From the NCBI GenBank assembly GCA_945897885.1, contig CAMDGU010000019.1, positions 1-47,943 on the forward strand: DNA of 47,943 nucleotides, read 5' to 3'. The notes under the pieces were generated by a model. The model was given only the letters and a program-made list of their open reading frames with translations. It did not search any database and had not been told where the DNA came from. The stretch is from Chitinophaga pinensis (lineage in GTDB: Bacteria; Bacteroidota; Bacteroidia; NS11-12g; UBA9320). Both the position numbers and the translations under genes were made by a program. This document shows, piece by piece, positions 1-47,943 of the stretch. Each line of letters starts with the position of its first letter. Positions within the stretch are counted from its first letter, which is position 1.

Positions 1-1231
1 TGTCCGTTGGGTTGCGTTTTAGGTAAAATGCTTTAACGGCATGAGGCCAGTCATACACCATAATAGGGGTTTTAAACAAGCGGGTAATTACTGTTTCATC
101 ACTGCCACCAAAGTCGTTGCCATACTCAAAGTTTTTGGCGGAGCTTATCCATTGCGGTATGTTGCGCAAGTCTTCTTCCACATCTTTGGCTTCGTTTTTC
201 AGTTGGCCAATTTTGTTTTGGTTAAAGTTTATTTCACCTTTCTTCATCCCAGGAGTTTTTAATTTTTGCTCACGGTCGGCTATTTCATCGTTTATTTCTG
301 TAAGTCGATTTTCAGTTGTAGCTAATAAATCTTCTAACGATTTTATGCTGTTTTGCCCTTCCACATCCTGTTCTCCTTTTATTATTCTTACCGCTTCATC
401 GTAAGTTAATCTTGGAAAAGCACCAAGGCTGCTTTCTAATAAGGCAGTATCGCGGTCAATGATTTTTAGTTCACTCAGGCAGTTGGCCAACACATCCTTT
501 AACACATGCTGAAGGAATTTTTCAATCAAATCCATGTTATCAAAAATATCATGGAAAGCCATTTCAGGCTCTATCATCCAAAACTCCGACAAATGGCGGC
601 GGGTTTTTGATTTTTCAGCTCTAAAGGTTGGGCCAAAGGTGTAAATTTTTCCCATGGCCATAGCCATTGCTTCGCCATATAACTGCCCCGATTGAGACAA
701 GTATGCCGGGTCGCCGTAATAATCGGTTTCAAAAAGGTTGCTCGTTCCTTCGCAAGCATTGCCTGTAAAAATAGGAGCATCCATTTGCACAAATCCTTCG
801 TTTTGAAAAAAGGTATGAATCGAAAAAATAATTTGATTTCTGATTTTCATTATGGCCCATTGACGATTGCTGCGCAACCACAAGTGCCGTTGGTCCATCA
901 AAAATTCGATGCCGTGTTCTTTTTTTGCAATCGGGTAATCCTTTACATTTTGCAAAACTTCAATATCCGAAATATGTAATTCGTAGCCACCGATTTGGCG
1001 TTCGTCGGCTACTACCTTTCCGGTTAAAACCAGTGAACTTTCCAATCCTAAACTAACTGCTTCATTAAATTTTTCTTCCCCTATCAGGTTTATATCACCA
1101 ATGCACTGGCACTGTCCCGTTCCATCTCTTAAAATAATAAAAACCAAGCCTTTCCCATCTCTGCGGTTTGCTACCCAGCCTTTAAGTGTTACATTTTTGT
1201 CAACAAAGTTTGATAAATCTTTAATCAGCAT
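1..1231 (-). CDS. asnS: Asparagine--tRNA ligase, C-terminus beyond window
   Basis: Charges tRNA-Asn with asparagine in the cytoplasm. Read on the minus strand from the ATG at 1231, the protein starts with an OB-fold anticodon-binding domain (GWVANRRDGKGLVFI near residue 20). It continues into the class II catalytic core: the FFQNEGFVQMDAPIFTG stretch, then YLSQSGQLYGEAMA, then motif 2 (FGPTFRAEKSKTRRHLSEFWMIEPEM near residues 205-230, abbreviated here as FRAEKS and HLSEFWMIEPEM). The frame is still open at base 1, so motif 3 lies outside. Odd feature: between EAVRIIKG (about residue 280) and the conserved FEYGNDFGG stretch (about residue 360) there is a charged, helix-rich insertion of roughly 75 residues that looks like a coiled coil. 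It is absent from the E. coli-type enzyme as I remember it. Divergent from rpoN. Confidence 0.93.
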   Translation of the reverse strand, partial: MLIKDLSNFVDKNVTLKGWVANRRDGKGLVFIILRDGTGQCQCIGDINLIGEEKFNEAVSLGLESSLVLTGKVVADERQIGGYELHISDIEVLQNVKDYPIAKKEHGIEFLMDQRHLWLRSNRQWAIMKIRNQIIFSIHTFFQNEGFVQMDAPIFTGNACEGTSNLFETDYYGDPAYLSQSGQLYGEAMAMAMGKIYTFGPTFRAEKSKTRRHLSEFWMIEPEMAFHDIFDNMDLIEKFLQHVLKDVLANCLSELKIIDRDTALLESSLGAFPRLTYDEAVRIIKGEQDVEGQNSIKSLEDLLATTENRLTEINDEIADREQKLKTPGMKKGEINFNQNKIGQLKNEAKDVEEDLRNIPQWISSAKNFEYGNDFGGSDETVITRLFKTPIMVYDWPHAVKAFYLKRNPTD

Positions 1232-1253
1232 TTTTAGTTATGTTGTAATAGTA

Positions 1254-1261
1254 TAATTTTG
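1254..1261 (+). promoter_or_regulatory. Possible -7 promoter box for rpoN
   Basis: TAATTTTG matches the Bacteroidota -7 consensus TAnnTTTG and lies about 43 bases before the rpoN start codon. I see no convincing -33 TTTG at the usual spacing, so this is tentative. Confidence 0.3.
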
Positions 1262-1303
1262 GGCAAAATTAATTCAATTTTCCCTGATTGACGTAGCCCT
1301 GAG

Positions 1304-2812
1304 ATGTTAAAGCAAAACCTAAGTCAGAAATTATTACAAAAATTATCGCCACAGCAGCTCATGTATGTGAAGTTGCTGGAATTGAACACCCTTAATTTTG
1401 AGCAGCGACTGGAAGAAGAGATGATAGAAAATCCGGCTTTGGAGTCGGGCAAGGATGACGATGATTTCGTTGCTGAATTTACAGAAGACAGTTATACCGA
1501 TATTGATGTTGATTTGGGAGTGGATACATCACCAGAATTTGAAGACAGTGAAATAGAAGCGGTAGATAAAGCCATTGAACATGCCGAGATAACCGATGGC
1601 TATATGGAAGAGGATGGTGGCGATTTTAGACTGAATGAAGATTACAATCCCGATTTTGAAGAAAAAACGTTTCCAATAGTAACTGTATATACGGGTTTTA
1701 GAGACAGTTTAACCGAACAGGTTCATGCTGTATTAAACAGTGAAACCGACGAACAGTTGGCCGAACAAATAATTGGTTCACTGGATGATGACGGATATTT
1801 GCGTCGTGAATTGCGTTCCATTGCCAATGACTTTTTGTTTCAATACAACCTAAAAACAACAGAAGAGGATTTAGAAAGGATATTAAAAATTATTCAACGG
1901 TTTGACCCTCCCGGAGTAGGAGCAAGAACCTTGCAGGAATGCTTGCTCGTTCAAATAAAACGCAAAGAGGAAAAAGGCAAAAACCCGATTATGGAACTTG
2001 CCAAAATGGTGATTACAGAGTGTATGGAAGATTTTTCGAAACGCCATTTCGAAAAAATAGCCAATAAGCTGGATGTGGAAGTGGAGTATTTAAAAGAAGC
2101 CATTCATTTTATTACCAAGCTAAATCCTAAACCGGCCTCTGCCGATGAGGAAACCAAAAACGAAACCATCATTCCCGATTTTATAGTTTCAGAAAGCTAT
2201 GGTGAGCTTGATGTTGCGCTAAATCAAGGCAATCAGCCTGATTTGCGGGTTAACCGAGGATTTATTGAAACCTTGGTGGAGTATGATAAAAATAATGCCA
2301 AAAAAGGACATGCCAAGGAAGCCGTTCAATTTGTGAAACAAAAAATAGATGGTGCCAAGTGGTTTATAGATGCCGTAAAGCAGCGTCAAAATACGTTGCT
2401 CAATACCATGCGGGTAATAGTTGAAATTCAAAAGGAATTTTTTAGAACCGGTGACAGTTCAAAAATTCGTCCTATGAAATTGAAAGATGTGGCCGAAAAA
2501 CTTCAAATGGATATTTCCACGGTTTCGAGGGTAGCCAGCAGTAAATATGTGCAAACGGATTATGGAATTTATTTGTTAAAGTACTTTTATTCAGAAGGCA
2601 TAACCAATGAGGATGGCGAAGAAGTGACCACCAAAGAGGTGAAACGTATAATGGAAGCCGCTATTGACAACGAGGATAAAAATAACCCGATGAATGATGA
2701 TGAACTTACCGAATTGCTAAAAACAAAGGGGTATACGATGGCTCGCCGCACGGTTGCAAAATATCGTGAACAATTAAATATTCCGGTAGCTAGATTACGA
2801 AAAGCGTTTTAG
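1304..2812 (+). CDS. rpoN: RNA polymerase sigma-54 factor
   Basis: Alternative sigma factor that directs RNA polymerase to -24/-12 promoters and needs an AAA+ activator to open them. The 502-residue protein has the full family layout. An N-terminal glutamine-rich activator-interacting region (LSQKLLQKLSPQQLMYVKLL, residues about 5-25) is followed by an acidic linker (about 50-115), the core-binding domain (RFDPPGVGARTLQECLLVQ near residue 200), a helix-turn-helix (LKDVAEKLQMDISTVSRVAS near 395-415) and the RpoN box ARRTVAKYRE near the C-terminus (about residue 484). The acidic linker is long, as is common in this phylum. No sigma-54 activator gene is visible in this window, so its targets are elsewhere. 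The next gene starts 10 bases downstream, so they are probably co-transcribed. Confidence 0.96.
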   Translation: MLKQNLSQKLLQKLSPQQLMYVKLLELNTLNFEQRLEEEMIENPALESGKDDDDFVAEFTEDSYTDIDVDLGVDTSPEFEDSEIEAVDKAIEHAEITDGYMEEDGGDFRLNEDYNPDFEEKTFPIVTVYTGFRDSLTEQVHAVLNSETDEQLAEQIIGSLDDDGYLRRELRSIANDFLFQYNLKTTEEDLERILKIIQRFDPPGVGARTLQECLLVQIKRKEEKGKNPIMELAKMVITECMEDFSKRHFEKIANKLDVEVEYLKEAIHFITKLNPKPASADEETKNETIIPDFIVSESYGELDVALNQGNQPDLRVNRGFIETLVEYDKNNAKKGHAKEAVQFVKQKIDGAKWFIDAVKQRQNTLLNTMRVIVEIQKEFFRTGDSSKIRPMKLKDVAEKLQMDISTVSRVASSKYVQTDYGIYLLKYFYSEGITNEDGEEVTTKEVKRIMEAAIDNEDKNNPMNDDELTELLKTKGYTMARRTVAKYREQLNIPVARLRKAF

Positions 2813-2822
2813 CTTTGCCCCA

Positions 2823-3488
2823 ATGTTAAAACTCGCCAAAAATCTCTCTTTCATCTTTCACCCACTTTTCATTTCCTTTTACAATTTTTTCTTTTTTATT
2901 ATGCTTACCGATGCCCATGGTGCAGCTTTAGGTTTTGTAATAACGTTGTTTTTTTTAGCTACGGTAATGATTCCTATCTTTTATACGGTAGCCATTATTT
3001 ACAAAGACAATAAAAACTTTGAATGGTCGCAGGTATCTGAAATGTCAATGGATTCAAGAAAAAAGCTGTTGGCTTATACCATCGTTTATAATGTAATTTT
3101 TCTGCTGTTTGTTATAAATTTAAACGAAGCTTTTTTAGGCAACTATAAAGCCATGTTTGCATCTGTAATTATGGGAGTGGTGTTTTCCATGATGATGTCA
3201 TTTGTTTTACATTTATTGAATTTTAAAAACAGTTTACATGTTTTAACGGTTACTCTTTTTGCAACCTATTGCTTTATTTTTAGTTGGAAAATACCCGGAA
3301 TTGAAACCATGGAAACCCCGCATTCAAACCTATATCTCTATCTTGGTGTCTTCAACTTGGCGGTGTTATTGAGTGTTATATGGGCTCGATTATCACTTAA
3401 AGCCCACAGTATCAAGGAAATTTTGGTTGGAATATTCGTTGGGATTTTAAGCCCTGTTGTACTTACTTTGCTCACTTATGGAATTTAA
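2823..3488 (+). CDS. PAP2-like integral membrane protein
   Basis: A 221-residue, almost wholly hydrophobic protein with about six predicted transmembrane helices (near residues 10-30, 35-60, 85-105, 115-135, 140-155, 175-195 and 200-220). The C-terminal ARLSLKAHSIKEILVGIFVG resembles the last motif of PAP2-type phosphatases (SR..l..H...qv..G), although the earlier KX6RP and PSGH motifs are not evident. It may therefore be a degenerate or non-catalytic member. It begins 10 bases after rpoN and overlaps the next gene by about 11 bases if that gene starts at 3478, which suggests one transcript. Function unknown; the PAP2 relationship is my inference from one motif. Confidence 0.7.
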   Translation: MLKLAKNLSFIFHPLFISFYNFFFFIMLTDAHGAALGFVITLFFLATVMIPIFYTVAIIYKDNKNFEWSQVSEMSMDSRKKLLAYTIVYNVIFLLFVINLNEAFLGNYKAMFASVIMGVVFSMMMSFVLHLLNFKNSLHVLTVTLFATYCFIFSWKIPGIETMETPHSNLYLYLGVFNLAVLLSVIWARLSLKAHSIKEILVGIFVGILSPVVLTLLTYGI

Positions 3489-4260
3489 AACAGTCCTATA
3501 TCATAAAGAAGGAAATATACTTCGCATTACTTTGAACCGTCCTGAGGTTTATAATGCTTTTGACGATACCTTAAGTTATGAATTGCAGGATGCTTTAAAA
3601 GCAGCCGAAAAAGACACTGAAGTAAGAGTAATAGTGCTTACAGGTGAGGGCAAGGCGTTTTGTTCTGGGCAAGATTTAAAAGCTATAGCCGGTATCGAAA
3701 AACGTTCTTTTATTGACTCCATAAACAAGCGTTATAATCCTATCATTAGAGCTATGCGCAATATGCCTAAGCCTATTATTTGCCGATTAAATGGTGTGGC
3801 AGCAGGTGCAGGATGTTCCTTAGCTTTGGCATGCGATTTGATAATAGCTTCTGAAACAGCAGTTTTGGTTGAAGCATTTATAAATATAGGATTGGTAATG
3901 GATTCAGGCTCCTCTTACTTTTTACCACGTTTGGTAGGAAGTACAAAGGCATTTGAAATTGCCACAATGGCACCAAAAATTACCGGTCAACAAGCTTTTG
4001 ACTGGGGAATAGCCAATCGCGTCACTTCACCCGAAACACTAGATGATGTAGTAAATGAAATAGCCAATTATTATGCCAATGCCCCTACAAAGGCTATCGG
4101 TTTAATGAAAAAAATGTTAAACAAATCTACGTCATCCGATATGGAAACCATTTTGGAATACGAAGCATATTGTCAGGAAATAGCAGGTAACTCAGAAGAT
4201 AACAAGGAAGGTGTAACTGCATTTATTGAAAAAAGAAAGCCCGCTTTTAAAGGCAAATAA
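3478..4260 (+). CDS. Enoyl-CoA hydratase/isomerase, PaaG-like
   Basis: Crotonase-fold enzyme acting on acyl-CoA thioesters; closest by eye to PaaG (ring-epoxide isomerase of phenylacetate catabolism), but a fatty-acid beta-oxidation role is equally possible. The crotonase signatures are present: LNRPEVYNAF near residue 18, the oxyanion-hole stretch GKAFCSGQDLKAIAG near 60-75, and VAAGAGCSLALACDLIIAS near 105-125. The C-terminal EGVTAFIEKRKPAFKGK is typical of PaaG. The ATG at 3478 is preferred over the upstream in-frame codon at 3457 because MEFKTVLYHKEG matches the family N-terminus. It overlaps the end of the preceding membrane-protein gene. No other phenylacetate genes are nearby, so pathway assignment is uncertain. 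Confidence 0.88.
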   Translation: MEFKTVLYHKEGNILRITLNRPEVYNAFDDTLSYELQDALKAAEKDTEVRVIVLTGEGKAFCSGQDLKAIAGIEKRSFIDSINKRYNPIIRAMRNMPKPIICRLNGVAAGAGCSLALACDLIIASETAVLVEAFINIGLVMDSGSSYFLPRLVGSTKAFEIATMAPKITGQQAFDWGIANRVTSPETLDDVVNEIANYYANAPTKAIGLMKKMLNKSTSSDMETILEYEAYCQEIAGNSEDNKEGVTAFIEKRKPAFKGK

Positions 4261-4270
4261 AATATTACCT

Positions 4271-5563
4271 ATGAAAAAGAATTTAACCAAGATACTTTGT
4301 ACAGTTATAATTTTAACATTTACCAATTTAGCTTTTTCCCAAACGTGTGCCACCTTTGAGTATGAGAGTTATTTGAATTCCAAATTTCCGGGATATTTCA
4401 AGGCTTTGGAACAAACAAGACAACTATCTTTATCGGAATCCTCCAAGTTAAACAAGGCGGATAATGATACAGTTTATCAGATACCGGTAGTTTTTCATAT
4501 TGTTTGGAATACCAAATCACAAAACATACACGATTCGTTAATCTATTCACAGTTAAAGGCCCTTAATGAATCCTTCAGACACATCCATAGTGATACAGGA
4601 AGAGTTCGTTCCGTTTTTAAACCTGTGGCGGGTGATACCCGAATTGAATTTGTTTTAGCAACCAAAGATCCTAATGGAAAACCAACAAATGGAATTGACC
4701 GATTTAAAACTGACCAAACCGACTTTGGAGGAAATAACGGTTTTGCTGAAAATGTAAAATCAACTTTTGATTACGGTGTAGATGCCTGGAATACCGCCAA
4801 ATATTTAAACATCTGGGTTTGTAAATTCACTTACAATGGAACGCCAATAATATCAGCATATGCTTTTCCTCCCACCAATGCTCAGTTTTGGGCATCTAGT
4901 AATTTTACGGCAAGTCATCTTCAAGGAGTGGTAGTTAATTATCAATTTATCGGTATTAAAAATCCAAATGATTTTGAACCCTCGTCAATGCGCGAAAAAA
5001 CTCTTGTTCATGAAGTGGGACATTTTTTAGGTTTGCGCCATATTTGGGCTGATAAAAATAATACATGTATAGGTGAAGATGATGGATTAAAGGACACACC
5101 TAATAGCAGGGCGGCCAATAGAAATTGCAATCCTGCATTAAATACATGCAATCAGGGAGCAGGAGATCAGCCTGATATGATTGAAAATTATATGGACTAT
5201 ACACCTTATCCTTGCACCGTTATGTTTACTCAACAGCAGGCTACTTTGATGCGCTATAATTTGTTAAATCTAAGACTTGGCTTGTCGCAAATAAAAACAG
5301 ATTTGCCTCCTCCTCCGGTTTATACCAAAATATCGGTTGCTCCAAATCCTGTTCAAGGTAATTTAAGAATTATATTTGAACAGCAAGGAATCTATACCAT
5401 CAAACTTACAGATATGATTGGACAATCTATTACTTCCGGGGAATTTGCAGTTGGAGATGCCTTCGAATATAATAAACCGCTAAATGTAGCAGCCGGTATT
5501 TATTACTTAAACATATCCAATGGTGATAATGAAGTACTAAAACAACGCATTTTGGTGCAGTAG
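4271..5563 (+). CDS. Secreted M43 (pappalysin-type) zinc metalloprotease with T9SS sorting domain
   Basis: Predicted extracellular protease of 430 residues. A signal peptide ends near SQTC (residue about 23). The mature domain carries the metzincin zinc motif HEVGHFLGLRH (residues about 247-257, catalytic Glu after the first His). A Met-turn follows in NYMDYTPYPCTVMF (near 310), and the cysteine pattern is typical of the cytophagalysin/M43B group. The last 75 residues begin SVAPNPVQGNLRI and end with KQRILVQ, a type A T9SS C-terminal sorting domain, so the protein should cross the outer membrane by T9SS and be released or attached to the surface. I chose the ATG at 4271 because it gives a clean signal peptide; an in-frame start 45 bases earlier would lie inside the upstream gene. 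Confidence 0.92.
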   Translation: MKKNLTKILCTVIILTFTNLAFSQTCATFEYESYLNSKFPGYFKALEQTRQLSLSESSKLNKADNDTVYQIPVVFHIVWNTKSQNIHDSLIYSQLKALNESFRHIHSDTGRVRSVFKPVAGDTRIEFVLATKDPNGKPTNGIDRFKTDQTDFGGNNGFAENVKSTFDYGVDAWNTAKYLNIWVCKFTYNGTPIISAYAFPPTNAQFWASSNFTASHLQGVVVNYQFIGIKNPNDFEPSSMREKTLVHEVGHFLGLRHIWADKNNTCIGEDDGLKDTPNSRAANRNCNPALNTCNQGAGDQPDMIENYMDYTPYPCTVMFTQQQATLMRYNLLNLRLGLSQIKTDLPPPPVYTKISVAPNPVQGNLRIIFEQQGIYTIKLTDMIGQSITSGEFAVGDAFEYNKPLNVAAGIYYLNISNGDNEVLKQRILVQ

Positions 5564-5577
5564 TACCCGTTTATTAT

Positions 5578-5599
5578 ACACTCTTGTTTTATGGAGTGT
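5578..5599 (+). terminator. Weak hairpin after the metalloprotease gene
   Basis: ACACTC and GAGTGT form a 6-bp stem with a 10-base loop just past the stop codon, followed by a T-rich run about 20 bases on. Weak as an intrinsic terminator. Confidence 0.3.
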
Positions 5600-5743
5600 T
5601 CAGCAATTTATACATTTCTTTTTTTAACTTAACAGGTTATAAATCAATGTTAAAGTAATTTTATAAAAGTCTTTTTATCCTATACAAGTAAATTCTTACT
5701 TTCTTGATTTTGTAATTAACAGGTTTTATCAATCACTTTGGTT

Positions 5744-5773
5744 TTTGAGCTACTGTATTATAACATAGTTTTG
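5744..5773 (+). promoter_or_regulatory. Bacteroidota-type promoter for the PorP-like gene
   Basis: TTTG at 5744-5747 and TAGTTTTG at 5766-5773 are separated by 18 bases. They match the -33 and -7 consensus of the phylum (TTTG, TAnnTTTG). Transcription would start near 5780, leaving a leader of about 44 bases before the ATG at 5824. The surrounding 5564-5823 intergenic stretch shows no other feature besides the weak hairpin. Confidence 0.5.
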
Positions 5774-5823
5774 ATTTACACAATTGCCCTAATAATGGGT
5801 TCAATGTGTTAAAAATCAATTTT

Positions 5824-7758
5824 ATGACAGCATTAAAAACTACCGGAATCACATTTTTACTGGCCTTGGGCTTATTATCACAAGCCCAGCAATTGCCATT
5901 GTTAAGCAATTATTATGTCAATCCGTATTTAAGCAACCCAGCTTTGGCAGGTGCCAAGGGTGGAAATATTTTTCTGCTTAACCGCAGCCCTTGGAATTCA
6001 AGTACTAATAATTCTGAAACATTTTTGGGAACCATTGATGGATTAATGTCGGGAGGAACCGCCGGATATGGCTTTATGGTATATAATGATAAAGTAAATC
6101 TGCTTGGTAAAACCGGAGCCATGGGAACCTATAGTTATAAAATGGCTTTGCCGCACAGCAGTAATTTGGCATTTGGTTTTTCATTGGGACTAGAGCAAAA
6201 TAAAATTTTAGTAGAACGGGTAAATGAGACCATACCTGTTGAATTAGCATTGCTTAATACATCTTCACAAACCTCTTTTGATGCCAATATGGGTGTGGCT
6301 TATCAGCTAAAAGGCATAACCGTTGGTGTAGCTGCCAATCAATTATTTAACAACAATAATGTGATAGTAAAAGAGGAAGTGGCCGATAAATACAATTACA
6401 GATTTCAAAGGCATTTAGTAGCCACTGCATCCTATAGAATAGTGGCCAAGGCCGAAACCTTTTTTATCGATCCAATTATACAACTGAAGGCTGCCAAGGG
6501 GCTTGAACCCCAAGCCGCCATATCTGCCGTAGGTAATTATAAAAATAAGGTGTGGGCAGGGGCAGGATACCGCCAGCAATATGGGGTTGATTTTATGGCT
6601 GGTGCCTTATTGGCTAATAAACTTACTCTTGGCTATTCCTATGGATTAGCCACCGGAAATATTAATACATATACCCCTACAGCTCATGAAATTATACTAG
6701 GACTAAAACTAACAGGTAGTAAATCCAATGCTGATGCCGACAAGGATGGCATAGTAGATAAATATGACCGAGAGCCAAACACCGCTGACGGTTGCCAAGT
6801 AGATAAAACAGGTGTGGCCCTGGATGCCGATATGGATAAAGTGCCCGATTGCTTTGATAAGCAAACCAATACCCCGGTAGGTGCACCCGTAGATGCCACA
6901 GGCACTGCATTAGATACCGATAAGGATGGTGTAATAGATATGTATGACCGCGAACCTGCCACCCGTGCCGATTGCCCGGTAGATACTTATGGCATAGCCG
7001 CAGATGGTGATAAAGACGGAGTGGCCGATTGTATTGATAAAGAACTAAACACCCATTGGGCAGCCAAAGTAAATGAGGATGGCGTGGCCTTGGATGCTGA
7101 TAACGACCATGTACCCGATGTATTGGATTTGGAAAAGGAAACTCCACATTGGAAACACACCGGTGAGCATCCATCGGCTGATGCCTCCAAGTGCATGGTA
7201 GATGACAATGGCATAACCAAAGACAGCGATGGCGATGGCGTGCCCGATTGCAGTGATGCCGAGCTACTAACTCCCAAAGGCGCCAAGGTAAACCGCAAAG
7301 GTGTGAGCCTTAAAAAACAAGAAGACCTGCTGCCCGAAAAAAGCAAAGACACTGATGCCGATGGAATAGCCGATGAACTGGACCTAGAACCCAATACCCC
7401 CACAGGTGCCAGTGTAGACCAATGGGGCCGCAGCCCGCAAACCAATGCCGACCCTGCCGCTGTGCACCGCATCGAAATTGAAGAAATAGACGATAACTCC
7501 TCCGAGTGGGATTATTATGTAATCGTTGGGGTGTTTCGCTACTACAATAACCTTAAAAACTACCAAAAATATTTGCTTAAAACCTACGACGAATCTACAC
7601 AGGTACTGGTAACTGACCAAAGCTACTACTATGTGTATACCCGCCAAATTACTACTCGGGCCGATGCCACCACCGAAGTGGCCCGCCTTAAAACCGCCAG
7701 GCTTAATGATTACATAGTAGGCAACCCCTGGCTATGGCGTGAAGCAAAGAAAAAATAA
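5824..7758 (+). CDS. PorP/SprF-family protein with TSP3 calcium repeats and SPOR-like C-terminus
   Basis: 644-residue envelope protein with a signal peptide ending near SQAQQ. Residues about 20-295 are a PorP/SprF-type outer-membrane barrel (SNYYVNPYLSNPALAGAKGG is the diagnostic start). Members of this family partner with T9SS components or gliding adhesins. Residues about 300-520 contain seven roughly 30-residue thrombospondin type-3-like repeats (DADKDGIVDKYD, DTDKDGVIDMYD, DSDGDGVPDCSD) that should bind calcium. The C-terminal 85 residues (DYYVIVGVFRYYNNLKNYQKY) look like a SPOR-type peptidoglycan-binding fold. The usual PorP partner has an OmpA domain; here TSP3 and SPOR are on the same chain. 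I prefer ATG 5824 to the in-frame GTG at 5806 because it gives a normal signal peptide. It ends 4 bases before the convergent gene. Confidence 0.85.
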   Translation: MTALKTTGITFLLALGLLSQAQQLPLLSNYYVNPYLSNPALAGAKGGNIFLLNRSPWNSSTNNSETFLGTIDGLMSGGTAGYGFMVYNDKVNLLGKTGAMGTYSYKMALPHSSNLAFGFSLGLEQNKILVERVNETIPVELALLNTSSQTSFDANMGVAYQLKGITVGVAANQLFNNNNVIVKEEVADKYNYRFQRHLVATASYRIVAKAETFFIDPIIQLKAAKGLEPQAAISAVGNYKNKVWAGAGYRQQYGVDFMAGALLANKLTLGYSYGLATGNINTYTPTAHEIILGLKLTGSKSNADADKDGIVDKYDREPNTADGCQVDKTGVALDADMDKVPDCFDKQTNTPVGAPVDATGTALDTDKDGVIDMYDREPATRADCPVDTYGIAADGDKDGVADCIDKELNTHWAAKVNEDGVALDADNDHVPDVLDLEKETPHWKHTGEHPSADASKCMVDDNGITKDSDGDGVPDCSDAELLTPKGAKVNRKGVSLKKQEDLLPEKSKDTDADGIADELDLEPNTPTGASVDQWGRSPQTNADPAAVHRIEIEEIDDNSSEWDYYVIVGVFRYYNNLKNYQKYLLKTYDESTQVLVTDQSYYYVYTRQITTRADATTEVARLKTARLNDYIVGNPWLWREAKKK

Positions 7759-7762
7759 CACC

Positions 7763-9253
7763 TTAGTTATTAAAAAACTTAACCGGCTTTTGGCCGTTGA
7801 TGCTGAAATAATACAAGCCTATGGGCAGATTGGTGAGATCAAAAACGCCTATATTATTTTGAAAGTACTGATTCTTAACATGGCCATTTAAAGTAGAAAC
7901 TTCACAGATGTTATGAGTGCCGGAAAGACAATAAATAAATAATATTTTATTAGCAATAGTCCATCTATCGTTGGCATTGTAGTTATTTTTTACAATTTTT
8001 GAAAACTCATATTTTCCATTAAAGTCTATCTGCTTAATGCGATAATATGAATTGCATGTGGGGGTTCCGTCCAAAAGATATGAATAAATTAGAATTTGGT
8101 GACTATTTCCTCCTACTGCATGAGATTTAACATACCCTATGGGATAAAAGTCCTTGCCTATTTTTGAGGCTAAAATTTCAAAACCATCGTTATTAAGTTC
8201 ATTGGCAGTAATCCACTCCAACTTGTTATCATTTATTTTAAAACTTAAAAGCTTTACAGGTAATAAATTATTGTTTGTGGTAGCATTGGCAATACTAAAA
8301 GTTCCAAAATTACTTACTGCAGAATTTGTAATTAAGGTGCCCGAGCTAGAGTCACCACTTCCTGTTGCAGCTTCATTTAGCCAACCGCCGCCTGCAAATC
8401 GCGATAGGGTTAGTTCGTTTACATTTAATGTATTGACACCGCTGTTACTTCCCCATTCCAAAGTTATTGCGGCATCAGATGGTGTTCCTGAAGCAGAACG
8501 GGTTAATTCAAAATAGTCAATTGAGCTTACTCTTGTAATTGGTGAAGTAAAAGATGTAATATTAACATAGGCGTTATTAAAATATTCAGCAGAATAGGTA
8601 GTCGGGTTAGTATTAGAAGGGGTTACAGCGATTGTTCGTAAAATTGAGCCTTTGCCGGTCGGAAAAGTGAATGTGGAGGTGCTATTTGTATTTTTTGCAA
8701 CAGGGCCATTAATAAATTTAGAACTGGTTGCGCCTGAAACCGATCCGCTCGTTCCTAAAGTTAATAAATTACTTGCTGTTGTGGTTAATAGCCCTGACGA
8801 AAATGTAAGCAACCCATTAATGGTTTTGGCAGAATTTAATGTGACACCATTGCTAGTATTGATAGTCACATTGTTTAAGACGGAAGTACTTGAAGGTAAT
8901 TCATTTCCTGTTGTAATATTACTTCCATTCTCGTTGTATATCACGTTTACCGTTGAACCAAAAGTAGGAGCCGAGTTAATTAAACCTCCGGTTCTGGCAA
9001 TGGTTGCTCCATTTCCCAAAGTGAGGTTAGCCCCGTTTGTAAAGGTGCCGGATGTTAGAGTTAATTTACCGTTAATGGTTCTTGCAAATCCCAGCGATAG
9101 ACCTGAAGAATTATTTATGGTGAGATTTTGAAAGTTGGTATACCACTCGGTAGTTGAGGCAGTTTGAGACGAAGTTCCTGAATAAATGAGAGTTGTTCCG
9201 GTAGAATTGACAGAAAATGAACCACTGGAACCAACACCCAATGCCCCCCCCAT
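7763..9253 (-). CDS. T9SS-secreted surface protein, 3' part of a frameshifted gene
   Basis: 496-residue open frame that has no start or signal peptide of its own and continues the gene whose 5' part ends at 9111. Content is Ser/Thr/Asn-rich, beta-repeat-like sequence (TINGKLTLTSGTF, TINGLLTFSSGLL and similar units). A module around LLPVKLLSFKINDNKLEWIT follows, a type seen just before T9SS tails. It ends with a probable sorting domain (FDLTNLPIGLYYFSINGQK). It therefore looks like the C-terminal half of an adhesin-like or cell-surface protein exported by T9SS. The apparent N-terminal Met lies inside the poly-G tract and is an artefact of the frame change. No enzymatic motif seen. Confidence 0.7.
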   Translation of the reverse strand: MGGALGVGSSGSFSVNSTGTTLIYSGTSSQTASTTEWYTNFQNLTINNSSGLSLGFARTINGKLTLTSGTFTNGANLTLGNGATIARTGGLINSAPTFGSTVNVIYNENGSNITTGNELPSSTSVLNNVTINTSNGVTLNSAKTINGLLTFSSGLLTTTASNLLTLGTSGSVSGATSSKFINGPVAKNTNSTSTFTFPTGKGSILRTIAVTPSNTNPTTYSAEYFNNAYVNITSFTSPITRVSSIDYFELTRSASGTPSDAAITLEWGSNSGVNTLNVNELTLSRFAGGGWLNEAATGSGDSSSGTLITNSAVSNFGTFSIANATTNNNLLPVKLLSFKINDNKLEWITANELNNDGFEILASKIGKDFYPIGYVKSHAVGGNSHQILIYSYLLDGTPTCNSYYRIKQIDFNGKYEFSKIVKNNYNANDRWTIANKILFIYCLSGTHNICEVSTLNGHVKNQYFQNNIGVFDLTNLPIGLYYFSINGQKPVKFFNN

Positions 9254-10274
9254 TCATTGTTAAGGAGCCGTTTGCACTGATAGTTGTATGGCTTGAAGCA
9301 AGGGTTGTTTTGGTTCCAATTCCAGAAAGAATAATGTGATTATAAACTACAAGACTATCAGCATTTGTAAAGGAATGATTTAAAAAAGTTTGATTACCTG
9401 TACTGTTGGATCTGGAATACTCTACTGTTCCATTTGAACCTAAACTATAAGCTGCGCACTGAATATGGGGAGATGCTCCGCTTAACCTTAGTATTCCATT
9501 TATGGTCACAGTTCCACAAATAGCTGTCGTTGTTCTAGAAATAACAGGAGTTGCTCCACCTCCACTTTCTGATGAACTAAATATAGCCCCGGTGTTTATT
9601 GTAAAATTACCCTGCCCCGTTGTATTATTATCAGCTGATATGCGCAATGAAGTTTGAAGTGTCCCTGAAGAAATTAGCCATTTGGCTGCTTTTACAACTG
9701 TATTAAGTGTGCCTATTTGGCCGGCACTAAGAGCAATTTCAATATCAAAAAGGGAAGTCGATCCTGATGCATTTCCACTCCATTCCCCAGTGACTGTAAT
9801 ATTTCTTGTATTTCCAACAAACTTCAATAAACCACCACTTGTTTTTGAGATGGGTAAGGCTGGGGTAGTTGCGTCAGCTGTTAAAGATAAAGGATTTGAG
9901 GAACTCACAGTTACATCAACTACTCCAATATAACAACTTAGCTTACCATTAACACTGAGAGTGTTTGATTGTAAGGCTAATTGCCCATCTCCTCCGGTAC
10001 TTGAATTTGAGGTACCTGTGCTAATATACAAATCATTACAACTCTGATTTCCTGCCAAGGTAGCAGTGTGTCCGGCTTGTATAAATACATTATTGGACGC
10101 TCCTGGTGCTGCGGATGCTGTTACCCATTGGCTGCCATCCCAAGTTTGCCAATCACCGGCGGTACTCCATGTTACGGATGCGGCGGCAGTTCTGCAATCT
10201 CCGGTGGTTTGAGCTTTTAAAAATCCGAAAACAAGAAGATTAACTAAGAAAACTGTTATTCTTAATTTATTCAT
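9111..10274 (-). CDS. T9SS-secreted surface protein, 5' part of a frameshifted gene
   Basis: Begins at the ATG at 10274, giving a signal peptide that ends near FLKAQ (residue about 22). The mature part starts with DCRTAAASVTWSTAGDWQTW, the N-terminal module found on many Bacteroidota surface repeat proteins, followed by Ser/Thr/Gly-rich beta-helix-like repeats (GTVTINGILRLSGAS). The homologous frame runs to TTISANGSLTMNGG at about 9250; after the eight-G run the reading changes to an unrelated 45-residue tail ending at 9111. Deleting one G would join this frame to the 3' part (ALGVGSSGSFSVN), giving one protein of about 835 residues. The start at 10274 is chosen over 10319 because it begins directly at the signal peptide. 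Confidence 0.7.
   Translation of the reverse strand: MNKLRITVFLVNLLVFGFLKAQTTGDCRTAAASVTWSTAGDWQTWDGSQWVTASAAPGASNNVFIQAGHTATLAGNQSCNDLYISTGTSNSSTGGDGQLALQSNTLSVNGKLSCYIGVVDVTVSSSNPLSLTADATTPALPISKTSGGLLKFVGNTRNITVTGEWSGNASGSTSLFDIEIALSAGQIGTLNTVVKAAKWLISSGTLQTSLRISADNNTTGQGNFTINTGAIFSSSESGGGATPVISRTTTAICGTVTINGILRLSGASPHIQCAAYSLGSNGTVEYSRSNSTGNQTFLNHSFTNADSLVVYNHIILSGIGTKTTLASSHTTISANGSLTMNGGGIGCWFQWFIFCQFYRNNSHLFRNFVSNCLNYRVVYQLSKSHHK
9244..9251. repeat. Eight-base G/C homopolymer at the frameshift site
   Basis: Eight C on the plus strand (eight G in the coding sense) at the point where the two halves of the T9SS surface protein lose frame. Seven or ten G would restore a single reading frame. 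It could be a slipped-strand phase-variation tract or a sequencing length error. Confidence 0.85.
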
Positions 10275-10319
10275 ATTTAGTTGCATATAAATTAAAAGAA
10301 GAAAATTTAGTTTAACCAA

Positions 10320-10549
10320 AAAATATTTTGGTTAGTATAAATTTTAAATCCTCATCATCCTTCAATTAATGCTCCACATCGGGCGGTAACAAATACAGGT
10401 TAAAGCTTATAAATGTAAGCCCTTTATGGGGTAAGGTACAAAAAGAATGTAAAAGTGTAATCGTATCAATATCAATTGCGTTAGCAAACACCGCTTGGCT
10501 GAAGCTTGCGCCGTCGAGGGGGCTTGTCTTTACCTAAACGTTAAGGTAT
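10320..10549. other. Intergenic stretch with a near-palindrome
   Basis: 230 bases between the surface-protein gene and the NmrA-like gene. The only structure I see is TACCTAAACGTTAAGGTA at 10531-10548, palindromic except for one symmetric pair, just past the NmrA-like stop. No gene is supported. Confidence 0.4.
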
Positions 10550-11456
10550 TTATTTAAGGTTTACTTTTTTAGTAACCAAAAATTCGTTAACCGAGGTCCA
10601 CTTTATGTTTGAATATCTGTGGGTATCATATTTTTGGAAAATAATTCTCCCTTCCATCATATCTCTCATATATTGCATGCCCTGCCACGCAGGATAAAGC
10701 TCGTTTTTTGAAGGTGAAAAAAAGCGTGTTACTTTAATAAGAAAATTTAAAAGACCAATGCCACCCGGTTTTAATATTTTATATTCTGTAGATGTAAGTT
10801 TGGTAAGCAATTTTGCAAAGGTGTTGCACGTAAGGGTATCGCCTGCAATTCTTAAATATCGTGGTGTGTTTTCATCCAGGGCTGCTGCAGCTGTAAACTC
10901 AGCTACGTTATTTATGGTAGTAAATTCTAAAATTTGATTAGGATTACCCCAGCATAAAATCCGGTGTTGTTTAAATAGTATCAAAGGCATATCTGTGGTT
11001 AATAAATCCATAAATGCTCCGTTAAAAATGGTTGTAGCTTTGATAGGTGATAGGTCAATATACTTATGAAACGCTCTTCTGAAATCTAAATTTCTATTTT
11101 CACCTTCTGTTAAGTTTGTAAAATCACATGAATAGTCGCTTGGTATAAAGCGTTGAACATTTGCCTCAATTGCAGCATCTAAAAATATTTTTTGGGCATC
11201 AATTACTGTTTCTTGTAACCCGGCCAAAGCCGATACAAAACAATGGGCTCCAATTAAATGCTGTGAAATCTCAGATTTAATGTTGGTATCTACCTGAAAA
11301 ACTTTAACACCTTTTTGTTCTAATTCCTTTATTTTTTTTTATGTCAGTTTCTAATCGTACAATTGCCCGCACTTCGACCTCTTTGGCTAATAAAGCGTTT
11401 ACAATTTTACTGCCCAAATTTCCTGTTGCCCCTGCTATTGCTATTATTTTTTTCAT
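10550..11456 (-). pseudogene. NmrA-like NAD(P)-binding oxidoreductase, frameshifted
   Basis: The ATG at 11456 starts a Rossmann N-terminus (MKKIIAIAGATGNLGSKIVN) with the GxxGxxG dinucleotide-binding motif of the NmrA/isoflavone-reductase group. After DIKK the frame breaks in a run of nine A (coding sense, 11332-11340). The continuation KELEQKGVKVFQVDTNIKSE lies in another frame and runs on into the 225-residue body (QRFIPSDYSCDF, NGAFMDLL, GDTLTCNTFAKLL) to the stop at 10550. One A fewer would give an intact protein of about 300 residues. It is either a recent pseudogene or a homopolymer length error. Substrate unknown; relatives are NAD(P)H-dependent reductases or redox sensors. Confidence 0.75.
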
Positions 11457-11636
11457 TTACTGCGAATGGTTTTAGGTTTTTATAATCTACCAACACAACA
11501 CTTGGCTTCTGTCATTTGTTTTTATTGCCGATGAGTAAATTCTTTTTTCTTTTGATGGAAAATTAAAAATTGAAAAAAGGGTTAACCATAACCATACAAT
11601 CCTTTTTGAGATTATTAAGGCTTAGAACAGCTATGG

Positions 11637-12117
11637 TTACGAAATCGCAGCTGTATTTGAGTTTATGGATGAAAATAATTTAAACTGCACTGTAAAAAAT
11701 TGTAGGGGTTGAATATTCTTTATGACTCCGAGGATCTTTTGTACGAATACTTGCATTGAATTCGTAAGAATATTCTGCTGCATCTTTGCTTTTAACAACT
11801 TAGGAAGTTGACGGAATTGCCCAAAATTCAACGAATCTAAAAGTGTCATAATTCCCTTTGGGCTCAGACTCTAGCTTCATGGTGAATATTTTATTTTGGA
11901 GATCAAAGATAATAACGCCGTTATCCCTGTAGGTGAAGTTCAATTCATTATCGTCAACAATAAATTTAGCGCTTTGCAAAATCTGCATATCTTCTAACTC
12001 CGCTTCGAAAGTTGTCCTTCCCGATAATGATGTGCAAAATAACTTAGCTGTCCAAACCCCATTTGTAAATGAGGTTAGAAAGGATAGCAGAAGTTTAGAG
12101 ATTATGGAATGTTTCAT
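11637..12117 (-). pseudogene. Small secreted protein of unknown function, interrupted
   Basis: Starts at the ATG at 12117 with a hydrophobic leader. The body contains KLFCTSLSGRTTFEAELEDM and ends FRFVEFWAIPSTS at a TAA (11800-11802). The same frame past that stop still reads like protein (VVKSKDAAEYSYEFNASIRT, then KEYSTPTIFYSAV, stop at 11680). A further one-base shift in a run of T would read on as FTVQFKLFSSI to 11637. From memory, small Bacteroidota hypothetical proteins share the pattern SGRTxFxAEL, FWAIPS and TPTI in this order. That would make the internal TAA a nonsense mutation rather than the true end. Function unknown. If functional, only the 105-residue form would be made. Confidence 0.55.
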
Positions 12118-12250
12118 ATTGAGTTGGGTAAATAAAATAACCGATAGCAATGTTGATTTTTTGTAAAGGCGAAAGCACCGTTTTGATCCTGATAGCGACA
12201 GTTGGGGGGCTGCCATTCTTTCGATTTGAGTATTTTGATTTTAATGGGCG

Positions 12251-12805
12251 TCAAATTTGTTTAGTGATTTGAATTTTCGATAAATCAAAGCCTTTTGATG
12301 TAAGTCTGGAAATAATCTGCTGATAAACTGTATCGCTCATAATTGGTGTTCTTGAAAGTATCCACAAATATTTTTTATTAGGATGACTGACCACGGCATA
12401 ACTGTAATCATCCGCTAAATCAATGATCCAATACTTGCCTTTGAAAGGCCAAAAGAATTGAACTTTCAATTTTGCATTACCTGATCCTTTTTGAACAAAT
12501 GCCTTTCCTTTAATGTAAGATTGTTTGCCATTAACGCTGTCTTTGTTGCATCGGTTTTCAACAATTACATATCCTTTTTCACTTAATGTATATTCGGCTG
12601 TGGTGCAATGACAGCCTTTTTGAAAGCGTTGAGGATAAGAGGCAATTTCATACCACTTACCTGCATATTTATTCAAGTCCACATTGGGAACCGTTTCCAA
12701 TGTTTGCGATTGAGCCTTGGTAGTTGTCATAAAAATAAAGAGTATTAAAAGTGAAATTGATGTGAATGGAGAAAATATCCAACGCTGTAAAAATAGATGA
12801 TTCAT
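12251..12805 (-). CDS. blc: Outer-membrane-type lipocalin (Blc family)
   Basis: 184-residue lipocalin, a beta-barrel carrier of small hydrophobic ligands such as lysophospholipids. After an N-terminal hydrophobic segment (about residues 10-31) comes the family signature VDLNKYAGKWYEIASYPQRF (near residues 42-61; GxWYE is the structurally conserved region 1). The second conserved region YAVVSHPNKKYLWILSRTP is near residue 135. There is no clear lipobox Cys, so it may be periplasmic or membrane-anchored rather than a lipoprotein as in E. coli. Its start overlaps the end of the upstream SDR gene by 4 bases, so the two are translationally coupled. Substrate not predictable. Confidence 0.9.
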   Translation of the reverse strand: MNHLFLQRWIFSPFTSISLLILFIFMTTTKAQSQTLETVPNVDLNKYAGKWYEIASYPQRFQKGCHCTTAEYTLSEKGYVIVENRCNKDSVNGKQSYIKGKAFVQKGSGNAKLKVQFFWPFKGKYWIIDLADDYSYAVVSHPNKKYLWILSRTPIMSDTVYQQIISRLTSKGFDLSKIQITKQI

Positions 12806-13710
12806 AAAGTAAGAAATTTTAAACCGATTACTGCCTCACTGCCTTCCCAAAGCGCTCTTGCTTTTTGTTCATCATAGCTGTCAGTTGATGACGGAATAGC
12901 TTTGTTTTTATCAAAATATTGACCGCTTGTTTTAATTGTATGAATTAATCGCACAACTGATTTTGCAGAAGTTTTTGGATTATCTGCCAAACCAATAATT
13001 TTAAAAATAACATCTAAAAATTTTCGGTAGAAATTTTCACCAGACTTATATGTTCTTCCAAGGTTTGTTGTTAGCATCAATCCGGGATTGATAGCATTTA
13101 CTAATGTTTTTATGGAAGAGGCTTTGGCTTTAAGTCTTCGGTCAAGTTCATAGGCAAATAGCACTAAACACAGTTTAGAGTTAGCATAAAAAGATTGAGC
13201 TTGCTTTTGTAATGTTGAATTTTTGTCCACTTTCGGATAAGCTAATTCATTTATAGGTTTGAACACGGCTTTAGCAAATGGGGATTTATTTTTATGGTTG
13301 TGTAATTCACTAGAAACCATAACAATTCTCTCAAGGTTATACTTTTTAAGTAATAAATTGGTTAGCAAAAAATGTCCTAAATAATTTGTTCCGAAGGTTT
13401 CTTCAATACCATTTTTTGTATATCGAAATGGTCCTTCATACGATATTCCTGCATTACAGTCAAGGGCATAAATATTTTCAATGTCTGATAAATTGTCAAC
13501 AAAATCCCTGATACTTTCAAAATCAGCTAAGTCAAGTTTTTTTATTGTAAATGTTTTGCTCTTATCAAATTCAGGAAACTCATCAATGGCTTTTTGAGTT
13601 TTTTCAATATCTCGGCAAGCCATAATAACTCTATACCCTAAATCAAGAAGATTTTTGGTTGTCCATAAACCAAGGCCACTGTTTGCTCCTGTCACTATTA
13701 CTGTTTTCAT
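12802..13710 (-). CDS. Short-chain dehydrogenase/reductase (protochlorophyllide-reductase-like)
   Basis: 302-residue NAD(P)-dependent oxidoreductase of the classical SDR fold. Motifs are TGANSGLG (cofactor binding, near residue 7), NAGISYEG (near 95), the catalytic Ser in VMVSSELHNH and the YANSK pair (YxxxK). The ATG at 13710 is chosen because MKTVIVTGANSGLG is the standard family N-terminus; 45 upstream in-frame bases add nothing recognisable. The length and the C-terminal stretch resemble the retinol-dehydrogenase/protochlorophyllide-reductase-like SDRs, but bacterial members mostly have unknown substrates. Coupled by a 4-base overlap to the lipocalin, which suggests a shared lipid or hydrophobic ligand (inference). 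Confidence 0.88.
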   Translation of the reverse strand: MKTVIVTGANSGLGLWTTKNLLDLGYRVIMACRDIEKTQKAIDEFPEFDKSKTFTIKKLDLADFESIRDFVDNLSDIENIYALDCNAGISYEGPFRYTKNGIEETFGTNYLGHFLLTNLLLKKYNLERIVMVSSELHNHKNKSPFAKAVFKPINELAYPKVDKNSTLQKQAQSFYANSKLCLVLFAYELDRRLKAKASSIKTLVNAINPGLMLTTNLGRTYKSGENFYRKFLDVIFKIIGLADNPKTSAKSVVRLIHTIKTSGQYFDKNKAIPSSTDSYDEQKARALWEGSEAVIGLKFLTL

Positions 13711-13864
13711 TGGGATGATTCTTGATTCAAATTGCAAGGTAATAATGCATTGCAACGGTTGCCGCTAACTTGCACATCATCGATAACAAAATCATACAAA
13801 GCTACCTGGTTTTTGGCGTATTAGTCTGATAGCCGTTTTACTTTATTTTTTTTCGAGAGTATAT

Positions 13865-13883
13865 AAAAAAGGCAAGTTTTGCC
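13865..13883 (-). terminator. Intrinsic terminator of the 77-residue gene
   Basis: On the minus strand GGCAA-AAC-TTGCC is followed by six T, directly after the stop codon at 13889. Compact, classic shape. Confidence 0.65.
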
Positions 13884-13888
13884 TCTTT

Positions 13889-14122
13889 TTATTCCTCCTC
13901 CTGCTTTGGGGTATTACCGGTATCCTCAGTCTCTTGGTTATTAGGCATTACAGGCTTAGTAAGTTTAGTTTTGATAAACCTGAAAACATAAGGGCCGCCT
14001 ATAAGTACGGCAAACAAAAGCATGGCTATAAGATAAAGCTTATTGGTATCATCCATAGCCGGTGTGCCGGCATAGGTGTTGCCATAGGCCAGCATGCACA
14101 CTATTAGAAGTTTTGCTTTCAT
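13889..14122 (-). CDS. Small single-pass membrane protein of unknown function
   Basis: 77 residues. A signal peptide (MKAKLLIVCMLAYGNTYA) is followed by one strong transmembrane helix (LYLIAMLLFAVLIGGPYVF, residues about 29-47). A short basic stretch comes next (FIKTKLTKP) and the tail is acidic (ETEDTGNTPKQEEE). Flanked by hairpin terminators on both sides, so it is probably its own transcription unit. I do not recognise a family. Confidence 0.6.
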   Translation of the reverse strand: MKAKLLIVCMLAYGNTYAGTPAMDDTNKLYLIAMLLFAVLIGGPYVFRFIKTKLTKPVMPNNQETEDTGNTPKQEEE

Positions 14123-14174
14123 AAGTTAAGTATTGTCTTACAAATATACATATAATGGGCTGCCGCAAATAAAC

Positions 14175-14206
14175 AAAGGCCAGGCACTAAAAGTGCCCGG
14201 CCTTTT
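14175..14206 (-). terminator. Intrinsic terminator after the outer-membrane protein gene
   Basis: A stem of GGCC plus GGCAC paired with GTGCC plus GGCC (one internal mismatch) and loop TAAAA, flanked by A-run and T-run on the two sides. It sits 25 bases past the stop at 14232 and could work in both directions. Confidence 0.7.
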
Positions 14207-14231
14207 TGGTATTTAAGTATGAGAAAGTGTG

Positions 14232-15119
14232 TTAAAGTTTTTTAAACCATTGCACAAAGGGAAGTGCAATAGCAAAGGCTTCACCATCAGCAATGATGCA
14301 TGAAAATCCAAATTGAAAAGCTTTGTCTTCAGCAGTTTGCAGCCTGATGCCGGGTATAAGGAGTCCGCCGCCGGTACTGTTTTCGGAGGTAGAAGGCAGG
14401 ATGAAAGAATCAAAAACCAGGCTTACTTTTTTTCCTACTTTGGTCATACCCGATACCGATACCAAGGGGCGACCACTGGTTTCGCCGTCAAAAGCCACCG
14501 CACCGTATCCTCCCGAAAAGGTAAGGTTTGATTTACGGTCGCCCAAGGTGAATGAGCCAAAAGGCAAGGCAAATCCAAGGTAAAATGAGCCCGAGCCCCA
14601 AGTACTTGTGCCTGCTAATAACCCCACGCCAAGATTTACTTTTTCGCTAAGGGGTATGCTGTATTTTACGGTGCCTACTATTGGGTAGGCCAGCCAGGAG
14701 GTCATTACCCCAACGCTTAAATTATCGGCCACCCCAAATTGAAAATCGGGACCCCATAAGTTCCAAAGGATATAACTTTCGCCTTTTTTGATAGGCAAGC
14801 CATTGGTGGTAAGGAAATAGCGGGTAGAAAAAACCTCATCGGGAATATAAACCCCACCGGTGTTTATATCACCATCTTTAATTTCGCGTATTTCCTTTAC
14901 CTGATACTTTGGTATTGAAACCTGTCCCTTGTCTTTGGTTTGTATCAGCACTTCTTTGGCATCCTGACTAATGATTTCGCCAATAAACTCGCCACCATCA
15001 TTGGTAATTACTACATAGGTTTTTACTTTTGAGGTGTCGGTTTGTGCATGTGCTGCTGAAAGCATCAAAACACAAAAAAGAGATACCAGAGTTTTTTTAA
15101 TTAAGTTTAAATTTTTCAT
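14232..15119 (-). CDS. Predicted outer-membrane beta-barrel protein with N-terminal Sm-like segment
   Basis: 295 residues with a signal peptide ending AAHAQ (residue about 26). Residues about 33-75 (YVVITNDGGEFIGEIISQDAK and KEVLIQTKDKGQVSIPKYQVK) form short strands of the kind seen at the start of Bacteroidota barrel proteins. The rest alternates polar and hydrophobic residues with many Gly and aromatic positions (FQFGVADNLSVGVMTSWLAYP, FYLGFALPFGSFTLGDRKSN) and ends in the amphipathic FVQWFKKL, as expected for a small membrane barrel. No catalytic motif. Function unknown. Confidence 0.65.
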   Translation of the reverse strand: MKNLNLIKKTLVSLFCVLMLSAAHAQTDTSKVKTYVVITNDGGEFIGEIISQDAKEVLIQTKDKGQVSIPKYQVKEIREIKDGDINTGGVYIPDEVFSTRYFLTTNGLPIKKGESYILWNLWGPDFQFGVADNLSVGVMTSWLAYPIVGTVKYSIPLSEKVNLGVGLLAGTSTWGSGSFYLGFALPFGSFTLGDRKSNLTFSGGYGAVAFDGETSGRPLVSVSGMTKVGKKVSLVFDSFILPSTSENSTGGGLLIPGIRLQTAEDKAFQFGFSCIIADGEAFAIALPFVQWFKKL

Positions 15120-15185
15120 ACTGTTTTTATTTGATGGGTCAAAAGTACTGGATAGGCACAGGGGGGGATAATTGCCACGGAGGCT

Positions 15186-15210
15186 AAAAAATGCATGAGT
15201 TGCATTTTTT
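15186..15210. terminator. Perfect hairpin of A-run/T-run type
   Basis: AAAAAATGCA (15186-15195) pairs perfectly with TGCATTTTTT (15201-15210) around a 5-base loop. It could terminate in either direction. It lies upstream of the barrel-protein gene, with no obvious gene to terminate on the plus strand. Confidence 0.4.
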
Positions 15211-15475
15211 GCAACTTTGACGCAATGCTGAAAGCTTTTTTTGAAGATTATAGTTAATAGAAAAGGCAGAACCTTGCAAAAGGTATATTATGCCAAAAAG
15301 AATAGTGCAAATTGCAGGATAGGCTAAAAGTTATTTGGTCTAGCCTTTATAACTCTATTAACTTTTTTATTCAATGATTTGCTATTTATTTTAAATGGTA
15401 TTAGGGAATTCAACTTAACAAGAAATTTTTCAGATTAGATAAAACCTTGTTAGTGTGCAGCCGTGTGATGGGAGG

Positions 15476-15524
15476 TCAGAAATGCGGGCCGAGCCCCGGA
15501 ATGAGCTTTGAAGCATATTTCTGA
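15476..15524. repeat. Structured inverted-repeat element
   Basis: TCAGAAAT (15476-15483) is the inverse of ATTTCTGA (15517-15524), with an inner GC-rich hairpin GGGC-CGA-GCCC at 15486-15496. It is distinctly more GC-rich than its surroundings. It could be a REP-like or mobile-element remnant, but no second copy is seen in this window. Confidence 0.4.
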
Positions 15525-15595
15525 CTTGATTTTTTGTTTCTTTTTCATCTAAGGAAAAAGAAAATATAAAAATATTCTTGACAAATATTGGAAGA

Positions 15596-15841
15596 CTACC
15601 CTTTTGATTTTGTAAAATAATGAACCAACCCAATGGCTGAAACCAAGGTCCAGCAGCCCTCCAAAATAATAAAGGGCATATAGCTTATAAGCACCGAAGC
15701 CAGGCAAGCAATACCTGCTCCTGCAAAATTTAAAAGCAAATAAACCAAACTGTCTTTGCTAATGGTGCCTTTAAGATTAAGAAAAAATGCAACCAATAAA
15801 ATGGTTACTCCTATAAATCCTGTCCAGTCGGTAAGTGTCAT
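15596..15841 (-). CDS. CBU_0592-like small membrane protein
   Basis: 81 residues, three predicted transmembrane helices (about 6-24, 33-52, 55-75). The start DWTGFIGVTILLVAFFLNLKG and the pattern of the next helix (LLLNFAGAGIACLASVLI) match the small CBU_0592-type membrane proteins. These have no known activity but often sit beside transporters. I prefer the ATG at 15841; an earlier in-frame start at 15877 would overlap the CDF gene stop by 4 bases. Probably the second gene of the CDF operon. Confidence 0.75.
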   Translation of the reverse strand: MTLTDWTGFIGVTILLVAFFLNLKGTISKDSLVYLLLNFAGAGIACLASVLISYMPFIILEGCWTLVSAIGLVHYFTKSKG

Positions 15842-15873
15842 GTTGAATGTTATTTTAAAAGTAAATTTACCAA

Positions 15874-16743
15874 TCACTCATGTGGCTCTACATGGATAAG
15901 CACATGGCCCAGTTGCGGCAGTTGGTTTCGCAGGGTGTCTTTTAGTTTGTGGGCAATATCATGACCTTGCTTTACAGTAATAAAGGCATCTACGGTGGCA
16001 TGTAAATCTACGTGGTACATCATTCCAGACTTGCGTATAAAGCATTTTTCGGTATCTATTACTCCCTCTACAGTATGCGATACTTGCCGTATTTCCTCAA
16101 TTAGGGTGTCGTAAAGATGTTCATCCATTATTTCACCCAAGGCAGGACGAAGGATTAAATAACTGTTGTATATAATAAACCCTGAAGCAAAAAGAGCTGC
16201 CCAGTCATCAGCTGATTCATAACCTTTACCAAAAAACAAGGCAATCGAAATTCCAATAAATGCAGCCACCGAGGTAATGGCATCACTGCGATGGTGCCAG
16301 GCATCTGCTTTTAAAGAAGAGCTATTGGTTTCCATTGCTTTTTTCATTACCAAGCGAAAAGAAATTTCTTTCCAGATAATAATTCCGCCTAAAATATAGA
16401 GGGTCCATGGTTTAGGTAAATTGTGCGGTGTGCTAATGTTTATGATACTTTGGTAGGCAATAATAGCAGCGGATGTAATTAAAAAACCTACTACAAAAAA
16501 GGTAATTAAAGGTTCTGCTCTGCCGTGGCCATAAGGGTGGTTTTCGTCAGCAGGCCGGTTGGAATATTTAATACCAAACAAAACCAAAAACGACGAAAAA
16601 ATATCGGTGGTAGATTCAATAGCATCGGCTATTAAGGCATACGAATTTCCAAAATACCCGGCAGCTCCCTTTATGCCGGCCAAAGCAGTATTGCCTATGA
16701 TGCTGAAATAGGTGGCATTTTCTGCTTTTTTTTTATTTGGCAT
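15874..16743 (-). CDS. Cation diffusion facilitator family transporter
   Basis: 289-residue inner-membrane divalent-metal/proton antiporter with six predicted helices and a cytoplasmic C-terminal domain. The transmembrane metal site is visible as IADAIESTTD in helix 2 and DAWHHRSDAITS in helix 5. The C-terminal dimer domain contains HTVEGVIDTEKCFIRKSG and VDLHATVDAFITVKQGHDIAHK with the usual His positions. In helix 2 the residue normally His or Asp is Glu (ExxxD), so metal choice (Zn, Co, Fe or Mn) cannot be inferred. Followed by the CBU_0592-like gene. Confidence 0.9.
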   Translation of the reverse strand: MPNKKKAENATYFSIIGNTALAGIKGAAGYFGNSYALIADAIESTTDIFSSFLVLFGIKYSNRPADENHPYGHGRAEPLITFFVVGFLITSAAIIAYQSIINISTPHNLPKPWTLYILGGIIIWKEISFRLVMKKAMETNSSSLKADAWHHRSDAITSVAAFIGISIALFFGKGYESADDWAALFASGFIIYNSYLILRPALGEIMDEHLYDTLIEEIRQVSHTVEGVIDTEKCFIRKSGMMYHVDLHATVDAFITVKQGHDIAHKLKDTLRNQLPQLGHVLIHVEPHE

Positions 16744-16773
16744 TTGTTTAAGAGTGATGATTTTTTTAAACGA

Positions 16774-17832
16774 TTACCCTTTTTTGCGATTAAGCCCCAA
16801 AGCTTTAAGAATCCAGTTTGGAAGCGGGGTTTCGGGATTTCGTTTTCTTAGGTTCAGGTACCAGCCTAATTTTTTAAGAATTGGTATTTTATGGGTTTCT
16901 ACAAATTCTATAAGGGTTCCATCGGGGTCTTCAATGTAAGTAAAATGGCCGGCAGCTTCGCCCATATCAAAGCTTTGGCTGCTATCTACCGTAAAAGGAA
17001 ATCCATTGGCTTCACACTCTGCTTTTAAATCAGCCATTCCGGTAATATCAAAGCAAAGGTGTATAAATCCTAAATCGCCCCATAGGCGGTTTTCAAATAT
17101 TTTTCGAGGGGTTCGGCTCAGGGTCTGGATGAGTTCTATTTGAGTTGGCCCTAATAGTTTGCTAAAAGCCCCTACCCGAGGTTCGCTATGTTTTAAAAGT
17201 ATCCTTCTAAATTTATCATCGCCACCGGGTAATCCGGTAAGGTCGGCAAAATGACCGCTTTCATCGTACACAACTTCATCGTATCCTAAAATATCGCGGT
17301 AAAGCTTTAACGATTTTTCCATATCCGAAACACCAATTACAGCTCCGCAAACACCGCCGGTTAGGGCTCCTGTATTGCTAAACCAACTGTCAAATTCTAC
17401 CACCTGAAAAATATTTCCGAAAGGGTCTTTTACGCCAAAGCAAAATTTTCCGGCAGGGTCGGTTACTACTTCGCTGATTAATTCAACACCTCCTGTCAGC
17501 ATTTTTTGATGCAGCTCTTTTACATCTCTGCATTTTATTTTAGGAAACTGAATGCCCAGGTCGCCAAGGAGGTATTTAAACTCGGAAGGTTGCGGGGTAC
17601 GGCTGGTGTATTGCCAAATTTCGAATCCACCGCCACCTTGCATGCTTATAGCTAAAATGGCATGGCGCTGGTGCGGCACACCTGCTGTGTAAGGCAACAT
17701 TAAATTAGCTTCAGCCGCTTCTTCAAATATGGGAATATCAAGGGCAAAATGCTTGCGATACCAAGCCCAAGCCTCATGTACATTCGGAATCCCAACACCA
17801 ATTTGCTGTATTCCGGCGATGCGTTTTGTCAT
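16774..17832 (-). CDS. Two-domain VOC (glyoxalase/dioxygenase superfamily) protein
   Basis: 352 residues built from two vicinal-oxygen-chelate modules: residues about 5-130 (IQQIGVGIPNVHEAWAWYRK ... DPFGNIFQVVEFDSW) and about 140-310 (GAVIGVSDMEKSLKLYRDIL ... YIEDPDGTLIEFVETHKIP). Possible metal ligands are the His and Glu at the ends of each half, for example the Glu of IEFVE and the His in FIHLCFDI. The layout recalls extradiol dioxygenases and 4-hydroxyphenylpyruvate dioxygenase-type proteins, but the substrate is not readable from sequence. Ends 30 bases upstream of the CDF gene start. Confidence 0.82.
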   Translation of the reverse strand: MTKRIAGIQQIGVGIPNVHEAWAWYRKHFALDIPIFEEAAEANLMLPYTAGVPHQRHAILAISMQGGGGFEIWQYTSRTPQPSEFKYLLGDLGIQFPKIKCRDVKELHQKMLTGGVELISEVVTDPAGKFCFGVKDPFGNIFQVVEFDSWFSNTGALTGGVCGAVIGVSDMEKSLKLYRDILGYDEVVYDESGHFADLTGLPGGDDKFRRILLKHSEPRVGAFSKLLGPTQIELIQTLSRTPRKIFENRLWGDLGFIHLCFDITGMADLKAECEANGFPFTVDSSQSFDMGEAAGHFTYIEDPDGTLIEFVETHKIPILKKLGWYLNLRKRNPETPLPNWILKALGLNRKKG

Positions 17833-17968
17833 ATGATAATTTATGCTTATTTTTAGTTATAGGTTATATTGAATACCTAGGGGTATTTCATATGGCAAAA
17901 ATAGGTTTTTGGGTTATTATGTTACTGAGTTATTTGTTTACCAGTAAGTTTAAATAAACAATTTATAA

Positions 17969-18766
17969 TTATTTCGTAGGGTCTAGTCTCACAACAATTT
18001 TGAAGAACAATGACGGGACATAACGTTTAAAGTAAACCATGAGTAAATCCATTTTTCCGATAAGAACTTCACGTTTTTTACGGTCAATGGCTCTAACTAT
18101 TTTTTTAGCACAAGTAACAGCATCCACGCCGTTTTTTTGGCCTTCGTCCAGTTTGCCGTAGTTGGTTCCATCCCCGTTAACCGCGTTTATGGAAATGTTG
18201 GTTAAAATTCGTCCCGGACAAACCATGGTGACATGAATATTATGCTTAAAATTTTCGATAGCCAAAGATTCAAAATACCCGTGAAGTGCATGCTTAGATG
18301 CTGCATACGTGCTTCGCAATCCATACCCAAAAATTCCGGTAAGACTGCTCAATACGGCAAACTGTCCGCCGCCGGCTTTTATAAAATGAGGAACCAACGC
18401 ACTGCTCAAAGCCACCTGACCAAAAAAATTAACTTCCATTATTTTCCTTACCACTTCGGTACTGGTTTCAGCAGCCAAACTGCGTTGGGTTATTCCTCCG
18501 TTGTTAACCAATACATCTATTTTTCCTGAAAAGGCTAAGGCTTCCTGAACAAGGGTTTCAGGATGTTTAAGGTCGGCTAAATCCAATGGCAGGATATAAC
18601 ATTTACCTCCCAATGTTTGGCAAGTATCCGCTACTCGTTCTAGTTCAGTTTGGCGGCGGGCTGATAAAATTATAGTATGACCAAGTGCAGCATAATGCAT
18701 AGCCACAGCCTCGCCAATTCCGCTGCTGGCCCCTGTTATCCAAATTGTTTTAGAGTTTATATCCAT
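17969..18766 (-). CDS. SDR family oxidoreductase (DHRS7-like)
   Basis: 265-residue NAD(P)-dependent short-chain dehydrogenase. TGASSGIGEAVAMHYA (cofactor loop, near residue 11), LDLADLKHPETLV, NNGGITQRSL (the NNAG-type motif), catalytic Ser in AVLSSLTGIFGYG and YAASKHALHGYFESL (YxxxK). The VCPGRILTNISINAV stretch and the hydrophobic C-terminal tail (VYFKRYVPSLFFKIVVRL) resemble membrane-associated DHRS7-type enzymes. Its start overlaps the end of the phosphopantetheinyl-transferase gene by 10 bases, so they are translationally coupled and may serve one lipid or fatty-acid pathway (inference). Confidence 0.88.
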   Translation of the reverse strand: MDINSKTIWITGASSGIGEAVAMHYAALGHTIILSARRQTELERVADTCQTLGGKCYILPLDLADLKHPETLVQEALAFSGKIDVLVNNGGITQRSLAAETSTEVVRKIMEVNFFGQVALSSALVPHFIKAGGGQFAVLSSLTGIFGYGLRSTYAASKHALHGYFESLAIENFKHNIHVTMVCPGRILTNISINAVNGDGTNYGKLDEGQKNGVDAVTCAKKIVRAIDRKKREVLIGKMDLLMVYFKRYVPSLFFKIVVRLDPTK

Positions 18767-19428
18767 GTTAAAATATAGCGTTCATTTGTTTTCATTTCTT
18801 CGTCTCGCAAAAGTGGAGTTTCCATTATTTCATTATCTATTACTTCATAAACCCTAAAAAATACCTTTAAATTTAATTCAGGAGTTACCCGTTTAAAACA
18901 AAAACTCATGGTTTGATTTTCAAAATCAATAGAGGTAAGTTTAATCTGGGTTTTAAATTCAACTTCGTGTATAGAACCAAATTTAAACACCGATTCTTTG
19001 GCACTCCAAAGCAAGCAAACGCAAGCATTGTAGTAGTCTGCAGGTAACAGGGCAGCTTCATCCTCTGCCATAAATTTATGAGCAATACCTTTTATTCGTT
19101 CATCAAATAATTCCAAATCAATACCGCACGAATTGGTGGTATTGAAAATGGCTGCCGTCATATTGCCTGAATGGGTAATTGAGATATGTCCGTATTCATC
19201 CGCCAAAAAAGGTTTACCTAAATCGTTTTTAATGATTTTTGAAGAGGAATTTCCAACAGCTTCCTGCAAGGCAATTCGTGCCGCTAGCCAATGGATGTTT
19301 CTTCGGTCGGTTTTAAACGGTACAAATTCATCAATGGTAAGCATAGCTTGCAATTGCTCCGGCGTTTCGGTTATGTGCCAAAGAGCAATAATTCCAAGGG
19401 GATGTTTGTGTTTGTTGATTAATGGCAA
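18757..19428 (-). CDS. 4'-phosphopantetheinyl transferase (Sfp superfamily)
   Basis: 223 residues. Transfers the phosphopantetheine arm of CoA onto a Ser of acyl- or peptidyl-carrier proteins. Motifs are NDLGKPFLADEYGHISITHSG (substrate and CoA contact), GIDLELFDERI (Mg-binding Asp and Glu, near residue 115) and LLWSAKESVFK (WxxKEA-like, near 155-165). It is longer than AcpS-type enzymes, as expected of the Sfp/EntD type. The in-window partner is the coupled SDR; no carrier protein or synthase is nearby, so it may serve the general acyl carrier protein. Confidence 0.87.
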   Translation of the reverse strand: MPLINKHKHPLGIIALWHITETPEQLQAMLTIDEFVPFKTDRRNIHWLAARIALQEAVGNSSSKIIKNDLGKPFLADEYGHISITHSGNMTAAIFNTTNSCGIDLELFDERIKGIAHKFMAEDEAALLPADYYNACVCLLWSAKESVFKFGSIHEVEFKTQIKLTSIDFENQTMSFCFKRVTPELNLKVFFRVYEVIDNEIMETPLLRDEEMKTNERYILTWI

Positions 19429-19443
19429 AATATTGAGTATGCA

Positions 19444-19473
19444 AATCTAATATCTAACAATCTAATATCTAAC
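19444..19473. repeat. Two perfect 15-bp tandem repeats
   Basis: AATCTAATATCTAAC occurs twice back to back (19444-19458 and 19459-19473) in the short space between the divergent phosphopantetheinyl-transferase and gpmI genes. A third partial unit follows. Confidence 0.8.
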
Positions 19474-19482
19474 TATCTTATT

Positions 19483-19490
19483 TACCTTTG
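19483..19490 (+). promoter_or_regulatory. -7 promoter box directly before gpmI
   Basis: TACCTTTG matches TAnnTTTG and ends 4 bases before the gpmI ATG, so a transcript starting at the usual distance would be leaderless or almost so. No clear -33 TTTG is present. Confidence 0.35.
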
Positions 19491-19494
19491 CACC

Positions 19495-21021
19495 ATGCAT
19501 AAAATTCAGAAAGCCATCTTGATTATAATGGATGGTTGGGGAATAGGAAGGCACGATAAATCGGATGCTATTTATAATGCCAATACTCCATTTATTGATA
19601 GGTTGTTTCACTCAGTTCCTCATTCCACATTGCTTACGCATGGTTTAAATGTGGGTTTGCCTGAAGGACAAATGGGCAACAGCGAAGTGGGGCATTTAAA
19701 TATCGGAGCCGGACGAATTGTTTATCAAATGCTAACCCGGATTGATAAAGCATTTGCCGAAGGTGAAGTAGAAAAAATAGAGGTTTTAAAACGTATCATT
19801 GAAAAAGCCAAACGGGAAAATAAAAAGATTCATCTAATCGGTTTGGTATCTGATGGTGGGGTGCATTCATCCATCGACCATTTGATAAACCTTTGTGAAA
19901 TTTTTAAAAACAACGGATTGGATAATCAAACCTTTATCCATGCCTTTACTGATGGGAGAGATACCGACCCCAAAGGCGGCATAGATTACCTTAAAAATTT
20001 AATTGCGAATCCCAAAATTGGTGAAACCAAAGTGGCTAGTTGCATTGGCCGCTACTATGCTATGGACCGCGATAAACGTTGGGAACGGATAAAATTAGCC
20101 TATGATTTACTGACGAAAGGAATAGGGGAGGAGACGACTGATTTATTAGAGACAATTGAAAAGTCTTATAAAAATGACGTAACCGATGAATTTTTAAAAC
20201 CAATTTCGGTACGAAATAGAAATGGTGAACCTCTTGCTATTATTGAGGAAGGCGATATAGTTATCAATTTTAATTTCAGAACCGATAGGGGCCGTGAAAT
20301 TACTTTAGCCCTTACGCAAAAAGATTTTCTTGAGCAGGAAATGAAATGGTTAAATTTGGATTACACCACCTTTACCGAGTATGATAAAACCTATGAAAAT
20401 GTAAGCATTCTTTTTGGGAATGATGATTTAGCAAATACGTTAGGGGAGGTAATTGCTCATAAAAACTTGCGTCAAATTCGGGCAGCCGAAACTGAGAAAT
20501 ATCCGCATGTTACTTTCTTTTTTTCGGGTGGAAGAGAAAAAGAATTTACGAATGAGAAGCGGATTATGATTCCTTCGCCCAAAGTGGCCACCTACGATTT
20601 ACAACCTGAAATGAGTGCCATACCTTTGAAGGAGGCAATGTTGAAAGAAATTGAAATGGCCGAAACAGAATTTATATGTATCAACTTTGCCAATGCAGAT
20701 ATGGTAGGCCATACTGGGGTTTATTCAGCCATAGTAAAAGCTGTGGAAACGGTGGATGGATGTGTTGAAGAATTGGTGGATGCCGGTTTGAAAAAAGGGT
20801 ATCAGTTTATCATAATAGCCGATCATGGCAATGCTGATTTTGCCATAAATGATGGTGGAACTCCCAACACAGCGCATAGTATGAATCCGGTTCCGTGTTT
20901 TTTAGTAGGGAATAATGAGGCTAAAATGCACGACGGTATTTTGGCGGATATTGCCCCAACACTTTTAAAAATGATGGGCTTGGAACAACCAAAGGAAATG
21001 ACAGGAAAGGCTTTGTTTTAA
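19495..21021 (+). CDS. gpmI: 2,3-bisphosphoglycerate-independent phosphoglycerate mutase
   Basis: 508 residues, the usual length of iPGM. Interconverts 3- and 2-phosphoglycerate in glycolysis using two Mn ions and a phosphoserine intermediate. Metal site DGWGIG near residue 12; catalytic Ser in GNSEVGHLNIGAGR near residue 62; DGGVHSS and TDGRDTDP near 122 and 153; GRYYAMDRDKRWER near 185; RTDRGREI near 258; metal-binding NFANADMVGHTG near 400 and ADHGNAD near 442, then NTAHS near 460. All expected metal ligands appear intact. The HAM1-type gene starts 4 bases after the stop. Confidence 0.97.
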   Translation: MHKIQKAILIIMDGWGIGRHDKSDAIYNANTPFIDRLFHSVPHSTLLTHGLNVGLPEGQMGNSEVGHLNIGAGRIVYQMLTRIDKAFAEGEVEKIEVLKRIIEKAKRENKKIHLIGLVSDGGVHSSIDHLINLCEIFKNNGLDNQTFIHAFTDGRDTDPKGGIDYLKNLIANPKIGETKVASCIGRYYAMDRDKRWERIKLAYDLLTKGIGEETTDLLETIEKSYKNDVTDEFLKPISVRNRNGEPLAIIEEGDIVINFNFRTDRGREITLALTQKDFLEQEMKWLNLDYTTFTEYDKTYENVSILFGNDDLANTLGEVIAHKNLRQIRAAETEKYPHVTFFFSGGREKEFTNEKRIMIPSPKVATYDLQPEMSAIPLKEAMLKEIEMAETEFICINFANADMVGHTGVYSAIVKAVETVDGCVEELVDAGLKKGYQFIIIADHGNADFAINDGGTPNTAHSMNPVPCFLVGNNEAKMHDGILADIAPTLLKMMGLEQPKEMTGKALF

Positions 21022-21025
21022 AAAT

Positions 21026-21598
21026 ATGAACTTAGTTTTTGCAAGTAACAATGCCCATAAATTAGAGGAAGTAAAAGCCATCTTGGCTCCCTCGCATTTG
21101 GAGATAAAAAGCCTGAACGATATAGCGTTTTATGAAGACATAGAAGAAACGGGATTAACCTTTCATGAAAATGCTGCTATTAAAGTGAATGCCATTTACA
21201 AGGCCAAAGGAATAGATTGTTTTGCCGATGACAGCGGATTGGAAGTGGAAGCTTTAAATAATCAACCGGGTGTTTTTTCAGCCAGATATGCCGGGGAACA
21301 TGGCAACCACGAAGCCAATAATCAAAAATTATTAAAGGAATTGGAAGGTAAAACCAATCGCAAAGCCTGTTTTAAAACGGTGATTGCTTTATTGATGGAT
21401 GGGAAAATTCATTATTTTGAAGGAAGAGTAGACGGTGTAATTGCTAATAAAATGAGTGGAAGTAAAGGTTTCGGATACGACCCATTGTTTATTCCAGATG
21501 GCTACGTCAAAACCTTTGCTGATATGTCTTCAGAAATTAAAAATTCTATAAGTCACAGGAAAAGGGCATTGGAGGCGATGTTGGAGTTTTTGAAGTAA
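21026..21598 (+). CDS. rdgB: Non-canonical purine NTP pyrophosphatase (RdgB/HAM1)
   Basis: 190-residue house-cleaning enzyme that hydrolyses dITP, ITP and XTP to the monophosphates, preventing their incorporation into DNA and RNA. Family motifs: FASNNAHKLEEVKAIL at the N-terminus (substrate phosphate site), ENAAIKVNAIY, FADDSGLEVEALN near residue 68 (metal/catalytic Asp), GVFSARYAGEH, GFGYDPLFIP near residue 150 and SHRKRALEAM near the end. Four bases downstream of gpmI, so co-transcribed. Confidence 0.95.
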   Translation: MNLVFASNNAHKLEEVKAILAPSHLEIKSLNDIAFYEDIEETGLTFHENAAIKVNAIYKAKGIDCFADDSGLEVEALNNQPGVFSARYAGEHGNHEANNQKLLKELEGKTNRKACFKTVIALLMDGKIHYFEGRVDGVIANKMSGSKGFGYDPLFIPDGYVKTFADMSSEIKNSISHRKRALEAMLEFLK

Positions 21599-21602
21599 AA
21601 TT

Positions 21603-21687
21603 AACCACATAGACACATAGACATTTAAGGTTTCACATAGTTTTTTCCTTATGTGATTTTTCTATGTTTCTATCTTCCTATGTGGTT
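21603..21687. repeat. 85-bp imperfect inverted repeat
   Basis: The outer arms AACCACATAG (21603) and CTATGTGGTT (ending 21687) are exact inverses. The inner parts (CACATAG, and TATGTGA with CTATGTTTCTAT) also pair, giving one long imperfect hairpin with variants of the word ACATAGA. It sits between the convergent HAM1-type and holA genes and may serve as a terminator for both. It has the look of a dispersed repeat (small MITE-like unit). Confidence 0.65.
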
Positions 21688-21696
21688 CAAAAAAAT

Positions 21697-22707
21697 CTAA
21701 GTCAGACAAATCAATAATTCCTTATACAAATTTTCATCACCCGTGTTCGTCATAATGCCTTTGCTTCGTAAATCAAGAGTGTTTAAAGAATGGAGAATAT
21801 GCTCCACTTTAGCAGAGGAATAGTGCTTTAACGTATTTCTAAAATCCTTTACAAAATATGGGCTCACGCCAATAATAGAAGCTAGTTCCGCATCCGATTT
21901 TGAACTGTTTGGTGCAACCATATATACTTTTGTAAAAAAGGTATTGAGGGAAGAAATAACCATAATGATCGAATTATTTTTGGTATCGGAAGCAAAGAAA
22001 TTAATGATTTTTGAAACCTTTCGGACATCGTTTCGGGAGATGGCATTTTGAAGTTCAAATACGCTGTATTCCTTGCTTATTCCTATATACTTTTCAATAT
22101 CGGCCAACGAAATGGATTTGCGGTCGCCAAGGTTTAGAAATATTTTTTTTAGTTCATTTTCAACAGTACTTAAATCATTTCCACACGATTCGGCAATAAG
22201 CTGCAATCCGGCGGTGTCGGTTTTAAACCCTTTGTCTTTTAAATACCCATCAATCCATTCAGCTAAATTATAATCCGGAATTTTTGTGCTTTCAAAAACT
22301 GTGTATTTGGATAAAAGTTTGAAGGTATTGGTCTTTTTTAATTGTCCGTTTCCTCTGAACAAAAACACCAAAACCGTGCTTTTTAAAGGATTTTCCAGAT
22401 ATTGATTTAATACCTCTAAATTTTTAAGGTATTGTGCTTCTTTAATTATAACCACTTGTCTTTCGGCCATCATGGGGTAGCGCTTGGCGGCACTAACTAT
22501 CGAAAGGGTGTCAATATCCTTTCCATAAAAAACCGATTGGTTAAATCCTTTTTCGGCATCGTTCAAAATTTCTGCTTCCAACCGGTCACAAATTTTATCA
22601 TTAAAGTAAGGCTCATCCCCGCAAAGGGTGTACACCGGACTGTAATGTTTTAAATCCAGTTCGGTCATCAAACCTTTGAACGACATGCCGGAAGATTGTT
22701 TTGCCAT
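21697..22707 (-). CDS. holA: DNA polymerase III delta subunit
   Basis: 336-residue clamp-loader subunit that opens the beta sliding clamp. The sequence has the family start (SPVYTLCGDEPYFNDKICDR), then the AAA+-like degenerate core (AKRYPMMAERQVVIIKEAQY near residue 75, LVFLFRGNG near 113). The domain II/III part contains LIAESCGNDLSTVENELKKI near residue 175 and the C-terminal collar helices end RSKGIMTNTGDENLYKELL. Delta has no functional ATPase, consistent with the absence of a Walker A motif. Convergent with the HAM1-type gene and divergent from the HsdR-N gene. Confidence 0.93.
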   Translation of the reverse strand: MAKQSSGMSFKGLMTELDLKHYSPVYTLCGDEPYFNDKICDRLEAEILNDAEKGFNQSVFYGKDIDTLSIVSAAKRYPMMAERQVVIIKEAQYLKNLEVLNQYLENPLKSTVLVFLFRGNGQLKKTNTFKLLSKYTVFESTKIPDYNLAEWIDGYLKDKGFKTDTAGLQLIAESCGNDLSTVENELKKIFLNLGDRKSISLADIEKYIGISKEYSVFELQNAISRNDVRKVSKIINFFASDTKNNSIIMVISSLNTFFTKVYMVAPNSSKSDAELASIIGVSPYFVKDFRNTLKHYSSAKVEHILHSLNTLDLRSKGIMTNTGDENLYKELLICLT

Positions 22708-22769
22708 TGCTGCGAAATTGCAACTTTATGCTGATTTTTTACTGTTATTTTGCCAACAAATTATAAGCT

Positions 22770-23207
22770 ATCAAAAATTTTCAATTCCATAACACCCCAT
22801 TAAAAATTACTGAAAAGGAAGGCAAAACCTTTGTGTATGACCCGCTTCGCAAAAAGCATATTTTGCTTACCCCCGAGGAAGAAGTGCGACAAAAGCTGCT
22901 TTTGTATTTGATAAATGACAAGAATGTTCCTGTTGGATTAATTGCTGTAGAACGGGCTTTAAAAATAAATGGAATGTTAAAACGCTTTGATATTGTTATT
23001 TATAATTCCTCCGGAAATCCTCATTTAGCCATTGAATGTAAAGCTCCATCCATAAAGCTTACCCAAACCACTCTGCAACAACTAGCAGTTTATAATCTTT
23101 ACTTAAAGGCAGAATTTTTAATGGTTAGTAATGGGTTGGAGCATCTGATCAGTCAGGTTAATTTTGAAACCAGAGAGATTCGGTTTTTGGAGGAGTTACC
23201 TTTTTGA
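22770..23207 (+). CDS. Stand-alone HsdR N-terminal-type (PD-D/ExK nuclease fold) protein
   Basis: About 145 residues resembling only the N-terminal nuclease domain of type I restriction enzymes. LTPEEEVRQKLLLYLI is near residue 33, and KRFDIVIYNSSGNPHLAIECKAP carries the likely D...ExK metal and catalytic residues (Asp of FDIV; Glu and Lys of IECK). No helicase, HsdM or HsdS is nearby; such short proteins are common, uncharacterised Bacteroidota genes often found near holA. Start problem: the first canonical start is GTG at 22833, but the family's N-terminal strand (IKNFQFHNTPLKITEKEGK) lies upstream in frame with only ATC at 22770 in the expected Met position, right after a TAA at 22764. Either a non-standard start or a base error. 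Confidence 0.78.
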   Translation: MKNFQFHNTPLKITEKEGKTFVYDPLRKKHILLTPEEEVRQKLLLYLINDKNVPVGLIAVERALKINGMLKRFDIVIYNSSGNPHLAIECKAPSIKLTQTTLQQLAVYNLYLKAEFLMVSNGLEHLISQVNFETREIRFLEELPF

Positions 23208-23280
23208 TTTTAAATTTCAAATGTTAAATCTCCAAGCTTAGCTCACTTGGTAGCAAAAATTCAGTAAATAAAAGTATACG

Positions 23281-24204
23281 TTATTTTTTTAAAACCAGCT
23301 TAGGGGTGCGATCTGTTTTAAATATGCCCCAATGTTTTTCTGGTTCCATTGGATCTGATGAACCTTTCCACTGTTCATCAAAGGCTTCAAAAAAGAAATT
23401 TAGGATATTATTTTTAGTTGTCCAATCCATCAAATCTTCAAAATAAATTTTCTGATTGACTTCATTCACATGTTCAGTATTAATTCCTATTCCATGTGAA
23501 TTGGTGGCCCATCCCGCTTCAGTTATTACTACGGGAATTTTAGGATATTGTTTAGCAACTGATTCATAGTTGGCTATGGTATACTCAACCGCTTCATGAA
23601 TATGTTTGTATTCCCAAACAGGGTAGGTGTGTATCGAAATGAAATCTATATACTCCACCAGTGGAGTAAGATAATTTAACCATGGAACATAATTTTCACA
23701 AAAAGTAACAGGTTGCTTAATACTTAGCTTAACTTTTTTTGCAAATTCTATAACGCGATCAACAGGCACAAAATGGTCTGTCCAATCAACACACGCTTCA
23801 TTTCCTAAGGATACGGAAAAAATAATTTCAGGAAATTGGTTAGCCCAATCTATCAAACGCTGAATTTTTAAGTCATTATTTTTTTTATTTTCTTCAAGCT
23901 TGGTTTCTTCATAAACTCCTCCGCCCCAAGGGCAACCATGATTATTCATTTCTGCTAAAATGTATGCACCAAGCATTAGTTTAAAATCTAATTTTTCTTG
24001 TTCGATAACTTTAATAACCCTTAAAGCGTGTTCATCACAATCATATAACCTAAGATACTTCCAATGTGGTTGTAAAAGCAATAAATCTTCTTTTATTTCT
24101 TCGTATGAAGGAACGATTCCACCAGGTTGTTGTCCATTTCTAAAGCCTGAATAGCAAATGGCCTTAGCAAATGGGAAATTAAATTTTTTTAAAAAATCAG
24201 TCAT
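23281..24204 (-). CDS. GH17 family beta-1,3-glucan hydrolase/transglycosylase, cytoplasmic
   Basis: 307-residue (beta/alpha)8 enzyme of family GH17 (beta-1,3-glucan). The acid/base Glu is in SLGNEACVDW (near residue 134) and the nucleophile in VITEAGWAT (near 228). ISIHTYPVWE (near 190) and FFEAFDEQWKGS (near 275) are further family landmarks. There is no signal peptide, so it should act in the cytoplasm on imported oligosaccharides. It is closest in this window to the GH17 lipoprotein at 29035-30315 (shared ICYSGFRN/ICYGGYRN start and IHTYPV, FEAFDE.WK motifs). Last gene of the glucan operon; its ATG overlaps the stop of the preceding GH17 gene by 4 bases. Confidence 0.88.
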   Translation of the reverse strand: MTDFLKKFNFPFAKAICYSGFRNGQQPGGIVPSYEEIKEDLLLLQPHWKYLRLYDCDEHALRVIKVIEQEKLDFKLMLGAYILAEMNNHGCPWGGGVYEETKLEENKKNNDLKIQRLIDWANQFPEIIFSVSLGNEACVDWTDHFVPVDRVIEFAKKVKLSIKQPVTFCENYVPWLNYLTPLVEYIDFISIHTYPVWEYKHIHEAVEYTIANYESVAKQYPKIPVVITEAGWATNSHGIGINTEHVNEVNQKIYFEDLMDWTTKNNILNFFFEAFDEQWKGSSDPMEPEKHWGIFKTDRTPKLVLKK

Positions 24205-25151
24205 TCATATTTTATTTGCTCGTGTTTATCCCAAAGTCCCCAATAAGCTCCAACATCACCTTCCGGTCCCACTTTCCAAGACTCATCAAAAGAAGCAAAA
24301 TAGAAACTCTCGATACCATTTATATTACACCAGTTTTGGCAATCAATAAAGTATCGCATGGCATTTTCATTAGTAGCAACTGATGCTTTAAATGCACCAC
24401 CTTCACTAGGCCAAACTGTTTCAGTAATAATTACACGCTTACCTTGACCGGCATTTTTAGCAGATTCATACATACTTAGCATGTGAGGAAAAGAGTATTC
24501 AATAGGGCATCCTTCCCAATATGGGTAACAATTTGTTAAAATCACATCGCAAATTTCTGTAATCCGTGGTCTTTGAGAAAATTCATAATAGGCATCTACA
24601 TAACCCACCGGGATGCGGGGAATAGCATCTTTAACTCGTTGAATGTAGGCTAATAATTGCTCTTCGGTCAAATCTTTTCTATACATCACTTCATTCCCTA
24701 CCGCTGCAACATCAACCAGGCCCTCCTTTGCCATGGATATCAGACCCTCAATTTCTCTTTCATTCAATTCTAAATCATCTCCCAGCCATGCACCTACAAG
24801 CGTCTTCATGCTGTGTTTTTTGGCCATTTTTGGTACATGTTCATTGCCTTCGATACAAGAAAACGAACGAATCCATTTTACATATGGTTTTAAAATTTTA
24901 ATACGTCTTTCAACTTGAGCTTCAGTAATGATTGATCCAGGTTTTTGGCCATCTTCATAAATACTAAAGCAAATGCCATGGATGCCCTTTTGAAGTGTTT
25001 TGTTCCACAAACTTCTTAAATCATCCTTTGAAAGTTCAGGATAATTAATATGAATAGGTTGGTGTTGAAAATCAGAATAATTTTCTTGTTGAATATGAGA
25101 ATACTCTTCCTGATTATGTTTTGTGAATAAATGACCTTCTCTGTATGACAT
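24201..25151 (-). CDS. GH17 family glycosidase, cytoplasmic, paralogue of the transporter-fused domain
   Basis: 316 residues without a signal peptide. GH17 landmarks: AAVGNEVMYRKDL (acid/base Glu near residue 152), CYPYWEGCPIEYSF (near 200), VIITETVWPSEGG (nucleophile Glu near 243) and FASFDESWKVGPEG (near 285). It is a clear paralogue of the C-terminal half of the adjacent 25162-27513 protein (shared ICFS/FCFS.YE.GQK.G, KWIR.FS..EGNE, GLVD.AAVGNEV, VGYVDAYY). A duplication has left one free and one transporter-tethered copy. Probably a beta-1,3-glucan hydrolase or transglycosylase. Ten bases downstream of the fusion gene in the same operon. Confidence 0.88.
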   Translation of the reverse strand: MSYREGHLFTKHNQEEYSHIQQENYSDFQHQPIHINYPELSKDDLRSLWNKTLQKGIHGICFSIYEDGQKPGSIITEAQVERRIKILKPYVKWIRSFSCIEGNEHVPKMAKKHSMKTLVGAWLGDDLELNEREIEGLISMAKEGLVDVAAVGNEVMYRKDLTEEQLLAYIQRVKDAIPRIPVGYVDAYYEFSQRPRITEICDVILTNCYPYWEGCPIEYSFPHMLSMYESAKNAGQGKRVIITETVWPSEGGAFKASVATNENAMRYFIDCQNWCNINGIESFYFASFDESWKVGPEGDVGAYWGLWDKHEQIKYE

Positions 25152-25161
25152 ATTTTTAGCT

Positions 25162-27513
25162 TTATTTTTTAAACTTGAATTTTTCGTTTTTATCCCATAT
25201 TCCCCATGAAGTTCCCAATTTTCCCTCTTGTATCACTTTCCAAGATTCATCAAAGGATGAGAAATGAAATAATTCTAAGTTATTGGCTTTTGCCCATTCT
25301 TGAGACAAAATAAAATATTTCATCGCATTTATTCTGGAGGGTATAGCACTTTCAACAATTTGGCCAAAACTGGGCCATCCTGTTTCAGTTATGATAATCC
25401 TTTTACCTTGACTTATTAATTTTGTCACTTCAAGCATATTTGAAAGATAGGACATTGAATAATCAATGGAAGCACCTTCCCAAAAAGGATAGAAATTACA
25501 TAATAGCAAGTCACAAGCCTCAACAAGTTTTGGTCTTTCAATAAATTGATAATAAGCATCAACATAGCCAACTTCAATATGGCTTGGAATGGCTTTCTTT
25601 ACTCTATTTATATAATCAATAATTTCTGCTTCAGATATTTCGTCTCTATGCAATACTTCATTACCAACTGCAGCAATATCAACCAAACCGGCATTTGCCA
25701 GTTTTATCAAGGCATGTATTTCACTTTCATTTCTCTGCTTATCATTGCTTATCCATGCCCCAACTATTGTTTTAATGTTTTTTTTGTGTGCAATTTCGGG
25801 GATTAATTCATTTCCTTCAGTACTCGAAAAAGTTCGTATCCATTTGGTATGCGGTGCAATGATATCTATTCTTCTTCTTATTTGTTCTTGTGATAAAATA
25901 TCACCTATTTTTTGCCCTTCAACATAGGGACTAAAGCAGAACCCTTTTAAGCCATTATTAAACAGTTCAGAAAATATAGTTTCTATTTCTGCTTCACTTT
26001 TTTGACTGTAATCAATGCCCTTAATGGAATTTAAATTACCATTTTGCAGCAGTGAATTTAATTTTCCTGGAAGATAGGCCGATGAACCAATTTTCATTTT
26101 GCCTTTTCTGGTATCTAATTCTTTTTTTATATCTCTGGCTTTTTTCTCTGTAAGGTCATAGTTCCTCATGACCAACATAGCGATTAAAGTTCCAAAAATT
26201 GGCACCCCTGAAAAGAACAATCTTAATCCCGTGACGGCACCCTCCGGTTGGGTTGGAGCACCTGCTTTAAAAGCAAGAACCGACATTATAACACCAGTCA
26301 ATAATCCTGCTATTGCAAAACCAAACTTTACCATCCACCAATAGATAGCACCAAAAACCCCTTCTCTTCTTTTGCCAGACTCCAATTCATCCATATCACA
26401 CACATCGGCTGTCATGGACATCATCAAGGTAAACAAACTTCCAATACCAAAAGAAAAGAAAGGCAAAGCAAACAAAAACATATAAGGTTTACCCGGTACG
26501 AAAAGAAACCAAAGCAAAATGTAACCAAAAATAGATATGCCTTGACAAATCAGAAACGCTTTCTTTTTCTCCATTTTTTTTGCCATCCACGCTACAATGG
26601 GTATAACAATAAACGTTGTTGCTAAAGCACCCCCGCATCCAAAAAGCGTTGGCCAAATACCTGCTGCTGCTGTATCACCATTAAATAAATAATAAACAAC
26701 TATAAAAAACGTAAAACCTGCAACGGTATTAAAGGCATTAAAAATAAAGAAGGTAGCAATACATAGTTTTCTAAAAGGTTTATTGGCAAATGCTTCTTTG
26801 AAGCTAATTAAAATTTCTTTTAAACTTCCTCCGATTGTTTTATAGGTGAGTGGCTGCAAAGTATGATCAAACTTGGTTGATTTACTCTTTATAAAAATAG
26901 CAGGAACCATTGCCAGTAACATAAAAATTGTACCAACCCAAATGGCTAGTGTTCTTGTAGCGGTATCAGCATTTGGGAACCACGAAGGCTCATACATAAT
27001 TACCCAAAACCAAGGTGCAATAACCCAGGCAAATTGTCCAATCCATTGTGAAATTGCCATGATGCTGGTCCGTTCATGAAAATCATCGCTCATTTCATAC
27101 CCCATCGCCACATAGGGTACACTAAATATCGAAAGCCCGATATGGAAAATAAGTGAGAAGGTCAGAAAGAAAGTAAAATTGTACATCACGCTATCTTCTC
27201 TGTACAATTGCCACATAATCATAAATGCAATTCCCATTATGATGGAACCAATAAAAACATATTGTCTTCGTCTTCCCCAAACTGATTTTGTATTATCAGA
27301 AATGAATCCCATGATGGGATCAAAAAAGGCATCTACTATTCTAGGCACAAAGAATAGAACACCCCACATCCATGAAGGCATGCCTAAATTCTCTACCAAT
27401 ACAACCATAAAAATCCCTAAAGCAGCGGGAAACATCTGGTTGGCTAACATTCCTAATCCAAATGCAATTTTTTGGCCTAAAGGTACTTTCTGTATTGAAT
27501 GTTGATTGGACAT
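25162..27513 (-). CDS. GPH/MFS sugar:cation symporter fused to a GH17 domain
   Basis: 783 residues. Residues 1 to about 455 are a complete GPH-type (MFS_2) transporter. IVDAFFDPIMGFISDNTKSV and WGRRRQYVFIG near residues 60-90 are diagnostic, about 12 transmembrane helices are seen, and DVCDMDELESGKRREGVFGA is the late conserved loop. After a short basic linker (about 456-500) comes a full GH17 domain with AAVGNEVLHRDEI (acid/base near 617) and IIITETGWPSFGQ (nucleophile near 710), both Glu intact. GPH carriers have cytoplasmic N- and C-termini, so the enzyme should face the cytoplasm and cut or transglycosylate beta-1,3-oligosaccharides as they enter. No stop or start signal separates the halves; the frame is continuous. 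Three bases after the GH30 stop. Confidence 0.92.
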   Translation of the reverse strand: MSNQHSIQKVPLGQKIAFGLGMLANQMFPAALGIFMVVLVENLGMPSWMWGVLFFVPRIVDAFFDPIMGFISDNTKSVWGRRRQYVFIGSIIMGIAFMIMWQLYREDSVMYNFTFFLTFSLIFHIGLSIFSVPYVAMGYEMSDDFHERTSIMAISQWIGQFAWVIAPWFWVIMYEPSWFPNADTATRTLAIWVGTIFMLLAMVPAIFIKSKSTKFDHTLQPLTYKTIGGSLKEILISFKEAFANKPFRKLCIATFFIFNAFNTVAGFTFFIVVYYLFNGDTAAAGIWPTLFGCGGALATTFIVIPIVAWMAKKMEKKKAFLICQGISIFGYILLWFLFVPGKPYMFLFALPFFSFGIGSLFTLMMSMTADVCDMDELESGKRREGVFGAIYWWMVKFGFAIAGLLTGVIMSVLAFKAGAPTQPEGAVTGLRLFFSGVPIFGTLIAMLVMRNYDLTEKKARDIKKELDTRKGKMKIGSSAYLPGKLNSLLQNGNLNSIKGIDYSQKSEAEIETIFSELFNNGLKGFCFSPYVEGQKIGDILSQEQIRRRIDIIAPHTKWIRTFSSTEGNELIPEIAHKKNIKTIVGAWISNDKQRNESEIHALIKLANAGLVDIAAVGNEVLHRDEISEAEIIDYINRVKKAIPSHIEVGYVDAYYQFIERPKLVEACDLLLCNFYPFWEGASIDYSMSYLSNMLEVTKLISQGKRIIITETGWPSFGQIVESAIPSRINAMKYFILSQEWAKANNLELFHFSSFDESWKVIQEGKLGTSWGIWDKNEKFKFKK

Positions 27514-27516
27514 AGG

Positions 27517-29028
27517 TTACTTATTATTTTTTATGACGATTGTTTGTAATGCTTTGGCATCGATTGTAATATTTTTTATCTCCTTATTTATGTTGATTGA
27601 GATAGTGTATTTCTCTTTTGTAGGATTAAAAACAGCAATAACAATTCTTTCATCCGGATTTTGTACAGCTGTTGCCATCACTTCTTTATGATTAATTTCA
27701 CAACCAATTTTCACAGCTCCCGGACGCATAAATTTACTAAAATGAGCCATGACGTAATATAAGGGTGTAAAATACACCTCGTCCTTATCCGGATCCACAA
27801 TTAAAGGGGCTACACACCAGTTTTTGAACCAATTGGGACCGCCTTGTTTGTCTAAAACCATGTTCCAATCTACCCAACCATCTACATAATTGTTTAAGCA
27901 TCCAATAATATCAGTAGCATATCTATTAACTGGTGCATATTTAGGATGTAAATGTTTGTCTTTTTCACTGGCCCAATCCCAACCCCAATCTGTGGCTTCC
28001 TTTTTCCAATACCATGCATCATCTCTCCATTTTGGGACTTCAGAATCTACACAGCCTTCAGTTTCAATTAAATATTTATTGGGGGCGTTTTTATGAGCAT
28101 ATTGCAGAGCGTCCGGAAAATAATCGTAAGTACTTTCATACCAATGCATGGCGGTACCTGCAAAATATTTGGATGATTTTTTATCTCTGTACATTTCATC
28201 CACCCATTCTTTTAATCCGGCCCGGTTTTGATCGTAGCCCAAAATATTGACTTTACCCCACCCATCTTTTTCTAATTTTGGCCCTAAATGATTTTGAACA
28301 AAATCAGTCATTTCTTTGGGCGAAAACAAGGTGCTTTCCCAATTATTTCCATTCCCATGAGGCTCATTCATCCCTGTAATACCCCAAATATCAATTCCTT
28401 CTTTTTTATAAGCCGCTAAATATTTAGAAAAGTATAATGCAAAAGCATCATTAAACTCAGGTAGTAGTTTTCCACCTACAAAATTATTATTGTCTTTCAT
28501 CCAGGGTGGTGCAGTCCATGGTGAAGCGATAATTTTAAATCCTTCTTTTGAGGTTTTCTGTGCGTCTAAAATCATCGGGATTAAATCATTTTTATCATCC
28601 TCAATACTAAAATGATTCATTTCCAAATCGTTTTCGACTTTAGCGTAAGTATAATTTTGTAAGGAAAAATCACAGGAAGCAATATGTGTCCGGGTTAATG
28701 AATAATTTGCACCTTCCTTGCTAAAATAGGCCTCTACTATTTTTTTTCTATTTTCCGGGCTGATTTTATTTAACAAAAAAGCTGAAGCTTCTGTAAATGA
28801 CCCACCAAATCCTGTAATTTTCTGAAATTTTTTATTTGTATTAACCTGTATAGTTAATGTTTTGTGCGCAGGTTTAAACTCTTTAATTAAAGTTAAAGCA
28901 TTTCCTTTTTCCGAAGTTTCATATACATCAACAGTCATTTTTTCAGTGGTATTACATTGAATAAAAACAGCGCAAATCATCATAAGAATAATGATTTTTG
29001 AGTTATACAAAAACTGTTTAGTATTCAT
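27517..29028 (-). CDS. GH30 family beta-glucanase (probable beta-1,6-glucanase), lipoprotein
   Basis: 503 residues with a lipoprotein signal (AVFIQC, lipid-modified Cys near residue 25), so anchored in the envelope. GH30 features: FQKITGFGGSFTEASAFLLN near residue 68 (N-terminal side strand), ASPWTAPPWMKDNNN near 170, acid/base Glu in ITGMNEPHGNG near 221, nucleophile Glu in YLIETEGC near 322, HFSKFMRPGAVKIG near 430 and the C-terminal beta-sandwich (VAVFNPTKEKYTI type). Members of the matching GH30 groups include glucocerebrosidases and beta-1,6-glucanases. In a cluster full of beta-1,3-glucan enzymes the latter fits, removing laminarin side branches. Six bases after the upstream GH17 lipoprotein gene. 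Confidence 0.9.
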   Translation of the reverse strand: MNTKQFLYNSKIIILMMICAVFIQCNTTEKMTVDVYETSEKGNALTLIKEFKPAHKTLTIQVNTNKKFQKITGFGGSFTEASAFLLNKISPENRKKIVEAYFSKEGANYSLTRTHIASCDFSLQNYTYAKVENDLEMNHFSIEDDKNDLIPMILDAQKTSKEGFKIIASPWTAPPWMKDNNNFVGGKLLPEFNDAFALYFSKYLAAYKKEGIDIWGITGMNEPHGNGNNWESTLFSPKEMTDFVQNHLGPKLEKDGWGKVNILGYDQNRAGLKEWVDEMYRDKKSSKYFAGTAMHWYESTYDYFPDALQYAHKNAPNKYLIETEGCVDSEVPKWRDDAWYWKKEATDWGWDWASEKDKHLHPKYAPVNRYATDIIGCLNNYVDGWVDWNMVLDKQGGPNWFKNWCVAPLIVDPDKDEVYFTPLYYVMAHFSKFMRPGAVKIGCEINHKEVMATAVQNPDERIVIAVFNPTKEKYTISININKEIKNITIDAKALQTIVIKNNK

Positions 29029-29034
29029 TGAATT

Positions 29035-30315
29035 TTAATTTTTTAATAATTGAGGCAGTTCAACAGTTTTTAATAAATCTTCTTTTTTGCCCTTGTAAGT
29101 TTTAACAATGGTATTTCCATCGCGTTTTAATTCTTTAAAAACACCTTTATCTACCAAATGCCATAAACCAAATTTAGCATGTCCATCAATGGTAAATAAC
29201 CCAAAATGATTCTCCGCATCGTTTATGTTGCTAGCAGCTTTCCATTTCTCGTCAAATGCTTCAAAATAAAAGCATGATATTTTGGACTCGTTAGTCCATT
29301 TACGCATTAGTTTGTAGTAAACGCCTGCCTTTAACTCATCACACGCTTTAGAGCCATCGGTGCCAAAGTATCCGTCTGAACTACTTGCCCAGCCTGTTTC
29401 ACCAATATGAATTTGTTTTGTGCTATCAATACGTCGGATATATTTCAAGACGCTGGTGTATTGCTTTTCAGCAAACCTAACCGCTCTTTGTATAAGCATT
29501 TCTACCGCTTCACTTTTGGGAAGTTGAAATTCTGATTTTAGTCTACCCCAAAATTCAGGATCATAATGAGTGTCAAGCACCGGATAGGTATGTATCGATA
29601 CAAAATCTACTGCCTGAATCAATTTCTCCAAATTCTTACAATGATAGATTGTATCGCCTCCTCCCCAGGAGGCGAAGTTATCTGAACTTGTTATCCAAAG
29701 ATTTTTATCTAATTTATTTTCCTTCTTAAGATTTTGTAAATAGTTTACCCATTTCAAAATTATATTAGGTTGAACAAAATACGCGGTTGCCCATTTTACT
29801 CTGGCTTCATTACCTACAGATATCATTTTAACAATGCTCGGATATTTATTTGCTAAATCAACAGCTCTTTGAATCTCTGCGGCATTCGCAACTTCATTTT
29901 CCTTTTCATGATTTGGCGGTCTTTTTGTCCAGGCATTTTCGCAATCTATCCAAGTTCCAAGCATGACAAACATTTCAAAATTCGAATCTTCTTTTTGTAA
30001 CTCGGTTATTGATTCTAATATATTTTCTATTTCTTTTAACTTCGTATTATACGTCCTTAATACTTTAATACCAATGGCATTAAGCAATTTCATATCTTCT
30101 TTGATTTGAGCCAAGGAAGGCTGAGTGTCTCTTGTATCATTGCGGTATCCGCCATAACATATGGCCAGGTAATTTGAATCGCCTAAGATTTGAGCTGCTG
30201 TTTTGGTAAGCTTTAAATTTTTTGGGTTCTTATTTTTAGAGGTTGGGGCGCTGCAAGAAACAATAATAACGGTTAGCAGTAAAAGAAAACTATATATTAT
30301 CCTCAATTTTAACAT
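29035..30315 (-). CDS. GH17 family glycosidase, lipoprotein
   Basis: 426 residues. The signal peptide ends with a lipobox (VIIVSC, Cys near residue 21). The catalytic domain starts at about residue 50 (YLAICYGGYRNDTRD). Acid/base Glu is in SVGNEARVKW (near 167), VSIHTYPVLDTHYDP near 240, nucleophile Glu in IHIGETGWASS (near 305) and FYFEAFDEKWKAA near 350. A 60-residue C-terminal extension follows. It is the envelope-located counterpart of the cytoplasmic GH17 at 23281-24204 and probably trims beta-1,3-glucan outside the cytoplasm. It lies 4 bases after the phosphorylase gene and 6 bases before the GH30 gene. Confidence 0.88.
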   Translation of the reverse strand: MLKLRIIYSFLLLLTVIIVSCSAPTSKNKNPKNLKLTKTAAQILGDSNYLAICYGGYRNDTRDTQPSLAQIKEDMKLLNAIGIKVLRTYNTKLKEIENILESITELQKEDSNFEMFVMLGTWIDCENAWTKRPPNHEKENEVANAAEIQRAVDLANKYPSIVKMISVGNEARVKWATAYFVQPNIILKWVNYLQNLKKENKLDKNLWITSSDNFASWGGGDTIYHCKNLEKLIQAVDFVSIHTYPVLDTHYDPEFWGRLKSEFQLPKSEAVEMLIQRAVRFAEKQYTSVLKYIRRIDSTKQIHIGETGWASSSDGYFGTDGSKACDELKAGVYYKLMRKWTNESKISCFYFEAFDEKWKAASNINDAENHFGLFTIDGHAKFGLWHLVDKGVFKELKRDGNTIVKTYKGKKEDLLKTVELPQLLKN

Positions 30316-30319
30316 CCCA

Positions 30320-33300
30320 TTATTTTAAAATAGATTCTTTAACATGCACGGTGATTTTGGTTATTTCACCGGTTCGATTAAAAATATGTGCACTTAATTC
30401 CTCATCCAGTTGAAGTGAGTCGTTGGTTATAAGTTGACCTCCTTTTTTTTCAACTTCCATATAATTGTCTTGAGACAAACGATAAATAACGGGCACCTGG
30501 CAAAAGGTAAAGCAAAGGGAACCGAGTTCCGGTGCAAATGTTTTATGTTCCTTATGTATGGTTACATAGTGAAACAAGCGGTCACGTGTTGTAAACTCAT
30601 CCTTGCGCAATAAACAAGGGTAAAAGTATAAACAACCCTTATCCACAAAAATACCTAATTCGCCAAATCTACTTAAAATATCTTCTTTTACCTGACCTGT
30701 CATTCCGGGTTGCTGTGCTCCCTTGCCGGCTGGAGTGTGAGAATAGGGATCGGTAGGAAAAGCTCCATAAAGCAAGGGCGATTTATGCACACCAACACCG
30801 GCATTTATTTCATAATAGTGCTCTAGGAGTTTGCCAATTATTTTTGGTGTTTCTTTTCTTGTAACTGCCTGAAGACATAATTCTTGAACAGCTAATTGAA
30901 GTTTTGAAACCATATGCCAATATATTGAACCTAAACCTTCGTAACCATAAAATGTGCCCGAGCGGCCAGTAAAAGATTTATGGTTAAACACTAACTCAAA
31001 GGTGTTTAAAAGAGATTGTTCTTCTTTTTTAACTAATGAGGCATAAATTGAATCCTTTAATTTTGCCAAAGCTTTACTCAAATCTGCCGCATTTTTAAAA
31101 TTGCCATTGAAATGGTATTCACCTTTTATATCTTTTTCAATAAGCGTGTTATCGCCGGCGGTGAGCATAGCAGTTATAAGCTTAGAGCTTTCAATGGCTT
31201 CATTTGGTATTTTGTTCTTCTCTAAAAACTTAGGAAGCTGTTTGTTTGGATATAATAAATAGCTGTATTGGTCCTGCCGAAAAAGGTCACTTTTCTTCAT
31301 ACTATCCAATAACTTGAGGGCATTTTTAGGCGATAAACAACCTGAGCTTAACACGGCAACTTGACCTTCAAGCATTTCGCTAAGATAAGAAATAGAAATT
31401 TCGTTATCATTTTTAATGGTTATTAAATTATAAGCATGATACATATTATCGTCACGCTTATTAGCCTTGATAGAATGCTCAATGAACTTTAAACATACTT
31501 TAACAAAACTTTTAAGTCTTCTGTAGGATATAGTTCTTTTTTCAGCCCAAAAGGTCTGTTTATAAATATGTTCTCGATAATCGCTTCCGGCTTGGCCTAA
31601 GCTGTCAATTATTGCTTTACGCTGGGTGTCGCTTATGGCTTGTTTTAATAAATGCGCATTTTCATCAAAAATAGTTTGAATTTTTTTAAAGAATATTATT
31701 AACTCATTTGATAACTCAACACGTTGTTCGTCGGTTTGTTCTATAAGTTTTTCAAAAAAAACAAGAAATCTTCTAAGGTAATAAAGTGTAACCATCGAAA
31801 CACCGTTCCCAACTAACGCATTATTAGCATCGTTCCATTCCGGACGTTGGGTATTCATCCAAATTCCGCCTTCTGGTATAAAATTAGAAAGTTTGGATAA
31901 AACGGTTGCCAATAATTTTTCTATAAAATTAACTGAATAAATCTGGCTGTTCTGAGCCATTAAAAGTGCAGCGTCTGATCCAATAAGCTCTCTGTTTTTT
32001 TTGATTTTGACATCCAATGCTTCATCAAATTCAATGGTGTCTTTTGCGTTCTTTATAATTTCCTTATAGGTTTTTATTTTATAGGGTACATTGGCATAAA
32101 CAAATTGATCATCATTAAATTGACTACTGAGTTGGCCAGGATAATATTTCTCATTGATTTCTAATAATTTGAGTAGATAAATAATCTGATGATCTCCCCA
32201 ATAGCCAATATACGACCAAGGGTTGTCATGTTCTACAGTTTCCCAATCAAACCCCGCTTTTGTTATCCTGTATGGGTTGTATCCTTCAAATGTAGTAGCA
32301 TTCAAAAACTTATGAATCATACTTCTGGTAAAAGCAGGATATGAAATCGCCAAAGCCTCCCAATTTTGAAAAATATCTCTCCAATTACCTTCGTAGTCAA
32401 GTATTTTAGAATGATCTATCGCACTTCTTGTATTAATAGAAAATTTATTCCATGGTCTGCTGGGGTCACCGTGTCTTCTGCTAAATTTTAAAGGCAAGTA
32501 TTCAGTGCATAATCGCTTGAAGTTATTATCGGTTGATTGGCTTGTGATATTTTCTAAATCAAAAATAGTAAACGTTTCCCCAAAACCATCTATTAATGCC
32601 TTATGATTTTCAAATACTGCTTTATTTGCATTGGCCAGATAATTGGTTAAATCCCATTTTTCGATTTGGTAATTAAAATCGAAAATGCCGCCTCTCATAA
32701 TATTAAAAAGTGTATTTGAAAAATGGCGTGTATCTCTAAAAACATCATCTGACAATTGCACCCCATCTGAAGAGGCATTTAGTTCCAACAATCGTTTTGA
32801 ACCTAATTCGATATCATCTTCAATTTGTTTTTTTAGAGTATTGTTGGTGACGATATCTTTAATCAGTGCAACAACATTTACCTGACTTTGGTTTACGTCG
32901 GATATAATGAACCATTTTTTTAAACCATTGGGTGCCAAGGTAATTTCTTGGTTGATGAAATAGGCACCTTTTTCAGCTTTTACGTCATCTTCTTGTGTTA
33001 TCGGTGACCCTTTTCTAAAGGCATCAAGTTGTAGTGAGGATAAAAGGTGTTTAGGATTTTCGAGCCCAATAGCATAGGCGATGTTGGCTTTAAGTGCTTC
33101 ACTTGGCTCTGCCTTGTCAACAATTATGGCACTCAAAGCAAAAATGCCCATCCCCGAGTCAGTATCCAATTCGTTGCGTTTGTAGGCATCAACCAATATG
33201 CTCGTGCCATTTTGCAAGTCACTGCTAACGCCATCAGGCATAATATTTTGAATGCCATCAAGTATATTGATTCTAAGTGCTTTGTTGCCTTTGTTTTCTA

Positions 33301-33772
33301 AAGAAGATTTGCGTATAAATCCGTATATATTGCTCGAGTTCCACTCATATCTGAATGTAAGCTCAAAATTGTGGTGGGTTTCCTCAAAAATTATTTTGTT
33401 CCCAATTGAATTTTTATACAGGTTTCTGGTTGTTTTAAATAACCCTGCATTGCGTTCTGAAAATGGTTCCCAAATGTGAATTGCATCCTTTTGGATAATT
33501 TGAAAAATGGCCTTTCCACCAGTGGTATCAAATGATTCAGTAATTTTATCGGCCGTGTAATAAGGGAATAGTGCATACTCAGCATTCTTACGACCAGCTG
33601 TAAGACCCCCATTACTTGATATAAACATCCAATGATTTGAGTCGCTTACAATACTCATAAAAAATGGGCGTATTTCATCAAAATTAGAAATGCAATAGAA
33701 GTTTTCTCCTTCTATTTTTAATCTGGTAATTCCAACTTGGGATGGTTCACTTGCTTGTTTAGGACGAGACAT
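30320..33772 (-). CDS. GH149-like beta-1,3-oligoglucan phosphorylase
   Basis: 1150-residue cytoplasmic protein (no signal peptide). Its size and architecture fit the inverting disaccharide-phosphorylase clan. An N-terminal beta-sandwich (about 10-320) is followed by an (alpha/alpha)6 barrel containing YEGNWRDIFQNWEALAISYP near 450, YIGYWGDHQIIYLLKLLEI near 515 and PEWNDANNALVGNG near 647. The Asp of the latter aligns with the general-acid WND motif of GH94-type phosphorylases. The C-terminus has TPAGKGAQQPGMTGQVKEDI near 1020. Length and company (GH17, GH30, GH16) match GH149, whose characterised members phosphorolyse beta-1,3-oligoglucans to glucose-1-phosphate. GH94 or GH161 are the alternatives. 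First gene of the second half of the glucan locus, after a 248-base gap that may hold its own promoter. Confidence 0.78.
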   Translation of the reverse strand: MSRPKQASEPSQVGITRLKIEGENFYCISNFDEIRPFFMSIVSDSNHWMFISSNGGLTAGRKNAEYALFPYYTADKITESFDTTGGKAIFQIIQKDAIHIWEPFSERNAGLFKTTRNLYKNSIGNKIIFEETHHNFELTFRYEWNSSNIYGFIRKSSLENKGNKALRINILDGIQNIMPDGVSSDLQNGTSILVDAYKRNELDTDSGMGIFALSAIIVDKAEPSEALKANIAYAIGLENPKHLLSSLQLDAFRKGSPITQEDDVKAEKGAYFINQEITLAPNGLKKWFIISDVNQSQVNVVALIKDIVTNNTLKKQIEDDIELGSKRLLELNASSDGVQLSDDVFRDTRHFSNTLFNIMRGGIFDFNYQIEKWDLTNYLANANKAVFENHKALIDGFGETFTIFDLENITSQSTDNNFKRLCTEYLPLKFSRRHGDPSRPWNKFSINTRSAIDHSKILDYEGNWRDIFQNWEALAISYPAFTRSMIHKFLNATTFEGYNPYRITKAGFDWETVEHDNPWSYIGYWGDHQIIYLLKLLEINEKYYPGQLSSQFNDDQFVYANVPYKIKTYKEIIKNAKDTIEFDEALDVKIKKNRELIGSDAALLMAQNSQIYSVNFIEKLLATVLSKLSNFIPEGGIWMNTQRPEWNDANNALVGNGVSMVTLYYLRRFLVFFEKLIEQTDEQRVELSNELIIFFKKIQTIFDENAHLLKQAISDTQRKAIIDSLGQAGSDYREHIYKQTFWAEKRTISYRRLKSFVKVCLKFIEHSIKANKRDDNMYHAYNLITIKNDNEISISYLSEMLEGQVAVLSSGCLSPKNALKLLDSMKKSDLFRQDQYSYLLYPNKQLPKFLEKNKIPNEAIESSKLITAMLTAGDNTLIEKDIKGEYHFNGNFKNAADLSKALAKLKDSIYASLVKKEEQSLLNTFELVFNHKSFTGRSGTFYGYEGLGSIYWHMVSKLQLAVQELCLQAVTRKETPKIIGKLLEHYYEINAGVGVHKSPLLYGAFPTDPYSHTPAGKGAQQPGMTGQVKEDILSRFGELGIFVDKGCLYFYPCLLRKDEFTTRDRLFHYVTIHKEHKTFAPELGSLCFTFCQVPVIYRLSQDNYMEVEKKGGQLITNDSLQLDEELSAHIFNRTGEITKITVHVKESILK

Positions 33773-33854
33773 TGAATGGTGTAAATTTCTTTGTAAATTG
33801 GTGTGGGTTTAAGCTAAAATATGCCATTTCTACTTTTAAATTTTAATTGGCACA

Positions 33855-33864
33855 TATCGCGATA
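33855..33864. promoter_or_regulatory. Palindrome upstream of the phosphorylase gene
   Basis: TATCGCGATA is a perfect 10-bp palindrome about 83 bases before the phosphorylase ATG (minus strand). AGCGCT and another CGATA follow within 30 bases. It sits in the 33773-34020 gap, where the rest is plain AT-rich sequence, and could be an operator for an internal promoter. Weak evidence. Confidence 0.25.
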
Positions 33865-34020
33865 AATAGCGCTTTATTAACGATAAAATTGTCAAGTGTT
33901 TAATACTATTTGTTATTTATATTAAGTAATTGGAAAGCTATAATTGAAAGAAATTACCCGTCAATTATTAACAGAAATATATTTAAAAACATTGCTTTTT
34001 CAGTAAATAAACATTTCGAT

Positions 34021-34836
34021 TTATTTCTCTTTGTATACTTTTACATAATCAACGAGCATTATGCCAGGAAACGGTGTATATGGGTTTGTTGGACCAACAA
34101 AATTTCCACCTACGGCCACATTTAAGATTATGAAAAATGGTTGATTGAAAACCCATTCACCTGAAACGTCTGATGAAGTAACCCTTTTGTAAAGGTAATT
34201 GTTAACAAAAAACTCAATATAGTTTTCACCCCATTCAACCGCGTAAAGGTTAAAGTCTGAATCAAATCTGTTGTTTTGCATTGCATAAGACGTTGAGTTA
34301 CCATTTCCTCCAAAATACCCTGGTCCATGAATGGTTCCGTAGGTAATATTCGAGAATTTTCCATTTTGTTCCATAATATCAATTTCACCACACTGTGGCC
34401 AGCTTACACTGCTAATATTGCTGCCTAACATCCAAAATGCAGGCCAAATACCTGATCCTGTTGGGGTTTTAATACGCGCTTCAATTCTACCATATTGTTG
34501 GCTGAAAATGCCATCCGTTTTTATTCGGGCAGAAGTAAATTTTCCTGAACCGTCTTTAATCGCTGTAATTGCAAGATTACCGGTTCCATCTAATGCCACA
34601 TTTTCGGGTTTATTGGTATAAGATTGTTGTTCATTATTACCCCATCCACCTTGACCAGTGCCTAAGTCATAAACCCATTTAGCATTATTGATCGCTGTTC
34701 CTTTATCACCCTCAAACTCATCGCTCCATACCAATTCGTAACTTCTTTTTGGGAGGTCCTGTTTAGGTTCTATTTCACACCCCGACATAGAGGCAATTAG
34801 TGTTGCAAAAAGTATTGTTTTAAATGTTTTATTCAT
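34021..34836 (-). CDS. GH16 family laminarinase-type glucanase, lipoprotein
   Basis: 271-residue beta-jelly-roll endo-glucanase, probably endo-beta-1,3-glucanase. Start ATG 34836 gives a lipoprotein signal (ASMSGC, Cys near residue 19). The domain opens with ELVWSDEFEGDKG (near 30) and has GRIEARIKTPTGSGIWPAFW near 115-135. The catalytic signature GEIDIMEQNG is near residue 150; the first Glu is the nucleophile, the next Asp assists and the last Glu is the acid/base. It ends with MLVDYVKVYKE, a typical GH16 terminus. The EIDIME spelling with the extra Met is the laminarinase-type version. Gap of 37 bases to the binding-lipoprotein gene upstream. Confidence 0.93.
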   Translation of the reverse strand: MNKTFKTILFATLIASMSGCEIEPKQDLPKRSYELVWSDEFEGDKGTAINNAKWVYDLGTGQGGWGNNEQQSYTNKPENVALDGTGNLAITAIKDGSGKFTSARIKTDGIFSQQYGRIEARIKTPTGSGIWPAFWMLGSNISSVSWPQCGEIDIMEQNGKFSNITYGTIHGPGYFGGNGNSTSYAMQNNRFDSDFNLYAVEWGENYIEFFVNNYLYKRVTSSDVSGEWVFNQPFFIILNVAVGGNFVGPTNPYTPFPGIMLVDYVKVYKEK

Positions 34837-34873
34837 TGAATTTTGCTTTAAATAATTTGTAATTGTTGAGATT

Positions 34874-36280
34874 TTATTTGTAGAAATAAATATTGTCAAG
34901 ATAAAAAAGCGTTCCACCCGTAACAATAATGGCTCCCAAGTTATTTTTTTGATTTAAAATAGCTCCGTTCAAAGGAATATCAAAAGATTTCCAAACGCCG
35001 GATTGGAAGGCGGATAAACTAGATCTAATATCTTTATCGTCCCCAATAGGATTACCGGTGTTTACATCCGTTTCAATGAGTTTATTCCCACCTATATCTC
35101 TAATTTGAATTCCAATAGTGGTAGCGGCATTCTCTACATAAGCATCAATGTGCAAAAATCCAAGACCTGATGCATCTAGGGGGTTTGCAAACATGATTCC
35201 CGTATAATTATTGTTAGAGTATTGGAGCACTTTGCCACTGCTGGTATTTAACTCCTCGGTTAGGGTTGTAGACCCTCCAAAACCAGGGGTAAAATTGCTT
35301 TCGGTTTCATTGGTATATGCATCACTAAAAATAGATTTCACATCACTCTTAGGCTTAGTTGGAACTGGTGCCCCCGGGAAATTTCCTTTTGATTCAATAA
35401 TTAGTTTGCCTTTGGCAGTTACCCCTTGAACCGTTGCAGTTATTTCCGAAGTTCCGATTGTGAGAACTTTCACTACGCCGGAGTCATTTACCACAGCTAC
35501 TGCAGGGTTAGAACTTTTGAACTCATAATAGGCTGCACTAGAATTTACAACAATATCATTTCCGTTTGCAAGGTTATAAATATGGTTTAACCCGGTTAGG
35601 GTGGTTGAAGAACCAATAAATGTTTTAGATGTAATTGTTTGGCCACTTAAAATAGCTGAGGTTGGATTACCTACCGTCCCCAGTTTTTCAAATTTTATTT
35701 CATCAAACCAAAGAGCATATCCTGATCCTCCTGTCCCTTTTGTACCCGCAGCAAACCAAAAAACACCTCTTTCATTTGTAAGTATGGAAGGATCAGGTAT
35801 GGGGACAATTACCTTTGTCCAGTTAGTTCCTACATTCACATCTTGGGTCGAAACCTTATTTTTGTCTCCCAGGTAGTTAATCCCAAAACCCACATCACCA
35901 AGTTTAACACCGGCCGAAGCTTTTACATAAAACGTCAGAGCATCATAACCGCTAAGATTCCTGCCTGCACCATCAACTCTGAAAATGGCCCCTGCATAAC
36001 TGCCGCTGGGATCTGTTTCATTAGGCACGTCTATCCTTACGGAGGCATTGCTTTCAAAACCTTCATTAATATCCACTGAGAACACATCAGGCTTTGCATC
36101 GGCAAATGGTAAATAAAAATTGGAACCTAAGCCAATAAAGTTATCAGTAAAAATTTCACCGGTAGTTCCAAATGAAGGCAATACCGCATAGTCAGATTTT
36201 TTTCTTTCACACCCTGATTGAACAATCAAACATGCGGCAAGGAGACTAATATTTATAGAGTGTTTAATTAAAATTTTCAT
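34874..36280 (-). CDS. Surface glycan-binding lipoprotein with two CBM-like domains and a BIG2 domain
   Basis: 468 residues with a lipobox (IVQSGC, Cys near residue 24). Residues about 40-200 form a beta-sandwich of carbohydrate-binding type (SYAGAIFRVDGAGRNLSGYD, then LTFYVKASAGVKLG and ALWFDEIKFEKLG). Residues about 225-300 are an Ig-like BIG2 module (YYEFKSSNPAVAVVNDSGVV). Residues about 320-468 are a second binding sandwich (DVKSIFSDAYTNETESNF ... LFYLDNIYFYK). The last module shares the SxFSxxYTN start and LxFIDNxxxxK end with the tandem modules of the 42912-44783 protein. No catalytic residues. It probably takes the SusE/SusF-like role of holding glucan at the surface. Second gene of the operon, 31 bases after the barrel-fused enzyme. 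Confidence 0.8.
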   Translation of the reverse strand: MKILIKHSINISLLAACLIVQSGCERKKSDYAVLPSFGTTGEIFTDNFIGLGSNFYLPFADAKPDVFSVDINEGFESNASVRIDVPNETDPSGSYAGAIFRVDGAGRNLSGYDALTFYVKASAGVKLGDVGFGINYLGDKNKVSTQDVNVGTNWTKVIVPIPDPSILTNERGVFWFAAGTKGTGGSGYALWFDEIKFEKLGTVGNPTSAILSGQTITSKTFIGSSTTLTGLNHIYNLANGNDIVVNSSAAYYEFKSSNPAVAVVNDSGVVKVLTIGTSEITATVQGVTAKGKLIIESKGNFPGAPVPTKPKSDVKSIFSDAYTNETESNFTPGFGGSTTLTEELNTSSGKVLQYSNNNYTGIMFANPLDASGLGFLHIDAYVENAATTIGIQIRDIGGNKLIETDVNTGNPIGDDKDIRSSLSAFQSGVWKSFDIPLNGAILNQKNNLGAIIVTGGTLFYLDNIYFYK

Positions 36281-36311
36281 TTTTCTCGTTTTTAATAAGC
36301 TTGAAACTTCG

Positions 36312-39300
36312 TTAATTGTTTATATTGATTTGTATGTAGGTTCTGAATTCCCATTCATTACCATTAGGAAAACCAATTGCAGTTGGGTCGGGCACAAACT
36401 GACCTAAGTTATTTAATGTTTCAATTGGTGAATATCTATTCGAGTATCTATCAAGTGTTCGGTAGGTTCCTCGTATACCAAGTCTTGTGCCGGGTAGCAT
36501 AAACCAATCGGGTTTGCCTATTTCTAGCGACCAGTCACCGATTAATTGCAGCGGAAATGTTAAATTGAAATCTCTGTGATAATCAAATGGTCCCCAATCA
36601 TCAATTTTTACAATGGTGGTTAGTTTCATTTTTTTATAGATAGTGCGAATGTCAAATCCATAACGATTTATGGTTCTGGTATTACTTCCATTGGCCTGGC
36701 CATTTCCAAAATAAAGGTTTCCAATTATTCCGAAATTATGATTTAATTTAGAAACAATCCTGGTATTTACCTCCCATAAATCTTGAGCAGGAGCAGAACC
36801 AGGGAATACAAATGTAGTACGACCATTTCCAAGGATACCAATTGCTGCATCTTGAATGGTTGGCAAATGACGATATACAAAATCAGCGCTCATTGCAAAT
36901 TTAGCATCTTCCATTCTGTCATTATCCCATTCATACATCCATGTAGCAGGAGTAGGATCAAACGTAAGTAAAAGTTCTCCAGCTACTGTTTCTCTGTTTC
37001 CTCTAACAGAAAAAGGATCATCCAAGATATTTCTTGGGCGGGCAGGTGCCGCAAATTCAGGTCCAATAGGACCGGCTAAAGGTTTTTGATACATGAAATT
37101 TGGTGCAATTTGGATTTTACCTATGTTATAGGTAAATCCTGTTAGTGCATTGTACATATTTCCGCTTCCGATATCTTTAAGTGCCCATCCTGTAAAGGTT
37201 CTTGTTTGATCTACACCTCCGTTGGCCACTAATCCCATATATGAAGCAAGACCATACCAACGCATTGCCCCTGAGGAGTAAGTTAACTTTGCCTTTCCGC
37301 CGAAATTATCAGAACTTTGTATTTTATCCTCATATACAGTATTGTCTTCATAGAGTTGAAAGGTTCTTCCGTTAAGAGGCTGACCTCCCCACATTCCTCC
37401 TAAATCAAAGGTGAGTTTTTCCATTTTTTTACCAATGGCTAAGGTTAATCTTCTGGTTTTTGGCACCGGAACGGCAAAAGAACTTTGTACATTGTTTCTT
37501 TGTGTTATATCCTCATGAAAAATTCCTGTTACATCTAAACCAAGTAGCTTTTTGCTATACTTTAAAATTACAGCTGGGTTGGCACCCCACCACAATTCAG
37601 GACCAAATGCTAGTTTAAATCCTTTCATATGTTTTTTCCCTTCCAATTCAAATCCAAAGGGCGCATTTCCATTGTATAAATCAATGTTAGGACCATAGTT
37701 AGCTTCCCTGTAAAGACCAAAGAAATCGCCTTCATACCCCCAATGATAATGGCCGGTTCTATAAAATCCGGTCAATTTAAATTCTTTGGCATCCCATGAA
37801 TAATCGGCTCTATAAAGCTGAACTCTATTATTATCAGTTATTTGTTGAGGTCCGCTTGGTGTTTGAATCGTCATCGGCCTTCCTCTATTTTCGTAAAACA
37901 CTTCATCTATTGGATTGGTGGCAACATTACCAAGCACATTAAACTGAACATTTGCTTTCATATTAGGCGTGGGTCTGGCTGTTACCCCTACATTAAAGGA
38001 TTGCATATGATCAAATCCCTGCCCGCTTGGATATGTGGTTGTATTTGAAGGATTGGCAGTTGCTGGAGTGGTTGTGAGGCTTCCTCCGGTTTGATAGGTA
38101 TTGAAATTGGCTTGCAAATTACTTAAGTACAATTTACCTTTATCTTTCGATTCGAGCACAGCCTTATCACCTCTTGCTTTTAGTGCAGCGTCTGCTATAG
38201 AAATCCCACTAAACAATGCATTCATTGCGGCATTAGTACCGTTATAAGGATCATAACTATGCACATTTTTTAGCGCATAATATGCGGCACGCGGATAGAG
38301 TTCATAAGTGCCCCGTTCATTTGTTCGGCCTTTGGCACAGATTCCAAACCATTCCTCATTCATATTATTTTCACCTTTCACAAAATCGTTGGTATAACCT
38401 CCATTGGACCATGATGCAGTTGCGTCGTGTTCTTCCAAATTGATGGTTTGACCGGTCTTCCACCAACCATCACTAAACTGAAAGGTAAAACCACCTAAAC
38501 TGTTTTCATTTTTACCCATCCCAACAACATTCCCGTAAATTTCCTTCCAGTTGCTTAGTAACACCTTGGCTTGATATTCTTGATCTTCATTGTTTGCTAA
38601 TGTGTTAAACGCGTCTGAACCGAATTCAGTGAGGATTACAGGCATATTTAACTCTTTTTTAACGCGATCATATAAATCGGTAAACGTAAGGCCACGGTAG
38701 CAATTAATTCCTAATATATCAATATCGGTGCACTCTTTGGCAATAATTTCTGAAAAAAGCAAGTCCCCGTTGCAAATAGCCATAGGGTGATTTGCATCGA
38801 TAGCTTTTAATTCTTTAACAGCATCGTTAAATAGCTTATATAAAAAGTAGGCATCTTTTGTCGATTTTCTATCGGCCATCGGAATGTTTTCAGTTTCAGC
38901 ACCTCTCCAAAACAGACCGTAATTATTTTCATTACCTAATAAAAAAATCAAAATACCGGGAGTTTCTTTGTACTGAGAAACCATTTCTTTTGTTTCCTTT
39001 AACAAAATTTCCCTGACGTTTGGATTAGAATAATCGGTATTGGGTTCCCACTTGCCTTTGATCGTTAAACCATAACGGCCAAAGGAATGATTGAGCATGG
39101 TGTATATGCCATAATTTTCGTAAATATATTTTACCCATTTTGGAGGAACACCGATATATTGGCGAATAACATTTATACCCATATTTTTAAGTAATGGCAT
39201 TTCAAGATCCAGCGCGGCCATGATAACATCATCCGATTGATTCCACAAACTATAATTGTAGTTGGTGCCAATGGGCAAGTAATCCCAGTTCATCCCGTTG

Positions 39301-39434
39301 ACAAATATGTTTTTACCGTCCACTGATAATTTAAATCCGACTCCGGATTTGACAACCTCCACTTTGTCGGTTTGAGCAATTGAAGATAAGGAAGCTAAAA
39401 AGAAAATGCTCAATATAAGTAGGTTTTTTATCAT
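36312..39434 (-). CDS. TIM-barrel glycosidase fused to a predicted outer-membrane beta-barrel
   Basis: 1040 residues with a signal peptide ending SIAQ (about residue 20). Residues about 30-410 form a clan GH-A type barrel: VDGKNIFVNGMNWDYLPIG near 37, MGINVIRQYIG near 88, acid/base Glu in IFLLGNENNYGLF (near 166), ILGINCYRG near 240 and nucleophile Glu in VILTEFGSDAF (near 270). It resembles the GH2 C-terminal/GH5/GH158-like group; exact family not certain. Residues about 450-1040 alternate polar and hydrophobic residues in long strands rich in Gly, Tyr and Trp (FKLAFGPELWWGANPAVILK, FGIIGNLYFGNGQANG), which looks like an integral outer-membrane barrel. The enzyme would be fixed at the surface and the barrel might serve as a pore. 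First gene of the minus-strand glucan operon, downstream of the conserved promoter element. Confidence 0.82.
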   Translation of the reverse strand: MIKNLLILSIFFLASLSSIAQTDKVEVVKSGVGFKLSVDGKNIFVNGMNWDYLPIGTNYNYSLWNQSDDVIMAALDLEMPLLKNMGINVIRQYIGVPPKWVKYIYENYGIYTMLNHSFGRYGLTIKGKWEPNTDYSNPNVREILLKETKEMVSQYKETPGILIFLLGNENNYGLFWRGAETENIPMADRKSTKDAYFLYKLFNDAVKELKAIDANHPMAICNGDLLFSEIIAKECTDIDILGINCYRGLTFTDLYDRVKKELNMPVILTEFGSDAFNTLANNEDQEYQAKVLLSNWKEIYGNVVGMGKNENSLGGFTFQFSDGWWKTGQTINLEEHDATASWSNGGYTNDFVKGENNMNEEWFGICAKGRTNERGTYELYPRAAYYALKNVHSYDPYNGTNAAMNALFSGISIADAALKARGDKAVLESKDKGKLYLSNLQANFNTYQTGGSLTTTPATANPSNTTTYPSGQGFDHMQSFNVGVTARPTPNMKANVQFNVLGNVATNPIDEVFYENRGRPMTIQTPSGPQQITDNNRVQLYRADYSWDAKEFKLTGFYRTGHYHWGYEGDFFGLYREANYGPNIDLYNGNAPFGFELEGKKHMKGFKLAFGPELWWGANPAVILKYSKKLLGLDVTGIFHEDITQRNNVQSSFAVPVPKTRRLTLAIGKKMEKLTFDLGGMWGGQPLNGRTFQLYEDNTVYEDKIQSSDNFGGKAKLTYSSGAMRWYGLASYMGLVANGGVDQTRTFTGWALKDIGSGNMYNALTGFTYNIGKIQIAPNFMYQKPLAGPIGPEFAAPARPRNILDDPFSVRGNRETVAGELLLTFDPTPATWMYEWDNDRMEDAKFAMSADFVYRHLPTIQDAAIGILGNGRTTFVFPGSAPAQDLWEVNTRIVSKLNHNFGIIGNLYFGNGQANGSNTRTINRYGFDIRTIYKKMKLTTIVKIDDWGPFDYHRDFNLTFPLQLIGDWSLEIGKPDWFMLPGTRLGIRGTYRTLDRYSNRYSPIETLNNLGQFVPDPTAIGFPNGNEWEFRTYIQININN

Positions 39435-39548
39435 AGTTCAATTTTTATTAGACTTAAATTTAGTTTGTTCGTTTATGGGTTTCTAATTCGGTTATCGGTT
39501 TAAGCTTTGTTCAAGCAATTTTATATTAAAACCGTTTAAAAATTTTTA

Positions 39549-39608
39549 ACGAAAGTATAGGTTTGATAGAGCAATCACCAAAAAAAACAGTACATCTCTA
39601 CTACATCA
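39549..39608 (-). promoter_or_regulatory. Conserved promoter-operator element, copy A
   Basis: 60 bases shared with 44817-44876 (50 identical, no gaps). In the minus sense it reads a direct repeat GATGTA-N5-GATGTA (11-bp period), then an A/T tract ending in a -33-like TTTG, 21 bases, and TACTTTCG (one mismatch to TAnnTTTG). It lies about 115 bases before the barrel-enzyme start and next to the divergent regulator gene, which makes it the natural target of that regulator. Confidence 0.7.
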
Positions 39609-39671
39609 TTCATCAATTATATTAATTTTACAAATTATAACACAACAATAATAAACAAGATTAAACAAAAT

Positions 39672-42614
39672 ATTGAACTAAAAGATTCGTTTGGAAAAGC
39701 ATTATTTTTTTCCTTTGTATCCCTGTTATGTCTATATTCATCCTACGGTCAAGCTCCCATTGGGGAGGTAAAATTATCCGTATTTACCAAATCGGAATAT
39801 GCCGCAGGTACACAAAATTGGAAAATAGAACGCGACCTTTTTGGACGCATATATATAGCCAATAATGAAGGGCTTTTGGTTTATAATGGAACAAATTGGA
39901 AATTGTTTCCTGTACCCAACAAAACTATTTTAAGATCCATTGCCTTTGGAAAGGATGGAAAATTGTATGCAGGTGCTCAAGATGAGTTCGGTTTTTACAC
40001 GTCAGATAATTTAGGCAAACTTGTATTTACATCACTAAAAAATCTTTTACCACCATCCGTCCAATCCTTTGCTGACATTTGGAATATTGAAGTCACTGAC
40101 AAGGAAGTCTTTTTTATGGCATCCGAGGTGATTTTTAGATATTCGAATCAGAAACTAACCTTTTTTAAACCCAACTCTCTTTGGTTATCGCTTAAAAAAC
40201 ACAACAACAAAATTATAGCTTTGGATAGCAAACGAGGAATTCTTGTGTTCAATAACGAAAAGTGGGAAACCCTTATCCAACCAAGTGCTTTGCCACCCGG
40301 TTTTATGATTAACGACAGTAAACCTTATGGTAAAGGCACTAGTTTAATCAGCACCTCAGGCCATGGTTTATTCCTTCTATCCCAAAATTTAATTCGCCCT
40401 TTTACACTTAAAAACTCGAGTGTTGAAATGCATTTCACCTCCTTAGATATATTGGACAAAACAAGTTTTTTGGTTGGATCTTATAATTCAGGCTTATATA
40501 AAATTAACCGAAACGGTGAAATACTTGATAAAATTTCAACCAAAAATGGGTTGATAAGCAATACAATCCGATGTACATACACGGGTTTCGATGGTACTAC
40601 CTGGATTGGATTAGATAATAGTATTGCGCTTATGGATTGGAATAATCCCATTAGGCATATCAATCCAGCATCCTTTAATAATGGCAGCGGACAAGGCGCT
40701 ACTGTTTTTAATGGTGAATTATATTTTGCATTAACCACTGGCTTGCATTGGCTGTCAATAGGCTCAAACACAGATTTAAGTAAAATAACCGCTGAACCTA
40801 AACCAGTTTTGAGCGGACTTACATGGAACTTATTCGTTGTTGGAAAGCAACTTTTGGTCGGCCGAGATGATGGTTTTTGGACTATTTCAGGTCACAAAGC
40901 AGCCAATGTTTCAAATTCATCCGGTTATTGGACATTTAAGCCAATTCCGGGCACTGTTCCAACTAAAATTGCATGCGGCAATTATTTTGGAATCAATTTG
41001 TTTGCCGAAGAAAATGGTAAACTTACAGACAAAGGAAAACTCAAAAATCTTATTGAATCAAGCAGATACATGGAGGTAGATGGCTCATTTATTTGGGTTT
41101 CACATCCTTATCATGGACTATTCAAAATCAATTGGAAGGATAATACTATTAAGAAATACACGATGCAGCATGGGTTGCCTGCTGACTTAGACAACCATGT
41201 TTTTAAATTGAAGGGTAAAATTTTATTTGCAACAACTCAAGGTATTTACGAACCAAATAATCAAGGTTCCAAGATAATTCCATCACCCCAATATCAAAAA
41301 TTACTTGGAAAAAAATCCATACGCTACCTAAAAGAAGATCAGGAAGGCAATGTTTGGTTTGTACTTGGAAAAATGTTAGGTGTAATTGATTTTAAAGCAC
41401 CCAATCCGGAAGTAAAATTTATACCCGAATTGCATAATCATTTGCTGAGTGGTTTCGAAAACATTTATCCGTACAATTCTGAAAATATACTCATTGGCTC
41501 TGAAACAGGTTTTTACAATATTAACTACGCTAAATATAGAGAAAAAACACTTTCTTACCTCACCTATGTTACCTCCGTTAAAATTATTGGTAATGGCGAT
41601 TCAATAATTTATGGGGGCTTCAACGAAAACGCAGGAAACAAGCTTGAGAAAGTTTCAATTCCCTATAAATTTAATTCACTTCAATTTGCCTTTACCACAT
41701 CATTTTTACGCCATAAACCCGGCACCGAGTTCAGTTATTATTTAGAAGGGTATGATAAAAACTGGAGCAATTGGCTGCTACAAAACGAAAAAGAATATAC
41801 AAATCTCCCGGAAGGTAACTATATATTTTATGTAAAATCCCGTTATGGTCCGTCGTTCGAATTTAAAGAGTTTAGTTATTCTTTCAGGATAGAAGCGCCT
41901 TGGTATCGAAACGTTTGGGCTTACATTTTATATTTTATTGGCTTTACTCTATTTATTGTTCTACTTTTCAAATTTCAAAAGAAAAAAATCTTAAAAAAGC
42001 AACAAAGCAAGAGGTTGGCTGATAAACTAAAATTTGAAGAAGAGCAGCATCAACTAAATCAAAATTACCAACTTAAACTTGAAAAAAAAGAAAAGGCAAT
42101 TATTCAATTAAAGAATGAAAAACTAGAAGCGGAGTTGCAGCACAAAAATGCTGAACTTGCAAGTAATGCAATGAACCTATTGCAGAAAAAAGAATTTATA
42201 GGCAAAATGGCGGATGAGCTCAATAAAGTTTATTTGCCGATAAAGGATCAGGTGGATGCATCAGAAATTAAAAAAATACTGCGTCGCTTGAATTCTGAAG
42301 AAAAATTAGATGATGAATGGAAACAATTTTCAATTCATTTTAACGACGTTCACAGCAATTTTTTACTAACGTTAAAGGAAGTATTTCCTGAGCTTAATGC
42401 CCATGAAATGAAACTCTGTGCCTATCTGCGGATGAATTTATCGAGTAAAGAAATAGCCCAATTAATGAGCATATCAGTTAGAGGTGTGGAAATTAGTCGA
42501 TACCGTTTACGCAAAAAATTAAAACTCCAACCCAATGAAGATTTATTTGGATTTTTATTTAAAATGAAATCAGAAAATAATGCCAACTTTTACAAAAAGA
42601 AGGATAATCTTTAA
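39672..42614 (+). CDS. One-piece transmembrane regulator: periplasmic beta-propeller, Y_Y_Y domain, coiled coil and LuxR-type HTH
   Basis: About 980 residues. After a signal-like hydrophobic segment (KALFFSFVSLLCLYSSYGQA) come two-component-regulator propeller repeats (about residues 30-640; units like GLISNTIRCTYTGFDGTTWIGL). A Y_Y_Y domain follows (about 660-740, FSYYLEGYDKNWSNWLLQN), then one transmembrane helix (about 746-766), a coiled coil (770-850) and a C-terminal helix-turn-helix (ELNAHEMKLCAYLRMNLSSK, IAQLMSISVRGVEISRYRLR). There is no kinase or receiver domain, so glucan sensed in the periplasm would act directly on DNA binding. Start problem: no ATG, GTG or TTG lies between the stop at 39567 and a TTG at 39876, yet the signal segment is upstream of that TTG; ATT at 39672 is a possible start. 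Divergent from the operon it probably controls. Confidence 0.78.
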   Translation: MELKDSFGKALFFSFVSLLCLYSSYGQAPIGEVKLSVFTKSEYAAGTQNWKIERDLFGRIYIANNEGLLVYNGTNWKLFPVPNKTILRSIAFGKDGKLYAGAQDEFGFYTSDNLGKLVFTSLKNLLPPSVQSFADIWNIEVTDKEVFFMASEVIFRYSNQKLTFFKPNSLWLSLKKHNNKIIALDSKRGILVFNNEKWETLIQPSALPPGFMINDSKPYGKGTSLISTSGHGLFLLSQNLIRPFTLKNSSVEMHFTSLDILDKTSFLVGSYNSGLYKINRNGEILDKISTKNGLISNTIRCTYTGFDGTTWIGLDNSIALMDWNNPIRHINPASFNNGSGQGATVFNGELYFALTTGLHWLSIGSNTDLSKITAEPKPVLSGLTWNLFVVGKQLLVGRDDGFWTISGHKAANVSNSSGYWTFKPIPGTVPTKIACGNYFGINLFAEENGKLTDKGKLKNLIESSRYMEVDGSFIWVSHPYHGLFKINWKDNTIKKYTMQHGLPADLDNHVFKLKGKILFATTQGIYEPNNQGSKIIPSPQYQKLLGKKSIRYLKEDQEGNVWFVLGKMLGVIDFKAPNPEVKFIPELHNHLLSGFENIYPYNSENILIGSETGFYNINYAKYREKTLSYLTYVTSVKIIGNGDSIIYGGFNENAGNKLEKVSIPYKFNSLQFAFTTSFLRHKPGTEFSYYLEGYDKNWSNWLLQNEKEYTNLPEGNYIFYVKSRYGPSFEFKEFSYSFRIEAPWYRNVWAYILYFIGFTLFIVLLFKFQKKKILKKQQSKRLADKLKFEEEQHQLNQNYQLKLEKKEKAIIQLKNEKLEAELQHKNAELASNAMNLLQKKEFIGKMADELNKVYLPIKDQVDASEIKKILRRLNSEEKLDDEWKQFSIHFNDVHSNFLLTLKEVFPELNAHEMKLCAYLRMNLSSKEIAQLMSISVRGVEISRYRLRKKLKLQPNEDLFGFLFKMKSENNANFYKKKDNL

Positions 42615-42823
42615 CTTTTAATTCTCATAGTATAGATATTATTGAATATTAATTCGCCAAAGCATTCTATGATTTTTGAATTATGATTCATCTATGGACG
42701 CTGTTAATCGGTAAGCCTTCATATTCGAAATAATTTTTTTCAAGATTATATGCTTATCTTCTTTAACAAGCTCTACTTTGGATCAAATACGGCGAAGGAT
42801 AAGCATGTAAAAGCTAATTAAGA

Positions 42824-42857
42824 AAAACGGGCAATCATTTTAATGATTGCCCGTTTT
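42824..42857. terminator. Perfect bidirectional terminator
   Basis: A perfect 16-bp inverted repeat (AAAACGGGCAATCATT and its complement) with a 2-base loop, flanked by A and T runs, lies between the convergent regulator and binding-protein genes. It should stop transcription from both sides. The rest of 42615-42911 shows nothing else. Confidence 0.9.
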
Positions 42858-42911
42858 TTAATACTAATTATAAATATTAAATCATTTTGATGTTTACAAT
42901 TAGGTTGGAAA

Positions 42912-44783
42912 TTAATCTAAGATCAATTTCGAGGTAGTCTGTCCTTCTTCAGAAGTAGTTCTTATAAAATAAACACCATTCGTAAGTTTAGAAACGTCTA
43001 ATGAAACAACTTTAGAATCAGGGTTCATAGTTAACACACTCTGACCAATGTTGTTTAAAACAGTAACCATTTGGATCTGCTTATCGGCAGTGATAGTTAA
43101 ATTATCAGAAGCCGGATTAGGATAGATATTTACTTTAGCAGCATTCAAACTTTTTATTGAAACTGTTGATTTTCTGAACAACACATTATCAATAAATACA
43201 GTTCCGGCACCGGTTGGATTGCCAACAAAAATTAATTGCCCGATATTAGCTCTGGTAGTTAAACCGGTAAAACTTGTTAATGGAATATCGTAAGTATTCC
43301 AGCTGTTTAAAGTTGGTGCACTTAAGGTTAATTCATGTTCTTTGTCATTGCCACCACCTAAAACTCCGTCGGCACCCATATCCACTAACTTAACTTTAAA
43401 AGCTGTAAGATTTGGAGTCCATGCATTCAGATAAAAATGGGTCATAGTTGACGCATCAATTTTGTTAGCACCAAGAGTTTCAACACCAACAAAATCAAGA
43501 GCTGAATATTTTTTGGTTTCGTTTCCTGCAATTTGGACATCTGTTAATGTGGCTGCAGACCAGCTTGTACGCCAAGTATCTACAGTTTTGTTCGTATAAG
43601 CATTACTAAATAATGACATTACATCTGTTGAAGCAAAGGTTGGAGTTGGAGCAGCGGTTTGAGGAGTGTTTGGATCAATGATCGGGGTTTTATGGTAATA
43701 TACATTGTCAATAAATACTGTGCCTGATCCTGGAGGTGTTCCTACAAAGATTAACTGTGCTATGTGTTTTTTGGTAGTTAAACCGGTAAAATCAGACATT
43801 GGAATATCAAAACTATTCCACTCATTTTGTTTCGGGGTTAAAGTTACTTGATGTTCCTTATCATCTCCTCCGGCAAAAGCGCCATCGGCGCCGAAATCAA
43901 CAATCTTAACTTTAAATTCTGTAAGATCAGCCGTCCAAGCGTCTACGTGGAAATACAACATGGAAGAAATATCTAAAACATTTGCACCAACTGTTTCAAT
44001 ACCAACAAAATCGAGGGATGAATACTTTTTAGTATCATTACCAGCAATTTGTAAATCGGTTAAAGTGGCAGCTGACCAACTAGTTCTCCAAGTGTCTACC
44101 GTTTTGTTTGTATAAGTATTACTAAACATTGAGATTACATCGGTAGAAGGTCTTGTAGGTGCAGGAGCTGCAGTAGTTGGTGCTGTTACTGCACCGGCAC
44201 TAAACGTAATGTTGTCGAAATAACAAACATTAGAATCGGTTCTGGCTTGAAAATCAGGAAAGATAATAATTTGATCAATATCGGTGGAAGATGGCTCTCC
44301 TACTTTACCGGCGAAATTAAACGTTAACTCTTCCCACTCATTAACTTTGGTGTTAGGCACCTTGATTTCTCCTGTAGAAGCTCCCGATGCCGTGGCGAAC
44401 TTTATACCTACGTCGCTTTTAACAGTTTTATAAACCATTATTTTAACGGTAGAGTTGGCAGTAGTCAAAGTAAATTTTCCTATGTCTGCACCATGCTTAG
44501 ATTCAACACCTGCCCATGGTTGACCCGTTTTTAATGGGGTAAGTTTGGCTACAATGTTAGATGTATTACCACCACTTTTGTTAGGGTTGGCAACTATTTT
44601 TAATTGCGCATTTGCATCATTTTCAAAACTAGTCCAGGTCCAATTGGCACCCTGTCCTCCAGACTCAAAGTTAATCGGAGCGTTTTGCGCAAAAGCACTC
44701 ATTGCCCCCATCATAAAAATAGAGAGGGTCATTTTTCTTAGCACACTTAAGTGTGACTTGGTTGTTGTGTAATTTTTTTTCAT
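42912..44783 (-). CDS. Secreted multi-domain glucan-binding protein with T9SS sorting domain
   Basis: 623 residues; ATG 44783 leads to a signal peptide ending SAFAQ (about residue 33). It has an N-terminal beta-sandwich (about 35-200, NFESGGQGANWTWTSFENDA). Two tandem, highly similar modules of about 150 residues follow (about 215-365 and 380-530). Each starts STDV.S.FSN.YTNKTVDTW, contains TDxQIAGNxTKKYSxLDFVG, and ends TVFIDNV, with Pro/Thr-rich linkers between. The C-terminal 75 residues (INPxP-like KVNIYPNPASDNLTITADKQ) are a type A T9SS sorting domain. No catalytic residues, so it is a surface-attached or released glycan-binding protein. It has its own copy of the conserved promoter element and so is likely co-regulated with the operon. 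Confidence 0.85.
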   Translation of the reverse strand: MKKNYTTTKSHLSVLRKMTLSIFMMGAMSAFAQNAPINFESGGQGANWTWTSFENDANAQLKIVANPNKSGGNTSNIVAKLTPLKTGQPWAGVESKHGADIGKFTLTTANSTVKIMVYKTVKSDVGIKFATASGASTGEIKVPNTKVNEWEELTFNFAGKVGEPSSTDIDQIIIFPDFQARTDSNVCYFDNITFSAGAVTAPTTAAPAPTRPSTDVISMFSNTYTNKTVDTWRTSWSAATLTDLQIAGNDTKKYSSLDFVGIETVGANVLDISSMLYFHVDAWTADLTEFKVKIVDFGADGAFAGGDDKEHQVTLTPKQNEWNSFDIPMSDFTGLTTKKHIAQLIFVGTPPGSGTVFIDNVYYHKTPIIDPNTPQTAAPTPTFASTDVMSLFSNAYTNKTVDTWRTSWSAATLTDVQIAGNETKKYSALDFVGVETLGANKIDASTMTHFYLNAWTPNLTAFKVKLVDMGADGVLGGGNDKEHELTLSAPTLNSWNTYDIPLTSFTGLTTRANIGQLIFVGNPTGAGTVFIDNVLFRKSTVSIKSLNAAKVNIYPNPASDNLTITADKQIQMVTVLNNIGQSVLTMNPDSKVVSLDVSKLTNGVYFIRTTSEEGQTTSKLILD

Positions 44784-44816
44784 TTTAATATTATTAATTT
44801 GGTTTAAAACCTTTTG

Positions 44817-44876
44817 ACGAAAGTAGATGAATGAGAGAGTAATAACCAAAAAAATTACTACATCTCTACTACATCA
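44817..44876 (-). promoter_or_regulatory. Conserved promoter-operator element, copy B
   Basis: Second copy of the 60-bp element at 39549-39608, including the identical 18-base TACATCTCTACTACATCA (plus strand), the A tract and CGAAAGTA at the same 21-base spacing. The -7-like end is 34 bases before the ATG of the binding-protein gene. Confidence 0.7.
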
Positions 44877-44975
44877 ACATTAAATTATTATTATTTTTAT
44901 TTTACTATTCATGTACATTTTTTTTGGGTATTTCTCTCAGTTGCAAAAAGGCAAATTATGTTAGTAGCCATACTA

Positions 44976-46592
44976 TTAGCTTTTTATGAATCTTGATCTA
45001 TAAGTTTTGTTACCTATCGAATAGGTTAAAACATAAATTCCTCGGTTTAGATTCTCTAATTCATTAATGAAAATAACATTATTTTCAACTGAATAGGTAT
45101 TTGACTTTACCAATTTTCCGTCTACCGCATATATCTGAACTGACAAAATGCTATCGATAATATTTCCAAAGTTTATAGTAAGATGGCTATTGACGGGATT
45201 AGGATAAAGTATATGATTTTTGAAGTTGTCAGTTAAAGTTGAATTTGTATTACTTTCTTGATAAACCCTTATATAGTCCATTTCTAATGCACTTTGTGTA
45301 AATGATGCGCTAATATTGGATTGAATGGCAATATTGACAAGAAGATATTGTTCAGTATCAAAAGGCCAAGTATTAGGATCTTTTTGTAATGGATTGTAGG
45401 TATAATGAATATTGGAATCAACACTAAAAACTAATTTCGTTGGTGTCCATTCTAATGTATAAACGTGAAAAGCAGTTGACGCAGTTGATATGGTTTGTCC
45501 ACCTAAATTTATAGTATTTCCAAAACTGGAGGGGGTATGAATGGCACTTTGAACAAAATTTTGGTTATTTCCCCAATGCTCCATTATATCTATTTCGCCG
45601 CAAGCCGGCCATACGGTTTTTCCAAAACCTAAATTATCCCAATAGGCTCCATTTTCATCTATATTTTTACCAAGCATCCAAACAGCAGGCCAGGTGCCAG
45701 CACCCGATGGGAGTTTTGCCCTAAATTCTACCCTACCATACTTAAAAGCAAACTTAGAATTCAGTCTGGCAGAGGTGTACTGTTTAGTATAACTTTGATC
45801 GGCATAAGTTTCCTTTTTTGCAATAATCTTTAGATTGCCGTTTTCTACTATCGAATTTTCAACCCTATTGGTATAATGTTGAATTTCTCCATTATACCAA
45901 CTACCAGATGTTGGTAATTCGGTTTGATGAAACCAATTCGAAGAATTAACAGGACCGTTGGTGTCAAACTCATCAGCCCACACTAATTTTGTATAAATAG
46001 AACCGGCAATCACCGTCCTTTTGTGTTCAAAATCATCCAGATAAGCCACAACACTGTCTCTATTGTTTTCACCATTAATCTGAATAACAACTCTGTTAAA
46101 ATCCTTTCTCTGCGCCGGTGGCAAAGAGCCACCGTTTAGATTAATAAATTTATCCTTAGCAAAATCAAATGTTATCGTTTGCCATTGATCTAAAAGCAAT
46201 GGTTTGATTATTTCTGATTGAGTAGACCAGGGTTCAGCAATTTTACCATCTTGTAATTTTAAGGAAACTTGATTAAGTTGACTGCCTGAAATGGTGCTAG
46301 ATGGAATAAAAATTTTAAATGAAAATATACTCTCCTTTGATAAATCAAGATTTTTTGTTAAATCAAATCTTACATTGGCATACAATCCTCCATTATCCCT
46401 GTATTCTAAAACATTATCTGAACTGTTTGTGCTAGTTTGAAAAGGGTTCTGAAAACCAGTTTTAATGAGGCAATTATCGCCTCGCCAATTGCCAATATTT
46501 CCATTTCCCTCAAAATCATCCTTTATAGTTTGGGAATTTGCCCAAAAAGGTGAGATTAATAACAACGAATAAACTATAAATTTATAAAACAT
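44976..46592 (-). CDS. GH16 family laminarinase-type glucanase with CBM-like domain and T9SS sorting domain
   Basis: 538 residues. A signal peptide ends near WANSQ (residue 21). Residues about 25-195 form a carbohydrate-binding beta-sandwich ([16 protein letters not shown], then [10 protein letters not shown] and [13 protein letters not shown]). Residues about 203-437 are the GH16 catalytic domain: [34 protein letters not shown] and the catalytic signature [12 protein letters not shown] near residue 334 with both Glu and the Asp intact. The terminal part ([18 protein letters not shown] to the end) is a type A T9SS sorting domain. It should be exported and act on extracellular beta-1,3-glucan. 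The upstream gap to gltX holds no copy of the conserved promoter element that I can see. Confidence 0.93.
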
Positions 46593-46744
46593 ATGAAAAC
46601 GTAGTTTGGATTTTTAGTGTTAATTACATGAACAACAATTTGAACCCAAAAGAGTTTCAAATCGTAAATCAAATGAATTTGTTAACTTTTAGTTTTAACT
46701 GCATTTACTCCAAGCAATTTAAGCCGTATTTTTGCGAACTATTT

Positions 46745-47943
46745 ATGGAACGTCGTGTTAGAGTAAGATTTGCGCCAAGCCCAACCGGGCCTTTGCATAT
46801 TGGCGGGGTAAGAACCGCCCTTTATAATTATTTATTTGCCAAAAAAAATGGCGGTGATTTTCTTTTGCGTATTGAAGATACCGACCAAAACCGTTTTGTG
46901 CCAGGTGCCGAAGACTATATTGTTGAAACCTTTAAGTGGCTGGGAATAACCTACGATGAAGGAGTTGGAATTGGTGGCCCCCATGCCCCATACCGCCAAA
47001 GCGAACGGCAGCCAATTTATAAGCAATATGCCGATCAGTTAATAGCCAATGATTTTGCCTATTACGCCTTTGATACCACCGAAGAATTGGATGAAATGCG
47101 AACCAAACTGGAAGCCAGCAAAATGCCTTCGAAGTATGATGCTGCCAGCCGCATGACCATGAAAAACAGTCTGACATTGAGCGAAGACGAAGTAAAAGAA
47201 CGCCTTGCCAACAATGAACCTTATGTGATTCGTTTGAAATTGCCACGTAAAGAAGAAGTGCGTTTTCATGATATCATCCGAGGTTGGGTAGTGGTGCAAA
47301 CCGCCCAAATGGATGACAAAGTTTTGTATAAAAGCGATGGCATGCCAACTTACCATTTGGCCAATGTGGTGGATGATTACTTAATGAAAATTACTCATGT
47401 TATCCGGGGTGAAGAATGGTTGCCATCGGCTCCATTGCATGTGATGCTTTATCGCTATTTGGGTTGGGAAGATGCGATGCCGCAATTTGCTCATTTGCCC
47501 TTATTATTAAAACCTGAAGGCAACGGAAAACTAAGCAAACGCGATGGCGATAAATTAGGTTTTCCGGTGTTTCCTTTGGAATGGAAAGACCCAGCCACCG
47601 GCGAAATATCCAGCGGTTACCGTGAAAGTGGCTATTTGCCCGCAGCAGTAATTAATATGCTTTCATTTTTAGGTTGGCACCCAAGCGACAACCGTGAAAT
47701 GTTTAGCGTTGAGGATTTGTTTAACGAATTTACTCTGGAACGGGTGAGTAAAAACGGGGCCAAGTTTGATTTAAACAAAGCCTTGTGGTTTAATCATGAA
47801 TATTTACAACTTCAGAATAATGCAGAAATAGCGGCTGAACTATTGACGTTGGCTTTAGCCAAGGGCTACAAAACCGATTTGGCTTACATAGAAAAAGTGG
47901 TGGCATTAATGAAAGAGAAAGTAAATTTTGCCAAGGAAATACT
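46745..47943 (+). CDS. gltX: Glutamate--tRNA ligase, C-terminus beyond window
   Basis: Class I tRNA synthetase charging tRNA-Glu. It starts [20 protein letters not shown] with the HIGH-type motif [15 protein letters not shown] follows near residue 40, then [20 protein letters not shown] near 210 and the KMSKS-type loop [12 protein letters not shown] near 260. [19 protein letters not shown] is an insertion often seen in Bacteroidota enzymes. The frame is still open at the last base, so about the last fifth (part of the anticodon-binding domain) is missing. Divergent from the GH16 gene. Confidence 0.96.

Follow-up and report, generated by a model that had tools for sequence, protein, structure and literature searches.

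A single gene in the window (the whole stretch of DNA that was analysed, 47,943 nt) encodes a clan GH-A glycoside hydrolase domain followed in the same chain by a predicted outer-membrane beta-barrel, and a separate lipoprotein gene constantly accompanies it. Glycan entry across the outer membrane of Bacteroidota is explained almost wholly through SusC/D, and no SusC/D was present in the window. The barrel and the lipoprotein most likely form a SusC/D-like uptake unit, with the hydrolase in the position that the plug occupies in a TonB receptor. The evidence tips slightly towards the fusion serving as the outer-membrane part of a locus that takes up beta-1,3-glucan without SusC/D. A broader proposal, put forward more tentatively, is that it belongs to an undescribed and widespread type of importer lacking SusC/D and a TonB plug, which would consist of a 24-strand channel, an obligate lipoprotein lid and its own glucanase, with cutting serving to rectify diffusion.

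The coordinates of the fusion gene, its parts and its neighbours are given in Table 1. The initial annotation had described a single continuous frame, and this was confirmed over the whole gene. Because the fusion is kept at full length in independent genomes across the phylum, a frameshift or assembly artefact was ruled out. The N-terminus carries no lipobox, and signal peptides of type I (SPI) were read by eye on the fused relatives as well. A T9SS C-terminal sorting domain was absent from the fusion protein and present in two of its neighbours.

Table 1. Features of the fusion gene and the surrounding locus.
Feature	Position	Strand	Basis or remark
GH17, signal peptide not evident	23281..24204	-	family search
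GH17, signal peptide not evident	24201..25151	-	family search
Inner-membrane GPH/MFS sugar transporter fused to GH17	25162..27513	-	PF13347 3e-65, PF00332 1e-9
GH30, apparent lipoprotein	27517..29028	-	PF02055 2e-78
GH17 lipoprotein	29035..30315	-	PF00332; lipobox VSC read from sequence
GH149 beta-1,3-glucan phosphorylase	30320..33772	-	NF058639 1750 bits (cut-off 1150); PDB 6hq6
GH16 lipoprotein	34021..34836	-	PF00722 7.8e-22; lipobox SGC read from sequence
CBM-like lipoprotein, 468 aa, candidate SusD counterpart	34874..36280	-	constant barrel partner
Complete fusion gene, 1040 aa	36312..39434	-	ATG start, internal stops absent
Outer-membrane beta-barrel, residues ~435-1038, 24 predicted transmembrane strands	36321..38132	-	
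Helical linker, residues ~401-431	38142..38234	-	
Clan GH-A TIM catalytic domain, residues ~25-400, nearest solved fold GH158	38235..39362	-	
E270 of TEFG, predicted nucleophile	38625..38627	-	aligns with TEFG of 9oro
E169 of GNEN, predicted acid/base	38928..38930	-	aligns with NE of GH158(Pro) 9oro
Signal peptide I, residues ~1-20 (...SSIA|Q)	39375..39434	-	motif read by eye
Propeller/Y_Y_Y sensor-regulator, divergent	39876..42614	+	PF07495, PF07494, GerE-like end
T9SS-exported CBM-like protein, repeated modules	42912..44849	-	Por_Secre_tail 4e-15, weak CBM_11
T9SS-exported GH16	44976..46592	-	PF00722 + Por_Secre_tail

AlphaFold2 modelling of the whole protein (76-77 sequences; pLDDT 74.5, pTM 0.60) gave a TIM fold at residues ~25-400 and a barrel at 435-1038. 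The front half had only a weak GH2 TIM match in Pfam, and its best match among PDB sequences was GH158(Pro) 9oro (8e-5, covering part of the domain). A clan GH-A enzyme is recognised by a TIM barrel, an acid/base Glu that follows an Asn and a nucleophile Glu. The modelled domain reached Z values of 23-26 to many GH-A enzymes, with GH158 first (Z 26.2, rmsd 3.3 over 285 aligned residues, 22% identity), a GH5 mannosidase level with it (Z 25.9) and GH157 next (Z 24.7). The initial annotation's intact NE and TE.G catalytic motifs were found again as N168-E169 and E270 (TEFG), which are invariant in the alignment of 77 sequences. The two glutamates correspond to E137 and E220 of BuGH158, an enzyme that loses its activity when either residue, or N136, is mutated (PMC7157763). 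From the motif alignment, the fold matches and the BuGH158 mutants, the TIM domain is an active-looking clan GH-A enzyme and probably a beta-1,3-glucanase. It shares the NE and TEFG motifs with GH158 (BuGH158 6pal; 9oro), and the type of locus is also similar, that of BuGH158 containing GH16_3, an SGBP and GH3 (PMC7157763). It differs from GH158 in the low identity, in the tie with the mannosidase and in having a barrel where BuGH158 has a C-terminal Ig-like domain.

The C-terminal half gave no family match in Pfam, NCBIfam or PDB sequences; a hit to DUF6882 (0.002, 11 members) was judged to be due to chance. Modelled alone from 76 sequences, it again folded as a barrel, with moderate confidence (pLDDT 74.0, pTM 0.71), and the top 50 Foldseek and VIA rows for the isolated half were membrane beta-barrels throughout. 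The matches listed included TonB receptors, MOMP, LptD, AlgE and OprD-type porins, and the best were the 24-strand ushers (VIA-align Z 14.0, 367 aligned, rmsd 5.0). Hydropathy alternation in the predicted strands was 2.30, compared with a mean of 1.47 and a maximum of 2.33 in 2000 shuffles. By prediction, then, the C-terminal half is an outer-membrane beta-barrel at the level of fold. Since these top 50 rows were membrane barrels alone, a soluble sandwich was ruled out, and the initial annotation's claim of a hydrolase covalently joined to an outer-membrane barrel stood up to structure prediction; its estimate of ~590 barrel-like residues was right in kind and short in length, the barrel covering ~604 residues. 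The ushers FimD and PapC also have 24 strands and are the closest barrels overall by VIA-align, but identity is ~11%, the Usher family had no match and there were no pilus genes, so the resemblance is one of barrel size only.

In the model there were 26 strands of at least six residues, and removing one hairpin that lies within a loop leaves 24. Twelve long links (7-36 aa) alternate with short turns, mostly of 2-6 aa but in two cases 12 and 20 aa long. This alternation places both ends of the barrel on the short-turn, periplasmic side, and with the barrel N-terminus periplasmic by default the TIM enzyme would most likely lie in the periplasm, as judged from the predicted topology.

The 76 full-length relatives that were aligned show 61-84% identity. 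The barrel was about as conserved as the enzyme (0.76 vs 0.78), and the linker (residues 396-434, 0.57) was less conserved than any other part except the signal peptide. Within the barrel, the extracellular loops scored 0.785 against 0.63 for the short turns and contained 114 near-invariant residues, while inward-facing positions were 0.17 more conserved than outward-facing ones. Such a pattern is not that of an anchor; it suits a pore that handles ligands.

The gene directly downstream of the fusion encoded the CBM-like lipoprotein in 97/97 fused loci, and the same lipoprotein was absent from 13/13 loci in which the enzyme lacks the barrel. The name "CBM-like" is a working one taken from similarity to the T9SS-exported neighbour; Pfam gave only a weak Ig-like match. 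The strict association argues that barrel and lipoprotein act as one unit, in which the lipoprotein may serve as a lid. In some loci (L057, L063, L083, L090) the gene directly after the fusion resembled the T9SS protein at 42912-44849 more closely than it did the lipoprotein at 34874-36280; the two families seem to swap places there.

In fifteen orthologs the TIM domain stood without a barrel. These orthologs were scattered among fused proteins on the TIM tree, which has no outgroup, and at least six changes are needed to account for their positions. In G156, a decayed barrel relic of 93 residues follows directly after a barrel-less TIM gene (L164:3339-3617) and is barrel loss caught in progress. 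Nesting and this relic suggest, on an unrooted tree, that the fusion is ancestral and that the barrel was lost later. Most barrel-less orthologs carry a lipobox (identified by eye, and in several cases dependent on a non-ATG start), and G341, G373 and G156 have what look like plain SPI signals and lack a T9SS tail. At four barrel-less loci (L164, L165, L166 and L168, families f23 and f25), LacI-type regulators take the place of the propeller sensor.

The relation to SusC/D was compared in loci with at least 5 kb upstream in the fetched flanks. SusD was found at 4/77 fused and 4/9 barrel-less loci (Fisher p 0.003, with lineages that are not independent). The two systems are not mutually exclusive, as SusC/D occurred at four fused loci (G018, G090, G140, G263), and no SusD was found in the fetched flanks of barrel-less G405, G160, G334, G015 and G279. 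The whole genome had one SusD_RagB and two SusD-like_3 matches, all on other contigs. Like SusC/SusD, the fusion is a large outer-membrane barrel gene next to a lipoprotein gene in a glycan locus, and several of its barrel-less relatives adjoin real SusC/D. It differs in having an N-terminal enzyme in place of a plug or carboxypeptidase-like domain, 24 predicted strands rather than 22, and a partner lipoprotein unrelated to SusD. The TonB plug PF07715 and CarboxypepD_reg_2 had no match in the fusion protein, while a true SusC (L129) has both; transport through the barrel may be independent of TonB. Replacement of SusC is made plausible by a locus without SusC/D and by barrel absence tracking SusC/D presence. 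The initial annotation had gone further and proposed a single-chain stand-in for SusC/D plus enzyme; the "single chain" part found no support in that form, because a separate CBM-like lipoprotein resembling a SusD counterpart always accompanies the barrel.

At two barrel-less loci without nearby SusC/D, the divergent neighbours looked similar: one (L131:11414-13570) is a CBM9 + DUF5916 protein by Pfam, and the other is at L175:11213-13192. A protein of this type could be another outer-membrane component.

The neighbouring genes agree with the beta-glucan setting first proposed for the fusion, since they comprise an equivalog of GH149 together with GH16, GH17 and GH30 (Table 1); the divergent sensor-regulator likely regulates the locus. 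GH149 clusters of CAZymes without susCD are shown in Fig. 7C of PMC5827456, and these share with the present locus GH149, GH16, GH17, GH30 and the lack of a susCD pair. An enzyme-barrel protein is not mentioned, and no entry route given, in the part of that paper dealing with these clusters, for which the fusion is thus a candidate outer-membrane component and entry route. The transporter-GH17 fusion in the same operon is of a published type, Formosa FbGH17B (PMC6246565), in which transporter and laminarin hydrolase are likewise joined in one chain, but it lies in the inner membrane and has an alpha-helical transporter and a hydrolase of another family. If the barrel is a channel, the enzyme-barrel protein would be an outer-membrane hydrolase-channel pair mirroring the inner-membrane one. 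The MFS and GH17 parts were fused in several relatives (e.g. L044, L066, L073, L090) and encoded by separate genes in others.

In the uptake route that we propose, the surface GH16 enzymes, one a lipoprotein and one T9SS cargo, would cut glucan outside the cell, and the CBM-like lipoprotein would catch the fragments above the conserved extracellular loops of the barrel. The fragments would then pass through the 24-strand barrel and be cut on arrival by the GH-A domain, held by its short linker at the periplasmic end of strand 1, so that transport is pulled inward. GH17 and GH30 would shorten the fragments further, and MFS-GH17 and GH149 would finish the breakdown at and beyond the inner membrane.

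The arrangement implied by the initial annotation, with the enzyme on the cell surface atop its own channel and feeding its products in, is doubtful and we regard it as unlikely. In its favour, the helical linker that precedes strand 1 could run through the lumen in the manner of an autotransporter; a surface position is expected for BuGH158, the closest of the solved relatives whose PUL has been described (PMC7157763); and the barrel-less orthologs with a lipobox, which are the majority, could be surface lipoproteins. In a barrel with an even number of strands and loops of these lengths, however, the N-terminus lies in the periplasm by default, and the SPI signals of G341, G373 and G156, with no T9SS tail, predict a periplasmic enzyme. 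We also know of no way in which a folded TIM domain could be exported through its own 24-strand barrel. Export of the N-terminal enzyme by the barrel acting as an autotransporter-like secretor is a very improbable reading, even though the domain order of N-terminal passenger, helix and C-terminal barrel is the expected one. Type V autotransporter translocators have 12 or 16 strands, compared with ~24 strands in ~600 aa here; the Autotransporter family had no match, and the constant linkage to the CBM-like lipoprotein would be left unexplained.

The lipobox on barrel-less orthologs also bears on the uptake reading itself, because the barrel could then be a mere alternative anchor, exchangeable with a lipid anchor and without any role in transport; in several lineages it is the barrel-less enzyme that carries the lipobox. 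We consider this improbable. An anchor needs neither highly conserved loops and inward-facing residues nor a barrel conserved like the enzyme, and it would not need the neighbouring lipoprotein, which was absent wherever the barrel was. The preferred reading is a SusC/D-like uptake unit of barrel and lipoprotein.

A genome scan returned upwards of 570 relatives, and the 80 best matches among them span Bacteroidota and include a Kapaibacterium and a Chlorobiota bin. The fusion is thus widespread and no local oddity, which answers the initial annotation's suggestion to look for it elsewhere. The barrel was present in 34-35 of 394 sampled Bacteroidota genomes, in a frame of ~1000 aa with the TIM domain; apart from pieces at contig edges and one relic, sequence and profile searches of the 394 genomes found no barrel standing alone or on other enzymes. 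A literature search restricted to open-licence papers found no description of the enzyme-barrel fusion. Its hosts include culturable species of Flavobacterium and Chryseobacterium as well as Bacteroides finegoldii, a species of the gut. The triplet of fusion, lipoprotein and GH16 was also found in B. finegoldii and in Persicobacter, with no SusD at either locus. The B. finegoldii copy is labelled "glycoside hydrolase family 2 TIM barrel-domain containing protein", which names only the GH2 TIM part, so the membrane barrel was missed in annotation. The B. finegoldii triplet lies on NZ_OY725931.1 (L256:11867-17288), which is labelled a plasmid. That sequence also has valine--tRNA ligase, rpsA and glutamine synthetase genes, and it has the look of a circularised chromosome fragment, not of a plasmid.
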